In this document: positions 1 to 64,000 of the stretch, piece by piece
How positions within the stretch are numbered: position 1 is the stretch's first letter
Layout: each line of letters starts with the position of its first letter
Source: Amycolatopsis balhimycina FH 1894
GTDB lineage: Bacteria; Actinomycetota; Actinomycetes; Mycobacteriales; Pseudonocardiaceae
Assembly: GCF_000384295.1 (NCBI RefSeq)
Contig: NZ_KB913037.1
Span: forward strand, 7,379,533 to 7,443,532
Direction: 5' to 3'
Length of the DNA: 64,000 nt
The notes under the pieces: generated by a model
The model's input: the letters and a program-made list of their open reading frames with translations, nothing else
What the model was told of the DNA's origin: nothing
The model's database searches: none
Position numbers and translations under genes: made by a program

Positions 1-755
1 TGGTCCGCCGCCGCGACGCCGCCGAGCCGGTGCACATGATCCGGCTCCAGTCGATCGTGCACCCGGAGCACCGGGACGACGCCGTCGGCACTCACCTCGT
101 CGAGTGGTTCGCGCGCACGAGCCGCGAGGTCCACGAGCGCACCTTCCCGGGCGCGCCGCTCGAACTGCACCACGGCCTCCACCAGAACGAGCGCTGGATC
201 GCCGGCGTCCTCGGCGGCGCGGGCTACACGCACGACCGGACGATGGTGACCATGCGCGTCGGCCTCGCCGACCTGCCGCCGCAGCCCCCGCTGCCGGACG
301 GCTTCGAAGCGGTGCCCTTCGACTTCAAGTACGACCTCGCGGTGCTCGACGCCCGCAACGACACCTTCGCCGGCCACTGGGGCAGCACGATCTACCAGCC
401 CGGCGCCTGGCGCCACCTGGTCACCGGCTCGAAGGACTTCCGGCCGGACGTGTCGTTCCTCGTCCTCGACGGCGACAAAGTCCTCGCGTTCGTGCTGAGC
501 CACTTCTACGAGTCCGAAGCCGAGGCGACGGGCATCCGCGAGCACTACGCCAGCTGGGTGGGAACGCGGGAGGCGCTGCGCGGCCGCGGCGTCGCGTCGG
601 GGCTGCTGGGGCACACGCTCCGGGCGGCGAAGGACGCCGGATTCGACCGGTCGGCCCTCAACGTCGACGTCGACAATGCGCACCGGGCCCTGGGTGTTTA
701 CGAACGGTGCGGTTATCGCGTCGACGACGAATGGCACGTGTACGTGCTGTCCTGA
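1..755 (+). CDS. GNAT family N-acetyltransferase, 5' end outside window
   Basis: The frame is open from the left edge, so the gene starts upstream and the GTG at 30 is probably internal. The first visible residues read like the second half of one GNAT domain (VHPEHRDDAVGTHLVEW, the acetyl-CoA loop region). A second GNAT domain follows, with a GRGVASGLLGHTLRAAKDAG acetyl-CoA-binding segment near residues 185-205 and the NVDVDNAHRALGVYERCGY ending typical of the family. This fits the two-domain mycothiol-synthase-like GNAT layout seen in actinobacteria. It would transfer an acetyl group from acetyl-CoA to an unknown small amine; the substrate cannot be read from sequence. Fold confidence is high, function low. 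Confidence 0.85.
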   Translation, partial: VRRRDAAEPVHMIRLQSIVHPEHRDDAVGTHLVEWFARTSREVHERTFPGAPLELHHGLHQNERWIAGVLGGAGYTHDRTMVTMRVGLADLPPQPPLPDGFEAVPFDFKYDLAVLDARNDTFAGHWGSTIYQPGAWRHLVTGSKDFRPDVSFLVLDGDKVLAFVLSHFYESEAEATGIREHYASWVGTREALRGRGVASGLLGHTLRAAKDAGFDRSALNVDVDNAHRALGVYERCGYRVDDEWHVYVLS

Positions 756-810
756 AATTGGGACGCCCCACCGCCGATCGGGGAATGGACGGCCTTCGTA
801 CCATCACGTC

Positions 811-1644
811 ATGAAGCCGACTTCCGCTTCCCCCGGTTCGCGAGCACTGGCCGCTTCGTTGCGCGAAGTGCGTGTGGCGAGAGGTGAAGGACTTCGCGAA
901 CTCGCCCGGATGGTGCGCATTCTGCCGCAGTTGTTGTCGGCGTGGGAAAAGGGACAACGGGTTCCCGGCCCGGAAGACGTGGCCCGGCTGCTCGGCGCGC
1001 TGCGGGTCGACGACGCGACCTACGACCGCATGATGCGCCTGGCCAGGCACGCCAGGGACGACAACTGGCTGGACTCGAACCCGTCGGATCTGCCGCCCGC
1101 GCTGAGCGGCATCGTCGAGTACGAGCGCACCGCCACCCGCATCACGATGTGGTCGCTCGCGATTCTGCCGGGAATCCTGCAGACGCCGGACTATGCCCGC
1201 GACGTGCTGAGCAATGTCGAAATCGGCCTGGAGCAGGCGGATGCCATGTTGGTGGCGCGATTGGACCGCCAGCGGATCCTGGTGAAGCCCGAGCCGGTCC
1301 GGCTGACCGCATTCCTCGGCGAAATGGCGATCCGTGAGCAGATCGGCAGCGTCGACATCATGTCCGACCAGATCGACCATCTGATCGAGATGGCCGGGCT
1401 GCGCAATGTCTCGTTGCGAATAGTGCCGCGGAACATTGGCTATCACCCCGGGCTTGTCGGCCCTTTCGTGGTCTACGAGTTCGGCACTCTACCGGCCATC
1501 GTGCACTTGGAAAGCTCCCATGCCACCGCGTTCCTCAACGACGCGGATGTTGTCCGCGGCTACCGGCGTCAGGCTCAGGTCTTGGCCGGCAAAGCGTTGA
1601 GTGAAGACGACACCCGGGCCCTGCTTCGGGAGGTCGCGCGATAG
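811..1644 (+). CDS. XRE-family regulator with DUF5753 domain
   Basis: A 277-residue cytoplasmic regulator of the type found in dozens of copies in Pseudonocardiales and Streptomyces. An N-terminal lambda-repressor-type helix-turn-helix covers about residues 10-70 (LREVRVARGEGLRELARMV, then LLSAWEKGQRVPGPEDVARL). A DUF5753 domain fills the rest, with the characteristic SLAILPGILQTPDYAR segment near residue 115. The ATG at 811 was chosen because the helix-turn-helix starts shortly after it; the frame is open further upstream but carries no domain there. Genes of this family are often paired with a small DUF397 protein; none follows here, so it appears to be solitary. Its target is unknown. Confidence 0.88.
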   Translation: MKPTSASPGSRALAASLREVRVARGEGLRELARMVRILPQLLSAWEKGQRVPGPEDVARLLGALRVDDATYDRMMRLARHARDDNWLDSNPSDLPPALSGIVEYERTATRITMWSLAILPGILQTPDYARDVLSNVEIGLEQADAMLVARLDRQRILVKPEPVRLTAFLGEMAIREQIGSVDIMSDQIDHLIEMAGLRNVSLRIVPRNIGYHPGLVGPFVVYEFGTLPAIVHLESSHATAFLNDADVVRGYRRQAQVLAGKALSEDDTRALLREVAR

Positions 1645-1778
1645 CCCGGGAGGCCTCGGCGTAAGGGACACGGTCCGGCGCAAGCCGAGCGACAGCGGCC
1701 AGCCGGAGTGTGCCGAGGTGAAGCTTGATCGAGCCGCCGGGATCCGGGACACCCGGGCCCGGAGCGCGGCCGCCGCCG

Positions 1779-2681
1779 TCAGTTCACCACGAGGTTGAGC
1801 AGCTCCTCACCCTTCGCGTACCTCCGCAGCTGCTCCGTCGCGAGTTTCTTCGCGCGCGGGTAGAACGACGCCGACCCGCCCGCGATGTGCGGGGTGATGA
1901 TCACGCCCGGGACTGTCCACAGTGGATGGTTGGCGGGCAGGGGTTCCGGGTCCATCACGTCGAGACCCGCGCGCAGCCGTCCGGTGCGGGTCTCGGCGAC
2001 GAGAGCGTCCGTGTCGATCGCCGTGCCGCGGCCGACGTTGACCACCAGGGCGTCGTCGGGGAGGGCGGCCAGCTCGGCCGGGCCGATCAGCCCTCGGGTC
2101 GCGGGGTTGTCCGGCAGGATCAGCACCAGGATGTCGGCTTCGGGCAGCAGCTCGCGCAGCTCGGCGACGCCGTGGACGTCCTCCTCCGGGCGGGGACGGC
2201 TCGCCACCCTCGTGACCAGCGCTTCCGCGGCGACGAGCTGGCGTTCGATCGCCTGCCCGATCGAGCCGTACCCGACCAGGAGCACCCGGCTGTCGGCGAG
2301 CGACCGCGTGTGCTCGCGCGCCCATTCACCCCTCGACTGCTGCGCGAACCAGCGGGGCAGGTCCCGCTGCGACGCGTGGATCAGCGCGAGGGCGTGCTCG
2401 GCGACGCTCAGGTCGTGCAACCCGCGCCCGTTCGCCAGCCGCACGCCCGCCGGCAGCAGCGGCACGAGGGCCTCGACCCCGGCGGACAGCGACTGCACCG
2501 CCCGCAGCGACGGCAGCTGGTCGATCAGCTTCGGCGGTTCCGGCCCTCGGTCGTACGGCAGCACGTAGAACTCGACTCCGCCGAGGCCGGCCGGCGGGGG
2601 CTTGACGCCGTCGTAGTAGGCGGCCTCCAGCCCCTCCGGCACGTCGATGTCGGTCCACGGCAGCAGTACGCGAGCGCTCAT
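1779..2681 (-). CDS. D-isomer-specific 2-hydroxyacid dehydrogenase
   Basis: A 300-residue NAD(P)-dependent oxidoreductase of the D-2-hydroxyacid dehydrogenase family, acting on 2-hydroxy or 2-keto acids in the cytoplasm. The Rossmann glycine motif VGYGSIGQAIERQL is near residue 137. The catalytic arginine lies in NVGRGTAID, the glutamate in LDVMDPEPLP, and the catalytic histidine in ITPHIAGGS near residue 270. The overall pattern is closest to glyoxylate/hydroxypyruvate-reductase-like or phosphoglycerate-dehydrogenase-like members without an ACT domain. It is transcribed alone, convergent with the upstream regulator. The exact substrate is not determinable. Confidence 0.88.
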   Translation of the reverse strand: MSARVLLPWTDIDVPEGLEAAYYDGVKPPPAGLGGVEFYVLPYDRGPEPPKLIDQLPSLRAVQSLSAGVEALVPLLPAGVRLANGRGLHDLSVAEHALALIHASQRDLPRWFAQQSRGEWAREHTRSLADSRVLLVGYGSIGQAIERQLVAAEALVTRVASRPRPEEDVHGVAELRELLPEADILVLILPDNPATRGLIGPAELAALPDDALVVNVGRGTAIDTDALVAETRTGRLRAGLDVMDPEPLPANHPLWTVPGVIITPHIAGGSASFYPRAKKLATEQLRRYAKGEELLNLVVN

Positions 2682-2767
2682 GCCGCCTTTCTACCCGCGT
2701 AGCAGCCCGGCAGGTCGACGACCAGGTGCGTCGAGCCTTGGTGGCGGTCAGGCAATGGTCCGGGTGC

Positions 2768-3118
2768 TCAGCCCTCCCGCGCCGACACGCAGAACTCGTT
2801 CCCCTCCGGATCGGTCAGCACCGTCCACGCCAGCCCCGGCACCTGGTGCTCGGCCACCTCCTTGGCCCCCAGTCCGACCAGCCGTTTCACCTCCGCCCCG
2901 CGATCGTCGCCGCCGAAGTCGACGTGGACGCGGTTCTTGCCCGCCCGGGGCTCCGGGACGCGCTGCAGCCCCAGCGGGAGCCCGCCCTCCGGAGCCGCGA
3001 GCATCACGAACTCGCCGTAGTCGTTCGCCACCTTCGTGCCCAGCGCTGCTGTCCAGAACTCCGCCAGCCCCTGCGGGTCGGCGCAGTCGATCGTGATCAT
3101 GCCCATGCGGATCGCCAT
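2768..3118 (-). CDS. VOC/glyoxalase-superfamily protein
   Basis: A 116-residue single-module vicinal oxygen chelate protein. It opens with ITIDCADPQGLAEFWTAAL, the usual first strand and helix, and ends with VLTDPEGNEFCVSAREG, the usual last strand with a terminal metal-ligand-type Glu or neighbour. The ATG at 3118 was chosen because a G-rich stretch (gggggc) precedes it and most relatives start with MAIR; an in-frame start ten codons upstream is less likely. The family includes glyoxalases, dioxygenases and drug-binding proteins, and this subclass has no assigned reaction. Confidence 0.82.
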   Translation of the reverse strand: MAIRMGMITIDCADPQGLAEFWTAALGTKVANDYGEFVMLAAPEGGLPLGLQRVPEPRAGKNRVHVDFGGDDRGAEVKRLVGLGAKEVAEHQVPGLAWTVLTDPEGNEFCVSAREG

Positions 3119-3241
3119 GCCCCCGAAGCTAGCGGGCACCACCGACAAAAACGGGCCACGAATAACCCGTTGGAGTCACGGCGCGGCGATTGACTACCCT
3201 GAGCGGGACTTTCACACCCGCCCGGCGCAGGGAGCCCCGCA

Positions 3242-4990
3242 GTGATCACCAGGACTTCGTCGTTGTTCCTTCGCACGTTGCGCGAGGACCCGGCGGACGC
3301 CGAGGTACCGAGCCACCGGCTCCTGGTACGCGCCGGCTATGTCCGCCGGGTCGCCCCGGGCGGGTACTCGTGGCTGCCGCTGGGCCTGCGGGTCCTGCGC
3401 CGCATCGAGGCCGTCGTGCGCGAGGAGATGAACGCCATCGGCGCGCAGGAGATCCAGTTCCCCGCGCTGCTGCCGAGGGAGCCCTACGAGGCCACCGGCC
3501 GCTGGACGGAGTACGGCGACGGCCTCTTCCGCCTGAAGGACCGCAAGGGCGCCGACTACCTCCTCGGCCCGACGCACGAGGAGCTGTTCGCGCTCACCGT
3601 GAAGGGCGAGTACAACTCCTACCGCGACTACCCGGTCACGCTGTACCAGATCCAGACGAAGTACCGCGACGAGGCGCGCCCCCGCGCCGGCATCCTGCGC
3701 GGCCGCGAGTTCGTCATGAAGGACTCCTACTCCTTCGACCTCGACGACGACGGCCTGGCGCGCTCCTACCAGGCCCACCGCGACGCCTACGTGAAGCTGT
3801 TCGACCGGCTCGGCCTCGAATACGTCGTCGTGAAGGCGACGTCGGGCGCCATGGGCGGCTCGGCGTCCGAAGAGTTCCTCGCGGTCGCCGAGACGGGTGA
3901 GGACACCTACGTCCGCAGCACCGAGTCGGGCTACGCGGCGAACGTCGAAGCCGTCGTCACGCCCGCGCCGGCCGCGCAGCCCGTCGAGGGCCGCCCCGAC
4001 GCGCAGGTACACCACACGCCGAACACGCCGACCATCGAAACCCTGGTCAACTTCCTCAACACCGCCGGCCTGGGCCGCACGTTCACGGCGGCGGACACGC
4101 TGAAGAACGTCATGCTCAAGACGCGTCAGCCGGGCGCGAAGGAGTGGGACCTGGTCTGCGTCGCGGTCCCGGGTGACCGCGAAGTGGACATGAAGCGCCT
4201 CGAAGCGTCCCTGGAGCCCGCCGAGGTCGCGCTGCTCGACGAGGCCGACTTCGCGAAGAACCCGTTCCTGGTCAAGGGCTACATCGGCCCGAAGGCGCTG
4301 CAGGACAACGGCGTGCGCTACCTCGCCGACCCCCGGATCGCCCCCGGCACCGCCTGGGTCACCGGCGCCGACAAGGTCGACCACCACGTCGTCGACCTCC
4401 TCGCCGGCCGCGACTTCATCCCGGACGGCACCATCGAGGCCGCCGAGGTCCGCGAGGGCGACGCGTCGCCGGACGGGCACGGCACCCTCGTCGCCGCGCG
4501 CGGCATCGAGATCGGGCACATCTTCCAGCTCGGCCGCAAGTACACCGACGCGTTCGAGGTCGACGCGCTCGGCCCCGACTCGAAGCCGATCAGGATCACG
4601 ATGGGCTCCTACGGCGTCGGCGTCTCGCGGCTGGTCGGCGTGCTCGCCGAGCAGAACCACGACGACCTGGGGCTGATCTGGCCGCGCGTCGTTTCGCCGT
4701 TCGACGTGCACATCGTCATCGCGGGCAAGGACGAGGCGGTCGCGGCCGGCGCCGAGAAGATCGCCGCCGACCTGGACGCGGCGGGCATCGAGGTCATCCT
4801 CGACGACCGCAAGGCGTCGCCCGGCGTCAAGTTCGCCGACGCCGAGCTGGTCGGCGTCCCGACCATCCTGGTGGTCGGGCGCGGCCTGGCCAACGGCGTC
4901 GTCGAGGTCAAGGACCGGCGAACCGGCGAGCGCGAGGAGATCGCGGTCGACGCCATCGTCGAGCACCTGGTCAAGCTCGTCCGGTCCTGA
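3242..4990 (+). CDS. proS: Prolyl-tRNA synthetase
   Basis: A 582-residue class II aminoacyl-tRNA synthetase that charges tRNA-Pro. It starts with the standard bacterial sequence [20 protein letters not shown] from a GTG codon. Class II motif 2 is visible around [19 protein letters not shown] (near residue 140) and motif 3 around [13 protein letters not shown] (near residue 453). The central region, about residues 220-400, is the YbaK-like editing insertion that removes misacylated alanine, which marks the bacterial-type enzyme. The C-terminal anticodon-binding domain starts near residue 475 ([12 protein letters not shown]). Length matches the family. It overlaps the next gene by one base, so the two are probably co-translated. 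Confidence 0.97.
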
Positions 4991-5856
4991 TGGGCCGGTT
5001 CTCCCGGCGCCGCGAAGACGCAAAGCCGGGGTACGAGGACAACGCGGCGCTTCGCGGGTTCGGCGGTTACGAACCCGCGGACGCGCCGCGCGCCCGGCCG
5101 AAGCGGATCAGCCCGAGACCGAAGCCGCTGAAGTGGCGGCGGGCGCCGTGGTTCGGGCTGGCATTCATCGCCCTGGTCGCCGGTGTGCTCAACGCGCTGG
5201 GCGTCGGCAGGCCGCACCCGGCGTCCTCTTCGCCGCCGCCTTCGACGCCGGTGGTGACGCCTTCGCCGCGGGTGACGGTCCCTCCCGCGGTCGCGGGCTG
5301 GCAGTCCGTGGCGGGTCGCGACGGCGCGTACGCCTACGACGTCCCGCCGAACTGGGCACCGGCCCCGGGCACGCAGCACGGCTGGGACGAGCACGGGATC
5401 AGGCTGATCACGAGCGCGTTCCTGGGCAGGAATTTCTGCAGCACCAAGGACCTCGGCGGCGCGGGCGTCACGACGGAGCCCTTGGCCGACCCGGACGCGG
5501 CGGCGCGCAAGGCCGCGACGGATGTGGCGGCGGGCGCGTATGGCGGGACACCGCAGGTGGGCCCGGGTACGGACGCGCAGGTCACGAAGGCCGACGGCAC
5601 CGCGACCCCCGCCAGGGTCGTGGTCGCCGAGGTGACACCGGCGGAGACGGGGGAGTGCGTGGCCCGGCACGCGCTGGTGGCGGCGATGGCTTTCGGTGGT
5701 GATTCGGGTACGTCCGGCGTGGTGGTGGCGTACGCGGACAGCGACCGCGGCGGGCCTTCGGTGCGGGACGACCTGGTGCGGATCGTGCGGAGCTACCGGT
5801 TCGTCCCGGCGAAGGACCGCAGCACGACCACTCCGCCGCCGACGACCTACCGCTGA
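4990..5856 (+). CDS. Membrane-anchored protein of unknown function downstream of proS
   Basis: A 288-residue protein not assigned to a named family. The first 50 residues are cytoplasmic, basic and proline-rich; one membrane segment follows (WFGLAFIALVAGVLNALGVG, about residues 53-72). A Pro/Ser/Thr linker and a roughly 190-residue domain, probably outside the cell, come next. The outer domain contains two cysteines (NFCSTKD and GECVARH) that could form a disulfide. Its ATG overlaps the proS stop codon by one base (TGATG), so expression is likely coupled to proS, although that neighbour is not informative about function. Confidence 0.75.
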   Translation: MGRFSRRREDAKPGYEDNAALRGFGGYEPADAPRARPKRISPRPKPLKWRRAPWFGLAFIALVAGVLNALGVGRPHPASSSPPPSTPVVTPSPRVTVPPAVAGWQSVAGRDGAYAYDVPPNWAPAPGTQHGWDEHGIRLITSAFLGRNFCSTKDLGGAGVTTEPLADPDAAARKAATDVAAGAYGGTPQVGPGTDAQVTKADGTATPARVVVAEVTPAETGECVARHALVAAMAFGGDSGTSGVVVAYADSDRGGPSVRDDLVRIVRSYRFVPAKDRSTTTPPPTTYR

Positions 5857-5884
5857 CCGCCGGACTTCGGCAGGCTGTGACCCC

Positions 5885-6589
5885 ATGAGCGGGGATGCGG
5901 ACAGACGGCTCGGGCGGATCCGGATCGGAGCGTTCGGGGTGCTGGCCGTCGCGGGGTTCGTGCTCCTGTTCGGACCTTTGCTGGCACGGCTGTGGATCTG
6001 GCTCGTCCAGCCGCGGGATCCCAACTGGTGGGGTGCCTCCGGCCAGTGGGTCGGGGGCATCGGCACGATCGGCGCCGTCGTCGTCGCCCTGTGGATCGCC
6101 ATCCGGGACGGGCGGGTCGCGCGGGCGGACCGGACGAAACGCGAACAGCGCGAGCGGCAGGAACAGGCCGCGAAGGTCACCGCCTGGATCGAGAACGCCG
6201 AACCCAATACCTACCTTCCCGATGGGTCGGAAGTCGACGTGTTCATGATCGTTTCCAATTCGAATTCGGAAGCGATCAACCATGTCGTGGTGTCGTTCGA
6301 CATCATCAAGGGCTTGCCGATGCACGGCTCGTACATACACCGACACGAAGACATTGAGCCGGACGAGTTCCTGTACGCCACGCTTCCGCCAGGCAAGTGG
6401 CGGATGCCGGTTCGCCCAGGCTGGCGTGGGATGAGTGCATTTCCGGGAGTCATGCTTGCCTTCACCGACTCTCGGAACTGCCACTGGCTTCGGTTGGCGG
6501 ACGGCACCCTCATCGAGAAAGAAGCGAACGTTATCAAGCGTCGAAAGATCTGGTTCCCCCAGTCGATCAGCGTGCCCGAGAGCTACTGA
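5885..6589 (+). CDS. Membrane protein of unknown function
   Basis: A 234-residue protein with two N-terminal membrane segments, about residues 11-35 (RIRIGAFGVLAVAGFVLLFG) and 52-70 (IGTIGAVVVALWIAI). A charged coiled stretch rich in Arg, Glu and Gln follows (VARADRTKREQRERQEQAAK), then a soluble beta-rich C-terminal region. The layout resembles small actinobacterial proteins with a two-helix anchor and a cytoplasmic tail, but no family is recognised. The gene ends in a 23-base convergent overlap with the DUF2156 gene on the other strand. Codon use turns less GC-rich in the second half (about 6200-6500) than in its neighbours. Confidence 0.7.
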   Translation: MSGDADRRLGRIRIGAFGVLAVAGFVLLFGPLLARLWIWLVQPRDPNWWGASGQWVGGIGTIGAVVVALWIAIRDGRVARADRTKREQRERQEQAAKVTAWIENAEPNTYLPDGSEVDVFMIVSNSNSEAINHVVVSFDIIKGLPMHGSYIHRHEDIEPDEFLYATLPPGKWRMPVRPGWRGMSAFPGVMLAFTDSRNCHWLRLADGTLIEKEANVIKRRKIWFPQSISVPESY

Positions 6590-8693
6590 CCAGCTTCGCC
6601 AGCTGCCGCAGCCGGACGTCGGGCAGGTACGCCCGGCTCAGCGCCAGCCCGATGCGCGGAAGGTCGGCTTCGTCGCGGAAAGCCAGGTACAGCGGGACGT
6701 GCCGCGGCTGGAACTTCGCCTTGAACGCGTGCAGCGACCGGAAACCGTAGTACGGCTCCATGACCCGGCCCAGCGACTCCAGCACCCGGTCCACCGAACG
6801 CGCCGGGGCATCGGAGTCGCTGCGCGCCAGCGGGGCGCCCGACAGCGACACGAACCGCGCGCCCTCCTCGCGGAACGCCAGGCACGCCGACGCGATCAGG
6901 AACTCCATCACCGGGCGGAAACCGTGCGCGCTGCGGCGCATGACGTCCAGTGTCCAGCCGCCGACCTTGCCCGCGCCCGTGTACACCGGCAGCCACGACG
7001 TCACGCCGTGGACCGTGCCCTCCGCGTCGACCGCCAGGCCGACCCGGGTGGCCGGGTCCATCGCCTCGTCGAGACCGCCGAGGGTGAACCCCATCTCCGG
7101 CATCGCCTTGCCGGACATCCACTCCTCCGACAGCGCCCGGACCTGGGCGAGGATGGGTTCCGGCTGGTCGGCCAAGCGAACCAGCCGGAAGTCGATCTCC
7201 TGTTTGGCGGCCTTGTTCAGCGCCGACCGGACGTCCTGCCACGCCTTGCCGCGGAACTCCAGGCCGTCGAGGTCGAGCACGTTGTCCTCGGCCACCTGGA
7301 CGTGCTGCCAGCCCAGCTCGCCTGTCGCCGCGACGGTGGCCTCGGTCGCCGAGAACACGCACGGCACCAGGCCGGAGTTCTCGCACATCACGGTGAATTC
7401 GGTGACGGTGGCAGCCGCCGTGCCGTCCGGCGCGATCGGGTCGCCGAGGGCGACCGCGACCCCCGCGTGCCGCCGGTAGGCGAGGTACGAACGGCCGTCT
7501 TCGCGGACGAAGTAGGTGTTGCGCGGCCAGGTCGTCATCCACGACAGCGTGCTGCCGCCGTGGCGGTCCAGCAAGGTGCGGGCCAGCGCCGGCCCCGGAC
7601 CCTGCGCGTGGCGCCGCAGCCGGCGTCGCGACGGCACGCGGAAGGCGTGCCGCGCGGCGATCAGGACGACCAGCTCGACCGTCCACAGGAGATTGTCCAC
7701 GAAGAACAGCGGAAGGCCCGCGGTGTCGTAGTCTCCGCCGAACACGTCGGCCAGCCCGATGACCGTGGCGACGGCGAGCCCTTGCAGCGTCACGAAAGCC
7801 GACAGCGCGACGGCCCAGCGCCACGCGACGCGGCCGCCCTTGCGCAGCCCGTTGAGCATCGGCACCACCAGCAGGACCAGGATCGCCAGCTCCGGCCCCG
7901 AGAGCGAAACGCCTTCGGTCGAGCCGAACGGGCCGTCGCCGGGCACCAGGTACATCACGATCTCGGCGATGGTGAGCAGCAGCAGGCCGGCGACGGTCAG
8001 CAGCCGCCACTCCCGCAGGTTCGGGCCCGCCGTGTCGGTCGCCCGCCGCGTCCCCACCAGACGCCGCCCGAGCGGGATCGCCAGCAGCAGCGCGAAGAAG
8101 TGCACGAGGTCGGCCAGGGTGCCGACGTAGACGATCGCGACTCCGGCGTACACGCACAGCCCGGCGCGCAGCCGCAGCGCCCACGGCGGCCGCAGCGTCG
8201 CGCTGGCGACCGCCACCGCGGCGAGCGCGCCGCCGGAGAACCCGACGTCGAGGCTGCCCGCGACCCGCTCGGCCCACAGCCAGCCGGAGTTGCGGCTCAG
8301 CGCGAGGAACTGGACCGCGACGAGCACCGAGGCGAACTGGCCGCCGATGGTCACCGCCATCGCGCGCCGCGTCCCCAGCTGCCACTCGGCGAAGCCGGCG
8401 CAGAGCGCGAAGCTGCCGACCATCGGGAGGTAGTACCACGGGATGACGGCGAAGAACGGCCCGGTGAGCATGGTCCACCACCGGCCCGCCTCCAGCGACG
8501 GCAGCCCGTAGGCGACGAACGGGTAAGCCGCCCGGTCTTCGGCCGCGTTCCAGAGCGCTCCACTCGCGACAGCCAGCACGAGCATGGCGAGCGTGACGCT
8601 GCTGGTGAACGGCAGCCGCTGCCTGAGCACCGCGACGGTGCCGCGGACGCGTCCCCCTGCGGCGGGCTCGACCGCCGGCGCTGTTTCGGTCAT
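6567..8693 (-). CDS. Rhomboid-like/DUF2156 membrane protein (phosphatidylglycerol lysyltransferase-like)
   Basis: A roughly 708-residue protein with a membrane N-terminal half and a soluble C-terminal half. The C-terminal ~300 residues match DUF2156, the catalytic GNAT-like domain of MprF and LysX, which transfers an aminoacyl group from aminoacyl-tRNA to phosphatidylglycerol (LSWMTTWPRNTYFVREDG near residue 410). The first ~210 residues look like a rhomboid fold: WWTMLTGPFF, an FAEWQLGTRRAM loop, then GFSGG with Ser153 and LVHFFALLLAIPLG with His198, in the order of the rhomboid Ser-His dyad. More membrane helices link the two parts. An in-frame start lies at 8729; 8693 (MTETAPAVEP) is preferred. 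Whether it modifies lipid or has another acyl acceptor is open. Confidence 0.8.
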   Translation of the reverse strand: MTETAPAVEPAAGGRVRGTVAVLRQRLPFTSSVTLAMLVLAVASGALWNAAEDRAAYPFVAYGLPSLEAGRWWTMLTGPFFAVIPWYYLPMVGSFALCAGFAEWQLGTRRAMAVTIGGQFASVLVAVQFLALSRNSGWLWAERVAGSLDVGFSGGALAAVAVASATLRPPWALRLRAGLCVYAGVAIVYVGTLADLVHFFALLLAIPLGRRLVGTRRATDTAGPNLREWRLLTVAGLLLLTIAEIVMYLVPGDGPFGSTEGVSLSGPELAILVLLVVPMLNGLRKGGRVAWRWAVALSAFVTLQGLAVATVIGLADVFGGDYDTAGLPLFFVDNLLWTVELVVLIAARHAFRVPSRRRLRRHAQGPGPALARTLLDRHGGSTLSWMTTWPRNTYFVREDGRSYLAYRRHAGVAVALGDPIAPDGTAAATVTEFTVMCENSGLVPCVFSATEATVAATGELGWQHVQVAEDNVLDLDGLEFRGKAWQDVRSALNKAAKQEIDFRLVRLADQPEPILAQVRALSEEWMSGKAMPEMGFTLGGLDEAMDPATRVGLAVDAEGTVHGVTSWLPVYTGAGKVGGWTLDVMRRSAHGFRPVMEFLIASACLAFREEGARFVSLSGAPLARSDSDAPARSVDRVLESLGRVMEPYYGFRSLHAFKAKFQPRHVPLYLAFRDEADLPRIGLALSRAYLPDVRLRQLAKLVSSSRAR

Positions 8694-8806
8694 GGGAAGA
8701 GTCTTGCGAGTTCCCGTCCGAGGCAACATCGGGCACCAGAACGAGATTTCCCCTAGGGGAATCGTCCTTTCGACTGAGGGTCATCCCCCTCCCAAGGAGG
8801 ATGTGC

Positions 8807-9502
8807 TCAGCCGAGGACGGCGGCCCGGACGGCGTCGGTGTCGGCCAGGTCCGGCAGCACGATGTGCGCCCCCGCCGCCCGCAGCTCGTCGGCGGAGAAG
8901 TGGCCGGTGGCCACCGCGACGGAGACCGCGCCGTTGTCCAGCGCCGCCTTGACGTCGTTCGGGGTGTCGCCGATGACGACCACCGCGGCGGCGTCGAACT
9001 CCGTGCCGTGCTTGGCCGACGCCAGCTCCACCGCGTGGGGGACCAGGTCCGGGCGGTGCACCGAGAGCGTGCCGTAGCCGCCGATCTCCAGGTCCAGGTA
9101 CTCGTGCAGGCCGAACGCCGCGAGCTTGTGCCGCGAGATCTCCGGGAGGTTGCCGGTGACGAGCGTCTGGACGACGCCGTCGTGCCCGGCGAACGCGGTC
9201 AGCGCTTCGGCCGCGCCCGGCAGCACGCGGGCCTCGGCCGGGAAGCGGTGTGCCGCCCGTTCCGACTCCGCCACCAGGGCTTTGAACAGCGCGTCGATCG
9301 TCTCCCGCGCGGCCTCCAGGCCGTTCGCGGTGAGCAGGTCGGTCGTCGTGGCCAGCTCCGTGCGGCCGCCGAAAACCGGGTGCACGCGCAGGGTTTCCCC
9401 GGTCGCGGCGGTGAACGCGGCCGAGTACCAGGCGGAGCCCAGTTCGGTGAAGTCCACCAGCGTGTGGTCGATGTCCCAGAGCACCAGGCGCGTCTTCGTC
9501 AC
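8807..9502 (-). CDS. HAD-superfamily hydrolase (phosphoglycolate-phosphatase-like)
   Basis: A 231-residue haloacid-dehalogenase-type phosphatase. Motif I is LVLWDIDHTLVDF near the N-terminus, with Asp nucleophile and the second Asp two positions on. Motif II is LVTGNLP (Thr), and motif IV is VVVIGDTPNDV with the magnesium-binding Asp residues. The helical cap between motifs I and II makes it a C1-cap member, similar to Gph. The GTG at 9502 was chosen because it lies directly before motif I; the open frame upstream consists only of TTG starts. It is transcribed divergently from the ABC-like gene at 9608. The physiological phosphoester is unknown. Confidence 0.85.
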   Translation of the reverse strand: MTKTRLVLWDIDHTLVDFTELGSAWYSAAFTAATGETLRVHPVFGGRTELATTTDLLTANGLEAARETIDALFKALVAESERAAHRFPAEARVLPGAAEALTAFAGHDGVVQTLVTGNLPEISRHKLAAFGLHEYLDLEIGGYGTLSVHRPDLVPHAVELASAKHGTEFDAAAVVVIGDTPNDVKAALDNGAVSVAVATGHFSADELRAAGAHIVLPDLADTDAVRAAVLG

Positions 9503-9526
9503 GGGATCGAGGTTACCGGGGGTCTT

Positions 9527-9587
9527 ATTCAACAAGCGTTGACTTTCTGGGAGCCGAGTCGTACCTTGGGCATGAATTCAACAAGCG
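9527..9587 (+). promoter_or_regulatory. Promoter with paired operator-like repeats upstream of the 9608 gene
   Basis: A sigma70-like promoter is visible: TTGACT at 9539-9544, a 17-base spacer, then TACCTT at 9562-9567. The 12-base word attcaacaagcg occurs twice, at 9527-9538 and 9576-9587, bracketing the promoter. The first copy extends into the inverted repeat TCAAC-aagc-GTTGA at 9529-9542, overlapping the -35 box. This arrangement suits repression by a dimeric regulator such as a TetR protein, but none is encoded next door. A good ribosome-binding site (ggagg) lies before the ATG at 9608. Confidence 0.5.
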
Positions 9588-9607
9588 ACGAATAACTGGA
9601 GGCTCTC

Positions 9608-10612
9608 ATGACCAGTCCTGCCCGGCGCCCCGCCGGGGTGCTCGCCCTGGTCGCCGCCCTGGCCGGCGCGCTGGTGGCGGTGGTGCTCGGATTCCTCACC
9701 TTCGGCGCGCAGGCCACCGTCGCGCCGGACGGCGTCCCGGTCGCCGTCGCCGGGCCGCCGGAGATCGCCCAGCGCCTGGCCGCGCACGGCGGCGGCCAGC
9801 TCGCCTGGACCGTCACGACCCCGGCCGAAGCGCGGAAACTGCTGGAGGACAAGAAGGTCTACGGCGTGCTCGAACTCGCGCCGGGACCGTCCGCGACGGT
9901 CGTGACGTCGGGCGCGGTCAACCCGGCGGGCACCCAGGTCGCGCAGCAGGCGCTGACCGGCGCCGCGTCCGCGCTCGCCGGCGCGCCCAAGCAGGAGGTG
10001 CTGCACCCGGTGAGCCTCGCCGGCCGGGTCGCGCCCCTGGCCGCGAGCGCCCTGGCCTGGATCGGCGCGCTCGTCGCGGGCCTGGCGCTGCCGCAGCTCG
10101 CCAAGCGCACCGGCCGCACGGTCGGCGCCGGCGAACGGTTCCTGCAGGTCATCGGCATCGGCGTGCTCGTCACGGCGGTGGTGGCCGGGTTCTTCGCGCT
10201 GTGGGACTCCGCGCTGCCGCTGGACGCCGGCGTCCTCGGGTTCGTCTTCCTCGCCGCGACGGCGTTCGCGGCCCTGCAAGCCGGGCTGCTGCGCCTGCTC
10301 GGCCTGCGTGCGATGGCCGTCCTCGGCCCGCTGTACCTGGTCGCGCCCGCGGTGGCCGGGCAGGTGCCGGAGCTGCTGAACCCGGCCTATCGCGCGCTGC
10401 TGTGGTCGTGGACGCCGTTCCGCTTCGCCACGGAAGGCCTGCGCAGCCTGCTGCAGGGCGTGCCGGGCGCGCCCGACGTCACGACCGGGCTCTGGGTGCT
10501 CGGCGCCCTCCTGGCCGCGGGCCTGCTGGTGACGCTGTGGCCGGGTGCCTCAGCCCGCCAGGAGGCTGAACCGCACCTTGCGGACCGGGTTGTCGAGGTT
10601 GGTGTCCACTAG
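9608..10612 (+). CDS. ABC-2/YhgE-like membrane protein
   Basis: A 334-residue protein with one N-terminal membrane helix (about residues 9-31), an external region of roughly 110 residues, and a block of about five helices from residue 140 to 315. This is the topology of ABC-2-type permeases and the YhgE/Pip and DUF3533 families, often involved in export or efflux. No ATP-binding partner is adjacent, so YhgE/DUF3533-like function is as likely as a true ABC permease. The ATG is preceded by a strong ggagg site and the regulated promoter at 9539-9567. Its last 63 bases overlap the convergent yjbQ-like gene. Confidence 0.65.
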   Translation: MTSPARRPAGVLALVAALAGALVAVVLGFLTFGAQATVAPDGVPVAVAGPPEIAQRLAAHGGGQLAWTVTTPAEARKLLEDKKVYGVLELAPGPSATVVTSGAVNPAGTQVAQQALTGAASALAGAPKQEVLHPVSLAGRVAPLAASALAWIGALVAGLALPQLAKRTGRTVGAGERFLQVIGIGVLVTAVVAGFFALWDSALPLDAGVLGFVFLAATAFAALQAGLLRLLGLRAMAVLGPLYLVAPAVAGQVPELLNPAYRALLWSWTPFRFATEGLRSLLQGVPGAPDVTTGLWVLGALLAAGLLVTLWPGASARQEAEPHLADRVVEVGVH

Positions 10613-10960
10613 GCAGATCGACTGCCAGGTACCCAGCGCCAGCACGCCGCCGAGCACCGGGATCGTCGCGTAGGGCGGCACCAGCGCCGGGAGCACGTGG
10701 TCACGGCCGTGACCCGGGCTCCCGTGCCGGTGCCGCCAGCGGCCGTCGCGGGGGAGCAGCTCGTCGAGCGCGGTCAGCAGGTCCTCGTCGCTGCCGGCGC
10801 CGGTCTCGAGGATCGCCAGGCCGGCGGTGGCGTGCGGGACCCAGACGTGCAGCAGCCCGTCGGCCGCGTCGGCGTGGCGCAGGAACGCTTCGGCCTCGTG
10901 GGTGAGGTCGTGGACGACGGCTCCGGAGCCGGTGCGGACCTCGATCTCGGTGGAGTACAT
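10550..10960 (-). CDS. YjbQ/UPF0047 family protein (secondary thiamine-phosphate synthase)
   Basis: A 136-residue member of the YjbQ (UPF0047) family. The diagnostic motifs are VPHATAGLAILETG (near residue 41), RHGSPGHGRDHVLPAL (near residue 79) and GTWQSICLVDTNLDNPVRKV near the end. The family forms trimers, and E. coli YjbQ has a weak thiamine-phosphate synthase activity; the natural role is not settled. The protein is full length. It lies 26 bases downstream of the response regulator on the same strand, so it may be cotranscribed with the two-component genes. Its 3' end overlaps the convergent membrane protein gene by 63 bases. Confidence 0.88.
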   Translation of the reverse strand: MYSTEIEVRTGSGAVVHDLTHEAEAFLRHADAADGLLHVWVPHATAGLAILETGAGSDEDLLTALDELLPRDGRWRHRHGSPGHGRDHVLPALVPPYATIPVLGGVLALGTWQSICLVDTNLDNPVRKVRFSLLAG

Positions 10961-10986
10961 GTGCCCCAGCCTAGGGAGCCACGGGC

Positions 10987-11631
10987 TCAGGAGTCCAGGT
11001 AGCGCAACACCGCCAGCACCCGGCGATTGTCCCCTTCGGACGGTGGCAGGCCGAGCTTGCCGAAGATCGACGACACGTACTTCTCGACCGAACCGGCGGA
11101 CAGGAACAGCTTCGCGGCGACGGCGGAGTTCGACCGGCCTTCCGCCATCAGGCCCAGCACTTCGCGCTCGCGCGGAGTCAGCCCGCCGAGTGCGTCGGTC
11201 CGGCGCGTGGCCGAGAACAGCTGGCGGACGACCTCGGGGTCGAGCACCGTTTCGCCGTCCGCTACCCGGCGCAGCGCGTCGAGGAAGTCCGACACCTCGG
11301 CGACGCGGTCCTTCAGGAGGTACCCGACGCCGCCCGCGCGGCCGGCCAGCAGCTGGGCCGCGTACTTCGTCTCGACGTACTGGGAGAACAGCAGGATCGC
11401 GCAGCCCGGAAGCTCGCGGCGGAGCGCGATCGCCGCCCGCAGGCCCTCGTCGGTGTGGGTCGGCGGCATCCGGATGTCCACAATGGACACGTCGGGGGTG
11501 TGGTCGTCGACCGCGGCTCGCAGCGCGTCGGCGTCCTTCACCGCGGCGACGACCTCATGGCCGCGGAAAGTCAGCAGCTCGAAGAGGCCCTGGCGCAGGA
11601 TGGTGGAGTCCTCCGCGATGACGATCCGCAT
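10987..11631 (-). CDS. LuxR/NarL-type response regulator
   Basis: A 214-residue response regulator. The receiver domain (residues 1-120) has the acidic pair Glu7-Asp8, phosphoacceptor Asp52 in VSIVDIRMPP, the switch Ser83 and Lys107 in GYLLKDRV. A LuxR-type helix-turn-helix follows (LTPREREVLGLMAEGRSNSA, then VEKYVSSIFGKLGL). It starts nine bases after the stop of the histidine kinase gene, so the two are cotranscribed and are surely partners. The input signal and regulon are unknown; pairs with this sensor type often respond to envelope stress, but that is inference. Confidence 0.93.
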   Translation of the reverse strand: MRIVIAEDSTILRQGLFELLTFRGHEVVAAVKDADALRAAVDDHTPDVSIVDIRMPPTHTDEGLRAAIALRRELPGCAILLFSQYVETKYAAQLLAGRAGGVGYLLKDRVAEVSDFLDALRRVADGETVLDPEVVRQLFSATRRTDALGGLTPREREVLGLMAEGRSNSAVAAKLFLSAGSVEKYVSSIFGKLGLPPSEGDNRRVLAVLRYLDS

Positions 11632-11640
11632 GAGGCGACC

Positions 11641-12945
11641 CTAGCGGGGCAGCGGCACCCGCGCGGTCACTTCGGTCGGACCGCCCCGCGGGCTCGTGAC
11701 GGCCAACTCACCGTCGACCGTCCGCAGCCGTTCGGCGACGCCGGCCAGCCCGCCGCCCGGCACGATCCGCGCGCCACCTCGGCCGTTGTCGCGGACCCGC
11801 AGCCACAGGACGTCCCGCTCTTCGGCGACTTCGACCAGGGTCGTCCCGCCGTGCTTCGCGGCGTTCGTGAGCAGCTCGGCGGCGCTGAAGTAGACGATCG
11901 TCTCCAGTGACGGCGGCGGGCGGCGCGGCAGGTCGACGGTGACCCGCGCGTCGATCCCCGACGTCGCGACCAGCGTGGCGAGGGCGACGTCGAGACCGGC
12001 GTCCAGAGCGGCCGGGTGGATACCGCGGGCGAGGTCGCGCAGCTCGGTCAGTGCCTGCTTCGCGTTGGCGTGCGCGGCGGTGACCAGCTGTTCGACCTCG
12101 GGAAGGTCGACGTCCGCCAGCTCGTCCTTGGCCAGGCCGAGTTTCATCGCGAGCGCCACGAGCTGGGCCTGGGCGCCGTCGTGCAGGTCGCGTTCGATGC
12201 GCCGCAAGCGCAGGGCGGCGTCCTCGACCGCCGTCGCGCGGCTCGCCTCGAGGTCGCGGACGCGTTCGGACAGCACGCGCTCGCCGAGCAGGCCGACGAT
12301 CAGCAGCCGGTCGAGCGCGGTGAAGGCGTGGACCGCCCACGGCAGGGCGACGAGGACCAGCAGCCCGGACGCGGACGAGGCGAGCGCGCCCAGCCAGCTC
12401 TCGGCGTGGATGTCGAAGACCGGCAGCTGCCGTTCGCCCAGCGGGTACCAGAAGAACGAGTAGGTCGTCGCGGCAAAGCCGTAGAGCGTCGCGGTGAAGA
12501 CCGTGAACAACCCGGCGAGGCTGAGCGGGAGACGCAGCAGCAGGTAACCGGCCGCGCGCCAGCCCGCCGCATCGCCGACGCGGGCTTTGACCCAGCTCCA
12601 CAGCCCGGGCTTGAGCTGGGGACGGCCCGGGACGGGCACGCTCACGCCGAGCAGCCCTCGAGCGAGCCGCCGGTGCGCGGCGCCGAGGCCGCGGGCGTAG
12701 AAGACGGCGCCCGCGAGGACCAGGAACCCGAGCAGGACCGGCGTCAGCCAGACGCCGATGGCGAGCACGACCAGGAAGCTGATCAGGGCGAACACGGTCA
12801 GCGGCGCGGAGAGCCAGAGCCAGAGGTACTCGGCGAAGAAGTCCCGCGTGGCGAGCGGGCCGAACACGCGGCGCAGCGGGTGGGGAGGCGGCAGGTCGAG
12901 GCTGGTCACCGCTCCAGTCTCGCCGGGTTCGGCGGGCGCGCCCAT
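11641..12945 (-). CDS. Sensor histidine kinase, HisKA_3 type
   Basis: A 434-residue membrane sensor kinase. The N-terminal part carries about four membrane helices in two hairpins (residues ~48-85 and ~135-215), matching the putative sensor domain common in actinobacterial NarL-type kinases, so it probably senses a membrane signal. The HisKA_3 dimerisation helix holds phosphorylatable His255 in RRIERDLHDGAQAQLVALAM. The ATPase domain has an N box at LLTNAAKHGG and a G box at VRDNGRGG, then GGGLAGVAERL. A GTG start at 12909 is an alternative to the start used. Its response regulator lies directly downstream. Confidence 0.92.
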   Translation of the reverse strand: MGAPAEPGETGAVTSLDLPPPHPLRRVFGPLATRDFFAEYLWLWLSAPLTVFALISFLVVLAIGVWLTPVLLGFLVLAGAVFYARGLGAAHRRLARGLLGVSVPVPGRPQLKPGLWSWVKARVGDAAGWRAAGYLLLRLPLSLAGLFTVFTATLYGFAATTYSFFWYPLGERQLPVFDIHAESWLGALASSASGLLVLVALPWAVHAFTALDRLLIVGLLGERVLSERVRDLEASRATAVEDAALRLRRIERDLHDGAQAQLVALAMKLGLAKDELADVDLPEVEQLVTAAHANAKQALTELRDLARGIHPAALDAGLDVALATLVATSGIDARVTVDLPRRPPPSLETIVYFSAAELLTNAAKHGGTTLVEVAEERDVLWLRVRDNGRGGARIVPGGGLAGVAERLRTVDGELAVTSPRGGPTEVTARVPLPR

Positions 12946-13126
12946 CCGGTTTTCCCCCTACTGCGGATCGGGGAAGCCGCCGTGCTTCGCGAATGCCGCG
13001 TGGAGTGCGCCGGCTTGTTTTCGGCGACGGGCCCGCGGGGGCGCCCCCCCCCGTCTTCCACGAGGGTGTCGTCCCCTGGTGACATCCGGAGGGGCGGGAT
13101 GGACCGTGGTCCGCCCCGCCCCCGGA

Positions 13127-13327
13127 TCAGAGAGTGTCCGGGTCGTCGTCCCGGGCCTTTTGCGCGGCTTCGCGCATCTCGATCACGTCGGTGAGCCAGT
13201 CACCCGTCTCGCGGGCGATGTCGCGGATCGCCCCGGTGATGATGCTCGCGATGTTGCCGACGTGCGTCGCGGCCGATTCGGTGATCACCTGCAGGGTGTC
13301 CTTCTCCCGTTCGAACTGACCCACCAT
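13127..13327 (-). CDS. 66-residue protein in the desaturase operon
   Basis: A short protein with no recognised domain: an acidic amphipathic N-terminus, a mildly hydrophobic centre (ATHVGNIASIITGAIRDIAR, residues 20-39) and a charged C-terminus. The central stretch is too polar for a confident membrane helix. Its ATG lies seven bases after the desaturase stop and has a gagggtg ribosome-binding site, so it is very likely translated from the same transcript. A role as a small partner or stabiliser of the desaturase is possible but only inferred from position. Confidence 0.7.
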   Translation of the reverse strand: MVGQFEREKDTLQVITESAATHVGNIASIITGAIRDIARETGDWLTDVIEMREAAQKARDDDPDTL

Positions 13328-13334
13328 GTCACCC

Positions 13335-14444
13335 TCACGCTGCTCGGAGCTGCCGGTCGGGTTCCACGGTAGTCGGCGCGGGCGAACTCTGCGGGAGAGC
13401 CAGCTTGACGATCTTCTTCGCCACCGACCAGAGCTGCTTGTGCAGCGGGCCCGTGTGGTACGGCAGGCCGTACTTCTCGCAGATCGCGCGCACCTCGCCG
13501 GCGATCTGCGGGTAGCGGCGCGCCGGGATGTCCGGGAACAGGTGGTGCTCGATCTGGTGCGACAGGTTCCCGCTCATGATGTGGAACAGCGGGCTGCCGC
13601 TGATGTTCGCCGAACCGAGGATCTGGCGCAGGTACCACTGACCGCGCGTCTCTTCCGCGGTCTCGTCCTCCGTGAAACTCTCGACGTCGGCCGGGAAGTG
13701 GCCGCAGAAGATGATCGCGAACGCCCACAGGTTGCGGGTCAGGTTCGCGGTCGCGTTGCCGAGGAACGTCAGCGGTGCCAGCGGCCCGGTCAGCAGCGGG
13801 AACAGGACGTAGTCCTTGCCGATCTGCCGTCCCGCCTTCCGCAGGATGCGACGCAGCACCGGCGCGTTCTCGGCCCACGTGCGCTCGCCCTTGACGACGT
13901 TCTCGATCTCGAGGTCGTGCAGCATGACGCCCCACTGGAAGAAGAGCGCCAGCAGCGTCGCGTACACCGGGTTGCCGAGGTAGTACGGGTGCCACTTCTG
14001 GGCGTCGTCCATCCGCAGGATGCCGTAACCGACGTCGCGGTCCTTGTCGAGGATGTTCGTGTACGTGTGGTGGATGTAGTTGTGGGAGTGCCGCCAGTTC
14101 TCCGCCGGCGCCACGGTGTCCCACTCGAAGCGCTGCGAGCTCAGCGCCGGGTCGCGCGTCCAGTCGTACTGGCCGTGCATGACGTTGTGGCCGATCTCCA
14201 TGTTGTCGAGGATCTTGGCCAGCGACAGCGCGCCGACGCCGGCGAGCCAGGCCGGCGGGAAGAACCCGGCGAACAGCAACGCCCGCCCGGCGACCTCCAG
14301 GCCGCGCTGCTTCTTGATGATGTCGTGGATGTAGTCGACGTCTTCCTGGCCCAGGTCGTCGACGATCCGCTGCCGCAGCGCGTCGAGCTCGCGGCCGAAT
14401 TCCTCGACCTGTTCCGGGGTCAGGCGGTCCTGCAGACCGGTCAT
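13335..14444 (-). CDS. Acyl-lipid fatty acid desaturase (DesA3-like)
   Basis: A 369-residue membrane di-iron desaturase that inserts a double bond into acyl chains. The three histidine boxes are all present: HNVMHGQ (near residue 86), HSHNYIHHTYTN (near residue 120) and HQIEHHLFPDIP (near residue 310). Hydrophobic spans surround them. The ATG at 14444 has a gggag site six bases upstream. It lies 11 bases after the oxidoreductase gene, which should supply electrons, and seven bases before a 66-residue gene. The reductase/desaturase/TetR set matches the arrangement of mycobacterial Rv3230c-DesA3 and Pseudomonas desCB-DesT, so regulation by membrane lipid saturation is likely. Confidence 0.93.
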   Translation of the reverse strand: MTGLQDRLTPEQVEEFGRELDALRQRIVDDLGQEDVDYIHDIIKKQRGLEVAGRALLFAGFFPPAWLAGVGALSLAKILDNMEIGHNVMHGQYDWTRDPALSSQRFEWDTVAPAENWRHSHNYIHHTYTNILDKDRDVGYGILRMDDAQKWHPYYLGNPVYATLLALFFQWGVMLHDLEIENVVKGERTWAENAPVLRRILRKAGRQIGKDYVLFPLLTGPLAPLTFLGNATANLTRNLWAFAIIFCGHFPADVESFTEDETAEETRGQWYLRQILGSANISGSPLFHIMSGNLSHQIEHHLFPDIPARRYPQIAGEVRAICEKYGLPYHTGPLHKQLWSVAKKIVKLALPQSSPAPTTVEPDRQLRAA

Positions 14445-14455
14445 GGTGAAACTCC

Positions 14456-15523
14456 CTAAGCGTCGATCTCGACGTCCCCGACCGGGACGGAGATGCAGAG
14501 CTGGATTTCTTCGTCTTCTTCGCCGGAGATCTCGCCCGTCTTCGCGTTGCGGACGCGCCCCGCGGTCTTCAGCTGCGTGCAGGAGAAGCAGATGCCCATC
14601 CGGCAGCCGTGCTCCGGCGACAGCCCGGCTTCCTCGGCCTGCTCCAGCAACGGCTTCCCCGAGTTCGCGCACTCGCGGCCGCTGCGCTTGAAGCGGACCT
14701 GGCCTTCGGCGTTCGCCGTGTCGAAGGTCAGCGCCGGCGGCGTGAACTCTTCGGTGTGCACGCGTTCACCCAGCTGTTCCCGCACGGCGTCCATCAGCGG
14801 CTTCGGGCCGCAGACGAACGCTTCAGCGTCGCGGTACCACGGCGCGACCCGCTCCAAGTGCTCCGGCGCGAAGAACCCGGTGAGGTCGCCGCCCTTCGAG
14901 TGGGTGTACGCGTGCACCACCCGCAGCCCGGGGTGCCGGGCGGCGAGCTCGGCCAGCTCGGTGCGGTACAGCGCGTCGGCCGGGCCGTTCGAGTAGTGCA
15001 GGAACACGATCTCGCCCGGGTGGCCCTCCGCGACCAGGGTGCGCGCCATGGCGAGCACCGGCGTGACGCCGCTGCCGCCGCTGACCAGCAGCACACGATC
15101 CGGCCGGGTGGCGGGCACCGTGAACCCGCCGTCCGGAGTGGACAGATTGACGACCGAGCCGACGCCGATCGCGCGGTTCAGGTGCCCGGAGACCAGGCCC
15201 TGCTCCTTGATCGTGAACTCCAGCTCGCCGTCGTACTGCGAACCGCACGGCGAGTAGCAGCGCGTGCGCCGCACGCCGTCGATCTCCACCTGCAGGCGGA
15301 CGTACTGGCCGGCCGTGAAGCCGGGCCACGCGCGGCTGGGCTTCACGGTGAGCGTGACGCTGTCGGGCGTCTGCTTGCGCACCGCCGTGACCAGCCCGCG
15401 GATCTCGCGGCGGACCAGCATCGGGTCGACGAGCTCCAGGTACCGGTCCATCCCGTGCGGCGTCAGCAGTGCCTCGGCCAGCGAGGCGAGGCCGCGCACC
15501 CGCCGGGGGATGAGCGCCGTCAT
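14456..15523 (-). CDS. Ferredoxin reductase with C-terminal 2Fe-2S domain, desaturase partner
   Basis: A 355-residue electron-transfer protein carrying electrons from NAD(P)H through FAD to an iron-sulfur cluster. The FAD-binding domain includes RCYSPCGS (RxYS motif) near residue 88. The NAD(P) domain has VSGGSGVTPVLAMARTL near residue 149 and FVCGPKPLMDAV near residue 237. The C-terminal plant-type ferredoxin domain binds 2Fe-2S with cysteines in ECANSG, GCRMGICFSC and the late LCIS. It is the homologue of the reductase that drives DesA3-type desaturases, and it sits immediately upstream of such a gene. Transcription starts from the shared divergent region with the TetR gene. Confidence 0.92.
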   Translation of the reverse strand: MTALIPRRVRGLASLAEALLTPHGMDRYLELVDPMLVRREIRGLVTAVRKQTPDSVTLTVKPSRAWPGFTAGQYVRLQVEIDGVRRTRCYSPCGSQYDGELEFTIKEQGLVSGHLNRAIGVGSVVNLSTPDGGFTVPATRPDRVLLVSGGSGVTPVLAMARTLVAEGHPGEIVFLHYSNGPADALYRTELAELAARHPGLRVVHAYTHSKGGDLTGFFAPEHLERVAPWYRDAEAFVCGPKPLMDAVREQLGERVHTEEFTPPALTFDTANAEGQVRFKRSGRECANSGKPLLEQAEEAGLSPEHGCRMGICFSCTQLKTAGRVRNAKTGEISGEEDEEIQLCISVPVGDVEIDA

Positions 15524-15542
15524 CGGGGACCTCCTCGATTAC

Positions 15543-15572
15543 AGTGAACGCTTGTACACTCAATAGTGCACT
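15543..15572 (+). promoter_or_regulatory. Candidate TetR/DesT-like operator in the desaturase divergent region
   Basis: The region holds an imperfect palindrome AGTGAACGCTTGTACACT (15543-15560) followed by a perfect 8-base palindrome AGTGCACT (15565-15572). Half-sites of the form AGTGnAC occur repeatedly. It lies between the divergent reductase and TetR starts, where a DesT-like repressor would bind. The match is by symmetry and position only. Confidence 0.5.
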
Positions 15573-15616
15573 GCAGGAGTAGACGTCCTGTCAACGCGAG
15601 ACCCCGAGGATGTGAC

Positions 15617-16276
15617 GTGAGCAACGCGGTGGACATCCGTACGCTGGAACCCGTGTCCGAACCACTGACGCCGGTGAGCCGCCAAGAGCGCAAACTGCGC
15701 ACCCGGCAGACGTTGCTGGACACGGCCCTCGAACTCCTGGCCGACCGCCCGTTCGCCACGCTTTCCCTGCGCGAGGTCGCGAAAGGCGCCGGCATCGTCC
15801 CGACGGCCTTCTACCGGCACTTCGCCTCGATGGAGGACCTGGGCGTCGCCCTCGTCGAAGAGGCGACGCGCACGCTGCGCGGCATGATCCGCTCCGCCCG
15901 CACGGATCCGGACACCTACCAGGGGATGATCAGCGCGTCGGTGACGACGCTGCACCAATTCGTCCGGGTGCACGAGGACCATTTCCGGTTCCTGACCCGC
16001 GAGCGGTACGCCGGCGGCCCGCTCGCCCAGGCGATCGGCGTCGAACTGCGCCTGTTCTCCGGCGACCTCGCCATCGACCTCGCCCGGTTCCCGAAGCTGC
16101 GCGAGTGGAGCACCGAAGACCTGCACATGCTGGCCGACTTGATCGTTTCCGTGATGCTCACGACGATTGTCGAACTGCTGGAAGCCCGCCCTGGTGAAGA
16201 CGGGAAAATCACCGGAACGGCGGAAAAACGGCTGCGTCTGGTCCTGCTCGGCGTCCCGCACTGGAAATCGAGCTGA
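15617..16276 (+). CDS. TetR-family regulator of the desaturase operon
   Basis: A roughly 219-residue TetR repressor. The helix-turn-helix is in the segment RQTLLDTALELLADRPFATL, then LREVAKGAGIVPTAFYRHF. The rest is a helical ligand domain. GTG codons at 15617, 15653 and 15674 are all possible starts; 15617 is given because the frame is uninterrupted, but 15653 or 15674 would also leave a complete DNA-binding domain. It is divergent from the reductase-desaturase genes, the same layout as Pseudomonas DesT, which senses the saturated/unsaturated acyl-CoA ratio. An acyl-CoA ligand is therefore a reasonable inference. Confidence 0.88.
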   Translation: MSNAVDIRTLEPVSEPLTPVSRQERKLRTRQTLLDTALELLADRPFATLSLREVAKGAGIVPTAFYRHFASMEDLGVALVEEATRTLRGMIRSARTDPDTYQGMISASVTTLHQFVRVHEDHFRFLTRERYAGGPLAQAIGVELRLFSGDLAIDLARFPKLREWSTEDLHMLADLIVSVMLTTIVELLEARPGEDGKITGTAEKRLRLVLLGVPHWKSS

Positions 16277-16399
16277 ACGTTTCCTCCTCGGCGCTCGTAT
16301 CTTCCGGCAAACCGGCGGGACTTGCGACCCACGTCACTGGGGACTGTCGGTCCGGCGTGGTACAACCCTCGGATCGTGCCTCGCCGATGAGGAGGTCGT

Positions 16400-17512
16400 G
16401 TGGCGGACAGCGAACAGAGTCAGCAGCTCACCGTGGGTGTGGTGGCCGAATCACGCCCTGGGGAGCGGCGGGTGGCCATGGTGCCCAAACTGGTCGGGCG
16501 GCTCGTGCAGCGCGGGCTGCGCGTCGTCGTCGAGCCGGGCGCCGGGGCCGGGGCGTACCTGAGTGACGACGTGTACACCCAGGCGGGCGCCGAACTCGGC
16601 GACGCGTGGGGCGCGCCGATCGTCGTCAAGGTCAACCCGCCCACGCCCGGGGAAATCGCGAAGCTGAGCCGGGGCACCGTGCTCGTCGGCTTCCTCGATC
16701 CCCGTGGCAACCCGGAAGGGCTCGCGAAGCTCGAAGAAGCGGGCTTACGCGCCTTCGCGATGGAGGCGGTCCCGCGGATCTCCCGGGCGCAGGCGATGGA
16801 CGCGCTGTCGTCGCAGGCCAGCATCGGCGGCTACCGCGCGGTGTTGCTCGCCGCGCAGAAGCTCCCGCGGTTCTTCCCGATGCTCACCACCGCGGCCGGC
16901 ACGGTTCCGCCGGCGAAGGTGCTGGTGCTCGGGGCCGGCGTCGCCGGGCTGCAGGCGCTGGCCACGGCGAAACGGCTCGGCGCGCAGACCACCGGCTACG
17001 ACGTCCGGCCCGAGGTCGGCGAGCAGGTCAAGTCACTCGGCGCGCAGTTCCTCGACCTCGGCATCGAGGCGGTCGGCGAAGGCGGGTACGCCCGCGAGCT
17101 GACGGCCGAGGAGCGCGAGGAACAGCAGCGGCGGCTCACCGAAGCCATCACGAAGTTCGACGTCGTGATCACTACCGCGCTGGTGCCGGGCCGCAAGGCG
17201 CCGACGCTGGTCACCGCGGACGCGGTCAAGGGCATGCCACCCGGCTCGGTCGTCGTCGACCTGGCCGGCGAGACCGGCGGCAACTGCGAGCTGACCAAAC
17301 CGGGGGAGGACGTCGTGGAGCACGACGTCACCATCTCCGCCCCGCTGAACCTGCCCGCCGACATGCCTTCGCACGCCAGCGAGCTGTACGCCCGCAACGT
17401 CACCGAGCTGCTGGAGCTCCTGGTGACGAAGGAAGGCGCGCTGGAGCTGAACTTCGAGGACGAGATCGTCGCCGGTGCCTGCGTGGCCGGGCGCGAAGGG
17501 AGTGTCGCGTGA
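16400..17512 (+). CDS. pntAA: NAD(P) transhydrogenase subunit alpha part 1
   Basis: A 370-residue soluble NAD(H)-binding domain (dI) of the proton-translocating transhydrogenase, which moves hydride between NADH and NADP+ using the proton gradient. The N-terminal alanine-dehydrogenase-like half starts VGVVAESRPGERRVAMVPK. The NAD-binding Rossmann motif is VLVLGAGVAGLQALATAKRL near residue 177, and the segment RPEVGEQVKSLGAQF follows. The mobile loop with VITTALVPGRKAPTLV is also clear. The GTG start has a gaggagg site. The gene overlaps pntAB by four bases (GTGA). The three-gene split form is typical of actinobacteria. Confidence 0.96.
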   Translation: MADSEQSQQLTVGVVAESRPGERRVAMVPKLVGRLVQRGLRVVVEPGAGAGAYLSDDVYTQAGAELGDAWGAPIVVKVNPPTPGEIAKLSRGTVLVGFLDPRGNPEGLAKLEEAGLRAFAMEAVPRISRAQAMDALSSQASIGGYRAVLLAAQKLPRFFPMLTTAAGTVPPAKVLVLGAGVAGLQALATAKRLGAQTTGYDVRPEVGEQVKSLGAQFLDLGIEAVGEGGYARELTAEEREEQQRRLTEAITKFDVVITTALVPGRKAPTLVTADAVKGMPPGSVVVDLAGETGGNCELTKPGEDVVEHDVTISAPLNLPADMPSHASELYARNVTELLELLVTKEGALELNFEDEIVAGACVAGREGSVA

Positions 17513-17820
17513 GCCCGCTCGTGCAGAACCTCGCGGTGCTGGTACTCGCCGGGTTCGTCGGCTTCGCCGTCATCTCGAAGGTGCCCAACACCCTGCACAC
17601 GCCGCTGATGTCCGGCACCAACGCCATCCACGGCATCGTGCTGCTCGGCGGCCTGGTCGTGCTCGGCCTCGGCGTCGACGGCGTGTTCAACAAGATCCTG
17701 CTGGTGATCGCCATCGCCTTCGGCACGATCAACGTCGTGGGCGGGTTCCTCGTCACCGACCGGATGCTGTCGATGTTCAAGGCCAAGAAACCCGCTCCCG
17801 GTGAGGAGGACGAGAAGTGA
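17509..17820 (+). CDS. pntAB: NAD(P) transhydrogenase subunit alpha part 2
   Basis: A 103-residue membrane protein with three predicted helices (about residues 6-25, 40-58 and 62-84), forming the first part of the transhydrogenase membrane domain (dII). The sequence FVGFAVISKVPNTLHTPLMS followed by TNAIHGIVLLGG is the conserved signature of this subunit. It starts with a GTG that overlaps the pntAA stop, and its own stop overlaps the pntB start, so the three subunits are translationally coupled and probably made in matched amounts. Confidence 0.95.
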   Translation: MSPLVQNLAVLVLAGFVGFAVISKVPNTLHTPLMSGTNAIHGIVLLGGLVVLGLGVDGVFNKILLVIAIAFGTINVVGGFLVTDRMLSMFKAKKPAPGEEDEK

Positions 17821-19205
17821 CCGACTTCGTCGCGATCCTCTACATCGTCGCGTTCGCCCTCTTCATCTACGGCCTGATGGGCCTGACCGGTCCGCGCACC
17901 GCGGTCCGCGGCAACTGGATCGCCGCGGTCGGCATGGGCGTCGCCGTCATCGCCACCCTGCTGACCCCGGGCATGGGCAACTGGCTGCTCATCGTCCTCG
18001 GCGTCGCGATCGGCGCGCTCGTCGGCGTCCCGTCGGCGCGCAAGGTCAAGATGACCGCGATGCCGCAGATGGTGGCGCTGTTCAACGGCGTCGGCGGCGG
18101 CGCGGTCGCGCTCATCGCGTGGGTCGAGTTCAACTCCACCGACGGTTACGCGCACGAACCTGCCTACATCGCGATCGCGTCGCTGTTCGCCGCGATCATC
18201 GGGTCGATCTCGTTCTGGGGCTCGAACGTCGCGTTCGGCAAGCTGCAGGAGCTGATCAGCGGCCGCCCGGTCACCATGGGCAAGCTGCAGCAGCCGGTCA
18301 ACGCGCTGCTCCTGCTGATCGCGGTCGTGTGTGCCGTCGTCATCATCGCCGGCGGCGGCAACGAGCTGCTGATCATCGGGCTGCTCGTCGCGGCGGGCAT
18401 CCTCGGCCTCACCGTCGTCCTGCCGATCGGCGGCGCGGACATGCCGGTGGTCATCTCGCTGCTCAACGCCTTCACCGGGCTCTCGGCCGCGGCGATGGGC
18501 CTGGCGCTGGACAACACCGCGCTGATCGTGGCCGGCATGATCGTCGGCGCGTCCGGTTCGATCCTGACCAACCTGATGGCCAAGGCGATGAACCGGTCCA
18601 TCCCGGCGATCGTCGCGGGCGGCTTCGGCGGCGGACCCCCGGTAGCGGCCGGTGGCGGGACGAAGGAAGCCCGGCCGGTGCGTTCGACGAGCGCGGCCGA
18701 CACCGCGATCCAGATGGCTTACGCCAGCAAGGTCGTCGTCGTGCCCGGGTACGGGATGGCCGTGGCGCAGGCGCAGCACACCGTCCGCGAGATGGCGAAG
18801 CTGCTGGAGAAGAAGGGCATCACGGTCGCCTACGCGATCCACCCGGTGGCCGGCCGGATGCCGGGGCACATGAACGTGCTGCTCGCCGAGGCCGACGTGC
18901 CGTACGAGCAGCTCAAGGAGATGGACGAGATCAACTCCGAGTTCGCCCAGACCGACGTCGCGCTGGTGATCGGCGCGAACGACGTCACGAACCCGGCCGC
19001 GCAGACCGACCCGAGCTCACCGATCTACGGGATGCCGATCCTCAAGGTCAACGAAAGCCGGTCCGTGATCGTCTTGAAACGCGGGATGAGCTCCGGGTTC
19101 GCCGGCATCGACAACGACCTGTTCTACGATCCGAAGACCAGCATGCTCTTCGGGGACGCCAAGTCGTCGGTGGGCGAGATCGTGGAGGAACTCAAAGCGC
19201 TATGA
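17817..19205 (+). CDS. pntB: NAD(P) transhydrogenase subunit beta
   Basis: A 462-residue subunit with about eight or nine N-terminal membrane helices (residues 1-270) that complete the proton channel, then a soluble NADP(H)-binding domain (dIII). The NADP domain begins around VVVPGYGMAVAQAQHTVREM, the modified Rossmann motif of this family. It continues with HPVAGRMPGHMNVLLAEADV, then DVALVIGANDVTNPAA. Length and order are as expected. It starts with GTG in a 4-base overlap with pntAB and ends in a 4-base overlap with the lipoate-ligase-like gene. Confidence 0.96.
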   Translation: MTDFVAILYIVAFALFIYGLMGLTGPRTAVRGNWIAAVGMGVAVIATLLTPGMGNWLLIVLGVAIGALVGVPSARKVKMTAMPQMVALFNGVGGGAVALIAWVEFNSTDGYAHEPAYIAIASLFAAIIGSISFWGSNVAFGKLQELISGRPVTMGKLQQPVNALLLLIAVVCAVVIIAGGGNELLIIGLLVAAGILGLTVVLPIGGADMPVVISLLNAFTGLSAAAMGLALDNTALIVAGMIVGASGSILTNLMAKAMNRSIPAIVAGGFGGGPPVAAGGGTKEARPVRSTSAADTAIQMAYASKVVVVPGYGMAVAQAQHTVREMAKLLEKKGITVAYAIHPVAGRMPGHMNVLLAEADVPYEQLKEMDEINSEFAQTDVALVIGANDVTNPAAQTDPSSPIYGMPILKVNESRSVIVLKRGMSSGFAGIDNDLFYDPKTSMLFGDAKSSVGEIVEELKAL

Positions 19206-19933
19206 CGACGGGGTCGGACGTCCGTGCCGCGTTCACGGACCCGGCCGAAAACCTGGCGTTCGACGAAGCACTCCTCCGGGTCGCGCCCGGGTCACCGGTG
19301 CTGTGGCTCTGGCGCAACCCCGTGTGTGTCGTGGTGGGCCGCGGGCAGCGGATCGCGCGCGAGGTGCGCGTCGACGAGTGCGCCCGCGACCGCGTCCCGG
19401 TGCTGCGCCGGGCCAGCGGCGGCGGCACGGTGTTCCACGACCCGGGCAACCTGAACGTGACTTTGGTCTTGCCCGGTCCGGCCGACCGGCCCCTGGAAGC
19501 GCTCGGCCAGGTGATGAGCGCCGCCGTCGACCAGCTCGGGCTGGTGCCGCGGATCGGCGACCGCGGGTTGTTCGTCGGCGACGCCAAGCTGTGTGGTTTC
19601 GCCGTGTTCCGCACGAAGACCGGGCTGCTGGCCCACTCGACGCTGCTGGTCGAGACGTCCGCCGGGCTCGTCGGCCGCTACCTGACGAGCGCGCCGCCGG
19701 ACCCGCGGCCGCTCGACTCCCACCGCAGCCCGGTGGCGTCACTGGCCGAGCACGGCCTGCGGCCCGGCTTCCCGGCGGTCGAGGCGGCGGTGCGGGCGGC
19801 GGCGTCGCAGCTGCTCGGGACGCTGGTGCCGAGGCCGCCGTCGGCGGCGGAACTGGCGCGGCAGCGGGCGTTGCTGCACACCCGCTACCGCTACCCCTCC
19901 TGGCACGCGGACGGCGCCCAGCGCGCGGCCTGA
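19202..19933 (+). CDS. Lipoate--protein ligase family protein (LplA/BPL_LplA_LipB fold)
   Basis: A 243-residue member of the biotin/lipoate A/B ligase family, which attaches lipoyl or octanoyl groups to E2 and GcvH lysines. Family motifs are RRASGGGTVFHDPGNLN (residues 69-85) and VGDAKLCGF, whose Lys129 corresponds to the catalytic lysine. The small C-terminal domain of E. coli LplA is absent, as in many LipM-like or short ligases. Its ATG overlaps the pntB stop (ATGA), placing it in the transhydrogenase operon, an association not expected from its usual chemistry. The open frame extending upstream is only pntB read out of frame. Confidence 0.82.
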   Translation: MTTGSDVRAAFTDPAENLAFDEALLRVAPGSPVLWLWRNPVCVVVGRGQRIAREVRVDECARDRVPVLRRASGGGTVFHDPGNLNVTLVLPGPADRPLEALGQVMSAAVDQLGLVPRIGDRGLFVGDAKLCGFAVFRTKTGLLAHSTLLVETSAGLVGRYLTSAPPDPRPLDSHRSPVASLAEHGLRPGFPAVEAAVRAAASQLLGTLVPRPPSAAELARQRALLHTRYRYPSWHADGAQRAA

Positions 19934-19947
19934 CCCCGTACGCCATG

Positions 19948-19988
19948 AGGGGCACCTTCATGGCGTCAAAAGCCATGAAGGTGCCCCT
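19948..19988 (+). terminator. 17-bp perfect hairpin after the pnt operon
   Basis: Two perfect 17-base arms (19948-19964 and 19972-19988, left arm aggggcaccttcatggc) flank a 7-base loop. It lies 15 bases after the lipoate-ligase stop and before the convergent Lsr2-like gene. There is no T-tract, so it would be a U-less hairpin terminator or a repeated element. A related palindrome lies at 60467-60510. Confidence 0.6.
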
Positions 19989-20013
19989 CCTGGCACCTCT
20001 GTCCGGTGTGGAC

Positions 20014-20505
20014 CTACTCGGCCGCGGAGAACGTGACGGTGGGCACCTTGCGCGTGGACGCGGGGGTGGCCTTCTTCGGTTCCGCCACCTTGCGGACCCG
20101 GGTGGTCTTCGCGGGCTCCGCCTTCGCCGTGGCCTTCGCGCGAGTGGCCTTGGCCGGGGTCTCCTTCGCCGTGGTGGCCTTGGCCTTCGCGGCGGGCTTC
20201 GGCGCCGGGGTTCTGACGGGCTCGGCCTTCTTCGCGGCCGCGCGGCCGGCGACCGGCTTCGCCGTCTTCGCCGTCGCCTTGGCTCGTGGCAGCTTCGCGC
20301 CCGGGACGAGCCGCGGGCGGTTCTTGCGGCCGCCGGTGCGACGGCCGGCGTCGGCGTACCGCTGCAGGAATCCGCGCAACGCCTCGGCGTTGGCGAAGGA
20401 GAGGTCGATGTCGTAGTCGATGCCATCCAGGCCGAACCCGACGGTCTCTCCCGCGGGCTCGCCGGTCAGATCATCCAGCACCTGCACAGCCGTGTTCTTG
20501 GCCAC
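20014..20505 (-). CDS. Lsr2-like protein with a histone-H1-like basic tail
   Basis: A 163-residue protein whose first ~63 residues match the dimerisation domain of Lsr2, the actinobacterial H-NS-like nucleoid protein (AVQVLDDLTGEP, then ETVGFGLDGIDYDIDLSF and GRRTGGRKN). Lsr2 normally continues into a short helical AT-hook-like DNA-binding domain. Here that is replaced by about 95 residues made almost only of Ala, Lys, Pro, Thr and Arg (AKATAKTAKPVAGRAAAKKA and similar), like histone H1 tails. The GTG at 20505 follows a gggagg site. It likely binds DNA non-specifically and may dimerise with other Lsr2 copies; this is inference. Confidence 0.82.
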   Translation of the reverse strand: MAKNTAVQVLDDLTGEPAGETVGFGLDGIDYDIDLSFANAEALRGFLQRYADAGRRTGGRKNRPRLVPGAKLPRAKATAKTAKPVAGRAAAKKAEPVRTPAPKPAAKAKATTAKETPAKATRAKATAKAEPAKTTRVRKVAEPKKATPASTRKVPTVTFSAAE

Positions 20506-20643
20506 GACAAACCTCCCGTGCTCGAACGTGGTATTCGCGCGCACCGGGCCCGACGGCACCCGGTGCCGCCGATAACTTGCAGCTTCTCAGCACGAGGATA
20601 GCGTTGGCTTGCGTGATCCCGCGTAGTGGTGTGACCTGAACCC

Positions 20644-22038
20644 ATGTCTGGACAGACTTTTGACGTAGTGGTGATCGGTGCGGGTCCGGTGGGGGAGGTG
20701 GCCGCCGAACGGGCGGCCCGCGGAGGCCTGAAGGTCGCCCTCGTCGAGCACGAACGCTTCGGCGGCGAGTGCTCCTATTGGGCCTGCATCCCGAGCAAGG
20801 CGTTGCTGCGGCCGGGAAATCTCCTCGCCGCCGCCAAACGGGTGCCGGGCGTGCCGGTCGGCGACCGGATCGACCCGGCGGCGGTGTTCGCGCGCCGCGA
20901 CTGGTTCACCGGCAAGGGCGACGACTCGGGGCAGGTCGACTGGGCGCGCGGCGCGGGCATCGAACCGGTTCGCGGGCACGGGGAAATCACCGGTGAGCGG
21001 GAAGTGACCGTCGGCGGCGACCGCGTGCTGACCGCGCGGCACGCGGTGATCGTCTGCACCGGCAGCGTGCCGAGCACGCCGCCGATCGACGGGCTCGACA
21101 CGATCCGGCCGTGGGGTTCGCGGGAAGCGACGTCGGCGTCGGCGGTGCCGGCCCGGCTCGGCGTCCTCGGCGGCGGCGTGGTCGGCGTCGAGATGGCGCA
21201 GGCGTTCGCTTCGCTCGGGTCGGAGGTCCACCTGGTGATCACCGGTCCGCGGCCGCTGCCGCGCAACGCCGAATTCGCCGGTGACCTGGTGCTGGCGGGG
21301 CTGCGCGAAGCCGGTGTCCAGGTGCACGCGGAGTCGGGCGTTTCGCGGGTCGCCGCGGGTGCTGCCGGGACGGAGCTGACGCTGAAGGACGGTTCGACGC
21401 TCGTCGTCGACGAGTTCCTGGTGGCGACCGGCCGCCGTCCGGCGACCGCCGGGCTCGGCCTGGAGACCCTCGGGATCGAGCCCGGCCGGGCGCTGGAGGT
21501 CGACGACACCGGCCGGGTGTCCGCAGTGGACGGTGACTGGCTGTTCGCGGCCGGCGACGTCACGGGCCGCGCCCCGCTGACCCACCAGGGCAAGTACGGC
21601 GCCCGCGCGGCGGGCGACACGGTGGCCGCGCTGGCCGCCGGTACGCCGGTGTCGACAGCGCCGTGGAGCCCCTTCACCGCGACGGCCGACCACCACGCGG
21701 TGCCGCAGGTGGTGTTCACCGACCCGGAGGTCGCGGCGGTCGGCCTGGCGGACGCGCGGCCGGGGTCGGCGGACCGCGTCGTCGACATCGACATCGCGGT
21801 GGCGGGCTCGTCACTGCACGCGGACGGCTACACCGGCAAGGCCCGGATGGTCGTCGACACCGAGCGGAACGTGCTGCTCGGCGTGACGTTCGTCGGCCAG
21901 GACGTCGCGGAGCTGGTGCACTCGGCGACGGTCGCGATCGTCGGCGAGGTGCCCCTGGACCGGCTGTGGCACGCGGTGCCGTCGTTCCCGACGATCAGCG
22001 AGGTGTGGCTGCGGCTGCTCGAGGCCTACGGGCTCTGA
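20644..22038 (+). CDS. Class I pyridine nucleotide-disulfide oxidoreductase
   Basis: A 464-residue FAD/NAD(P)H flavoprotein of the glutathione reductase/lipoamide dehydrogenase class. The FAD motif is [20 protein letters not shown] at the N-terminus. The redox disulfide is Cys43/Cys48 in [15 protein letters not shown]. The NAD(P) motif is [20 protein letters not shown] near residue 178, and the second FAD motif is [11 protein letters not shown] near residue 300. The C-terminal interface reads FPTISE where reductases that use a base have HPT, so the usual catalytic His is missing, as in mercuric reductase. The substrate is unknown; no mer genes are nearby. Confidence 0.88.
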
Positions 22039-22039
22039 G

Positions 22040-23890
22040 TCACTGCGCGGGCAGGTCCAGGGCCGCCTTCGCGGCCCGGACCAGGCCGGGATCGTCCGGA
22101 GTGGACGGTCCCGGCGCCCACACCGCCAGCACCAGCCGCACCGAGGTGCCGTCGAGCTTGCTGGCGTAGGCGGCGTTCTCGAAGCGCGGTGCGGTGGCGC
22201 CCCACTTGCCGGTCTCGGCGGCGAGATCGAGGATCCCGCCGCCGCCCGGGGTGTCGGCGATGGCCTTGAAGGCGGCAGCGTGACCGGCGTCGGGGAATTC
22301 GACGATCCCGATGGTGACGGCGGCGGCGTGGCCGTCGACGGTCGCGGCGTAGCTCGCCCGCCGCACGCCCGAGCAGCTGGTCTGCTGCAGGCTGGCCTGG
22401 GCGTCCCCGAAGGCGTGCGACGCGCAGCGCTGGTCCCCGCCGGCGGCGCGCAGGGCGAACTGCAGGCTCTTGACGGGAGCGGCGCTGCTGGAGACGGTGG
22501 ACGGCGGCCGGCTGACCGGACCGGGCGGCGGAGCGGCGGCGGTCCCGTCCCCGGTGGTGGCCACGGCGATCGCGGCGACGACCAGGACGACGAGCAACCC
22601 GATCGCCCCGAGCGGCAGCCAGCGGACGGTCCGCGAGGCCGCGGCGGCGGGTTCCGGTTGCGGTCTCGGTTTGGGGAAGGGCAGCGGGGGCTCAGTGGGG
22701 GAGCCCAGGGTTTCGGTTCGCTCGGTGTCTTCGTCAGCGGGCCGGGCTGTGCCCGGGAAGAGCGGTGGCGGGGTTTCGGCGCTGGGGAACACGGACCGCG
22801 CCGGGGTTTCGGCAGGGCGACGGGGCTCGCCTTGGGCGGGAAGGACTTCGGTGCGTGCGGACTCGGCGAGTGCTTCCTCGCCGGCGGCAGAGGGGAGGTC
22901 CGGCTCCGGTTCGGCGGCGGGCTCCGGGGGCGCGGTCGGCGGTTCGGCGGGGACCGGGGGTTCGGTCTCGCTCACCACGGCCGACTCCGCGGCCGCCGAA
23001 GTCGCGGTCGTCGCGAACTGGGCAGCGGGGTCGGTGGTGGTCGATGCGGTAGCCGCGGATGTGGCAGTGGCAGTGGCCGAGTCGGGTGCGGATGGGCCGA
23101 CCGATGCCGCCGCTGTTCCGCTGGAATCCGCCGGGGCTGGGGCGGCCGCCGGGTCAGTTGCGGTTGAGGCTGCCGCAGCCGCACTGGAACTGGCCGAAGC
23201 CGCCGCCGAACTCGCTGCCGAACCGACCGGCGCAGGCTGGGCCGGGGGTGGACTGTCCCAAAGGGACTCCGGTGGCGAGTCGTCCGTCAACCGGCTGAAG
23301 CCCTCGCCGATCAGCACCTCGTCCGAAAACTCCGGTGCCGACGGCGCCAGCCCGCGGATCAGGGCCCTGACCTGGTCCACCGATCGCGGCCGGTGGGCCG
23401 TCGCCAGCGAGACCGTTGCCGCCAGCATCGTCGTCGGGGTCGGGTGCAGTACGCGGACCGGGCCTGCCAGGTCGCCCGCCGGCTGGTCCACCGTCTCCAC
23501 GTACGGCCCCACCGCGATGATCGTCCCCACCGGGGCCGTCCCCGGGACCAGGGCGGCGATGCGCCGCTCGCACGCCTGGGAGATGTCCAGGGCTTCGGTG
23601 GCGGGGTTGACCGCGTCGTCGTCGGCGACCAACGGCCAGCCGTCCGCCTTCCACTCCGCGCCCAGCGGTGCTTCCAGCCGCAGCGCCGGATCCGGCAGGT
23701 CGACGCCGATCACGATGATCACGCCGTGGGGCAGCAGGACCACCGCCTCGATCGGGCGCTCCGTCACCGAGCCGACGCCCACCAGAGCGATCCCGCCGAT
23801 GACGGTGCTGCCGCGGCCCAGGGACGCCAGTGCCGCCCGGACGTCGTCGGCGACCCGGGACTGCTGCCGCTCCAGGCGCACCAGTCGCAC
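22040..23890 (-). CDS. Large actinobacterial membrane protein with Ala/Ser/Pro-rich linker
   Basis: A 616-residue protein of unknown function. Residues 1-200 form a folded N-terminal domain ([20 protein letters not shown], then [14 protein letters not shown] strands). Residues ~205-420 are low-complexity Ala/Ser/Thr/Pro/Glu. One membrane helix follows ([20 protein letters not shown], near residue 455), then a C-terminal domain of about 120 residues, probably extracellular, with cysteines in [11 protein letters not shown] and QTSCSGV. The arrangement suggests a cytoplasmic domain tethered to an outer one. It is convergent with the flavoprotein gene, with one base between the stop codons. Coding in this frame is supported by the structured ends, less so in the middle. 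Confidence 0.72.
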
Positions 23891-24163
23891 CGAAAACCCC
23901 TTTCCGCTCGTCGTTCCGGGTCATCACGCTAGCGCCCGCGGCCGTATCCACCGTGCGACACGGGGACGACTCGGCCGCGTGCCCTCCGAAAGTGGGGCGC
24001 CGGGTGACTTGTGGTGTTCGTGTGGCCAAACAGCACGGTTGGGGTGCAGAATGTGCTACAACGCATCGGAGGCGGCATTCGGGAGCCGCACTGAGGCCGC
24101 GCTGCAGCTCGAAGTAGGGCGTAGGGGAAGACGTCCCTCGTCGAGCAACAAGCGGAGGTAGCA

Positions 24164-24667
24164 GTGAGCACCCGTGGCAGCACCCGAGGTGTGGTGTACG
24201 TCCACTCGTCGCCGTCTGCGGTATGTCCGCACGTCGAGTGGGCCATTTCGGGCACCCTGGGTGCCCGCGTTGACCTGAAGTGGACGGCGCAGCCGGCCAG
24301 TCCGGGTCAGCTTCGCGCCGAATGCGGTTGGCGCGCGCCCGCGGGCACCGGCGCCAAACTGGCGGCCGCGCTCAAGGCGTGGCCGATGATTCGGTTCGAG
24401 GTCACCGAAGAGCCCAGCGCGGGCGTCGACGGCGAGCGGTTCTGCTTCGCGCCCGGGCTCGGCCTGTGGCACGGCCGGACCAGCGCCAACGGCGACATCG
24501 TGGTGGGCGAAGACCAGCTGCGCGCCCTCGTCAGCATGACTCGCGGGGGTGAGTCCCTCGCACACAAGCTCGACGAACTCCTGGCCGCGAGCTGGGACGA
24601 GGCGCTCGAGCCCTTCCGGCACGCCGGCGACGGCGCGCCGGTGACCTGGCTGCACCAGGTCGGCTAG
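24164..24667 (+). CDS. DUF3145 family protein
   Basis: A 167-residue cytoplasmic protein of the DUF3145 family, found across actinobacteria and of unknown function. The family start GVVYVHSSPSAVCPHVEWAI is unmistakable, as is the ELLAASWDEALEPFRHAG segment near the end. The GTG start follows a ggagg site at about nine bases. It stands alone downstream of a 273-base divergent region shared with the 616-residue membrane protein gene; no clear promoter was assigned there. Confidence 0.93.
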   Translation: MSTRGSTRGVVYVHSSPSAVCPHVEWAISGTLGARVDLKWTAQPASPGQLRAECGWRAPAGTGAKLAAALKAWPMIRFEVTEEPSAGVDGERFCFAPGLGLWHGRTSANGDIVVGEDQLRALVSMTRGGESLAHKLDELLAASWDEALEPFRHAGDGAPVTWLHQVG

Positions 24668-24698
24668 CGGCGGGACGGGGGCCGGTACGCTTTCGGGC

Positions 24699-25292
24699 GT
24701 GACCACCCCCGCCCCCAGCTCTCGCCAGCGCTGGCTGGTGCCCGTCGTGGTCGTGGTGCTGTCCGTGACCGTCGGTGGCGGCCTGCTCGCGCGCGAGCTC
24801 TACCGCCGTCCGGACCAGCCCGCCGACGACACCTCCTCGGCCGCGTCGACGCCGTCCTCGGCGGGCAACGGCGAACAGGGCGCCGCGAACGTGGTCAAGA
24901 TGACCGACGACGCGCGGGCGCACCCGCAGGCCGAAGCCGTCCGCCAAGTCCTGCAGACGTACTTCGACGCCATCAACTTCAAGAAGTACCAGCAGTGGAG
25001 GGCCGTGGTCACCGCGGACCGGGTGGCCCAGCAGCCGCCCGACGACTGGCTGGCCGGCATTCGCTCCACGAAGGACAGTGACGCACTGGTCTACCGGATC
25101 GAGCGAGGCTCGGGCACGTCGCTGCGGGTCCTCGTCGGGTTCACCAGCGAGCAGAAGGCTGAGGACGGCCCGCCGTTCTTCCGGGAGCCCTGTATCAAGT
25201 GGCGGCTCGTGATGCCGATGATCGTCGAAAAGTCCGCCTTGAGGATCGACACCGTCGACGGCGGACCCCCGCCCGAGCACGAAAAATGCTGA
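24699..25292 (+). CDS. Secreted or membrane-anchored protein of unknown function
   Basis: A 197-residue protein with a basic start and an uncleaved or signal-like helix (WLVPVVVVVLSVTVGGGLLA, residues 11-30). A Ser/Ala/Gly linker follows, then a domain of about 140 residues beginning near HPQAEAVRQVLQTYFDAINF, a pattern seen in NTF2-like (SnoaL) folds, with two cysteines late in the chain. It probably sits outside the membrane. The GTG start is 31 bases after the DUF3145 stop, so the two may share a transcript. A strong intrinsic terminator follows immediately. Confidence 0.75.
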   Translation: MTTPAPSSRQRWLVPVVVVVLSVTVGGGLLARELYRRPDQPADDTSSAASTPSSAGNGEQGAANVVKMTDDARAHPQAEAVRQVLQTYFDAINFKKYQQWRAVVTADRVAQQPPDDWLAGIRSTKDSDALVYRIERGSGTSLRVLVGFTSEQKAEDGPPFFREPCIKWRLVMPMIVEKSALRIDTVDGGPPPEHEKC

Positions 25293-25293
25293 A

Positions 25294-25326
25294 GGGGGGC
25301 CCGGCCGAAGCCGGGCCCCCCTTTTT
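25294..25326 (+). terminator. Intrinsic terminator after the 24699 gene
   Basis: A perfect 12-base GC stem (ggggggcccggc, loop cgaa) is followed by TTTTT at 25322-25326. It begins one base after the stop codon and separates this unit from the convergent fabF gene, ending eight bases before the fabF stop. Confidence 0.93.
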
Positions 25327-25333
25327 CACGCCA

Positions 25334-26581
25334 TCAGGCCACGGTGAACAGCAGCGCGGTGTTGTGACCGCCGAAGCCGAACGAGTTGCTGATCGCCGCG
25401 GTCAGCTCGACCTTGCGGGGTTCGCCCGCGACGACGTCCAGCTGCACCCGCGGGTCCAGGTCGGTCAGGTTCCGGGTGGCCGGCACGAGACCGTGGTAGA
25501 GCGACAGGACCGTGATGATCCCCTCGACCGCGCCGGCCCCGCCGACGAGGTGGCCGAGCGAGCCCTTCGGCGCCGTCACGATCGCGTGGTCGCCGACCGC
25601 GTTGCGGATCGCCGCCGCCTCGCCGATGTCACCGACCACAGTGGACGTCGCGTGGGCGTTCACGTGCCCGACGTCCGCGGGCGTCACGCCGGCCATCTTC
25701 ATGGCCGCGCGCATCGCCGCGATCTGGCCGATGCCCTCGGGGTGGTTGCCGGTGATGTGGTAGGCGTCCGAGGTGATGCCGTGCCCGGCGACCGTGGCGT
25801 AGATGCGCGCCCCGCGGGCCTTCGCCAGGTCCGCGCGCTCCAGGATGACCACGCCGGAGCCCTCGCCGAGGACGAAGCCGTCGCGGCTGGAGTCGAACGG
25901 CCGCGACGCGCTCGCCGGGTCGTCGTTGCGCGTGGACACCGTGCGGGCCTGGGCGAACCCGGCCAGCGTGATCGGGTGGATGCACGCTTCGGCGCCCCCC
26001 GCGATCACGACGTCGGCGCGCCCGGAGCGGATCATCTCCACCCCGCTCGCGATGCCCTCGGCACCCGAGGCACAGGCCGAGGCCGGGGAGTGCACCCCGG
26101 CCCGCGCCTTGAGGTCGATGCCCACGTGCGCGGCCGGGCCGTTCGGCATCAGCATCGGCACGGTCAGCGGCGACACCTTGCGGAGACCCTGCTGGTGCAA
26201 CAGGTCGTTCTGGGTGAGCAGGGTGACCGGGCCGCCGATGCCGGTGCCGATCGACACGCCGAGGCGGTCGGGGTCGACGTCGGTGTGCTCGTCGGTCGGC
26301 TCGGTGTATCCGGCGTCGGCCCACGCCTGCCGGGCGGCGATCAGCGCGACCTGCTCGCAGCGGTCCAGCCGGCGGGCCTGCACCCGCGGGAGGACTTCCG
26401 AGGGATCGACGGCCAGCTGACCGCCGATCTTGACCGGTAGCTGCAGCTCCTCGACCCAGTCGGCCTCGATCGCGCGAACCCCGCTCCGCCCGGCCAGCAG
26501 ACCGTCCCAGGTGGACGTCACGTCCCCGCCGAGCGGTGTGGTGGCGCCGAGACCGGTGATCACGACGTCGATGTTGCTCAT
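25334..26581 (-). CDS. fabF: Beta-ketoacyl-ACP synthase II
   Basis: A 415-residue condensing enzyme that elongates acyl-ACP with malonyl-ACP in type II fatty acid synthesis. The nucleophile Cys lies in ASACASGAEGIASG near residue 173. The catalytic histidines are in VNAHATSTVVGD (near residue 310) and GSLGHLVGGAGAVEGI (near residue 345), and the C-terminal NSFGFGGHNTALLF glycine loop is intact. It is the last gene of the fabD-fabH-acpP-fabF operon and resembles mycobacterial KasA/KasB as well as FabF. There is a gagga site before the ATG. Confidence 0.96.
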   Translation of the reverse strand: MSNIDVVITGLGATTPLGGDVTSTWDGLLAGRSGVRAIEADWVEELQLPVKIGGQLAVDPSEVLPRVQARRLDRCEQVALIAARQAWADAGYTEPTDEHTDVDPDRLGVSIGTGIGGPVTLLTQNDLLHQQGLRKVSPLTVPMLMPNGPAAHVGIDLKARAGVHSPASACASGAEGIASGVEMIRSGRADVVIAGGAEACIHPITLAGFAQARTVSTRNDDPASASRPFDSSRDGFVLGEGSGVVILERADLAKARGARIYATVAGHGITSDAYHITGNHPEGIGQIAAMRAAMKMAGVTPADVGHVNAHATSTVVGDIGEAAAIRNAVGDHAIVTAPKGSLGHLVGGAGAVEGIITVLSLYHGLVPATRNLTDLDPRVQLDVVAGEPRKVELTAAISNSFGFGGHNTALLFTVA

Positions 26582-26609
26582 GGGAGTCTCCTCAAGGAGG
26601 GAAGAGGAC

Positions 26610-26855
26610 TTACTTCGAGTTGGCCGACACGTAGTTCACCGCGTCGCCCACGGTCTTCAGGTTGGCGAGCTCGTCGTCCGGGATCTTGACGCCGAACTTG
26701 TCCTCGGCCTGCACGGCGATCTCGACCATCGACAGCGAGTCGATGTCCAGGTCGTCCACGAACGACTTCTCGGCGGTGACGTCGTCCTGAGCCACACCGG
26801 CGACCTCTTCGACGATCTCGGCGAGGCCGGCGAGGATCTCAGCGTTGTCAGCCAT
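26610..26855 (-). CDS. acpP: Acyl carrier protein
   Basis: An 81-residue acidic four-helix protein that carries growing acyl chains. The 4'-phosphopantetheine attachment site is Ser40 in DLDIDSLSMVEIAV. Length and charge are typical of fatty acid ACPs (the ortholog of mycobacterial AcpM without its long tail). It lies between fabH and fabF in the usual actinobacterial order, 28 bases before fabF. Confidence 0.97.
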   Translation of the reverse strand: MADNAEILAGLAEIVEEVAGVAQDDVTAEKSFVDDLDIDSLSMVEIAVQAEDKFGVKIPDDELANLKTVGDAVNYVSANSK

Positions 26856-26930
26856 GGGGGTTGTTCCCTTCTCGGTCTTTCTGGGGTCTGGTTTCCCGTG
26901 GGCGAGTGCCCGCGGGGAGCGTAACGGTGA

Positions 26931-27914
26931 TCAGGGGCAGACGAACGCCTGCCCGGCGTAGGACAGGCCCGCGCCGAACCCGACCGCGAGCACCAGGTCA
27001 CCGGCCTTCGCCGTCCCGGCCTTGCGCATGTGGTCCAGCGCGAGGGGGATGGACGCCGACGACGTGTTGCCGGAGTACTTGATGTCGTCGGCGACGACCA
27101 TGTCGTCGCGGGCGCCGTTGGCCCGCAGCTTCTTCGCGATCGCCTCGACGATGCGCAGGTTCGCCTGGTGCGGGATCAGCACGTCCACATCGGACGGCTT
27201 GAGCCCGGCGGCCTCCAGCGCGCCCAGCGCGATCGGCGCGATCTGCGTCGTCGCCCACCGGAAGACCGACTGGCCCTCCTGGTAGATGTACTTCTCGTCG
27301 CGCATGTAGATCAGATCGACCAGGTCGCCCGCGCTGCCCCAGGACACCGGGCCGATCTCCGGCTCGTCGGACGCGCCGACCACCGCGGCGCCCGCGCCGT
27401 CGGCGAAGATGATCGCGTTGGCCCGGTCGATCGGGTCGACCGAGTCGGTGAGCTTCTCGGCGCCGATGACCAGGACCTTCTTCGCCGAACCGGCCCGGAT
27501 CAGGTCCGAGGCGACGCCGAGGCCGTAGCAGAACCCGGCGCAGGCGGCGTTGAGGTCGAACGCGCCGGGGCTCGGGATGCCGATCCGGGCGGCGACCTGC
27601 GCGGCGGCGTTCGGGATGAGCGTCGGCATCGTGCAGTTCGGCAGGATCACCGTGTCCACTTCGGACGGGTCGACCCCGGCGTCCGCCAGCGCGGCGGTGC
27701 CGGCGGCGACAGCCATGTCGGTGAGCAGCTCGTCCTTCTCGGCGAACCGGCGCTCGACGATCCCGACCCGGGACTGGATCCACTCGTCGTTGGTTTCCAT
27801 GACCTGCGACAGGTCGTCGTTCGTGACGATCTTCGCGGGCTGGTAGCTGCCGATGCCCAGCACGCGGCTGCCGCGGGAGCCGGTGGTGAGGCTCAGGGTG
27901 GGTCGGTCGGTCAC
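26931..27914 (-). CDS. fabH: Beta-ketoacyl-ACP synthase III
   Basis: A 327-residue enzyme that starts fatty acid synthesis by condensing an acyl-CoA primer with malonyl-ACP; in actinobacteria the primers are often branched. The active-site Cys is in LNAACAGFCYGLG near residue 122. The His is in LIPHQANLRI and the Asn in KYSGNTSSASIPLAL, completing the Cys-His-Asn triad. The N-terminal ETNDEWIQSRVGIVERR is a strong family mark. Its start overlaps the fabD stop by four bases. AcpP follows 75 bases downstream. Confidence 0.96.
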   Translation of the reverse strand: MTDRPTLSLTTGSRGSRVLGIGSYQPAKIVTNDDLSQVMETNDEWIQSRVGIVERRFAEKDELLTDMAVAAGTAALADAGVDPSEVDTVILPNCTMPTLIPNAAAQVAARIGIPSPGAFDLNAACAGFCYGLGVASDLIRAGSAKKVLVIGAEKLTDSVDPIDRANAIIFADGAGAAVVGASDEPEIGPVSWGSAGDLVDLIYMRDEKYIYQEGQSVFRWATTQIAPIALGALEAAGLKPSDVDVLIPHQANLRIVEAIAKKLRANGARDDMVVADDIKYSGNTSSASIPLALDHMRKAGTAKAGDLVLAVGFGAGLSYAGQAFVCP

Positions 27915-28834
27915 GAGGCGTCCTCCTGGCGCAGCGCCGCCAGCTCGGCAGGCGTCTTCAGCGCGGTGGTAGTGGTGACGACGCCCTTGAGCTGCCGCTT
28001 GACCAGGCCGGTCAGGGTGCCCGCGGGCGCGAGTTCAACGGTGCGGGTGACGCCGAGGGAGACCAGGCCGTCCATCGTCAGGTCCCAGCGGACCGACCGG
28101 GTGACCTGCGAAACCAGCCGCCGGAGGTACTCGGCCCCGCTGGTGACGACGGCGCCGTCCGCGTTCGACAGCAGCGGGCGGGCCGGGTCTGCCGGAGTCA
28201 GTTCGGCGGCATGGGCGCGCAACGCCTCTTCGGCGGGCGCCATGTACTGCGTGTGGAACGCACCGGCCACCTTGAGGGCGCGGATCTTCGTGCCTTCCAG
28301 GGGCTCGGCGACGATCTTCGCGATCGCGTCGGCGGCGCCGGAGGCGACGATCTGCCCGGCGCCGTTGCGGTTCGCGGCGGTCAGGCCCTGCTCTTCGAGC
28401 CACGCGACGACCTGCTCGGGGTCCCCGAGCATGACCGCGGCCATCGACGTCGGTTCCAGCGCGCACGCCTTCGCCATCTCGGCGCCGCGGACGGCGGCGA
28501 GCGCGACGGCGTCTTCCGGCTTCAGCACCCCGGCGATCGCGGCCGCGGCGAGCTCGCCGACGGAGTGACCGGCGACCGGGGCGTCCGCGGGCACCGGCGC
28601 GGTGGCCTGGAGGTGCTCGAAGGTGAGCAGCGACAGGGCGACGATCAGCGGCTGCGCGATCGCGGTGTCCTGGATCTCGTCGGCGTCCGCCTCGGTGCCG
28701 AGGCGGAGCAGGTCGAGCCCCGCGCGGTCGGACCACTGGGCGACGCGCTCGCGCGCGCCGTCGAGGTCGAGCCAGGGCGTGAACATGCCGGGGGCCTGGG
28801 ACCCCTGACCGGGAGCGAGGACTGCTGCTGTCAC
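27911..28834 (-). CDS. fabD: Malonyl-CoA:ACP transacylase
   Basis: A roughly 307-residue acyltransferase that loads malonyl groups onto ACP. It begins VLAPGQGSQAPGMF, and the nucleophile Ser is in VAGHSVGELAAAAIAG near residue 90. The catalytic His is in GAFHTQYMAPA near residue 195, with QVTRSVRWDLTM near the C-terminus. The GTG at 28834 is preferred because relatives start just before APGQG, but the AGGAGG sequence abuts it directly, so the true start or spacing is uncertain; another GTG lies 15 bases upstream. It is the first gene of the fab operon. Confidence 0.94.
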   Translation of the reverse strand: MTAAVLAPGQGSQAPGMFTPWLDLDGARERVAQWSDRAGLDLLRLGTEADADEIQDTAIAQPLIVALSLLTFEHLQATAPVPADAPVAGHSVGELAAAAIAGVLKPEDAVALAAVRGAEMAKACALEPTSMAAVMLGDPEQVVAWLEEQGLTAANRNGAGQIVASGAADAIAKIVAEPLEGTKIRALKVAGAFHTQYMAPAEEALRAHAAELTPADPARPLLSNADGAVVTSGAEYLRRLVSQVTRSVRWDLTMDGLVSLGVTRTVELAPAGTLTGLVKRQLKGVVTTTTALKTPAELAALRQEDAS

Positions 28835-28895
28835 CCTCCTAGACAACACGGGAGAGGGTGTTTTCCGGGATGCCGACGCTCACAGTGTCTGTGCG

Positions 28896-28924
28896 GCGTC
28901 TTTGTCGGAAACCTCCAAAGACGC
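28896..28924 (-). promoter_or_regulatory. Inverted repeat upstream of fabD, candidate FasR operator
   Basis: A perfect 9-base inverted repeat GCGTCTTTG ... CAAAGACGC with an 11-base spacer lies about 60 bases upstream of the fabD start. The symmetry suits a dimeric regulator, and the FasR-like gene at 30026 is the obvious candidate. No experimental consensus was available for comparison. Confidence 0.45.
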
Positions 28925-28968
28925 GCCGGATAACCTCGCGCGTAACCCGGATGCCTTGTCGGGTTCAA

Positions 28969-29472
28969 TCACCTTTCGCTGTTAAGTCCATCACGTGACG
29001 GCCGTCTCGGCAAGGTTCGGTCCTGCGGGGTGAGCAGGACGACCGGGATCACGCGGTCCGTCTTCCGCTCGTACTCCGCGTAGAGCGGGAAGACGCCCAC
29101 CATTTTCGGCCAGAGGGACTCGCGCTCGGCCGGCGACGCGACCCGGGCGCGGGCGGTGAACCGGCGGGTGCCGGCCTGGACGCCGACGCTCGGCTCCGCC
29201 AGGAGGTTCTGGAACCACGCCGGGTCCTCGTCGGCGCCGCCCTTGGACGCGACGACAACGAAGTCGTCCCCCGACGTGCCGTAGATCAGGCAGGTTCGCC
29301 GGGGCACGCCGGTCCGGCGGCCGGTCGTGGCAAGGATCAGGGTGTGCACGCCGTTCGACTCGTGTCCCTCGGTGCCACCCGAGTCCAGGTACGTGCGGGT
29401 CTGCTCGGCGACCCAGGCCCACTGCGAGTCGGTGGAGTCGGTGGCGCGGTCGAGGTCGTCGGCGACGGCCAT
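28969..29472 (-). CDS. Nitroreductase/deazaflavin (F420)-dependent family protein, Ddn-like
   Basis: A 167-residue split-beta-barrel protein of the DUF385/nitroreductase family that includes mycobacterial Ddn and other F420H2-dependent reductases. Recognisable segments are HTLILATTGRRTGVPRRTCL, DDFVVVASKGGADEDPAWFQ and NLLAEPSVGVQAGTRRFTAR, the usual order in the family. It most likely reduces quinones or other small electrophiles using F420. It and the next gene lie between the FasR-like regulator and fabD, a position where most related operons have nothing, so they may be late insertions. Confidence 0.85.
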   Translation of the reverse strand: MAVADDLDRATDSTDSQWAWVAEQTRTYLDSGGTEGHESNGVHTLILATTGRRTGVPRRTCLIYGTSGDDFVVVASKGGADEDPAWFQNLLAEPSVGVQAGTRRFTARARVASPAERESLWPKMVGVFPLYAEYERKTDRVIPVVLLTPQDRTLPRRPSRDGLNSER

Positions 29473-29503
29473 GGTGACGTCCTTTCGAAGCGGGGACGGG
29501 GGT

Positions 29504-29944
29504 TCAGCGGAGCTTCTCGGCCAGCGCGACGATGATGCCTTCGGGGCCGCGGAGGTAGCAGAGCCGGTGGCTGTCCCCGTACTGCACCAGTTCGCCCACG
29601 GGTTCGGTGCCGTGCGGGCGCACCCGGGCGAGGACGGCCTCGATGTCCTCGACGGCGAACATGATGCGACGGAGACCGAAGGCGTTGACCGGCGCGTCCC
29701 GCTCGGCGGCGGCGGGGGCCGCCGGCGCGTGGAACTTCATCAGCTCGAGGCGCCCGTGGCCGTCCGGCGTCCGCACCACGGCCATGTCGCACCGCACCCC
29801 CTCGAGACCGACGAGGACGTCCACCTCCGGTCCGCCGACCGTGGCTTCGCCCTCGAGCTCCAGGCCGAGAGCGACGAAGAACGCGGTCACCGCCGCGAGG
29901 TCGTCGACGACGACGCCGACGTTGTCCATCCGCTTGATCGTCAT
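29504..29944 (-). CDS. VOC/glyoxalase-superfamily protein
   Basis: A 146-residue vicinal oxygen chelate protein with both halves of the fold: KRMDNVGVVVDDLAAVTAFF at the start and LRRIMFAVEDIEAVLARVRP in the second module, ending CYLRGPEGIIVALAEKL. The final Glu of GPEGIIVALAE is the usual metal ligand of the superfamily. The substrate is unknown. It lies 31 bases upstream of the Ddn-like gene on the same strand, so the two may be cotranscribed. Confidence 0.85.
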   Translation of the reverse strand: MTIKRMDNVGVVVDDLAAVTAFFVALGLELEGEATVGGPEVDVLVGLEGVRCDMAVVRTPDGHGRLELMKFHAPAAPAAAERDAPVNAFGLRRIMFAVEDIEAVLARVRPHGTEPVGELVQYGDSHRLCYLRGPEGIIVALAEKLR

Positions 29945-30025
29945 GTGTTCTCCCGCGTCACGCGGCCCCGGCGGCCGCTCGTGCTCCGGGGACGGAGCCG
30001 GCGGCGCGTTCTCGACATCCTCCGG

Positions 30026-31240
30026 TCACCAAAGTCCGCGGGCCCGCGCCAGCCGCCCGACGGTCAGCGCGATCCGCAGCACCAGGGCGTCGCGCGGGTC
30101 GGTCGGCTGGCAGCCCGTCAGGTCCGCCGCCTTCCGCAGCCGGTACCGGACCGTGTTCGGGTGGACGAACAGCGTCTTGGCGCACGTCTCCAGCACACCG
30201 CCGCTCTCGAGGTACGCCTCGACCGTGCGCTGCAGGGTCGGGCCTGCCTCTTCCAGCGGCCGCGCGATCGTGTCCACCAGCAGGCGTTCCGCCTCCGCGT
30301 CCCCGGACAGCGCGCGCTCGGGCAGCAGGTCCGCCGACCGGACCGGCCGGGGCGCGCCCGGCCAGCCGACCACCGCCCGCAGCCCCGAGAGCGCCTCCGT
30401 CGCGCTGTGGTGGGCCTCGGCCAGGGTCGGCACCGTCGGACCGGCGACGACCGGGCCTTCGGCGAACGCCACCGACATCCGGGCCAGGATCTCCCGCTCC
30501 TTCACACCGCCGTCGGTCGGCCCGCCCACCACGACCACCAGCCGGGAGCCCTGCACCGACAGCAGTACCGGGCGGCCCACGCGGGCGGCGCGGCTGCGGA
30601 CCTCGAACACGATCGTCGGCGGGTCCTCCGACGGCGGGTTGCCGACCAGCACCGTGGCGGCCGCGGAGGGCTCCCAGCCCAGCGCCGTGGCCCGCGAGAG
30701 CACCGACTCCTCGGCGTCGCCGCGGACGATGCCGTCGACGACCAGCGCCTCGAGCCGGGCGTCCCACGCGCCGCGCGCCTCCGCCGCGGCGGCGTACGAG
30801 TTCGCCGCCGCGAACGCGATTTCCCGGCCGTAGCGCAGGATTCCCTCGATCAGCGCCGCGCGTTCCGCCTCGTTCGCGGCGAACTCGGGCAGTTGTTCTT
30901 CGAACACCTCGATGGCGAGCCGCACCATGCCGACCGCCTGGCGCAGGCTGACCCACCGGGACAGCTCGGCCGGCGCGTCGCGGAAGGCCTCGGTCGTGAG
31001 CTTCAGGGCTTCCTTGGAGTCCCGCAGCCAGGAAACGAAGCCGGCGGCCCCGGCCTGGGTGATCAGCAGGACGCTCGCGCGCTGGTCGGCGGGCAGCCGG
31101 GCGAACCACGGCAGCCGCCGCTCCATCACCGCGATGCTCGCGCTCGCCAGGCTGCCGGAGGCGCGTTCGAGCTGCCGAAGCGTCTTCGCGGACAGTCCGT
31201 GGTGCTTCGGCACCCGGCGCGGGGCGGTGGTTCCATCCAT
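30026..31240 (-). CDS. fasR: FasR-like PucR-family transcriptional regulator
   Basis: A 404-residue regulator of the PucR/CdaR family. The N-terminal ~150 residues are helical (RLPWFARLPADQRASVLLIT, then FVSWLRDSKEALKLT), a central GGDEF-like region follows, and the PucR C-terminal helix-turn-helix is clear (LETCAKTLFVHPNTVRYRLR, then LTGCQPTDPRDALVLRIAL). Its closest known role is FasR of Streptomyces coelicolor, a PucR-type activator encoded next to fabD that controls the fab operon. Here two genes separate it from fabD. The ATG at 31240 is preferred over an upstream in-frame start. The symbol is assigned by similarity and neighbourhood. Confidence 0.82.
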   Translation of the reverse strand: MDGTTAPRRVPKHHGLSAKTLRQLERASGSLASASIAVMERRLPWFARLPADQRASVLLITQAGAAGFVSWLRDSKEALKLTTEAFRDAPAELSRWVSLRQAVGMVRLAIEVFEEQLPEFAANEAERAALIEGILRYGREIAFAAANSYAAAAEARGAWDARLEALVVDGIVRGDAEESVLSRATALGWEPSAAATVLVGNPPSEDPPTIVFEVRSRAARVGRPVLLSVQGSRLVVVVGGPTDGGVKEREILARMSVAFAEGPVVAGPTVPTLAEAHHSATEALSGLRAVVGWPGAPRPVRSADLLPERALSGDAEAERLLVDTIARPLEEAGPTLQRTVEAYLESGGVLETCAKTLFVHPNTVRYRLRKAADLTGCQPTDPRDALVLRIALTVGRLARARGLW

Positions 31241-31357
31241 GGCGGACGCGATCCTACGTGCCCGCAACTTTCGTAGCCCCTCGCGGCAACGCGCGACAGT
31301 AGTCAGTGCGTGTACGGACTGCCTAGGATCGGGGCCACACAGGAACGGGGGACCGGG

Positions 31358-32263
31358 ATGACCGGGTTAGAGATCGACGCGATCTCCAAACGCTACGGCG
31401 ATGTCGTCGCCCTGCGCGAAATGACATTCGACGTCCGGCCGGGCGAATTGTTCGGATTCGTCGGAAGCAACGGCGCCGGCAAGACCACGACCATGCGGAT
31501 CGCGCTCGGCGTGCTTTCCGCCGACGCCGGCGAAGTCCGCTACGACGGCGTGCCGGTGACGCACGAAACGCGCCGCCACATCGGGTACATGCCCGAAGAG
31601 CGCGGGCTTTACCCGAAGATGAAGGTGGCCGAGCAGCTGACGTACCTCGCGCGGCTGCACGGCATGTCCGCCGCCGACGCGCGGTCGTCGGCGGACGCCT
31701 GGACCGAACGGCTCGGCGTCGCCGGCCGCCGCGACGACGAGGTGCAGAAGCTCAGCCTCGGCAACCAGCAGCGCGTCCAGCTGGCCGCGGCGCTGGTGCA
31801 CGAGCCGCGGATCCTGGTGCTCGACGAGCCGTTCTCCGGCCTCGACCCGGTCGCGGTCGACGTGATGAGCCAGGTGCTCAAGGAAAAGGCCGCCGAGGGC
31901 GTGCCGGTCGTGTTCTCCAGCCACCAGCTCGACTTGGTGGAGCGGCTCTGCGACCGGGTCGGGATCGTCCGCAGTGGACAGATGGTGGCCGTCGGCACGG
32001 TCGACGAGCTGCGCGCGGGCGGAGCGGTGCGGCTGCGGGTCGACGTCCCCGAGGCCGCCGACGGGTGGGCCGACGGCCTGCCCGGGGTGAAGGTGCTCGG
32101 CCGGACCGGCCCGGTGACCGAGGTCGAGCTGGGCGAGGGCGCCGACGACCAGGCCGTGCTCAAGGCCGCGCTGGCCACCGGGCCGGTGCGCGAGTTCGCG
32201 CGCGAGCAGCCGTCGCTGGCCGACCTGTTCCGCTCCGTCGTCACCGAGGAGGTCCACGCGTGA
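31358..32263 (+). CDS. ABC transporter ATP-binding protein
   Basis: A 301-residue ATPase of the NatA/drug-exporter type. Walker A is FVGSNGAGKTTTMR (near residue 34), the signature is LSLGNQQRVQLAAAL (near residue 130), and Walker B is ILVLDEPFSGLDP (near residue 150), with VVFSSHQLD as the H-loop. The C-terminal ~80 residues are the regulatory extension typical of ABC-2-partner ATPases. The ATG follows a cggggga site. It overlaps the permease gene by four bases, so the two form one exporter. The substrate is unknown. Confidence 0.94.
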   Translation: MTGLEIDAISKRYGDVVALREMTFDVRPGELFGFVGSNGAGKTTTMRIALGVLSADAGEVRYDGVPVTHETRRHIGYMPEERGLYPKMKVAEQLTYLARLHGMSAADARSSADAWTERLGVAGRRDDEVQKLSLGNQQRVQLAAALVHEPRILVLDEPFSGLDPVAVDVMSQVLKEKAAEGVPVVFSSHQLDLVERLCDRVGIVRSGQMVAVGTVDELRAGGAVRLRVDVPEAADGWADGLPGVKVLGRTGPVTEVELGEGADDQAVLKAALATGPVREFAREQPSLADLFRSVVTEEVHA

Positions 32264-33480
32264 GCGCCCCGGTTCCGGACGTCCGGATGAGCCCCACTGC
32301 CGCCGTGGGGCTGGTGGCCTCCCGCGAAATCAGCACCCGCGTGAAGTCCAAGGCGTTCCGCGTCAGCACGGTGATCATGCTGCTGCTGATCGTGGTCGGC
32401 ATCGTCGTGATCAAGCTGATCTCCGGCGGGGGCGGCGCCGACGCGACCGTCGGCTACACCTCGGCGACCGCTCCGCTGGCCGCGCCGCTGAAGGCCGGCG
32501 GCCAGGCGGTCGACGAGAAGATCGAGACGGTGCAGGTCGCCGACGAGGCCGCCGGGCGCGCGAAGCTGGCCGACGGCTCGCTCGACGCGCTGCTCACCGG
32601 CGACGGCAAGAGCGTGCACGTCCAGGTGAAGAAGGACCTCGACGGCAAGCTCGCGAACGTCCTGCAGCTGCTGTCCCAGCAGGTGGCGCTCAACCAGCAG
32701 ATCACCGCGCTGGGCGGGAACCCGGCGCAGTTCCAGGCCGCGATCGCGTCGGCGAAGTTCGTCGAAGACCCGCCGCTGGAGCAGCCGTACGACTACAACG
32801 GCCAGCAGCTGGTGCTGGGCATCGTCGCCGGCATCCTGATCTACCTCTCGCTGATGATCAACGGCCAGACCGTCGCGCAGGGCGTGGTCGAGGAGAAGAC
32901 GTCGCGGGTGGTCGAGCTGCTGCTGTCGACGATCAAGCCGTGGCAGCTGATGGCCGGGAAGGTGCTCGGCATCGGCGTGGTCGGGCTGATCCAGATGCTC
33001 GTGATCGGGATCGGCGGAGTCGTCGCCGGGCTGGCGACGAATGTGCTCACCATTTCCGTCTCGGCGGCCGTGGGCACCGTCGTCTGGCTGGTCGTGTGGT
33101 ACCTGCTCGGGTTCTTCATGTACTCGATCGTGTTCGCCGCGCTCGGCGCGCTGGTTTCGCGCCAGGAAGACGTCGGCGGCGCGGTGATGCCCGCGCTGAT
33201 GTTCGTGATCGCCGGTTACGTGATCGGCATTTCCGTGCTGCCGTCGGATCCGGGCAACACGTTCGTCGAAGTGCTTTCCGTGATTCCGGTGTTTTCGCCG
33301 ACGCTGATGCCGATGCGGCTGGCGATGGGCGGAGTGCCCGTTTGGGAAGCGGTGGTGTCCGTGGGGCTGGTGGTGCTGCTGATTCCGGGGCTGATCTGGC
33401 TCGCCGCGCGGATCTACCGGAATGCGGTCATGCGCACCGGCGCGAAGGTGAAACTCCGCGACGCCCTGCGCGCCGCCTGA
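32260..33480 (+). CDS. ABC-2-type transporter permease (NatB-like)
   Basis: A 406-residue permease with one N-terminal helix (VSTVIMLLLIVVGIVVIKLI, about residues 34-54), a large external region of roughly 130 residues, then five or six helices from about residue 190. The cytoplasmic coupling motif GVVEEKTSRVVELLLSTIKP is the family mark of ABC-2 and NatB permeases. The GTG start overlaps the ATPase stop. The pair resembles NatAB sodium exporters and drug exporters, and substrate cannot be inferred further. Confidence 0.92.
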   Translation: MSAPVPDVRMSPTAAVGLVASREISTRVKSKAFRVSTVIMLLLIVVGIVVIKLISGGGGADATVGYTSATAPLAAPLKAGGQAVDEKIETVQVADEAAGRAKLADGSLDALLTGDGKSVHVQVKKDLDGKLANVLQLLSQQVALNQQITALGGNPAQFQAAIASAKFVEDPPLEQPYDYNGQQLVLGIVAGILIYLSLMINGQTVAQGVVEEKTSRVVELLLSTIKPWQLMAGKVLGIGVVGLIQMLVIGIGGVVAGLATNVLTISVSAAVGTVVWLVVWYLLGFFMYSIVFAALGALVSRQEDVGGAVMPALMFVIAGYVIGISVLPSDPGNTFVEVLSVIPVFSPTLMPMRLAMGGVPVWEAVVSVGLVVLLIPGLIWLAARIYRNAVMRTGAKVKLRDALRAA

Positions 33481-33698
33481 CGTTTCCCGCCGTTACTGCC
33501 GAGAATGCTCGAGGCCGCCCGGCGCTTGCGGTTTACGCTGCGCCGGACGGCCTCGTCTCCCCGGTCCCCACCGGTAGAACCAGTATGGCCACGGGTGATC
33601 TTCGCGCGCCAGTCGTCTCACTCGATCGTGGGGCGCACGAGTTGCCGCACCTGGGTACTTGATCGACGATCCGGTGCAAATCCGTGGAGGGAGCCGAT

Positions 33699-34469
33699 AT
33701 GGGCGAGCAACTGAAGGACGGGCTCGGGCAGGCGTGGGCCATGGTGGCCACGTTCGTCCCGAAACTCGTGGGATTCCTGATCATCCTGCTGATCGGCTGG
33801 CTGATCGCGAAAGCCGTCTCGAAAGGGCTGGCGCTCGTGCTCGGGAAAGCCGGTTTCGGGAAACTGGTCGAGCGGACCGGGCTGAGCGGAAAGGTCGGCC
33901 AGCAGAAGATCGACGCGACCGGGATCCTCGTCAAATTGGTCTACTACTTCATTCTGCTGATCGCGCTGCAGCTGGCGTTCGGCGTGTTCGGGCCGACCAA
34001 CCCGGTGAGCCAGCTGCTCAACGACATCATCGCGTTCCTGCCGCGGATCGTGGTGGCGCTGGTGCTCGTCGTGGTGGCGGCGGCGATCGCGAAGGTGGCA
34101 CGGGACGTGGTCGCGTCCGCGTTGTCCGGCCGCGGGGCGGCGCGCCCGCTTTCGCTGGCGGCCTACTGGCTGATCATGGCGTTCGGCATCATCGCGGCGC
34201 TCGGCCAGGTGAACATCGCGACGGCGATCACCGGCCCGGTGCTGATCGCGGTCCTGGCGACGATCGGCGGCGTGATCGTGGTCGGCTTCGGCGGCGGCCT
34301 GATCAAGCCTGCCCAGGACCGCTGGCGCGGCTGGATCGCGAACATGGAGCACCAGCTGGAGACCCCGGCCCAGCGCACGGGCGAGATGGGCGCGGGCCCG
34401 GCGGCCCCGCGCGCGATGGCCGACAGCACCCCGACGCCGCCGGTCGGGACCCCGCGCCCCCAGATCTGA
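33699..34469 (+). CDS. Mechanosensitive-channel-like protein (conserved TM helix repeats)
   Basis: A 256-residue protein with about four membrane helices: near residues 20-40 (LVGFLIILLIGWLIAKAVSK), 70-90, 110-130 and 155-200. The paired segments match the conserved transmembrane helix repeats found in small MscS-related proteins such as CmpX, without the beta domain and C-terminal vestibule of true MscS. A proline-rich, disordered tail closes the protein. The ATG at 33699 follows a ggaggg site. It probably acts in the membrane in osmotic or membrane-stress response, but that is family-level inference. A terminator hairpin follows. Confidence 0.8.
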   Translation: MGEQLKDGLGQAWAMVATFVPKLVGFLIILLIGWLIAKAVSKGLALVLGKAGFGKLVERTGLSGKVGQQKIDATGILVKLVYYFILLIALQLAFGVFGPTNPVSQLLNDIIAFLPRIVVALVLVVVAAAIAKVARDVVASALSGRGAARPLSLAAYWLIMAFGIIAALGQVNIATAITGPVLIAVLATIGGVIVVGFGGGLIKPAQDRWRGWIANMEHQLETPAQRTGEMGAGPAAPRAMADSTPTPPVGTPRPQI

Positions 34470-34480
34470 GCGGGCGTCCA

Positions 34481-34519
34481 GGACGGGCCCGGCGGACGGG
34501 GAAGCCGCCGGGCCCGTCC
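34481..34519 (+). terminator. Hairpin terminator between the MscS-like gene and pnuC
   Basis: Perfect 15-base arms (left arm ggacgggcccggcgg at 34481-34495, right at 34505-34519) with a 9-base loop. No T-tract follows. It separates the two genes and also leaves pnuC with its own 5' leader of about 90 bases, in which no known riboswitch was recognised. Confidence 0.7.
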
Positions 34520-34609
34520 CACACTCCGGGATGTTCCGCCGCTCACAGTCCCTGGGGAATGCGTCCGTCACGGAGCATGTTGGGAGCCGTAGGACGAAAG
34601 GGGCGTGCC

Positions 34610-35245
34610 GTGGACTTCCTCCTGCACCACGGGATCACCGTGCTGGGCCAGTGGATTTCGATCGCGGAGCTCGCCGGGCAGGTGTTCGCGCTGGCCGTCG
34701 TGTTCCTCGCGCAGCGTCGCACCCTGTGGACGTGGCCCGTGCAGGTCGGGGCCACTGTGCTGCTGTTCGCCGTCTACGTCTCGGCCCACCTCGGCGGGCT
34801 CGCCGCACGGCAGGTCGCGATCCTCGCCATCTCCCTCTACGGCTGGTGGGCCTGGACGCGCCGCAAGGACCCGGTGTTCGGCGTCGTCGTGCGGAAGGGG
34901 CGGCTCGCCGAACGGCTGGCCATGCTCGGCGCCTTCGCCGCCGGCACCACCGTGATGGCGCTGGTCCTCGACGCCCTGAACGCGTCATGGGCGCCCTGGC
35001 CGGACGCCGCGATCTTCGTCGGGACGCTGGTGGCCTTCGGCGCGCAAGGGGCGGGGCTCGTCGAGTTCTGGCTCGTCTGGCTGGTCGTCGACGCGATCGG
35101 CGTGCCGCTGCAGATCTCGTCCGGGCTGTACTTCTCCGCCGCGGTCTACATCGTCTTCGCCGGGCTCGTCGTGCACGGCTGGTGGAGCTGGAACCGCTCG
35201 GCCAACCGCCTCGAAGCCCGCAAGGTCACGCCGGCGACCAGCTGA
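34610..35245 (+). CDS. pnuC: Nicotinamide riboside transporter PnuC-like
   Basis: A 211-residue membrane protein with about seven helices. Family marks are the ELAGQVFALAVVFLAQRRTL region, the aromatic QVAILAISLYGWWAWTRRKD and WLVWLVVDAIGVPLQISSGL, then VYIVFAGLVVHGWWSWNRS near the end. It imports nicotinamide riboside, or a related vitamin such as thiamine, by facilitated diffusion driven by phosphorylation inside the cell. The GTG at 34610 follows a weak aggacgaaagggg site. No nadR-type kinase gene is adjacent, so the substrate is not fixed by context. Confidence 0.88.
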   Translation: MDFLLHHGITVLGQWISIAELAGQVFALAVVFLAQRRTLWTWPVQVGATVLLFAVYVSAHLGGLAARQVAILAISLYGWWAWTRRKDPVFGVVVRKGRLAERLAMLGAFAAGTTVMALVLDALNASWAPWPDAAIFVGTLVAFGAQGAGLVEFWLVWLVVDAIGVPLQISSGLYFSAAVYIVFAGLVVHGWWSWNRSANRLEARKVTPATS

Positions 35246-35262
35246 GCCCTGAGCCCCGCCGT

Positions 35263-36480
35263 TCAGCGGAGGGTGGCGTGTGACGGGGTGAGGTCGGCGA
35301 GGGTGCGGACGCCGAGCAGCTGCATCGTGCGGACCAGTTCGGTGCGCAGGATGTCGACGCTGCGCTGGACGCCGCGCTCGCCGCCGGCCATCAGGCCGTA
35401 CAGGAACGCGCGGCCGACCAGCACCGCGTTCGCGCCGCGGGCGATCGCCGCCACGATGTCGCCGCCCGAGAGGATGCCCGTGTCGATCCAGATCTCCGCG
35501 CCGCCCTGGACCTCGTCCAGCACCGCCGGGAGCAGTTCCAGGGGCGTCGGCGCGCGGTCCAGCTGGCGGCCGCCGTGGTTGGACAGCAGGACCGCGTCGG
35601 CGCCGTGCTTCACGACGTCGCGCGCGTCGTCGACGCTCTGGACGCCCTTGACCACGAGCTTCCCCGGCCAGGTGCGGCGCACCCAGTCGAGGTCGTCGTA
35701 GTTCAGCGTCGGGTCGAACAGCTTGTTCAGCAGCTCGGCCACCGTGCCGCCGAACTGGTTGAGCGAAGCGAACGTCAGGGGCTCGGTGGTGAGCAGGTTG
35801 AACCACCACGCCGGGTGCGTCGCGCCGTCGAGGAACGTCTTGAGCGTGAGCGCCGGCGGGATGGTCAGCCCGTTGCGGACGTCCCGCAGCCGGGCCCCCG
35901 CGACCGGCGTGTCCACGGTCAGCATGAGCGTGTCGTAGCCGTGCTCCCACGCACGATTCATCAGATCTTCCCCGGCGCCGTGGTCGCGCCAGACGTAGAG
36001 CTGGAACCACTTGCGGGCGCCCGGCGCGGCCGCCGCCAGGTCCTCGATCGACGTCGTCGCCATCGTCGAGAGCCCGACCGGGATGCCGTTGCGCTCGGCG
36101 ACGCGCGCGACCGCGCTCTCGCCCTCGTGCTGCATCATCCGGGTGAACCCGGTGGGGGCGAAGGCGAACGGCAGTGCCGAGGTCTTGCCGAGGATCTCCC
36201 GTGAGGTGTCCACATCGGACACCCCGCGCAGCACGTTCGGGTGGAACTCGACGCGGCGGTACGCCTGGCGGGCGCGCAGCAGGCTGTCCTCGAGCTCGGC
36301 CGCACCGTCGGTGTAGTCGAACGCCGCCCGCGGGGTCCGCTTGCGCGCGATCATCCGCAGGTCGGCGATGGTGTGCGCGTTCGCCAGCCGCCGGTCCGTC
36401 GGGTTCAGCACGATCGGCTTCGGCCGCAGGATCTGCTTCAGCTCGTCCGGCTTCGGCAGTCGGCGCTTGGTCACCTTCAT
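35263..36480 (-). CDS. lldD: FMN-dependent L-lactate dehydrogenase-like (LldD2 type)
   Basis: A 405-residue flavoprotein of the alpha-hydroxy acid oxidase family, oxidising L-lactate to pyruvate. The N-terminal FDYTDGAAEL has the active Tyr, and the FMN loop is LPFAFAPTGFTRMMQ. The catalytic His lies in LLSNHGGRQLDRAPTPLELL near residue 300 and the phosphate site in IWIDTGILSGGDIVAAI, with GRAFLYGLMAGGERGVQR near the end. The length fits mycobacterial LldD2, longer than FMN oxidases such as glycolate oxidase. The ATG at 36480 follows tagggag. An 18-base inverted repeat lies just upstream, a probable control point. Confidence 0.9.
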   Translation of the reverse strand: MKVTKRRLPKPDELKQILRPKPIVLNPTDRRLANAHTIADLRMIARKRTPRAAFDYTDGAAELEDSLLRARQAYRRVEFHPNVLRGVSDVDTSREILGKTSALPFAFAPTGFTRMMQHEGESAVARVAERNGIPVGLSTMATTSIEDLAAAAPGARKWFQLYVWRDHGAGEDLMNRAWEHGYDTLMLTVDTPVAGARLRDVRNGLTIPPALTLKTFLDGATHPAWWFNLLTTEPLTFASLNQFGGTVAELLNKLFDPTLNYDDLDWVRRTWPGKLVVKGVQSVDDARDVVKHGADAVLLSNHGGRQLDRAPTPLELLPAVLDEVQGGAEIWIDTGILSGGDIVAAIARGANAVLVGRAFLYGLMAGGERGVQRSVDILRTELVRTMQLLGVRTLADLTPSHATLR

Positions 36481-36497
36481 CAACTCCCTACACGCAA

Positions 36498-36534
36498 CGG
36501 GACCCGGCAGACATCGGATGTCTGCCGGGTCCCG
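36498..36534 (-). promoter_or_regulatory. Perfect 18-bp inverted repeat between aceE and lldD
   Basis: Perfect arms of 18 bases (36498-36515 and 36517-36534) with a single central base. Read on either strand it starts CGGGACCCGGCAGACATC. It lies 17 bases upstream of lldD and 28 bases after the aceE stop. The core AGACATC-n-GATGTCT has the shape of a GntR/FadR-type operator, while the full stem could also terminate aceE transcription. Both roles are possible. Confidence 0.6.
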
Positions 36535-36562
36535 AACCTAGCATTGTTTCTCCGACGCGAGG

Positions 36563-39358
36563 TCAGGCGTTCCCGGAATCCGACGTCTGCGGCCCGGCGG
36601 CCGTGATGTCGTCGAGCCGGTACTTCGTCGCCGCATCGAGCACCTTCGCCTGGTCGACCTCGCCGCGCTTGGCGAGGATCGACAGCGCGCCGACGGTGAT
36701 CGACTCGGCGTCGACCAGGAACTTCCGCCGCGCCGCCGGCCGGGTGTCGGAGAAGCCGAACCCGTCGGTGCCCAGCGTCAGCATGTCGGTCGGCACGTAT
36801 GGGCGGATCAGGTCCGGCACCGCGCGCATCCAGTCCGACACCGCCACGACCGGGCCGTTCGAGCCCGAAAGCGCCTCTGTGACGTACGGCACGCGCGGCT
36901 CGCTGCCCGGGTAGAGCAGGTTGTCGTGGTCGATCTCGACGGCTTCGCGCCGCAGCTCCGTCCACGACGTGGCCGACCACACGGCCGCCCGCACGCCCCA
37001 CTCCTCGGCCAGCATCTTCTGGGCCTTCAGCGCGTCCGGCATCGTGACGCCGGAGACCAGGATCTGGACCTCCGGGCCGTCGCCCGACGGCGCGTCGGCG
37101 TACTTGTACAAGCCCTTGAGCAGGCCGTCGACGTCGAGGTTCTCCGGCTCGGCGGGCTGCTGGTACGGCTCGTTGTAGATCGTCATGTAGTAGAAGACGT
37201 TCTCGCCGTTGCCGTCCGGGCCGGTCTCGCCGTACATCCGGCGGAGGCCGTCCCTCACGATGTGCGCGATCTCGAACGACCACGCCGGGTCGTAGGCCAC
37301 CGCGGCCGGGTTGGTCGCCGCCAGCAGCAGCGAGTGCCCGTCCGCGTGCTGCAGACCCTCACCCGTCAGGGTGGTGCGGCCGGCGGTGGCGCCGATGACG
37401 AACCCGCGGGCCATCTGGTCGGCGGCGGCGTACAGGCCGTCACCGGTCCGCTGGAACCCGAACATCGAGTAGAAGATGTAGATCGGGATCATCGGCTCGC
37501 CGTGCGTCGCGTACGAGGTGCCGACGGCGGTGAACGACGCGGTCGAGCCCGCCTCGTTGATGCCCTCGTGCAGCAGCTGGCCCTTCTCGGACTCCTTGTA
37601 GGCCAGCATCAGGCTCGCGTCGACCGACGTGTACGTCTGGCCGTGCGGGTTGTAGATCTTGGCCGTCGGGAACATCGAGTCGAGGCCGAAGGTGCGGGCC
37701 TCGTCCGGGATGATCGGGACGACGCGCTTGCCGATCTCGGAGTCCTTGGCCAGCTCGCGGACCAGCCGGACGAACGCCATCGTCGTGGCGACCTCCTGCT
37801 TGCCGGAGCCCTTCCGGATGCCCTCGTAGACCTTGTCGCCGGGCAGGACCAGCGCCTTCGCGGCCTTCGGGCGGCGTTCCGGCAGGAACCCGCCGAGCGC
37901 CTTGCGGCGGCCGATCATGTACTCGATCTCGGGCGAGTTCGCGCCCGGGTGGTAGTACGGCGGCAGCTTCGGGTTGCGCTCCAGCTCCTCGTCGCTGATC
38001 GGGATCCGCTGCGAGTCGCGGAACAGCTTCAGGTCGTCGAGGGTGAGCTTCTTCATCTGGTGCGTGGCGTTGCGGCCCTCGAACGCCGGGCCCAGGCCGT
38101 AGCCCTTGATGGTGTGGGCCAGGATCACCGTCGGCTGGCCGTGGTGCTCCAGCGCCGCCTTGTAGGCCGCGTGCACCTTGCGGTAGTCGTGGCCGCCGCG
38201 CTTGAGGTTCCAGATGTCGGCGTCGGAGAGGTCCTTGACCAGGTCCTTCGTCCGCGGGTCGCGGCCGAAGAAGTGCTCGCGGACGAAGGCGCCGTCGTTG
38301 GCCTTGTACGTCTGGTAGTCACCGTCCGGGGTGACGTTCATCAGGTTGACCAGCGCGCCGTCGCGGTCGGCGTGCAGCAGCGAGTCCCACTCGCGGCCCC
38401 AGATCACCTTGATGACGTTCCAGCCGGCGCCGCGGAAGTACGACTCCAGCTCCTGGATGATCTTGCCGTTGCCGCGCACCGGGCCGTCGAGCCGCTGCAG
38501 GTTGCAGTTGATCACGAAGGTGAGATTGTCGAGGCCCTCGCCGGCCGCGACGTGGATGAGCCCCCGCGACTCGGCCTCGTCCATCTCGCCGTCGCCGAGG
38601 AACGCCCAGATGTGCTGGTCGTCGGTGTTCTTGATGCCGCGGTCGCGCAGGTAGCGGTTGAACCGCGCCTGGTAGATGGCGTTCATCGGGCCGAGGCCCA
38701 TGGACACCGTCGGGTTCTCCCAGAACTCCGGCATCAGCCGCGGGTGCGGGTACGACGGCAGGCCGCCGCCCTCGCCGGCGTGGCTGAACTCCTGGCGGAA
38801 GCCGTCGAGCTGCGACTCCGAGAGCCGGCCCTCGAGGAACGCGCGGGCGTAGATGCCGGGGGAGGCGTGGCCCTGGATGTAGATCTGGTCGCCGCCGCCG
38901 GAGTGGTCCTTGCCGCGGAAGAAGTGGTTGAAACCCACCTCGTACAGCGCGGCCGAGGACGCGTAGGTCGAGATGTGCCCGCCGACGCCGACGCCCGGGC
39001 GCTGCGCCCGGTGCACCATGATCGCCGCGTTCCAGCGGATGTAGGCGCGGTAGCGGCGCTCGATCTCCTCGTCGCCGGGGAACCAGGGCTCGTTTTCGGT
39101 GGGGATGGTGTTGACGTAGTCCGTCGAGGTCAGGGCCGGGACGCCGACGTTCCGTTCCCGGGCCCGCTCGAGGATGCGCAGCATCAGGTAACGGGCCCGC
39201 TGCTGACCGCCCCTCGCCAGAGCCTCGTCGAAGGAGTCCAGCCACTCGGCGGTCTCCTCCGGGTCGATGTCGGGCAGGTGCGCCGCCAATCCGTCACGGA
39301 TGACGCGTACGCGTGCCGGGGTCTCCTTGCCGGAGGCGCCGTCGTTCTGCGGGGCCAA
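36563..39358 (-). CDS. aceE: Pyruvate dehydrogenase E1 component, homodimeric type
   Basis: A 931-residue thiamine-diphosphate enzyme that decarboxylates pyruvate and acetylates the lipoyl group of E2. The ThDP/Mg motif is [17 protein letters not shown] near residue 250, extending to [20 protein letters not shown]. Other family marks are [20 protein letters not shown] and [20 protein letters not shown]. Length and order match AceE of E. coli and mycobacteria rather than the split alpha/beta form. It is divergent from the DUF3052 gene and followed by the lldD gene; the aceE-DUF3052-ahpE neighbourhood is shared with Mycobacterium tuberculosis (Rv2241-Rv2239c-Rv2238c). Confidence 0.97.
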
Positions 39359-39775
39359 GGGGTCTCCTTGCGAAAAGTTGTAGCCGGTGGTGCTCGTACG
39401 CGTGGGGTGTACGACTCTCCATCGTCGTCTTCCGTCCCGGCTTCCGCACCGCTACTTGGCGGTAACATGGGCCGACCCGGTCGAGCCACTCCCGGCGCGC
39501 GGTGTATCGCGCGCGCGTTTTCTTCCTCCCTACCCTAGGGGACGGGTCCCGGCGGGGTGGCAGACCGGTCCCCGGAGGTACCCGAAACGCCGTCGCGGGA
39601 TGTCCCCCGCGGGCCGTATCCTGCGACACGACTTGTCAAAGATCCGGTGTGGACGGTTGCGCGCGGAGCCGCACCAGTGTTCGCTATCGGCAACCGGGTA
39701 GCCGAGTGTGGCGAAGCCGTACCCTCTCCGAGAGGGGCGACGCCACGCTCCGTCGTAGTTGGAGGAGTGAAAGCA
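39359..39775. other. Divergent intergenic region between aceE and the DUF3052 gene
   Basis: A 417-base stretch with no credible gene. It must hold the aceE and DUF3052 promoters. A small inverted repeat CCCTCTC-c-GAGAGGG lies at 39722-39736, about 30 bases before the DUF3052 start, and GC hairpins occur near 39590-39615. No riboswitch or RNA gene was recognised. The open frame running through much of it lacks a ribosome-binding site until 39761. Confidence 0.6.
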
Positions 39776-40207
39776 GTGGTCGCCGCGGGAGACGCTGATC
39801 AGAGCAGCGTCGCCGAAAGGCTCGGCATCAAGCCCGAGATGGTGGTCCAGGAGATCGGCTGGGACGAGGACGTCGACGACGACCTCCGCGCGGCGATCGA
39901 GGAGCAGATCGGCGGGGACATCCTCGACGAGGAAGCCGACGAGGTCATCGACGTGGTGCTGCTGTGGTGGCGCCAGGACGACGGCGACCTCGGCGACGCG
40001 CTCATCGACGCCCGGGGCCCCCTGGAGGAGACCGGCGTGATCTGGGTGCTCACCCCGAAGACGGGACAGCCCGGGCACGTCGAGCCGAGCGAGATCGCCG
40101 AAGCGGTGCCTGTCGTCGGGTTGGCCCAGACCGCCAACATGAGCGTCGGCCCGAACTGGATCGGCACCAGGCTGGTGTCGCCGAAGTCGAAGTCGAAGCA
40201 GCGCTGA
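39776..40207 (+). CDS. DUF3052 family protein
   Basis: A 143-residue cytoplasmic protein of the actinobacterial DUF3052 family, function unknown. The N-terminal GDADQSSVAERLGIKPEMVV and QEIGWDEDVDDDLRAAIEEQ, then IDVVLLWWRQDDGDL, identify it. GTG at 39776 is used because relatives start with the sequence VAAGDA and a ggagg site ends ten bases before; a GTG at 39767 is closer to that site than usual. It lies 68 bases before the peroxiredoxin gene, the same order as in mycobacteria. Confidence 0.9.
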   Translation: MVAAGDADQSSVAERLGIKPEMVVQEIGWDEDVDDDLRAAIEEQIGGDILDEEADEVIDVVLLWWRQDDGDLGDALIDARGPLEETGVIWVLTPKTGQPGHVEPSEIAEAVPVVGLAQTANMSVGPNWIGTRLVSPKSKSKQR

Positions 40208-40275
40208 ACCGGCCTCGCCGGACACGATAGGGTTGTCCTCGCAGGCACGTGTCCGTTCGGGAGAGGAAACGCGGT

Positions 40276-40737
40276 ATGACCGTCGAGGTCGGTTCTGAGG
40301 CCCCTGACTTCACGCTCAACGACTACAACAAGCAGCCGGTCCAGCTGTCGTCGTTCCGGGGTGACAAGCCGGTTCTGCTGGTCTTCTACCCGTTCGCGTT
40401 CAGCGGCATCTGCACCGGCGAGCTGTGCCAGCTCCGTGACGAGTTCGCGGACTACGACAACAAGGGCGTCCAGGTACTGGGCGTCTCGGTCGACACGCCG
40501 TTCTCGCTCAAGGCGTGGGCCGAGAAGGAGGGCTACCAGTTCCCGCTGCTGTCGGACTTCTGGCCGCACGGCGAGGTGGCTCGTGCGTACGGCGTGTTCA
40601 ACGAGCAGGCCGGCCTGGCGGTGCGCGGCACGTTCCTGATCGACACCTCCGGTGTGGTCAAGTTCGCCGAGGTCAACGCGCCGGGCGAGGCCCGCGACCA
40701 GCAGGGCTGGAAGAAGGCCGTGGCCGAACTGGCCTGA
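40276..40737 (+). CDS. ahpE: Peroxiredoxin, AhpE type
   Basis: A 153-residue thiol peroxidase that reduces peroxides and peroxynitrite. The peroxidatic Cys46 is in YPFAFSGICTGELCQLRD, and the FPLLSDFWPHG and YGVFNEQAGLAVRGTFLID segments are those of mycobacterial AhpE. A second cysteine, Cys51, sits five residues after Cys46; the mycobacterial protein has Asp there from memory, so this one might form a nearby disulfide. The ATG at 40276 follows gggagaggaaa. It is the last gene before tRNA-Val and the integrated element. Confidence 0.92.
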   Translation: MTVEVGSEAPDFTLNDYNKQPVQLSSFRGDKPVLLVFYPFAFSGICTGELCQLRDEFADYDNKGVQVLGVSVDTPFSLKAWAEKEGYQFPLLSDFWPHGEVARAYGVFNEQAGLAVRGTFLIDTSGVVKFAEVNAPGEARDQQGWKKAVAELA

Positions 40738-40784
40738 TGTCTCCGGGCGGCGGCTCCCCTCACCGAGCGGGAGCCGCCGCCTGA

Positions 40785-40859
40785 GGGCGCATAGCTCAGC
40801 GGAAGAGCACTCGGTTTACACCCGAGCGGTCGCAGGTTCGAACCCTGCTGCGCCCACCA
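40785..40859 (+). tRNA. tRNA-Val (anticodon UAC)
   Basis: A complete cloverleaf: acceptor GGGCGCA (40785-40791) pairs with TGCGCCC (40849-40855), the anticodon arm is CTCGG-TTTACAC-CCGAG with anticodon TAC at 40817-40819, and the T arm is GCAGG-TTCGAAC-CCTGC. The discriminator is A and CCA is encoded (40857-40859). The 3' end is the attachment site of the element that follows, so the gene keeps its full sequence but has lost its adjacent terminator. Confidence 0.97.
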
Positions 40860-41946
40860 AGTACTCGTCTTGCACACCGTTAGCAAATGAAAAAACGTTG
40901 CTAGGTGTGACGTCATTATCACTTTCCGTATCGCCACGGCGCGCGCCGCGTCGGCCGCTCGTCGCCCGTCTCTGCTCGCCCGGATGCGTCCCATCGGGTG
41001 AATCTCCGGGCTCGTCTCCGGCCGTCTGGGCCGCGCGGGACAGTCCGCCAGTGCCGCGTGCGTCCGCCAACCGCACCGACAACTCCTGGGCGAGGAGCGC
41101 GGCAAACGGCTCCGTCAGCTCAACCCGCACCACCGAGCCGTCTTGCCCAATGAACAGCTTCACGAAGAAGCCCTGATTGATTTGCCGCCGGACAGGCTCC
41201 GGTGCTGTGGCATAGGCCCGGTGACACCGCCCCGCCGCCGCCAAGGCCGCTTCGAGGGTGCCCTCGACCTCAGCCGTGGAGGTTTGTGCTGCGGCAATCA
41301 GTGCGTCCGCCTCGGCGAGCGTCCGCGTCAGCCGCTTCATCTCCGAGCCGAGCACGTCCTCCGGGATGTGCCCGCATAGTGCGCGCGGAGCAGCTTCTGT
41401 CGCTCGTCCGTCGCCTGTTGTTTTGCGTTTGACCGCCTGAGTCGCGTGGCGGCGTGCCTCCTCCTGGTCGGCAGTCAGCAGCGCTCGCACGCCGGCGCGG
41501 ATCTGTTCGACGTGAGCCGCGCTCACCTCGAACCGCTCGTAGAACCGGGCAATGCCCTCCTCGATACGCTCCAGCCTCACGGCTGGGCGGCGGCAGTTGC
41601 TCGTCTTGGTCTTCTTCTTGACGCACACGTAGTACGTGTAAGCGCCGCCGTTACCGACGTAAATCGAGTAGACCAACCGGCCCCCGCAGTCGGCGCAGTA
41701 GATCGTGCTGCGCAGATAGTGCGTGTGCTTGCGGTCCTTCTCGCCGAGGTGGGCGTGCGCCGCCAAGATGTCTTGGATCGCCAGCCACGTCTCCGGCTCG
41801 ATGAGCGGTGTGTGCTTGCCTTCGTAGTGAATGCCCTGGTACGACACAATGCCCATGAAGTCCCTAAGGAATACTGGACATTCAGTGAGCGGAATTATTT
41901 TTCCGCATTGAGCCGGGAAAATCGACGCCAAGTCGCCTGTCAACAT
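40816..41946 (-). pseudogene. Large serine integrase, 5'-truncated
   Basis: A 376-codon frame. Residues ~25-65 are the end of the Recombinase domain (FLRDFMGIVSYQGIHYEGKH, then LIEPETWLAIQDIL). A zinc ribbon follows with Cys84, Cys87, Cys108 and Cys118, then a long coiled-coil region with many Ala, Glu and Arg. The N-terminal resolvase domain with the catalytic serine is absent, and the upstream AT-rich DNA shows no trace of it, so this is a remnant. The last residues (after LVGA) are only the tRNA-Val gene read backwards, ending at a TAA in the anticodon loop. It points towards attL, as serine integrase genes often do. Confidence 0.85.
40848..40860 (+). repeat. attL core, 13-bp direct repeat at the tRNA-Val 3' end
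   Basis: CTGCGCCCACCAA spans the last acceptor bases, discriminator, CCA and one further A. The identical 13 bases recur at 50717-50729. Identity stops at both edges, which fits the short shared core of a large serine integrase better than the long tRNA identity used by most tyrosine integrases. Confidence 0.85.
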
Positions 41947-42208
41947 GACGGCTCACGGCATATTAGCGAGAGTTGGCGGCATGTTCGCACCGATCTCTGC
42001 TACGGGATAGATTGGGATTGGTAGTGCTTCGCTGGTGATACTTTCGCCCTTGTTGCACTTGAACAACTTTTCGTGATCGCTTATAATGCGGCCGCGCGGT
42101 TGGCATTGCCGCCAGTCTTTCGAGGTCTGATGTAAAGAACTATTGAAATTGATTCTTTACACTGCCTGCGCATCAATCATTTGGCTTCCAGTCATGATTA
42201 TTTTCAGA
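41947..42208. other. AT-rich non-coding stretch of the island
   Basis: No convincing gene. The base composition is much less GC-rich than the chromosome, with runs such as gattgggattggtagtgc and ttataatgcggcc. It covers the point where the integrase gene loses its 5' part, so it probably marks a past deletion or insertion junction. No insertion sequence ends were recognised. Confidence 0.6.
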
Positions 42209-42282
42209 CGCGGGGTAGAGCAGCTCGGTAGCTCGCTGGGACGACTTCCCAGAGGTCGCAGGTTCAAATCCTGTCCCCGCTA
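42209..42282 (+). tRNA. Initiator tRNA-fMet-like gene with replaced anticodon loop (GAC if read)
   Basis: The body is that of actinobacterial initiator tRNA: acceptor CGCGGGG (42209-42215) against CCCCGCT (42275-42281), giving the C1:U72 mismatch; D stem GAGC/GCTC with A11:U24; three G:C pairs in the anticodon stem (CTGGG at 42236-42240 against CCCAG at 42248-42252); and T loop TTCAAAT. The loop should read CTCATAA with anticodon CAT; here it is ACGACTT, so position 33 is C, not T, and positions 34-36 read GAC, a valine anticodon. A32 and T38 could also pair, shrinking the loop to five bases. CCA is not encoded. It may be a functional variant, a decoy or a tRNA fossil. Confidence 0.85.
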
Positions 42283-42498
42283 CAACCCTGACCAGTGCAC
42301 CCCCACGCAGGTTGGTGTCCAAAATCCTGAAAAGGAGGTGTTGCTAAGTCGAAGGCGGAGGCTAACTGACATCAGTCCTACCACACAATCTGGCTGCATC
42401 TGTGGCCGGATCAACCCAACGCTCGGCCTCCTCTGGAGGTCGGGCGACTTTTCGCTTGAGTGCATCTATGCAGTTAGTCACTCTTGCCAGCACTTGAT
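42283..42498. other. Region between the tRNA-like gene and the Imm1 gene
   Basis: A 216-base region, mostly moderate GC, with no supported gene. A perfect aaaaggaggtg ribosome-binding-like sequence occurs near 42329-42339, but the only starts after it are too close and the frame shows no recognisable protein. It lies downstream of the Imm1 gene and probably carries its transcript end. Confidence 0.5.
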
Positions 42499-42894
42499 TT
42501 ACGGCAATTCCTCCCGTTCCAAAAAAGCCACCGCCACCCGCCGCGCCTCAGTTAGCGGCACCTCGTAGCTCGCCGGTATCTCGCTGGCATTGCCCATGTA
42601 GTCATAGACAACCTTACCCGTCAGACTGGCGTCGCCCACGGTGTGCGCCGAGCGCGGAGTCATAAACATAACGAAGCCTGTCTCCTGACCAATCCCCATA
42701 TCAAACACCCCGCGTCGCGGGTCGCCTTGTACGGAGCACTCCACCATCGAGGGGACGGGCATCCCTTTCGTGTCGGCCTGCACTCGGGCAATCAGGGCGT
42801 CGAGTTCGGCGGCCGTGCTCACCAGAATGGGCGGGTCGCCTTCGGCGTAGTCGTTTTCCGGCTCCTGGTTGTACCAGACTTCCAGCGTCACCAC
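42499..42894 (-). CDS. Imm1-family immunity protein
   Basis: A 131-residue acidic protein of the Imm1 family, which neutralises SCP1.201-type deaminase toxins. The start MVTLEVWYNQEPENDY leads to ILVSTAAELDALIARVQ, GVFDMGIGQETGFVMF and VVYDYMGNASEIPASYEVPL, the usual Imm1 progression. It begins with GTG in a 7-base overlap with the toxin stop and has a ggagg site nine bases upstream. A close second copy lies at 50916-51320, beyond the right end of the island. It should bind the toxin in the cytoplasm of the producer. Confidence 0.88.
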   Translation of the reverse strand: MVTLEVWYNQEPENDYAEGDPPILVSTAAELDALIARVQADTKGMPVPSMVECSVQGDPRRGVFDMGIGQETGFVMFMTPRSAHTVGDASLTGKVVYDYMGNASEIPASYEVPLTEARRVAVAFLEREELP

Positions 42895-43640
42895 GGCTTC
42901 GCTCCTCCGGTAAACGTCTTGCGGTACCGCGGTGCGTGTACCGTCATGGAATAGCCGTCCGGCAGGATAACCGGCACCAAGGTGTCACACCCGTACGGAC
43001 CCTTACAGGGCCGGTTATTGAGTGCCACATCCAAGTGCTTCCGTCCTTCGTGCACCATGCGGGCGGCCAGCTTCTGCTCTACGTCCGATACCCGCGTCGT
43101 CTCCGCTGGTACCGGAATGCCGCGCTCTTGCAAGATGGCCCATGCCCGCGCCGAGTCCTCGTCCCGCCCGCTGGCTATCGGGTGCGCCTGGCCGTGCTCG
43201 TCAACCCATTGCCCGTGGGTCTTGACACCCGAGTTGGCGACCACCGGCGGCGGCAGCCCGGCTTGGAGGGCTTCGGCTTGTTCCCGGGTGAGCCGCTGGC
43301 CATCCGGCACCGCCGAGGCCGGCGCGGCGGCAGCTGGTGGCTGTGTCGGCGTCCCAGCCGGGTCGCCGCCTCCGTCCGGCGGGTTGGTGGCTCCGAGGCG
43401 TTCGAGATAGCCGCTCAGCGCTCCGCTGGCGCGACCCACCAGACCGGCTATCTCGCTCGCGCCCTGCGCGGCGGTGCTCAGGCCACCAACAGCCTGCGTC
43501 ATCTCCGGCTGCTGTGAGCCGGTCTGGCTCAAGGCTTGGGCGGCTTCTTCGAGCAGGCTGGCGGCTTGCGTCAGGCTGGCGGTGGACAGCTTGCCCAGCG
43601 CCGTGCGTACGGCTGCCACTAGCTCCGTCACTCCCGCCAT
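42888..43640 (-). CDS. SCP1.201-type nucleic acid deaminase toxin, Asp at first zinc-ligand position
   Basis: A 250-residue protein. Residues 1-83 are an Ala-rich helical head (LVAAVRTALGKLSTASLTQA, then LVGRASGALSGYLERLG). Residues 84-112 are a Gly/Pro/Ala linker, and 113-250 are an SCP1.201-like deaminase of the group that contains DddA. The zinc site has PCKGPYGC with Cys212 and Cys218, and Glu188 is the proton shuttle, but the motif reads SDVEQK where the family has HVE, so Asp186 replaces His. The end, YRKTFTGGAKPW, is typical. Imm1 follows directly, and the upstream gene overlaps by 13 bases. Target (DNA or RNA) and delivery are unknown. Confidence 0.85.
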   Translation of the reverse strand: MAGVTELVAAVRTALGKLSTASLTQAASLLEEAAQALSQTGSQQPEMTQAVGGLSTAAQGASEIAGLVGRASGALSGYLERLGATNPPDGGGDPAGTPTQPPAAAAPASAVPDGQRLTREQAEALQAGLPPPVVANSGVKTHGQWVDEHGQAHPIASGRDEDSARAWAILQERGIPVPAETTRVSDVEQKLAARMVHEGRKHLDVALNNRPCKGPYGCDTLVPVILPDGYSMTVHAPRYRKTFTGGAKPW

Positions 43641-44143
43641 GATCGCCCCCAGTGTCCATACTGGCTGTTCAACGGCTTGCTATCACTGCCCGCGCGGGGT
43701 GACGAGGACGAGTCCGCGTCGCGCCTCGGCCAGCTCGGCGGTGGTGGCGGTCGCTCGGGCAGCTGGCGCAGGCCGTCCAAGACGCGCTGCATAGCGGTGC
43801 GGTCTGGCACCGTGAACCGGGACGGTGGTTGCGGGCGCGACGGCTGGCGGTGTGGCTCGGCGCGCTGAACGTACAGCCGGGGCCGCCGGGGCAGTACCGA
43901 CCGCAGGGGCGCTGTGGGCAGGTCCGCCGGGGCCGGCTGAACCCGGGGCAGTACTTCTGTGGGCGCGCTGGCCGCCTCGGCCTCGGCCCACTCGGCAGCG
44001 ACGCGTTCCCGAATCCCGGCCACCGTGTGGCTCCGGTCCGCCCGCACCCGGCGGTTGTGCCGAGCATCGTGCAACACGATCCCCGCGACCAGCACCACGG
44101 GTACCGCCACGACCACGAGCACCGCCAGTGCCCCGCCGTTCAC
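43628..44143 (-). CDS. Single-pass membrane protein in the deaminase operon
   Basis: A 171-residue protein with one N-terminal membrane helix (ALAVLVVVAVPVVLVAGIVL, residues 5-24). A basic segment (HDARHNRRVRADRSHTVAGI) and a long, Pro- and Arg-rich, probably disordered tail follow, ending SQYGHWGRSWRE. No family is recognised. It overlaps the deaminase start by 13 bases and the upstream gene by four, so it is made from the same mRNA. Its position between the helical repeat protein and the toxin suggests a membrane adaptor, but that is inference. Confidence 0.7.
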   Translation of the reverse strand: MNGGALAVLVVVAVPVVLVAGIVLHDARHNRRVRADRSHTVAGIRERVAAEWAEAEAASAPTEVLPRVQPAPADLPTAPLRSVLPRRPRLYVQRAEPHRQPSRPQPPSRFTVPDRTAMQRVLDGLRQLPERPPPPPSWPRRDADSSSSPRAGSDSKPLNSQYGHWGRSWRE

Positions 44144-44556
44144 GCTTCGGGCGGCGCGTCCGGCGGTGGCTCGGGTTGGTTGACTTGCTTCGGCGTGACG
44201 GGCGACGCGGGCAGTTGCTCGGCGTACAACCCCACAACGTCACCGAGCGCGGCCAGCCACCCGCTGACCTCCTGGAGTCGGTCCCGCGACATCGTCCCCG
44301 CTCGCAGCCGCGCACCCACCGCCATCAGCTGACGACCGGACAACGCCAGCCGGTCAGCCAAGGCCATGGGTGTCTCGCTCGCCGCCGGTTCTCCGGCGTG
44401 GGCTGCCACCACATCGGCCAGCTCCGCCAGGAGCCCGGCGAATTGCCGCTGTCGCTCTGGGGGCATGGTCCCGGTGGCCAGCTCCCGGACGACCGTAGGC
44501 ACGGCCCGGTGCACGCTGCCGAGGCTGGTTATGAGTTCCGCCGTCTCCGGTGTCAT
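44140..44556 (-). CDS. Helical protein with an internal duplication, deaminase operon
   Basis: A 138-residue, all-helical protein of no recognised family. It contains a duplicated unit: residues 25-57 (ELATGTMPPERQRQFAGLLA...) and 84-116 (LRAGTMSRDRLQEVSGWLAA...), sharing the GTM-x-RxR, G-W/L-LA-L-DVV pattern. The C-terminus is Pro-rich. It overlaps both neighbours by four bases (ATGA). Paired helical repeats of this kind could form a four-helix bundle, but no function is assigned. Confidence 0.7.
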   Translation of the reverse strand: MTPETAELITSLGSVHRAVPTVVRELATGTMPPERQRQFAGLLAELADVVAAHAGEPAASETPMALADRLALSGRQLMAVGARLRAGTMSRDRLQEVSGWLAALGDVVGLYAEQLPASPVTPKQVNQPEPPPDAPPEA

Positions 44557-44906
44557 GCCGGGCTCACCGGCGCGAACCAGTCCGGCTGTTCGTGCTGATC
44601 TTGGGCTATCTGGACTGCCGCCCGTTCGGCCAAGCCGGCGAGCCGCGCCAGGTAGGCGTCACGCTGGCGAATGCCGTGCTCCGTCAGCCGCGCCCAGCCC
44701 TCTTGCCCGACGCCGCGCCGCGTATCGACGTACCCGGCTGTTCGTAGCGCGAAGAACTGGCGCTTAAGCCGGTCCTGGCTCACCCCCGTGGCCTGGCACA
44801 AGAAGGTGAACCGGCACCACTGCGCGTCGCGCAGCAGACACAGCAGATGCACCCGCAAGGGGTCCGGCAGCACCGTGTCATGGGTGGCGGCAAACGTCCT
44901 GCTCAT
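44553..44906 (-). CDS. Winged-helix DNA-binding protein, deaminase operon
   Basis: A 117-residue protein with a MarR/HTH_34-like winged helix: DPLRVHLLCLLRDAQWCRFT, then LCQATGVSQDRLKRQFFALR (recognition helix) and GYVDTRRGVGQEGWARLTEH (wing), followed by a helix for dimerisation. It probably regulates the operon it belongs to. ATG at 44906 is used because the domain begins soon after; the open frame extending upstream belongs to another frame of the neighbouring gene. It overlaps both neighbours by four bases. Confidence 0.8.
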   Translation of the reverse strand: MSRTFAATHDTVLPDPLRVHLLCLLRDAQWCRFTFLCQATGVSQDRLKRQFFALRTAGYVDTRRGVGQEGWARLTEHGIRQRDAYLARLAGLAERAAVQIAQDQHEQPDWFAPVSPA

Positions 44907-45322
44907 GCCGGTGCCCCCGCCCCGGCCGGCAGGCGACGCTGCTCCGTCCGTCGGGCTCCCGGGTGTCGCAGCGCCAGCACTTCCGCTCCCGCAAACTCCT
45001 CCAGATATGCGCACATCGCCGCTTGCAGCTGCGCGTGGAGTGCCAGGTGCCGCAGACTCGGCACCACTACGTGCCTCGCGCCCGTGTGCACCAGTTCGGC
45101 CGCCAGCTCGTCGAACGCCTCCCGCGAGCCACAGTGGAACTCGAAGAAGAACCCCGCGAAGGTCAGCCCGTGGCTTTGCGCAAACCGGATCACAGTCTGC
45201 TCGAGGTGCCGCACCTTGTGGTCCGGGACATGGGCCGGAACCCGCATGTAGCCGTAAGCCAGCCGGGCCGCCGGGGCCGGCTCCGCCGTCTCGGGAAGCT
45301 GCAGGAGCGCTGAGGTCGTCAT
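44903..45322 (-). CDS. Resolvase-fold protein without catalytic serine, first gene of the deaminase operon
   Basis: A 139-residue protein shaped like the N-terminal domain of serine recombinases. The strand YGYMRVPAHV (residues 23-32) aligns with the GYxRVS motif, but Pro29 stands where the catalytic Ser should be. LTFAGFFFEFHCGSREAFDE and HVVVPSLRHLALHAQLQAAM follow, matching the ExxSGxxxxRP and VVxxLxRL elements of resolvases only in outline. No DNA-binding tail is present. It is therefore unlikely to recombine DNA and may bind DNA or a partner. It heads the operon, in the divergent region opposite the XRE regulator. Confidence 0.75.
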   Translation of the reverse strand: MTTSALLQLPETAEPAPAARLAYGYMRVPAHVPDHKVRHLEQTVIRFAQSHGLTFAGFFFEFHCGSREAFDELAAELVHTGARHVVVPSLRHLALHAQLQAAMCAYLEEFAGAEVLALRHPGARRTEQRRLPAGAGAPA

Positions 45323-45594
45323 GGGTCTCGTCCTGGGTTGTTGCCGGTCGTGGGTGGTATTCCGGCGGCCAGGACTTCGCGGGGGAACGGGTAGTGCGTG
45401 CGGGAGTTCGCCCGTGACCTCGGAGGCACAGAAGAGGTGGTCAACCGGCCGCCGGGATACCGGAACCGACTTTTCCGGGCCGCCACCGGACCCACCAGGG
45501 CGACGATCTGACCCGGATGCGGCGCAGATCTTGCGTTCGGCCGTCTGACCTGCGGTAATGTGTCGACCGCACGGCGTAACGACAGGAGACGATC

Positions 45595-46860
45595 ATGGGC
45601 GGCCGACGAACCCGGCTCATCCGGGCACGTAAGGCGGCCTACTACACCCAAGAGTCACTGGCGTACGCCTTGAACGTCGACCCCGCCACTGTCGGGCACT
45701 GGGAGCGTGGCCGGTCTGAGCCGCTCCCGTTCAAGCGCCCGAAGCTGGCGAAACTGCTGGGGGTCAGCCGCGAGCAGCTGGAAGTACTGCTGGCCGAAGG
45801 GCAGACCCCACCTGCGCCGTCTGCCGACACCGAGCAAGACGGCGAACTCATGGAGGCGGAGGTAGCGTCCGACCCTATGAAGCGACGGACGCTCATGAAG
45901 TGGGGTGTCGCCACTACCGCCGCCTCAGGCCTCGGGGTTGAAGCCTTCGGCCAGATTGGCATGGCCGACGTGCGGCGCTTGGAACGCACCACGGACCGGC
46001 TCTGCAACCTCGATCACCGGCACGGCGGCGAGACGCTCTGGCGGGCCGGAGCCGCTACCGCCCAGGAAGCCGCGGTGATGCTGGAGCAGGGTCGTTACAC
46101 CACCGGCGTCGGGCACGCGCTGCTCGCCGCCACCGGCAACCTGCACATCCGCACCGGCTGGCTGGCTTGTGACGCCGGACGGCACGATGTCGCTCGTACA
46201 AGCTTCACTGAAGCCTTGACCATCTCCCGCCAGGCCGGCGATCCCGAGATTGAAACCCGCGCGCTCGCCGGGCTGGGCTTCCACAGCAATCTCGTCGGCC
46301 GTCCCCGCGAAGGCCTGCGCTTCTCCGGGGCTGCCGAGGACGCCGTCCGTCGGTTGGGGCCGTCCTCGCGCATGACTGCCGTCCCGCTGCTGCACCTGGC
46401 CGTCGCCAACGCCCGCAGCGACGACTACAGCGACGCTCAAGCCGCTATCTCCCGTGCCCGCAAAGCCCTTGATGCCGACCGCGGTGAGGAGGCCGCCCCG
46501 TGGGCGGCTTTCATGAGCCCGATGGAGATCGACGCGGTGGAGGCCACCTGCGCGGTGGAAGTCGGCAAGTCGGCTCGCGCTGAGCAGCTCCTAGAGCAGG
46601 CTATTGCCGGATACGGCGACGGCTTCGCCCGCAACATCGCGCTCTACCGGGTCCGGTTGGCCGCCGCTCGTGTGCTGGCCGGAGCCATCGACGGGGCAAC
46701 CGAAGCCGCCGAAGATGTGCTCGACACCATCGCAGATGGGCTCGACAGCTGGCGCGTCAGCTTGGAGCTGGGCCGGGTCATGGACTCGCTGGAGGCGTAC
46801 CCTGGCGCGCCCGGCGTTCAGGCGCTTCAGGAGCGCTACGCCACTATGATCGCGGTATGA
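45595..46860 (+). CDS. XRE-type regulator with TPR-like C-terminus
   Basis: A 421-residue regulator. The helix-turn-helix occupies about residues 8-62 (KAAYYTQESLAYALNVDPAT, then VGHWERGRSEPLPFKRPKLA). A linker follows with a KRRTLMKWG segment, then TPR-like helical repeats (TSFTEALTISRQAGDPEIET, AALAGLGFHSN-like) through to the end. Regulators of this kind bind a peptide or protein through the repeats. A TAATGT -10-like box lies upstream of the ATG near 45556, after the divergent region of 272 bases shared with the deaminase operon. It overlaps the GNAT gene by four bases. Confidence 0.85.
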   Translation: MGGRRTRLIRARKAAYYTQESLAYALNVDPATVGHWERGRSEPLPFKRPKLAKLLGVSREQLEVLLAEGQTPPAPSADTEQDGELMEAEVASDPMKRRTLMKWGVATTAASGLGVEAFGQIGMADVRRLERTTDRLCNLDHRHGGETLWRAGAATAQEAAVMLEQGRYTTGVGHALLAATGNLHIRTGWLACDAGRHDVARTSFTEALTISRQAGDPEIETRALAGLGFHSNLVGRPREGLRFSGAAEDAVRRLGPSSRMTAVPLLHLAVANARSDDYSDAQAAISRARKALDADRGEEAAPWAAFMSPMEIDAVEATCAVEVGKSARAEQLLEQAIAGYGDGFARNIALYRVRLAAARVLAGAIDGATEAAEDVLDTIADGLDSWRVSLELGRVMDSLEAYPGAPGVQALQERYATMIAV

Positions 46861-47411
46861 TCGCTGCGCCGCCGCTCACCCTGCGCCATCACGACGCTGC
46901 CGGGATGCATGAGCTGCGCGATCTGCTTATCGCGGTTTATACGGAGGTCTACGCCGATCTGCTGTCGGACCCGTTCTTCTCGCCCGAGCGCTACTGGCAG
47001 CGGCTGGAGAGCTATGCCAAGTGGCCGGGCTTCGCCCTGGTCACGGGCTGGCTCGGCGATGACCTCATTGGTTACACGCTGGGCTACACCCTGCCGAAGG
47101 GTTCCGCCTGGTGGCGCGGCTTCCAGGGCGACGTCCCGCCCGGCGCGCTCGAAGAGGATGGCAAGCGCACCTTCGCCGTCACGCAGCTGATGGTGCTCCC
47201 CGTTCACCAGCGACGCGGCTACGCCGGGCAGCTCCACGACGCGCTCCTAGCCGACCGCCCCGAGGAACGAGCCACCTTGCTCGTCAAGCCCGACAACGTC
47301 CCGGCCCGCACCGCCTACTTGTCGTGGGGGTGGCAGCGCTTCGGGCGGTTGCAGCCGTTTAACGATGCGCCGGTGTATGACTCGCTGATGATTGAGCTCG
47401 ATAGGGCTTAG
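46857..47411 (+). CDS. GNAT family acetyltransferase paired with the XRE/TPR regulator
   Basis: A 184-residue acetyltransferase. The core motif is RTFAVTQLMVLPVHQRRGYA, then GQLHDALLADRPEERATLLV (acetyl-CoA site), and the fold ends PVYDSLMIELDRA. The ATG overlaps the regulator stop by four bases. Pairs of an XRE/TPR regulator and a GNAT are common on actinobacterial mobile DNA, but the acetyl acceptor is not known. It could modify a metabolite, a protein or, as in some toxin systems, an aminoacyl-tRNA; nothing here decides this. Confidence 0.82.
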   Translation: MIAAPPLTLRHHDAAGMHELRDLLIAVYTEVYADLLSDPFFSPERYWQRLESYAKWPGFALVTGWLGDDLIGYTLGYTLPKGSAWWRGFQGDVPPGALEEDGKRTFAVTQLMVLPVHQRRGYAGQLHDALLADRPEERATLLVKPDNVPARTAYLSWGWQRFGRLQPFNDAPVYDSLMIELDRA

Positions 47412-47578
47412 CCAACCAGCTCACCAGTTGCGCGCGACCATGTACGGCCGTAGGTAGTTGTTCACGCCACCCTTCCCTGAGTCGTCACCCCGTGGCGGGT
47501 GAAACACGCCGCTGTCTAGCTGCGACTACTCGGCAAGACCAGCGGGCGAAGGCAACCGATACGGCGGAGGTGGTTCTC

Positions 47579-47944
47579 GTGAACGACCGCCCATATCAAT
47601 ATCATTCAGAGTCCGAGCTAAACCAGATTCTGAGAAGTATTGAACCTCTCCTCAACAAGAAGATTAAAGAAAAACAAGAAATGCCAATTGACTGGACCGA
47701 TTACCCTTCCCTGGTGGCCCACATAAACTCGATGAGTGATACTATGCATCAAATCAACCTTGAATTTACAGCACGACGAGAGAAGCGCAGGCAACAAGCC
47801 GAGGCGCGGGCGACGAGCGCTGCTGCGGCAGCACAACCAATGGCAGCACCTCCACCAGGGTGGTACCACGATCCTGCCAACCCAAAGCGGATAGTCAGAT
47901 GGGATGGCCAACAGTGGGCAGAAGAACTGTGGATTGCCGGGTAA
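47579..47944 (+). CDS. Small protein with C-terminal DUF2510 domain
   Basis: A 121-residue protein. The first 80 residues are charged and helical (EPLLNKKIKEKQEMPIDW, then EFTARREKRRQQAEARATSA). A C-terminal DUF2510 module follows (PPGWYHDPANPKRIVRWDGQ, then QWAEELW), which in actinobacteria usually lies at the N-terminus of membrane proteins. GTG at 47579 has a ggaggtgg site; the longer open frame upstream has no such site. Lower GC here marks it as part of the acquired DNA. No function is known. Confidence 0.72.
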   Translation: MNDRPYQYHSESELNQILRSIEPLLNKKIKEKQEMPIDWTDYPSLVAHINSMSDTMHQINLEFTARREKRRQQAEARATSAAAAAQPMAAPPPGWYHDPANPKRIVRWDGQQWAEELWIAG

Positions 47945-48030
47945 ACTCCTTACCTGCAAGCTGCGAGACAATCTCGAATTCCCATATATGATCCGGAGCA
48001 CCTGATAGGCGCGCGTAGTATAATCCGACT

Positions 48031-48952
48031 ATGACGAAACGTATCAACCCAGCGGTGCTGCATCCTCTCAAAGAGGCGCTGCGCCTAACGTTTTGGTACA
48101 AGAACGATCTCCGCGCCTTTCTTAATGCCTGCCTTGGCGATCGCGTGTTGGTCGCGCGGCTGGACTGGACGGCGTATAAGCGCGAGATCGTCGCGCAACT
48201 CGTTGACCTCCTTGCGGCCGACCAGCACAAGTACTTCGATCTGCTGCTGAACTTGCTCCTCGCGGTTGCGGAAGTTGACGACCCCCGGCACCTCAAGACC
48301 CTTGAAGATGGCGTAAAGAAGTATAGCGACGCGGTCGAGGCTCTTGCCGTCCTCCGTAAGCAAGTCGAGCCCCTATCGGAAGTTCAGGAACGACCAGGAC
48401 GAAGCTGCTCGGCGCCGGGAGGCTGAACGAGCAAAAGACGAGAATGCACGCGCTATGGCAGATAAGCTCGTGGAGCTTCGCCAAGATTTCATAACGATCA
48501 CAGGTCAAGAGGCGCAGCGTCGAGGTTACTCGCTTGAGAAGTTCCTAAATGAGCTATTTGCTCTGTATGACATCGACGCGAAGGGTTCATTTCGTGTTTA
48601 TGGAGAACAGATCGACGGCGCCTTCACGTTTCAAGGTGTTGAGTACTTGTTGGAAGCAAAGTGGCACAAAGATTTGACGCCACTCGCAGACCTGGACGTC
48701 TTCTCCGGAAAGGTCAATCGTAAGCTCGACAATACGCTAGGCTTGTTCGTCTCAATGATGGGGTTTCAGCCCAGCGCCATAGAGCTCGCGACCGACGGTC
48801 AGCGGCCTGCCTTGCTGCTGATGGACGGCTCGGACCTGATGATGGCTCTTGATGGACGGATCGCATTTCCCGAGCTGCTGAAACGCAAGCGCCAGCATGC
48901 GGCCCAAAACGGTGACGTCTTCCTGCGCGCCACTCAGATACTTAGCGAATAG
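48031..48952 (+). pseudogene. Restriction-endonuclease-like gene with a frameshift at a CCCC run
   Basis: Two overlapping frames rejoin into one protein of about 306 residues. The first (48031 to ~48370) gives MTKRINPAVLHPLKEALRLT and QLVDLLAADQHKYFDLLLNL, an actinobacterial helical N-terminal domain. The second, starting after 48371, continues FRNDQDEAARRREAERAKDE and then a Mrr-like PD-(D/E)xK nuclease core (QIDGAFTFQGVEYLLEAKW, with Asp and ExK). Reading gag-ccc-tat instead of gag-cccc-tat restores the frame, so one extra C at 48370-48373 breaks it. This is a mutation, an assembly error or a +1 frameshift site. Confidence 0.75.
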
Positions 48953-48972
48953 CGAACTCGGTGCCGACGGGC

Positions 48973-50218
48973 TCACATGCGATAGAGCTTCTCGGGTGGC
49001 TCATGCTCGGGTTGCCAGTCTTCGTTATCAGGGTGAGATTGCCAGAACTCTCGTAGTGATTGGAGGCTGTTGCCAACCTGTCGGAGCAAATCGATCTGCT
49101 TGTGTACAAAAGTCTGATCGGTGATGTTCTTGCGGAGTGTGTGAGCTGGCCTTTGGCGTGCCTGTCGCACCTCGCGGAAAGGCTTCAATACTCGGCGTAC
49201 GGCGTCTTCAGGAACATCGCGTGTCGTCAGCAATATGCCAAGTCTGCTGAGAGTACCCATGTTCGCGCCGTGTTCGTCAGTGCGTGGAACCTCTGGCAAG
49301 TCTAGGCCGTCATGACGAAGGTTCTCGGATAAGAGCTTGTCGAGCTGATGAACGAAGTTGTCCCACTCTGCCTGAGACGGGCGCAGAATCCAGCCGAAGT
49401 CACCCGGCCGCTCAGTCGTCTTCAGCAGGGGCTTGCCGAACGCGCGTTGATGAAGCTCGTTAAGGTTCCGAAGCTCGAAGAAGATTCGCGCAAATGGCCC
49501 GATACCGTCCGGTCAGCCTCCCATCTGCTGCCGCCACCACGCCGGGTGAGGCTGGAGACCTTCCTCCGGAACCTGATACGTTTTCCAACGCTGCTGATGT
49601 ATTGGGGTCAACTTGGCAAGATCGCCATAGAATGCACAGACGCGACGAATTATCGGCGAGTCCGGGTCGGCGGCGTCATACTTTGAAATGTCGTAGGCGA
49701 ATCCAATATGCTGCATACCCGTCTTGTCGTGTTCTGGCTCGCTGCTGTCGAGGTAGACTTCATCGCTTGTCGACACTCGAGCTCCGAAGTCATAGAAGTC
49801 GAATGAGAACCGAGGGTCATTGCGGTACTGTTCAAGTACGTACGTCGAACCTGAAGTAGGCGAGTTCCAGAGTTCCACGACCTTTGGCCATCGCCTGCCG
49901 GAAAGGCTGGCCAGTGTGACGCCTTGTTGGCCGATGCTTCTTGAGGGCGACGGGGGTGGGGTATAGGCATAGCCCATAGCCATCAGAAGTCAGAGAATCG
50001 ATCGAAGCAACCTGCTGCTCGATACTGCGCTCGGACGGCCAAGGTCGAATGTGCGGATTTAGGTAGTCCTCCTGGGAGACCACCTGGACCATGCTCTCGC
50101 GTACCAGCTCTACCGCGGCACTCTTCCTCGCCCGATCCTCGCCGGTGAGGTAGAGACCATTGAAGTCCGGAGACGATCCGTAAAACTTCAACACCTCGCG
50201 TAAGAGCTCGTCCTTCAT
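48973..50218 (-). pseudogene. Broken gene of unknown function (frameshift and in-frame stop)
   Basis: Three segments fit one protein of about 415 residues. The first runs from ATG 50218 (MKDELLREVLKFYGSSPDF) to about 49960. The frame then shifts near the G-run at 49952-49961 and continues through WPKVVELWNSPTSGSTYVLE to a TGA at 49513-49515. The same frame goes on after that stop (IFFELRNLNELHQRAFGKPL) to 48973. The long, in-frame continuity of non-repetitive sequence indicates a once intact gene. No family is recognised. Its lower GC content fits the island. Confidence 0.6.
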
Positions 50219-50276
50219 CGTGCAATTATCGCATAGCCATCAGCTGCGGCGCGGCAAGCGCTCGATAGCGCATGCG

Positions 50277-50729
50277 CTATCGCCTTGAGTGTCGTCCTCG
50301 TGGCCGCATCGTGACCCCATTCGCGACCAGTCGGGCGCGAATCGTCTCGTTGCCGACCTGGTATTTGAGCGCGACCTGATCGAGTGTCCATCCGTCCCGG
50401 TAGAGCTGGGAGGCGTCTTCGACGTCCTCGGGCAGGAAGGTGAACGGTCGGGTGTCGATGCCGCGAGCGCGAAGGTGTTGCCCGATCGTCGTTCGGTACA
50501 CGCGGTATGTATGGGCCAGTTCGCGAATCGAGGCTCCGGTGCGGAACTCTTCGATGAGCCGGTCGACCTCTTCCGGGCGAAGCTGACGGGCTGTTCGCAG
50601 CTGCCGGTGCGTCAAGTGTCTGACAGGCTCGTCCGCAGACGCCTGCGGCTCCGGCCAGCTCGCGGCCAATTTCAGCAGTCGTTGAACCTGGTGCGATGGG
50701 TGGGCAAACTCCTCAACTGCGCCCACCAA
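50277..50729 (-). CDS. Tandem helix-turn-helix protein whose frame starts in the attR core
   Basis: A 150-codon frame with two similar HTH units: LRPEEVDRLIEEFRTGASIR followed by ELAHTYRVYRTTIGQHLRAR, and LPEDVEDASQLYRDGWTLDQ followed by VALKYQVGNETIRARLVANG. Such units occur at the C-terminus of resolvase-type recombinases. The first codons (TTG GTG GGC GCA) are the attachment core itself, and no start with a ribosome-binding site lies downstream. In an excised circle this frame would join the integrase frame in phase (both read LVGA through the core). It may thus be the far end of the integrase gene rather than an independent gene. Confidence 0.6.
   Translation of the reverse strand: MVGAVEEFAHPSHQVQRLLKLAASWPEPQASADEPVRHLTHRQLRTARQLRPEEVDRLIEEFRTGASIRELAHTYRVYRTTIGQHLRARGIDTRPFTFLPEDVEDASQLYRDGWTLDQVALKYQVGNETIRARLVANGVTMRPRGRHSRR
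50717..50729 (+). repeat. attR core, 13-bp direct repeat
   Basis: CTGCGCCCACCAA, identical to 40848-40860. The chromosome resumes to its right with a strong terminator that would have ended tRNA-Val transcription before the island arrived. Confidence 0.82.
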
Positions 50730-50743
50730 ACCACGCTTGTTCC

Positions 50744-50787
50744 AACCCGATCCGGTGACTTCCTCACCGGATCGGGTTTTGTTGTTT
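50744..50787 (+). terminator. Intrinsic terminator displaced from tRNA-Val
   Basis: Perfect 15-base arms (AACCCGATCCGGTGA at 50744-50758 and its complement at 50764-50778) with a 5-base loop, followed by a T-rich run (ttgttgttt). It begins 14 bases after the attR core. In the uninterrupted chromosome it would stand just after the tRNA-Val CCA end. Confidence 0.9.
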
Positions 50788-50915
50788 CGCCGCCCAGACC
50801 GCCCCTGACGTCGTCGAACGCCGTCTGGAAGACGTTGCCCGCACCGCGCGGGCTGTCGAGCGCTTCGGACAGGGTCTACTCGCTAGCTGAGAGCCGGCAA
50901 GGGCAACAGCTTGCC

Positions 50916-51320
50916 CTACACCCCTGACGGCAGCTCTTCTCGCTCCAAGAACGCCAGCGCCGCAGCTCGCACCTGTTCCATGGGCACCTCGTACTGGGCC
51001 GGGATCTCCCGCACATGCGCCATGTAGTCGTAGATGACTTCACCGGTAAGGCTCGGATCGCCCACGGTCTGCGCGGCCACGGGTGTCACGAAGACGACAA
51101 GGCCCTTCTCCTGCCCGACGCCCAGGTAGAACACCCCACAGCTCGGATCGCCGGATACCGAGCACTCGGCCATCGGCGGTACTGGCTGGTCCTTGCTGTC
51201 GGCCTGCATACGCTGGATGAGCGCGTCCAGTTCGTCAGCGGTGCTCACCAGGATGGCCGGGTCGCCCTCGGAGTAGTCGTTCTCCGGCTCCTGGTCGTAC
51301 CAGACTTCCAGCGTGACCAC
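50916..51320 (-). CDS. Imm1-family immunity protein, second copy
   Basis: A 134-residue intact Imm1 protein, closely similar to the copy at 42499-42894 (MVTLEVWYDQEPENDYSEGD, ILVSTADELDALIQRMQ, VIYDYMAHVREIPAQYEVPM). It begins with GTG at 51320, one base after the TAA that ends the frameshifted deaminase copy. Since its toxin is broken, it is an orphan that could still protect against the intact toxin in the island. It lies outside the attR core. Confidence 0.85.
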   Translation of the reverse strand: MVTLEVWYDQEPENDYSEGDPAILVSTADELDALIQRMQADSKDQPVPPMAECSVSGDPSCGVFYLGVGQEKGLVVFVTPVAAQTVGDPSLTGEVIYDYMAHVREIPAQYEVPMEQVRAAALAFLEREELPSGV

Positions 51321-51321
51321 G

Positions 51322-51860
51322 TTACTTGCCTCCGGTGAACGTCTTGCGGTAGTTCGGGGCGTGCACGGTGAGTGAGTACCCCTTGGGGAGGATAACCGGC
51401 AGGAGGGTGTCACACCCGAACACGCCGCGGCAGGGTCGTTGTTCAGGACGAGGTCCACGTGTTTGCGTCCTTCGCGCACCATCCGGGCGGCGATCTTTTG
51501 TTCGACGTCGGCCGTGGTGGTGACGTCCCCACGTTGCGGGAGGCCCTTCTCACGGAGCAGCCGCGCCGGCGAACTGGCTGGGCTGACGGTGTCCTCGGGC
51601 GATGTTGTCGCTCCGATCCGCTCGAGGTAGCCGGTAAGCGTGGCGTTGACCTTTCCGACCACGTTCGTCGCGTCGCCAAGCCCCTGCTCGGCAGCGTTGA
51701 GCCCCGAGATGGCGTTCTGTATCTCGTGCTGCCGTGAGCCAGTCTGCGCGAGGGCCTGCATGGCCTCGCCGAGCAGGCCGGCGGCTTCGGTGAGCTTGGC
51801 GGTGGACAGCTTGCCGAGCGCCGTGCGAACGGCTGCCGCCAGCTCCTCGACACCCGCCAT
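51322..51860 (-). pseudogene. SCP1.201-type deaminase toxin, frameshifted second copy
   Basis: The N-terminal head matches the island toxin (MAGVEELAAAVRTALGKLST, then EAMQALAQTG). The linker is shorter, with most of the segment before the catalytic core deleted. The core keeps ADVEQKIAARMVREGRKHVD, again with Asp where the family has His. At about 51436-51440 one C is missing between the two Asn codons and the Arg codon; restoring it gives the PCRGVFGC zinc motif and the terminal YRKTFTGGK before TAA at 51322. Without it the frame runs into the Imm1 gene. This is a decayed relative of the 42888-43640 toxin. Confidence 0.82.
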
Positions 51861-51994
51861 GATCGCCCCCGACCCCAATCTTGGCTGTTCAGCGGGCTGG
51901 TGTCACGTTCCACCTGGAAGCGCCCGCCGGCTGTCTTTGAAGGTGGTAGCCCGTCGGACGCCGCTTCCTGGTCGCCGGCGTGTTCGTTTCGCTT

Positions 51995-53440
51995 TCAGGC
52001 CGCCATCGCCGGTTCGGGTGCGACGGCCTCCGTGCGGCGCATCGTCGTCACCAGCACGGCCAGCCCCGCGAACAGCACCGCCGCGATCACGCCCGTGACG
52101 TTCAGCGCGCTCGTGAACGCCTCCTTCGCCTGGTCCGCCACCGCCGGGTGGGTGACGTCGGCGGCCAGGGTGGTGCCCGCCGGGAAGACCCCGCGGTAGA
52201 CCGCCGCCGCGGTCAGGCCGATCAGGGCCAGGCCCAGGGATCCGCCGAGGTAGTTGCCCGTGTCCGCCATCGATGCCGCCGAACCGGCCCGCTCCGGCGG
52301 CACCGAGCCCATGACCAGGCCGATGCCCAGCGCGAACAGCGGGCCCGTGCCCAGCGTCAGCACCGCGATGGCCACCATGACCAGCGCGGGGCCGCTGGTG
52401 AAGACCAGCAGCAGGCTGCCGGCCGCGGAGAGCGCCAGCCCACCCGCGATCGCCGTGGCCGGTGCCATGAACCGGGTCAGCGCCGGTGCCGTCATCGTCC
52501 CCACCGCCACGCCGAGGCCCATCGGCGCGAACAGCACGGCCGAGACCAGCGGCGAGTAGCCGAGGACGCTCTGCAGGTACTGCGTGACCATCAGGCCGAC
52601 GCCCGCCATCGCCACGCCGGCGAACACCAGCGCCACCAGCACGGCGGTGAACGGCCGGTTGCGGAACAGCCGCAGGTCCAGCAGCGGCGAGGCCGTCGTC
52701 AGCTGGCGGCGGACGAAGACCACTCCCAGCAGCGTCCCGGCTGCGATCGCCGCGAGCGGCAGCGTCAGCGAGCCAGTAGTCAGCTGCTTGAGGCCGAACA
52801 CGATCAGCAGCACGGCGGCCAGCGACAGCGCGACGCCGGCGAAGTCGAGCCGTCCGGACGACGGCGCGCGGAACTCCGGCAGCAGGAACGGGCCGGCGGC
52901 GAGCAGGACGACCACGGCCGGGACGGCGACCAGGAACACCGAGCCCCACCGGAAGTGCTGCAGCAGGAAGCCGGCGAACACCGGGCCCGCCGCGCCGCCC
53001 GCGAACTGGCAGGTCGCCCAGATCGAGATGGCCTTCCCGCGCTGCTTCGCGTCGCGGAACATGTTCGTAATCAGGGCGAGCGTCGACGGCATCAGCGTTG
53101 CCCCCGCGACGCCGAGCGCCCCGCGGACGACGATGAGCATCTCCGGGCTGGTCGAGAACGCGGCCACCACGGAGAGGGCCCCGAAGGCGCCCCCGCCGAC
53201 GAGCAGCAGCCGCCGTCGCCCGATCCGGTCGCCGAGCGTGCCCATGGTGATCACGAAGCCGGCGACGACGAAGCCGTAGCTGTCGGTGATCCACAGCTGC
53301 TCGGTGCCGCTCGCGCCGAGATCCGCGCTCAGCTGCGGCAGGGCGAGGAACAGCGAGGTCATGTCCATCGCGACGAGCAGGGTGGGCAGGACGAGCACCG
53401 TCAGCCCCAGCCACTCCCGCCGTCCGGCCGGCATGTCCAT
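51995..53440 (-). CDS. MFS drug-exporter-like protein, DHA2 (EmrB/QacA) family
   Basis: A 481-residue, 14-helix major facilitator. The loop 2-3 motif is GTLGDRIGRRRLLLVGG near residue 62, and the helix 5 antiporter motif region is RGALGVAGATLMPSTLALIT near residue 104. It resembles LfrA and other QacA-type proton antiporters that export cationic drugs. ATG at 53440 follows aaggagtcgaa. It is divergent from an SDR gene, with about 110 bases between them. No adjacent TetR gene is seen; the MarR regulator lies three genes away. Confidence 0.9.
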   Translation of the reverse strand: MDMPAGRREWLGLTVLVLPTLLVAMDMTSLFLALPQLSADLGASGTEQLWITDSYGFVVAGFVITMGTLGDRIGRRRLLLVGGGAFGALSVVAAFSTSPEMLIVVRGALGVAGATLMPSTLALITNMFRDAKQRGKAISIWATCQFAGGAAGPVFAGFLLQHFRWGSVFLVAVPAVVVLLAAGPFLLPEFRAPSSGRLDFAGVALSLAAVLLIVFGLKQLTTGSLTLPLAAIAAGTLLGVVFVRRQLTTASPLLDLRLFRNRPFTAVLVALVFAGVAMAGVGLMVTQYLQSVLGYSPLVSAVLFAPMGLGVAVGTMTAPALTRFMAPATAIAGGLALSAAGSLLLVFTSGPALVMVAIAVLTLGTGPLFALGIGLVMGSVPPERAGSAASMADTGNYLGGSLGLALIGLTAAAVYRGVFPAGTTLAADVTHPAVADQAKEAFTSALNVTGVIAAVLFAGLAVLVTTMRRTEAVAPEPAMAA

Positions 53441-53551
53441 TTCGACTCCTTCATCGTGGGTTCGTTCACGAGGAGGTCGGAGCCGCGGGGGAGGACCGGA
53501 CACGGGGCCGGAATTTTTTTTCGGGTTGCCGGGATCACTAGCGTCGAAGCC

Positions 53552-54133
53552 GTGAAGATCATCGTGCTGGGCGCCACCGGCTTGGTCGGACGAGCCGTCG
53601 TCGCCGCCCTCGAACCACGCCACGCGGTCGTGCCCGTCTCGCGGACCTCCGCGATCCGGGCCGACCTGACGGATCCCGCGTCGTTCGACGCGCTGTTCGA
53701 CGACCCGGCCGACGCCGTCGTGTGCTGCGCCGCCAACGTGCCGCTGCGGCCCCTCGCCGCGTTGACCGGCGAGCAGGCGCTCGAAGACCTGCGTGGCAAG
53801 CTGCTCGGCCAGGTCGCCCTCGCCCGGCGGGCCGCGGAGCACCTGACCGGCGGCGGCTCGATCACGCTCACCGGCGGGACCTTTACCGAGCCGATCGCCG
53901 GCAGCGGGCTCGGCGCGCTCGTCAACGCCGGGCTCGAAGGGTTCGTCCGGTCGGCCGCCGTGGAGCTGCCGCGCGGCTTGCGGATCAACGTCGTCAGCCC
54001 TGGCTGGATCAGTGAAACCCTCGAGGCGATGGGGGAGGACGGCGGCCGCGGGACGCCGGTCGCGGTCGTCGCCGAGGCCTACCGGGCCCTCGTCGAAGGT
54101 GACGCGAACGGCCGGACCGTCGTCCCCCGGTGA
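53552..54133 (+). CDS. Short SDR-family protein lacking the catalytic Tyr-Lys
   Basis: A 193-residue short-chain dehydrogenase-like protein with a Rossmann start IIVLGATGLVGRAVVAALEP and a later LRINVVSPGWISETLEAMGE. Where SDRs have YxxxK it reads GLGALVNAGLEGFVRSAAVE, so neither Tyr nor Lys is in place. Short SDRs with this feature are known in bacteria, and may bind NAD(P) without catalysis or use other residues. The GTG start lies after a gcgtcgaagcc stretch. It is divergent from the MFS gene and convergent with the AhpD-like gene. Confidence 0.82.
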   Translation: MKIIVLGATGLVGRAVVAALEPRHAVVPVSRTSAIRADLTDPASFDALFDDPADAVVCCAANVPLRPLAALTGEQALEDLRGKLLGQVALARRAAEHLTGGGSITLTGGTFTEPIAGSGLGALVNAGLEGFVRSAAVELPRGLRINVVSPGWISETLEAMGEDGGRGTPVAVVAEAYRALVEGDANGRTVVPR

Positions 54134-54139
54134 CCGGAC

Positions 54140-54685
54140 TCACGCCGCGTGCCAGGCGTGCTCGGCGAAGACCTCGTCGAGCGGCGCGCGGGTGAGCCGG
54201 TTCGCGAACGTCGACAGCGTGTACGTCCCGATCCCCAGCACCACCTCCAAGGCGTTCCGTTCGGTGTAGCCGGCGCCGGTGAACGCCGCCAGCTGCTCGG
54301 CCGGGACCTCGCCCCTGGTGTCCATGACCGCGTGGACGAAGACGCGCAGCGCCTCCAGCCGCGGCTCCGGGAGCGGGGACTCCGCCCGCAGCGCCGCCAC
54401 CAGTTCCGGGGAGGCGGACAGGCGGGTCAGCGTGGCCGTGTGCATCGCCACGCAGAGGTGGCACTCGTTGCGCGCGGCCACGGTCATGATCAGCACTTCG
54501 CGTTCCAGCGCCGTCAGGGTCGTGGCTTCGAAGATCGCGCTGAGCTTGAGGAAGCCGTTGAGCAGTTCCGGTGAGGTCGCCAGCCGGGCGACGGCGGACG
54601 GCACGCGGCCGAACTTCTTCGCGGTGGCCGTCATCGCGGGGCGCGCGGCCGGGGGTGCAGACTCCGGGGTGTGATCGGCGAACAA
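54140..54685 (-). CDS. Carboxymuconolactone decarboxylase/AhpD-like protein
   Basis: A 181-residue all-helical protein. The AhpD-type redox motif is NECHLCVAMHTATLTRLS near residue 73, with both Cys of CxxC and the following His. Helices before and after fit the CMD fold. It likely acts in peroxide or thiol metabolism as a disulfide reductase partner, the usual role of CxxC members. It is divergent from the MarR gene, with its start in the operator region, so it is the probable target of that regulator. Confidence 0.86.
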   Translation of the reverse strand: MFADHTPESAPPAARPAMTATAKKFGRVPSAVARLATSPELLNGFLKLSAIFEATTLTALEREVLIMTVAARNECHLCVAMHTATLTRLSASPELVAALRAESPLPEPRLEALRVFVHAVMDTRGEVPAEQLAAFTGAGYTERNALEVVLGIGTYTLSTFANRLTRAPLDEVFAEHAWHAA

Positions 54686-54704
54686 GGTGACTCCTCAGGT
54701 AGGA

Positions 54705-54744
54705 TCGACAACGTGGTTGTCGAAACCGTAAACCTGGTTGTCGA
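54705..54744 (+). promoter_or_regulatory. MarR operator candidate between the AhpD-like and MarR genes
   Basis: The perfect 19-base palindrome TCGACAACGTGGTTGTCGA lies at 54705-54723. Its right half recurs as a direct repeat, ACCTGGTTGTCGA, at 54732-54744. It sits between the divergent starts at 54685 and 54760, ideal for autoregulation by the MarR protein. The short palindrome with a 3-base centre is the shape MarR dimers bind. Confidence 0.8.
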
Positions 54745-54759
54745 ATTTGGCAAGGGGTC

Positions 54760-55224
54760 ATGACCGACACGCCTGGGTACGAGCTGCCCTTCCTGCTCTT
54801 CGGCGGCTTCCGCACGCTCATCGACCGCCTCCACGCCGAGCTCGCGCGCCGCGGACACCCGGACGTCCGGCCGTCGTACGGCTTCGCCATGCAGGCGGTC
54901 GGCGTCCACGGCGCTACGGCGTCGGAGATCGGGCGCCGCCTCGGCGTCTCCAAGCAGGCGGCGGGCAAGACCGTCGAACGGCTGGAGGCGCTCGGGTACG
55001 CCGAGCGCGCCGACGACCCCGCCGACGCGCGCCGCAAGATCGTGCGGCTCACCGCGCACGGCGTCGACGCGCTCAGGAAGTCGGCGGACATCTTCGACGA
55101 CCTGCGCGCGGAGTGGGTACGCGCGGTCGGCGCCGAGCGGATCAGCGCGCTCGAGGCCGACCTGCGCACGGTCGTCGGCCCCGCGGCGTACCGGCTGGAC
55201 GCCGCGGGCTGGTTATCGAGCTAG
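54760..55224 (+). CDS. MarR-family regulator
   Basis: A 154-residue winged-helix regulator. The recognition region is GATASEIGRRLGVSKQAAGK, then TVERLEALGYAERADDPADA and RRKIVRLTAHG forming the wing (DxRxK-like). It begins with the family-like YELPFLLFGGFRTLIDRLHA. The operator-like palindrome lies directly upstream, and the divergent AhpD-like gene is the probable target along with itself. MarR proteins often respond to oxidants or phenolics, which fits that neighbour. Its stop overlaps the convergent cupin gene by four bases. Confidence 0.9.
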   Translation: MTDTPGYELPFLLFGGFRTLIDRLHAELARRGHPDVRPSYGFAMQAVGVHGATASEIGRRLGVSKQAAGKTVERLEALGYAERADDPADARRKIVRLTAHGVDALRKSADIFDDLRAEWVRAVGAERISALEADLRTVVGPAAYRLDAAGWLSS

Positions 55225-55649
55225 AAACCGACCTGGAAACCACAGCCGGGGTCCGGGGCGTCCTCCGACAGCGGGCTCCCCGCCGGGAGCACGTAAAGGA
55301 CTTCGAGCACCAGCGGCGTCGACCCGAGGTTGCGGCCGATGTGCACCTGATCGGCTTTCTCGGTGAACGCCCGTCCGGTGCCGAAGATGCCGTCGATGCT
55401 GCAATCGGCCAGGTTGTGCGTCAGCGTTCCGGCCTTCACGTACGCGTAGAGCGTGCCGTCGTGGAAGTGCCAGCCGGTGTAGCCGCCGGGCTGGATGGTG
55501 ACCTCCCGCAGCGTGTAGTCGGTGTGCCCGACGGTCTTCTGGGCCAGGATCGTGCCGGTGACGCCGCTGCCGGGCGTGGCGGACGCGGTCGAGGGCAGCA
55601 CCAGGACCGCGGCGAGGGCGGCCATGACGACGGTGATCGGCTTGCGCAT
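55221..55649 (-). CDS. Secreted cupin-domain protein
   Basis: A 142-residue protein with a signal peptide (MRKPITVVMAALAAVLVLPS, cleavage likely after ASA near residue 24) and one cupin module. The first cupin motif is QPGGYTGWHFHDGTLYAYVKAG with the metal-binding histidines, and the second part runs ADQVHIGRNLGSTPLVLEVL with a His. Two Cys, in DCSID and PGCGF, may form a disulfide outside the cell. Secreted single-domain cupins of this kind have no known substrate. It is convergent with the MarR gene. Confidence 0.86.
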   Translation of the reverse strand: MRKPITVVMAALAAVLVLPSTASATPGSGVTGTILAQKTVGHTDYTLREVTIQPGGYTGWHFHDGTLYAYVKAGTLTHNLADCSIDGIFGTGRAFTEKADQVHIGRNLGSTPLVLEVLYVLPAGSPLSEDAPDPGCGFQVGF

Positions 55650-55710
55650 CGGCCCAAGCTACCGCGTCCGGGCGTGCCCTTGGGGGCAGTGTTCCGGGTA
55701 GCGTGCGCCC

Positions 55711-56847
55711 ATGGACGCGGAGCTTTTCGGGCAGGTGCTCGGCGCGGTGCGGGAGTTCGTGCGCAAGGAGGTCGTGCCGCGCGAGGCGGAGATCGACGAG
55801 CGTGACGAGATCCCCGCCGGAATCCGGGAAAAGGCCGCCGAACTCGGGTTGTTCGGCTGGGCGCTGCCGGAGGAGTACGGCGGGCTGGGCCTCGGCATGG
55901 CCGAAGACGTCCGGCTGGCTGTCGAGCTCGGCCACACCACGCCCGCGTTCCGGTCGTTGTTCGGCACCAACAACGGCATCGCCGGCCAGGCGATCGTGCA
56001 CTACGGGACGCCGGACCAGCGCACCCGCTGGCTGCCGCGGCTGGCCGCGGGGCAGGCGATCGCGTCGTTCGCGCTCACCGAGGCCGAGGCGGGCTCGGAC
56101 CCGGGCGGTCTCACCAGCCGCGCGGTCCGCGACGGCGACCGCTACCGCCTTTCGGGCACCAAGCGGTTCATCACCAACGCGCCGCTCGCCGAAGTGTTCG
56201 TCACCTTCGCGCGCACCGACCCGGAAAGCACCGGCAGCCGCGGCATTTCGGCGTTCCTGGTGCCCGCGGGCGCGGACGGCGTCACCGTCGGCCCGCACGA
56301 CGCCAAGATGGGCCAGGCCGGCGCGTGGACGTCGGAGGTGGTCTTCGACGACGTCGAGCTGTCCGCCGGCGCGCTCGTCGGCGAGGAGGGCCAGGGGTTC
56401 GGCATCGCGATGGCCTCGCTCGCCCGCGGCAGGCTGCACATCGCGGCACTGTGCGTCGGCATGGCCGAACGGGCGCTGGCCGAAGCCGTCGAGTACGCGC
56501 GGACGGCTCGCCAGGGCGGCCGGGTGATCGGCGAGTACCAGCTGGTGCAGGCGTTGCTCGCGGAGTCGCACGCCGAGCTCGCGGCCGGCCGCGCGATGGT
56601 GCACGACGCCGCCGCGAAGTACGACTCGGGCGAGGACCGCAAGCTCGGGCCGTCGTCGGCGAAACTGTTCTGCACCGAGATGCTCGGCCGCGTCGCCGAC
56701 CGCGCGGTGCAGGTCCACGGCGGCATGGGCTACATCCGCGGGGTGACGGTCGAGCGGATCTACCGCGACGCGCGGCTGTTCCGGATTTACGAAGGCACCA
56801 GCGAGATCCAGAAGCTCGTGATCGCGCGGCAGCTGCTCAAGGACTGA
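55711..56847 (+). CDS. Acyl-CoA dehydrogenase
   Basis: A 378-residue FAD flavoprotein that removes two hydrogens from acyl-CoA. Family marks are IASFALTEAEAGSDPGGLTS near residue 113, KRFITNAPLAEVFVTFART, and VQVHGGMGYIRGVTVERIYR near residue 332. The catalytic Glu is in IYEGTSEIQKLVIARQLL near the C-terminus, as in short-chain and isovaleryl-type members. The substrate chain length is not readable, and no electron-transfer flavoprotein gene is adjacent. Confidence 0.94.
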   Translation: MDAELFGQVLGAVREFVRKEVVPREAEIDERDEIPAGIREKAAELGLFGWALPEEYGGLGLGMAEDVRLAVELGHTTPAFRSLFGTNNGIAGQAIVHYGTPDQRTRWLPRLAAGQAIASFALTEAEAGSDPGGLTSRAVRDGDRYRLSGTKRFITNAPLAEVFVTFARTDPESTGSRGISAFLVPAGADGVTVGPHDAKMGQAGAWTSEVVFDDVELSAGALVGEEGQGFGIAMASLARGRLHIAALCVGMAERALAEAVEYARTARQGGRVIGEYQLVQALLAESHAELAAGRAMVHDAAAKYDSGEDRKLGPSSAKLFCTEMLGRVADRAVQVHGGMGYIRGVTVERIYRDARLFRIYEGTSEIQKLVIARQLLKD

Positions 56848-56887
56848 TCCTTGCGCTGGAGCGCGCTCCAGGTCCTAACGTCGGAGC

Positions 56888-57832
56888 ATGACCACCGCAC
56901 AGCACAAGATCGGCTCCGGGTTCGGGGCCGGGACCACCGCGGCCGAGGTCGTGGCGGGGATCGACCTGACGGGCAAGCTCGCCATCGTCACCGGCGGCTA
57001 TTCGGGCATCGGCCTGGAGACCACGCGGGCCCTGGCGGGCGCGGGTGCGCACGTCGTCGTCCCGGCCCGCCGTCGCGTCACGGCGGAAGAAGCGTTGCAG
57101 AGCTTCGAAAACGTCGAGATCGACGAGCTGGATCTCGCCGATCTCGGCAGCGTCCGCGCCTTCGCCGAACGATTTCTCGCTTCGGGGCGGGGGATCGACA
57201 TCTTCATCGGCAGCGCCGGGATCATGGCGTTGCCGGAGACCCGCGTCGGGCCGGGCTGGGAGGCGCAGTTCGCGACCAACCACCTCGGGCACTTCGCCCT
57301 GGTGAACCGGCTCTGGCCGGCCATCAACCCCGGCGCGCGTGTCCTTTCGGTGTCCTCGCGCGGCCACCACTACGGTCCCGTCCGCTTCGACGACCTGAAC
57401 TTCGAGCGTGGGTATGACAAGTGGCTCGCGTACGGCCAGGCGAAGACGGCGAACGTCCTCTTCGCGGTGCAGCTCGACAAGCTGGCCCGCGACCGCGTCC
57501 GCGCGTTCGCCCTGCACCCGGGCCGGATCCTCACCGACCTCGTGCGCCATCTGGACCGTCAGGAGCTGATCGACGCCGGCATGGTCGACGATTCCGGTCA
57601 GGTCACCGGCGGCGCGAAGACGCCGGAGCAGGGCGCCGCGACGCAGGTCTGGGCCGCGGTTTCACCGCAGCTCGACGGCCTCGGCGGCGTCTACCTCGAG
57701 GACTGCGACGTCGCCGAGCCCGCTCCCGCCGACGGCACGCGCACCGGTGTGAAGGACTACGCGGTCGACCCCGTGCTCGCCGAACGCCTCTGGACGGTGT
57801 CCGCCGAGCTGGCCGGCGTGAACGCCTTCTAA
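56888..57832 (+). CDS. SDR-family oxidoreductase (retinol-dehydrogenase-like)
   Basis: A 314-residue short-chain dehydrogenase of the longer, WW-domain-oxidoreductase-like type. The coenzyme motif is AIVTGGYSGIGLETTRALAG near residue 33, NAG is replaced by SAG, and the catalytic Ser and Tyr-Lys lie in VLSVSSRG and AYGQAKTANV near residue 182. It probably reduces or oxidises a lipophilic alcohol or ketone. It starts 40 bases after the acyl-CoA dehydrogenase stop on the same strand, so the two may form one unit. Confidence 0.9.
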   Translation: MTTAQHKIGSGFGAGTTAAEVVAGIDLTGKLAIVTGGYSGIGLETTRALAGAGAHVVVPARRRVTAEEALQSFENVEIDELDLADLGSVRAFAERFLASGRGIDIFIGSAGIMALPETRVGPGWEAQFATNHLGHFALVNRLWPAINPGARVLSVSSRGHHYGPVRFDDLNFERGYDKWLAYGQAKTANVLFAVQLDKLARDRVRAFALHPGRILTDLVRHLDRQELIDAGMVDDSGQVTGGAKTPEQGAATQVWAAVSPQLDGLGGVYLEDCDVAEPAPADGTRTGVKDYAVDPVLAERLWTVSAELAGVNAF

Positions 57833-57868
57833 TGCTTTCGGGGGTTCCGGGTGGCGGAGCCCCGGATG

Positions 57869-59038
57869 TCACAGCTTCTCGATCTGCCGCATCAGCAGGT
57901 CGATCTCGTCCTCGGTGTTGTAGTAGTGCACCGACGCCCGGACCATGTCCGGCAGGGCGCGCGCGGTGAAGTCGTACTGGGCCGAAGTCCGGTACGACAC
58001 CGACGTGTTGATGTTCGCCTCGGCGAGCCGTGCCTTGATCTCCGCGGCCGGGGTGCCGTCGATGCTGAAGGTGACGAGGCCGCACTTGCGGGCGCCGACG
58101 TCGTGCACGCGCGCACCGGCTTCGGCGAGCCGGCTCCGCAGCGTCGCGGCCAAGGACGCCACGCGCGCTTCGATGGACGGCAGGCCCCACTCGAGCGCGT
58201 AGTCGATGGCGGCGCCGAGGCCCAGCACGTTCGCGAAGTCGCGCTCCCACACCTCGAAGCGCTTGGCGGTCGGGTCGACGACGTACTCCGTCGGCGCCTC
58301 CCAGCTCGCCGAGTGCAGGTCGAGCATCGCCGGCTCCAGCCGTTCGCGCAGCCGCGGGTGCACGTAGAGGAACCCGGTGCCGCGCGGCCCGCGCACGTAC
58401 TTGCGGCCGGTCCCGGACAGCGCGTCGCACTTGAGGCGCGTGACGTCGAGGTCGAGCTGGCCCGCCGACTGGCACGCGTCGAGCAGGAACGGGATGCCCG
58501 CCGCTTCGGCGACCGCGCCGATCTCCTCGGCCGGGTTGACCAGCCCGCCCTGGGTGGGCACGTGGCTGACGGCGATCAGCTTGACGTCGCCGTCGACCCG
58601 CCGCCGCAGCTCTTCGACGTCCAGCTGCCCCGATTCGTCGTCGCCGACCACCTCGACGACCGCGCCGGTGCGCCGGGCGACCTGCAGGAACGCGATGGCG
58701 TTGCTGGCGTACTCCGCGCGCGAGGTGAGGATCCGGTCTCCCGCGGCGAACGGCAGCGCGTAGAACACCGCTTGCCACGATCGCGTGGCGTTATCGGTGA
58801 GCGCGATGTCGTCCGGTTCGGCGCCGAGCAGCCGGGCCACGGACGCGTACACCGCGTCCAGGCGGTCCGCCGCTTCCGCGGCCGCTTCGTACCCGCCGAT
58901 CAGCGCCTCGCGCCGCAGGTAGGAGACGACGGTGTCGGTCACGACAGCGGGAGGCAGCGCGGCGCCGGCGTTGTTGAAGTGGGTCACCTCGGCGCAGCCG
59001 GGGGTCTCACGGCGTGCGCGTTCGACGTCGAAGCTCAT
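57869..59038 (-). CDS. Class V aminotransferase family protein
   Basis: A 389-residue PLP enzyme of the class V (cysteine desulfurase/isopenicillin-N-epimerase-like) family. It begins VTHFNNAGAALPPAVVTDTV, and the PLP pocket shows DNATRSWQAVFYAL near residue 85, VSHVPTQGGLVNPAEEIGAV, and DACQSAGQLDLDV near residue 192. The Schiff-base Lys is in ALSGTGRKYVRGPRGTGFLY near residue 215. The ATG at 59038 is preferred. It is divergent from a GntR regulator with a shared operator-like sequence, so its expression likely follows a metabolite. The reaction is unknown. Confidence 0.88.
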   Translation of the reverse strand: MSFDVERARRETPGCAEVTHFNNAGAALPPAVVTDTVVSYLRREALIGGYEAAAEAADRLDAVYASVARLLGAEPDDIALTDNATRSWQAVFYALPFAAGDRILTSRAEYASNAIAFLQVARRTGAVVEVVGDDESGQLDVEELRRRVDGDVKLIAVSHVPTQGGLVNPAEEIGAVAEAAGIPFLLDACQSAGQLDLDVTRLKCDALSGTGRKYVRGPRGTGFLYVHPRLRERLEPAMLDLHSASWEAPTEYVVDPTAKRFEVWERDFANVLGLGAAIDYALEWGLPSIEARVASLAATLRSRLAEAGARVHDVGARKCGLVTFSIDGTPAAEIKARLAEANINTSVSYRTSAQYDFTARALPDMVRASVHYYNTEDEIDLLMRQIEKL

Positions 59039-59047
59039 AGCAACTGA

Positions 59048-59069
59048 ATACAGTAGCTCTCTTCTGTAT
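59048..59069 (+). promoter_or_regulatory. GntR operator candidate
   Basis: An inverted repeat ATACAG (59048-59053) and CTGTAT (59064-59069) with a 10-base spacer lies between the divergent aminotransferase and GntR starts, with a further ATACTG at 59073-59078. Such spaced half-sites fit a dimeric GntR protein. Confidence 0.5.
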
Positions 59070-59084
59070 GCAATACTGCCGGGC

Positions 59085-59711
59085 ATGGCCCGGACCCCGC
59101 TGCGCAGCGATCTCCTCGAGCAGATCACCGCCCGCGTGCTCGACCGGCGGCTCGCCGCCGGCGCCCGCGTCAACGAGGTGCACCTGGCTCGCGAGCTGGG
59201 CGTCAGCCGGACGCCGCTGCGGGAGGCGCTGATCGGGCTGGCCGACCGCGGCCTGCTGGTCTCCGCGCCCGGCCGCGGGTTCCTGGTGCCGCCGTTCGAC
59301 CCGGACGAGGCGCGCCGGCTCTACCCGCTGGTGGCCGAGCTCGAGGCCCTCGCCCTGCGCTGGACGTCGCCGCTGGAGCTCGCCGGGCTGCCGGACGCGC
59401 TTGACGCCGTCGCCGCCGAAATGGTGCTCGCGGACGGCGGTGATCTGTCCACATTGGACGACCGGTGGCACGCGCTGCTGCTGTCCCGCTGCCCGAACCC
59501 ACACCTGCTGCGGCTGATCGAGCAGACCAAGCCGCTGCTCAAGCGGTACGAGTCGGCCTACTTCGCCGGCGACGGTCACGCCGCGGAGAGCATCGGCGAG
59601 CACCGCCGGATCGCCGCGGCGCTGCGGGACGGCGACCTGGCCACCGCGTCCGCGGTGCTCGTCGCCAACTGGGTCAAGGCGCTGGCGTACCTGGGGACGG
59701 ACGGGAAATGA
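59085..59711 (+). CDS. GntR-family regulator, FadR type
   Basis: A 208-residue regulator with the N-terminal winged helix (VNEVHLARELGVSRTPLREA, then LIGLADRGLLVSAPGRGFLV) and a C-terminal all-helical FCD domain (EARRLYPLVAELEALALRWT, later IGEHRRIAAALRDGDLATAS). ATG at 59085 was chosen as the domain begins ten residues later. It is divergent from the aminotransferase and overlaps the phosphodiesterase gene by four bases, so it likely controls one or both, sensing a small acid. Confidence 0.9.
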   Translation: MARTPLRSDLLEQITARVLDRRLAAGARVNEVHLARELGVSRTPLREALIGLADRGLLVSAPGRGFLVPPFDPDEARRLYPLVAELEALALRWTSPLELAGLPDALDAVAAEMVLADGGDLSTLDDRWHALLLSRCPNPHLLRLIEQTKPLLKRYESAYFAGDGHAAESIGEHRRIAAALRDGDLATASAVLVANWVKALAYLGTDGK

Positions 59712-60466
59712 TCATCGCGCACCTGAGCGACCTGCACCTCGACGGCGGTTCGCGGGCGGAAGACCGCGTCGCCGCCGTGATGGGCTACCTGAGCGGGTTC
59801 GCGGCACCGGTCGACGCCGTCGTCGTCACCGGCGACATCGCCGACCACGGCACGGCCGGGGAGTACGCGCGCGCCGCCGCGCTGCTGAAGTACCCGGCGC
59901 CGGTGCTGGTGTGCCCGGGCAACCACGACGTCCGCGCTCCCTTCCGCACGGGCCTGCTCGACCTGCCGGCGTCCGACGCACCCATCGACCTCGCTCAGGA
60001 GGTCGGCGGTGTGCTGTTCGCGCTGTGCGACTCGACGATCCCGGGCCGCGGCGCGGGATTCCTGGCCGACGAAACGCTCGATTGGCTCGACGGCGTGCTT
60101 TCCGGCGGCGACGGCCCGGCGATCGTCGCGTTCCACCACCCGCCGGTCGAGGTCGGCGTCCCGCTGGTGGACGCGATCCGCCAGTCCGGCGAGGACCGGC
60201 TGGCTTCGGTGCTGAAGCGGCGCCCGCGGGTGAAGGCGCTGCTGGCCGGGCACGTGCACACCGGCGCGTCGACGACGTTCGCCGGGGTGCCGCTGCGCAT
60301 CGCGCCCGGCGTGGTGTCGGGCTCACTGCTCCCGGTCGAACCGGGCGCGGACCGCGGCTGGGCCGACGGCGGCCCGCTGGAGTTCGACCGCCCGCCGGCT
60401 CTGCTGCTCCACGTCCTGCACGACGACGGCCGGGTGACCAGCCACCACCGCACGGTTCCGCTCTGA
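59708..60466 (+). CDS. Metallophosphoesterase, class III cyclic-nucleotide phosphodiesterase-like
   Basis: A 252-residue calcineurin-type phosphoesterase. The two-metal motifs are IIAHLSDLHLDGGS, VVVTGDIADHG, VCPGNHDVR, the AFHHPP histidine and LLAGHVHTGAS, all in the usual order. The length and spacing match CpdA/Rv0805-like enzymes, which cleave cyclic nucleotides and other phosphodiesters. It begins in a 4-base overlap with the GntR gene (ATGA). A 44-base perfect palindrome follows the stop codon directly. Confidence 0.9.
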   Translation: MIIAHLSDLHLDGGSRAEDRVAAVMGYLSGFAAPVDAVVVTGDIADHGTAGEYARAAALLKYPAPVLVCPGNHDVRAPFRTGLLDLPASDAPIDLAQEVGGVLFALCDSTIPGRGAGFLADETLDWLDGVLSGGDGPAIVAFHHPPVEVGVPLVDAIRQSGEDRLASVLKRRPRVKALLAGHVHTGASTTFAGVPLRIAPGVVSGSLLPVEPGADRGWADGGPLEFDRPPALLLHVLHDDGRVTSHHRTVPL

Positions 60467-60510
60467 ACCCGGAGGGCGCCACTTTCACGTGAAAGTGGCG
60501 CCCTCCGGGT
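60467..60510. terminator. 44-bp perfect palindrome between convergent genes, bidirectional terminator
   Basis: Arms of 22 bases with no spacer, starting ACCCGGAGGGCGCCACTTTC; the centre is CACGTG. It fills the gap between the phosphodiesterase stop (60466) and the CocE-like stop (60512), leaving one base. It can fold from either strand and probably ends both transcripts. No T-tract is present. The inner GTGAAAGTGGCGCCCT resembles ATGAAGGTGCCCCT of the hairpin at 19948-19988. Confidence 0.8.
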
Positions 60511-60511
60511 G

Positions 60512-62137
60512 TCAGCTGCTGAAGACCGGCAGCGTGATCCGGGACGGCCGGGTCGCGTCGTGGAACACCTCGAAGCGGTTCGGCTTCCCGTCCACCGCCG
60601 ACGTGACCGGTTCGCCCGTGCTGTGGTTGCGCGCGAAGCGGGGGAACGCGCCGCCCGCCACCTGGACGCGCAGCCGGTGGCCGCGGCGGAAGCGGTACGC
60701 CGTCGGGTCGAGCGTCACCTCCGCCGTGACCACGCCGTCCTCGCCGGCCGCGGGGAAGCCCGGGCGCAGCCGCAGGATCCCGTCGGTCACGTTGCGGGAG
60801 ACACCGCCGGAATCGACGTCGCAGAGCCGGACGTAGACGTCCGCGTGCCCCAGCTCGGTGCGCACGTGCACCGTCGCCGTCACTTCGCCGATGACGTCGA
60901 GGTCCGACGGCAGCGGCTCGCCGGTGAACACCAGCACGTCCGGCCGCGCCTCGACCTCCTGGTTGTCGCGCTGCTTCCACTCACCCGTCAGCAGCGGCCC
61001 GCCGACTGCCGGGGTCGGGTCGGCCGGGTCGAAGGTGAACGCCGTCGGGCGCGCCTCCTGGCCGACGGTCTCGCCGAGGCCGCCGATCGGCCGCAGGTGC
61101 GCCGCCGTCGCGGTCGACGGTGGCGGCCACGACTCGAAGTCCAGCCACGTGCCGGCGCCCTGGAGGAACAGCCGGACCGGCGCCCGCTGCAGGAACGTGC
61201 GGTCGCCGAGCAGGTGCGCGCGCAGGAAGCCGAGCTGGTCGGAGATCATCGGCTTCATGCTCGCGGGCTCGCCGTGCGCCCACGGCCCGATGGTGATCCG
61301 CGGCGCCTTGCCCGCCTCGGCCAGCGTCCGGAAGTCGCGCAGCTGCCCGCGGATGAACAGGTCGTACCAGCCCGTGACCATCGACACCGGCACGTCGAGC
61401 TTCGCGACTTCAGCGCTGTGGTCGGACATCGCCCAGTAGTCGTCGTCGGGCACGAAGTGCCCGGTGATGTCCTGGAGGAACTGCACCGGCCGCCCGATCG
61501 CGGCGACGTCGGCGCCGCTGATCGGCAGGTGCGCCATCGCGCGCCGCGTCTTGCGCTTCTGCACCGGGTTCGGCAGGGCGGCGAACCGCTCTTCCTGCCG
61601 GCCGATCATCGCCGACCACGACACCATGTTGTCCGCCGCGAGCACGCCGCCCGGGTAGAACGTCGAGACGAACTCCGAGGCCGTCACACCGAGGCACATC
61701 GCGGCCAGTGGCGGGTCGAGGTACGGCCCGATCGCCCACTGCGTGTGCCCGAGGTAGCTGGCGCCCGCCATGCCGAGGCTGCCGTCGCACCACGGCTGGG
61801 CCCGCAGCCACTCGGCGGTGGCGACGCCGTCCTCGCGCTCGAGGTGAAAGGGCCGGAACTCGCCGCCGGAGCCGAACGAGCCGCGGGTGCTCTGGATGAC
61901 CGTCTGCAGGCCGTGCCGGGCGAACGTGTCGCCGAACAGCTTCGACAGCAGCCCCTTCCGCCCGTACGGCGTGCGGATCAGCACCACCGGCGCCGACGTC
62001 GTCCCGGCCGGGGCGTACCGGTCGGCCAGCAGCGTGACGCCGTCCGGCATCGGCACGGCGAGGTCGCGCGTCACGACCGGTTTCGGGCCTTCGGCGGGCG
62101 GGAGTCCGAGCAGCTTGTCGACAAGTCGGTCCAGCAC
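60512..62137 (-). CDS. CocE/NonD-type serine hydrolase
   Basis: A 541-residue alpha/beta hydrolase of the X-Pro dipeptidyl peptidase S15/CocE family, cleaving esters or amides. The nucleophile is Ser127 in LGMAGASYLGHTQWA, with Asp259 in TGWYDLFIRG and His288 in IGPWAHGEPAS; the last two positions match the CocE numbering closely. The C-terminal ~230 residues are the beta-jelly-roll domain (LVFTGEPLPSDLDVIGEVTA, then HRLRVQVAGGAFPRFARNHS). GTG at 62137 follows ggaaggcgggcg. Length and order are normal for the family. Substrate unknown. Confidence 0.9.
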   Translation of the reverse strand: MLDRLVDKLLGLPPAEGPKPVVTRDLAVPMPDGVTLLADRYAPAGTTSAPVVLIRTPYGRKGLLSKLFGDTFARHGLQTVIQSTRGSFGSGGEFRPFHLEREDGVATAEWLRAQPWCDGSLGMAGASYLGHTQWAIGPYLDPPLAAMCLGVTASEFVSTFYPGGVLAADNMVSWSAMIGRQEERFAALPNPVQKRKTRRAMAHLPISGADVAAIGRPVQFLQDITGHFVPDDDYWAMSDHSAEVAKLDVPVSMVTGWYDLFIRGQLRDFRTLAEAGKAPRITIGPWAHGEPASMKPMISDQLGFLRAHLLGDRTFLQRAPVRLFLQGAGTWLDFESWPPPSTATAAHLRPIGGLGETVGQEARPTAFTFDPADPTPAVGGPLLTGEWKQRDNQEVEARPDVLVFTGEPLPSDLDVIGEVTATVHVRTELGHADVYVRLCDVDSGGVSRNVTDGILRLRPGFPAAGEDGVVTAEVTLDPTAYRFRRGHRLRVQVAGGAFPRFARNHSTGEPVTSAVDGKPNRFEVFHDATRPSRITLPVFSS

Positions 62138-62187
62138 GGGCGCCCGCCTTCCGAAGTGGAGTAGGTCCTTCCGGATCCGACGGTACC

Positions 62188-63579
62188 TCAGTTCGCCCGG
62201 GCGAGGGTTTCCGGACGCAGCAGCTTCGCCAGCTCCTCGGCCGGGATCAGGCCCTTTTCGACGACGAGTTCGGCGACGCCCCGTCCGGTGGCCAGCGCCT
62301 CCTTCGCGATCTCCGTCGCCGCCGCGTAGCCGATGCTCGGGTTCAGCGCCGTCACCAGGCCGATCGAGTTCTCGACGTAGGCGCGCATGACGTCGATGTT
62401 CGCGGTGATCCCTTCGACACACTTCGAAGCGAGTGTCCGGCAGGCCGCGCCCAGGTGCGTGATGCTCTCCGAAAGCGCGTGCAGGATGATCGGCTCGAAC
62501 GCGTTGAGCTGCAGCTGGCCGGCTTCGGCCGCCATCGTCACGGTGACGTCGTTGCCGATCACCTCGAACGCGACCTGGTTGACCACCTCGGGGATCACCG
62601 GGTTGATCTTGCCGGGCATGATCGACGACCCGGCCTGCACCGGCGGCAGGTTGATCTCGTTCAGCCCGGCGCGCGGGCCCGAGGACAGCAGCCGCAGGTC
62701 GTTGCAGCTCTTGGAGAGTTTGACCGCGATCCGCTTGAGGACACCGGAAAGGTGCACGAACGCGCCGCAGTCCTGGGTGGCTTCCACAAGATCCGCCGCG
62801 GTGACGACCGGCAGCCCGGTGATCTCGCGCAGGTGACGGCACGCGGCTTCGGCGTAGCCCGGCGCGGCGTTGAGGCCGGTGCCGATGGCGGTCGCGCCGA
62901 GGTTGATCTCGTGCAGCAGGGCGACGGCTTCGTGCAGCCGCTGCCGGTCCTCGCCGAGCATCACCGCGTAGGTGCCGAACTCCTGGCCGAGGGTCATCGG
63001 CACGGCGTCCTGCAGCTGCGTCCGGCCCATCTTCAGCACGTCGTGGAACTCGACGGCCTTGGCCGCGAACGCCTTCTCCAGCACGATCATCGCTTCGGAC
63101 AGCTGGCGCACGGCGATGATCGTCGCGACGTTCACCGCCGTCGGGTACGCGTCGTTCGTCGACTGCGAGAGGTTGACGTGCTCGTTGGGGTGCACGACGT
63201 GGTAGTCGCCCTTGGCGTGCCCGAGCAGCTCGAGCGCGCGGTTCGCGATGACCTCGTTGGCGTTCATGTTGGTCGACGTCCCGGCGCCGCCCTGGATGAC
63301 GTCGACGACGAACTCGCCGTGCAGCGCGCCTTCGCGGATTTCCCGGCAGGCCGCGGTGATCGCGTCCGCGATCCGGGGTTCGAGCAGGCCCAGTTCGGCG
63401 TTGGCGCGGGCCGCGGCCTCCTTGACCGAGGCCAGTGCCTCGACCAGGTGCGGGTACGCGGCGATCGTGGTGCCCGTGATCGGGAAGTTGTCCCGGGCGC
63501 GGGCGGTGTGCACGCCCCAGTACGCGTCGGCGGGGACGTCCCTGTCGCCCAGCAGGTCGTGTTCGCGGCGGGTGGTCAT
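62188..63579 (-). CDS. aspA: Aspartate ammonia-lyase
   Basis: A 463-residue enzyme of the fumarase/aspartase superfamily. The family signature GSSIMPGKINPVIPEVVNQV near residue 317 holds the catalytic Ser. HPNEHVNLSQSTNDAYPTAV near residue 132 and MGRTQLQDAVPMTLGQEFGT complete the pattern, which fits aspartase rather than argininosuccinate lyase or fumarase. It converts aspartate to fumarate and ammonia. Its start overlaps the stop of the asparaginase-like gene by four bases, so the two probably work together in asparagine and aspartate use. Confidence 0.92.
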   Translation of the reverse strand: MTTRREHDLLGDRDVPADAYWGVHTARARDNFPITGTTIAAYPHLVEALASVKEAAARANAELGLLEPRIADAITAACREIREGALHGEFVVDVIQGGAGTSTNMNANEVIANRALELLGHAKGDYHVVHPNEHVNLSQSTNDAYPTAVNVATIIAVRQLSEAMIVLEKAFAAKAVEFHDVLKMGRTQLQDAVPMTLGQEFGTYAVMLGEDRQRLHEAVALLHEINLGATAIGTGLNAAPGYAEAACRHLREITGLPVVTAADLVEATQDCGAFVHLSGVLKRIAVKLSKSCNDLRLLSSGPRAGLNEINLPPVQAGSSIMPGKINPVIPEVVNQVAFEVIGNDVTVTMAAEAGQLQLNAFEPIILHALSESITHLGAACRTLASKCVEGITANIDVMRAYVENSIGLVTALNPSIGYAAATEIAKEALATGRGVAELVVEKGLIPAEELAKLLRPETLARAN

Positions 63580-64000
63580 CGCAGGCTCCCCACGGTCAGT
63601 GCTTCAGCCAGTTTTCCGGTCACACGAAGGTTTTCCGGGCTTTCCATCGCGTCCACCCCGCACAGCTTCAGCGCCGCGGCGAGCACGGGCACCCGGGCCC
63701 GGTCCCCGCCGTCGGCGATCTTGAACGCGATCGCCGTGCCGTCCGGCAGCGCGGCGACCTGGACGGCTTCGAAGCCGTCCTTCGCGATCAGCCCGGGCAC
63801 CGCGCGCATGACGGCGGTGACGTCGCGGCGGCTGCCGCCGACCAGTTCCGGGTGCCGCCGGATCCCGTCGGCGACCAGGGCATCCGGCGTGCCCGGCGCG
63901 GCCGTCGCGATCTTCGACACGGCCGTCGCGAGCCCGCGCAGCGTCGTCGCGAAGAGCGGCGCGCCACAGCCGTCGACGGCGACCCGCGCGATACCGCGGC
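63576..64000 (-). CDS. L-asparaginase II family protein, 5' end outside window
   Basis: The C-terminal ~140 residues of an asparaginase of the AnsB-like PF06089 type: VDGCGAPLFATTLRGLATAV, then TAAPGTPDALVADGIRRHPE and LIAKDGFEAVQVAALPDGTA. The frame stays open to the right edge. It would hydrolyse asparagine to aspartate, the substrate of the aspartase gene it overlaps by four bases. Confidence 0.88.
   Translation of the reverse strand, partial: RGIARVAVDGCGAPLFATTLRGLATAVSKIATAAPGTPDALVADGIRRHPELVGGSRRDVTAVMRAVPGLIAKDGFEAVQVAALPDGTAIAFKIADGGDRARVPVLAAALKLCGVDAMESPENLRVTGKLAEALTVGSLR

Follow-up and report, generated by a model that had tools for sequence, protein, structure and literature searches.

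A tRNA gene with an intact bacterial initiator body and a replaced anticodon loop lies in a genomic island of Amycolatopsis balhimycina FH 1894, and it is followed by a conserved Shine-Dalgarno sequence (SD) and a triplet that matches the new anticodon; the same combination, with another matched pair of anticodon and triplet, is found in a second genus of the Pseudonocardiaceae, Kibdelosporangium. The gene was analysed within a window of 64,000 nucleotides (contig NZ_KB913037.1), and positions below are those of the window unless another locus is named. We interpret the arrangement as a self-contained unit in which an anticodon-swapped initiator tRNA is encoded together with its cognate non-AUG start site, a reading to which we assign a probability of roughly 0.48. 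That the unit is transcribed, that its tRNA is charged and that this tRNA is used at the linked start site is what we infer from the sequence.

The tRNA occupies 42209..42282 on the forward strand and scores 47.9 bits against the Rfam tRNA model (RF00005, gathering score 29), which marks it as a full tRNA. ARAGORN also calls it, labelling 42209-42283 ‘tRNA-Val (gac)’. A preliminary description of this DNA had recognized an initiator-type tRNA here, and every mark that it named is present: the C1:T72 mismatch, A11:T24, GGG/CCC below the anticodon loop and the TTCAAAT T loop. The anticodon loop, positions 32-38 of the tRNA (42241..42247, forward strand), reads ACGACTT, with the anticodon GAC at 42243-42245 and a C at position 33. 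The last base is A73, followed by CAA, with no encoded CCA. The host genome (G000, one contig, 10.86 Mb) contains two other near-full-length matches to this tRNA (L002 and L003), both of them ordinary initiators with the loop CTCATAA. The swapped tRNA is identical to these copies at 67 of 74 positions, and its seven differences are G9A and six of the seven loop bases. The earlier observation thus holds, although the G9A change and the CAA 3′ end had gone unmentioned. The chance of at least six of seven differences landing in the seven loop positions is 2.6e-7 (hypergeometric), which bears out the earlier argument that a preserved body with a changed loop speaks against random decay. With respect to the 3′ ends, CAG and CCA follow the two host initiators, so that one of the normal copies also lacks an encoded CCA.

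The features that separate initiator from elongator tRNAs give a mixed result. There is no Watson-Crick pair at 1:72 (C1xT72), the pairs 29-31:39-41 are GGG/CCC, and the D stem GAGC/GCTC provides an A:U pair as R11:Y24, all of which holds for both the window tRNA and its Kibdelosporangium counterpart (locus L011). The CAU anticodon of tRNA-fMet is absent, with GAC in the window and UAC in Kibdelosporangium. These anticodons, together with A73, correspond to the NAC and A73 of an elongator tRNA-Val, whereas the paired 1:72 and the elongator type of anticodon stem are missing (C1xU72, three G:C pairs). The window tRNA is accordingly neither a tRNA-fMet, on account of its anticodon, nor an elongator tRNA-Val, on account of its 1:72 position and stem. 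It shares with normal bacterial tRNA-fMet the C1 mismatch, A11:U24 and the three G:C pairs, in addition to its 67 bases in common with the host copies, but differs in carrying ACGACTT (window) or CTTACTT (Kibdelosporangium) in place of CTCATAA, and the swapped anticodons cannot be of the methionine type. The U37 found in both loops and the C33 of the window loop, where U33 is near-universal, are unusual in decoding tRNAs.

The second locus was found with a pattern scan for initiator bodies without C34, which returned two stretches (L010 and L011) in a collection of 84,980 genomes, a scan in which records near the window's own genome may be left out and swaps that keep C34 are invisible to the pattern. 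The search patterns here and below were exact or nearly so. L011 belongs to Kibdelosporangium philippinense, also of the Pseudonocardiaceae, and carries the loop CTTACTT (CUUACUU) with the anticodon UAC; ARAGORN again applies the label tRNA-Val. This genome also has two copies whose anticodon loop is the normal CTCATAA; in one of these the T loop reads TTCGAAT. Compared with its own normal initiator (L017), the L011 tRNA differs in four loop bases, in one D-loop base and in the pair 28:42, which has gone from T-A to C-G; since both sides of this pair have changed together, selection on the tRNA fold would be expected to produce a change of this sort. A contamination of 8% is listed for the K. 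philippinense assembly, but the swapped tRNA lies in a 2.84-Mb contig. In 390 genomes of the family, a relaxed loop pattern matched only the window's genome and K. philippinense, and in samples of 397 order and 394 class genomes, which overlap with each other and with the family sample, the loop pattern matched one genome each, in both cases the window's own. The preliminary description had named the absence of the variant from every other genome as an outcome that would count against it; K. philippinense keeps one. On these comparisons the swapped initiator tRNA is not a one-off but a family, and a very small one of two loci. The other stretch from the scan, L010 in Candidatus Enterovibrio luxaltus, has the loop CTGATAA, one base off normal. 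It was set aside as a relative and treated as unrelated because it has neither the shared loop nor the downstream motif; the initiator-like tRNA at L010 4108-4148, called as tRNA-Ile(gat), is probably a decaying copy in a symbiont.

Searches of mobile DNA gave ordinary initiators in IMG/VR and in the two plasmid places opened. In IMG/VR there were 0 stretches with the same body and another base at position 34, 35 or 36, 0 with the ACTT loop, 0 combining the tRNA 3′ end with the motif, and 0 for two patterns in which the D stem, not the T arm, was required. The normal loop in the same body was present in at least 120 IMG/VR contigs, and a viral origin of the swapped tRNA was rejected on this comparison. 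Plasmid relatives were likewise rejected: BLAST gave 289 plasmid records, and the two places opened from later searches (L013 and L014) hold ordinary CAT initiators. A further search gave 184 phage records. No database record covered 80% of the window unit, nor did any cover 80% of the K. philippinense unit. As a separate observation, the two large Streptomyces plasmids of L013 and L014 bear extra ordinary initiator tRNA genes, which, with the IMG/VR contigs, places ordinary initiator tRNAs on mobile DNA.

Downstream of both swapped tRNAs lies a common block, which starts 46-51 nt behind the tRNA and consists of GGAGGTG, seven nucleotides and the triplet GUC (window) or GUA (Kibdelosporangium). 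In the window it begins with AAAGGAGGTG (42331..42340, forward strand), which we take to be a strong SD from its complementarity to the 16S 3′ end. The window block reads AAAGGAGGTGTTGCTAA followed by GTC GAA GGC GGA GGC TAA, and the Kibdelosporangium block GGGGAGGTGTTGCCGA followed by GTA GGC GGA GGT GAA GGA CCA CCT TGC TAG. In each case the triplet is the exact complement of the anticodon of its own locus, GAC with GUC in the window and UAC with GUA in Kibdelosporangium, and the crossed pairings (GTA at the GAC locus, GTC at the UAC locus) are absent at such spacing. The complementarity extends beyond the anticodon, as the site offers matches to loop bases 37, 38 and 33 too. In the window, AAGTCG (42346..42351, forward strand), which contains the GTC at 42348-42350, is the complement of loop bases 33-38 with six Watson-Crick pairs. 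At both loci this site is, by a small margin, the best loop-complementary heptamer in the 250 nt downstream of the tRNA, with 6 of 7 Watson-Crick pairs in the window (score 12, next best 11) and five Watson-Crick and two G-U pairs in L011 (score 12, next best 10). The earlier suggestion that such a tRNA would start translation at GUC gains support from the cognate GUC at SD spacing, 65 nt behind the tRNA, and from the second locus, where a GUA stands in the same place behind the tRNA with UAC. As far as sequence goes, the window has the elements of the engineered GAC/GUC pair discussed below: an initiator body, a GAC anticodon and a GUC behind an SD.

GGAGG with a cognate triplet 5-11 nt further on arose in 113 of 5000 dinucleotide shuffles for the window and 137 of 5000 for L011, so that an SD with a cognate triplet by chance, at about 2-3% per locus, is not extreme. 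Between them the two hosts have four normal initiators, none of which is followed within 250 nt by GGAGG and an ATG at this spacing. The sequence GGAGGTGTTGCYRAGT, common to the window and K. philippinense, has four exact matches in the 390 family genomes, two of them just behind the swapped tRNAs and the other two in 3-kb loci that lack a tRNA. Similarity between the two loci downstream of the tRNA was reached by 3 of 1000 shuffles and upstream by 452 of 1000, and the alignment of the terminator region persisted once the motif had been masked (20 of 500 shuffles as good). Elsewhere in the genome, AGGAGG-N5-9-AAGTCG sites number 8 versus 6 for a reversed control, and no other GUC-start candidate stands out. 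SD-GTC sites in the island are not commoner than those of several triplets (GTC 8, GTT 8, TTG 8, GTG 12, GCC 19, GTA 2, ATG 1, with separate counts for overlapping SD words). The whole case comes from two loci, and the complementarity was noticed after the fact. Because the loci share ancestry, and because an alignment accommodates a substitution at the third triplet base and an in-frame 3-nt insertion equally well, the matched change counts about once.

If GUC and GUA are starts, each opens an ORF of a few codons behind the strong SD, as in a minigene: five codons in the window (42348..42365, forward strand) and nine in its counterpart (L011 6130-6101). That these mini-ORFs are coding is our inference, and they diverge in length and sequence past GGCGGAGG. 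A terminator-like hairpin of 12 pairs with a T-rich tail follows at 42420..42446 (forward strand), a consensus match of which one was found against a shuffle mean of 0.4, and its counterpart at L011 5969-5940 is likewise a consensus match (one found, shuffle mean 0.6). Upstream of the tRNA, a promoter-like site TTGAAC-17-TATAAT matches the consensus at 10 of 12 positions (42059..42087, forward strand); none was found at the K. philippinense locus. Between this site and the tRNA, the inverted repeat TGTAAAGAA-N13-TTCTTTACA (42131..42161, forward strand) has one match in the window with 0 expected, and this is its sole place in the whole genome; it may be an operator. A different palindrome, CACAAGCGCTTGTG, precedes the L011 tRNA within L011 6290-6310. 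The possibility of a second tRNA downstream was also considered, as GGAGGTGTTGC resembles the start of a Ser or Leu tRNA, and was dropped since neither Rfam nor ARAGORN called one. In predicted folds, a hairpin takes up part of the SD region of the window unit and an extra A32:U38 pair reduces the loop of the window tRNA to five bases. For the K. philippinense unit at its full length of 327 nt, the prediction breaks the acceptor stem, although the tRNA by itself gives a cloverleaf.

The window unit is located 1.35 kb behind a chromosomal tRNA-Val(UAC) gene (40785..40859, forward strand), at whose 3′ end the island begins. The site is empty in G492, one of 11 relatives compared, where 56 nt separate the end of the tRNA-Val (corresponding to 40857) from the sequence at window position 52002. 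Since G492 runs almost straight from the tRNA-Val to an MFS gene that ends near 52000, we regard 40858..52000 (about 11 kb, limits approximate) as the island. In the remaining ten relatives, other sequence follows at the junction, and some have no window segment in the stretch compared. The 3′ side of the tRNA-Val(UAC) (40859 on; L149-L159) is a variable junction at which some of the 11 relatives resume at 52002, 54146, 54186 or 57891. An ORF on the reverse strand (40816..41946) contains the zinc-ribbon part of a large serine recombinase (PF13408, E=4e-8; a weak XisF match fell below the cut-off); an N-terminal resolvase domain is unmatched in this ORF, and only two more open codons lie upstream. 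The island also encodes an NsdA-family regulator and, at 48344-48952, a protein with a restriction-endonuclease-like Mrr_cat domain. DddA-like deaminase toxin and Imm1 immunity regions occur twice (42499-43640 and 50916-51878), about 8.2-8.4 kb apart and 67-75% alike, the second with a shorter matched deaminase stretch in one frame with Imm1. Cargo does not appear to be shared between the two loci, as 0 of 82 island ORFs (at least 50 aa) have a match at E 1e-4 among the 282 ORFs of a stretch of about 40 kb surrounding the K. philippinense copy. The preliminary description had also offered the swapped tRNA as a recombination target. That explanation is weakened, since the island site is the tRNA-Val(UAC) and a direct-repeat search of 40780-56000 found no second copy of the swapped tRNA, with only a 71% match to the tRNA-Val.

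Such a unit would work as follows. The swapped initiator tRNA and a start site read by that tRNA only would be made as a small transcription unit. The tRNA keeps the sequence features for formylation and P-site entry; the 1:72 mismatch and three G:C pairs are linked to these functions and to exclusion from elongation in the available text of PMC8576571 and PMC7949028, which describes C1xA72 of E. coli where the present tRNA has C1xU72. Valine determinants include A35 of the anticodon and discriminator A73 (available sections of PMC9976931), and in E. coli, ValRS charges the GAC mutant of the initiator, which is formylated and initiates at GUC (excerpts of PMC2268962). By extension from this E. 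coli work, the anticodon GAC, or UAC in Kibdelosporangium, together with A73 would probably lead to charging with valine by ValRS and then to formylation. An engineered chimeric initiator carrying N-acetylproline gave more product in vitro with GUA/UAC than with AUG/CAU (excerpts of PMC10450175). Once charged, the tRNA would bind the 30S subunit at the strong SD 3′ of its own gene and pair with GUC (or GUA), and loop bases 37, 38 and 33, which match the mRNA too, could help. Normal fMet-tRNA would read GUC or GUA there poorly, and the mini-ORF of five or nine codons would be started privately. The output step is a guess: a tiny peptide, or else an effect as a leader or minigene by which the swapped tRNA is reported or limited.

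A more ambitious version of this scheme, which we put forward tentatively and with some doubt, is a natural orthogonal initiation cassette, in which one transcript would carry a valine-type initiator together with the sole start codon read by it, and in which anticodon and start codon would have co-evolved between lineages (GAC/GUC, UAC/GUA). At its boldest, the proposal is that the tRNA acts in cis before processing, docking on the 30S subunit beside its own SD, which would make it the bacterial counterpart to tRNA-mimicking IRES elements.

The 6-7 bases of complementarity between loop and site exceed the needs of codon reading, and pairing off the ribosome therefore stays a live rival. Here the loop and the downstream site would pair as RNA, as a kissing or antisense interaction, and form a cis element or a 30S-binding decoy, with an SD and codon mimic held by the tRNA, without productive initiation. 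We consider this unlikely. It would account for U37 and U38, odd bases in a decoding tRNA that are nevertheless conserved and that have partners in the RA preceding the triplet, and the very short mini-ORFs would fit it as well. However, the initiator marks that are irrelevant to pairing (C1xU72, the three G:C pairs and A11:U24) have all been retained, the site stands exactly at SD spacing in both loci, and the loop-site pairing is absent from standard folds of both units, made with a program that cannot show pseudoknots. Rather improbable, too, is a fossil, that is, a duplicated initiator gene on mobile DNA that has lost its function and drifts, with a downstream match due to chance. The non-loop bases speak against drift, being as in a normal initiator at 66 of 67 positions in the window and 64 of 67 in L011 when 6 of 7 and 4 of 7 loop bases have changed, as do the second copy in another genus with its compensated stem pair and the conserved block from SD to triplet. 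The surroundings, an island with an incomplete recombinase frame and duplicated toxin cassettes nearby, would suit a fossil, and the rarity of the swapped tRNA (2 of 390 family genomes) points the same way; its lack of an encoded CCA does so too, but is shared by one normal host initiator.

VapC-like or colicin-like nucleases are candidate attackers of the initiator anticodon arm, and the tRNA could be a decoy, or an initiator resistant to such cutting that shields or substitutes for the host's own under attack. The wholly replaced loop in an otherwise kept molecule and the many toxin and immunity genes of the island would suit this role. We nevertheless judge it improbable, because AUG genes are out of reach for a tRNA whose anticodon is GAC or UAC, so that it cannot replace the host initiator, and because the matched downstream triplet is left unexplained; the island proteins scanned (part of its ORFs) also gave 0 matches to VapC-like or tRNA-nuclease families. 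A plain elongator valine tRNA, as annotation tools have it, is very hard to credit. ARAGORN labels both copies tRNA-Val, but the window copy has C33 and not the near-universal U33. Furthermore, both copies have a 1:72 mismatch and three G:C pairs, features by which initiators are barred from elongation (excerpts of PMC8576571 and PMC7949028).

The private start unit that we favor can be compared with three known systems. The engineered G34C36 (GAC) E. coli initiator of Schulman and RajBhandary likewise combines an initiator body with a GAC anticodon and needs a GUC start, and was charged by ValRS and formylated (excerpts of PMC2268962). That pair is man-made, changed in anticodon bases only and used with a reporter elsewhere, whereas the window tRNA is natural, has most of its loop changed and has its start site in cis. 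In the dicistrovirus intergenic IRES, an anticodon-like pseudoknot and a non-AUG start share one RNA (available text of PMC4132737); the window unit has complementarity of loop and site in cis, and differs in its complete, probably processed initiator tRNA and its bacterial SD. Minigenes and leader mini-ORFs are likewise very short, and they can have a regulatory role in cis (a two-codon minigene in the available part of PMC8708949); the mini-ORF of the window differs in having a non-AUG triplet as its putative start, which fits the tRNA gene directly before it. Among the matches listed in a search of the open-licence PMC literature, there was no natural anticodon-swapped initiator, and the engineered precedents exist. 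To our knowledge, a cis-linked unit of tRNA and start codon would have no counterpart in bacteria.

In the textbook view, bacteria have one initiator specificity, CAU, and GUG and UUG starts are read by the same fMet-tRNA. The contrast between GAC/GUC in one genus and UAC/GUA in the other makes the idea of a private start directly testable with reporters. If it is true, gene finders would miss genes that start at GUC or GUA, and ‘tRNA-Val’ labels would hide the tRNA genes that serve them. It would also provide a natural scaffold for orthogonal initiation, which has so far been engineered. A natural initiator with another anticodon and its own start site would mean that cells, or the mobile elements within them, may run a second, private start signal.
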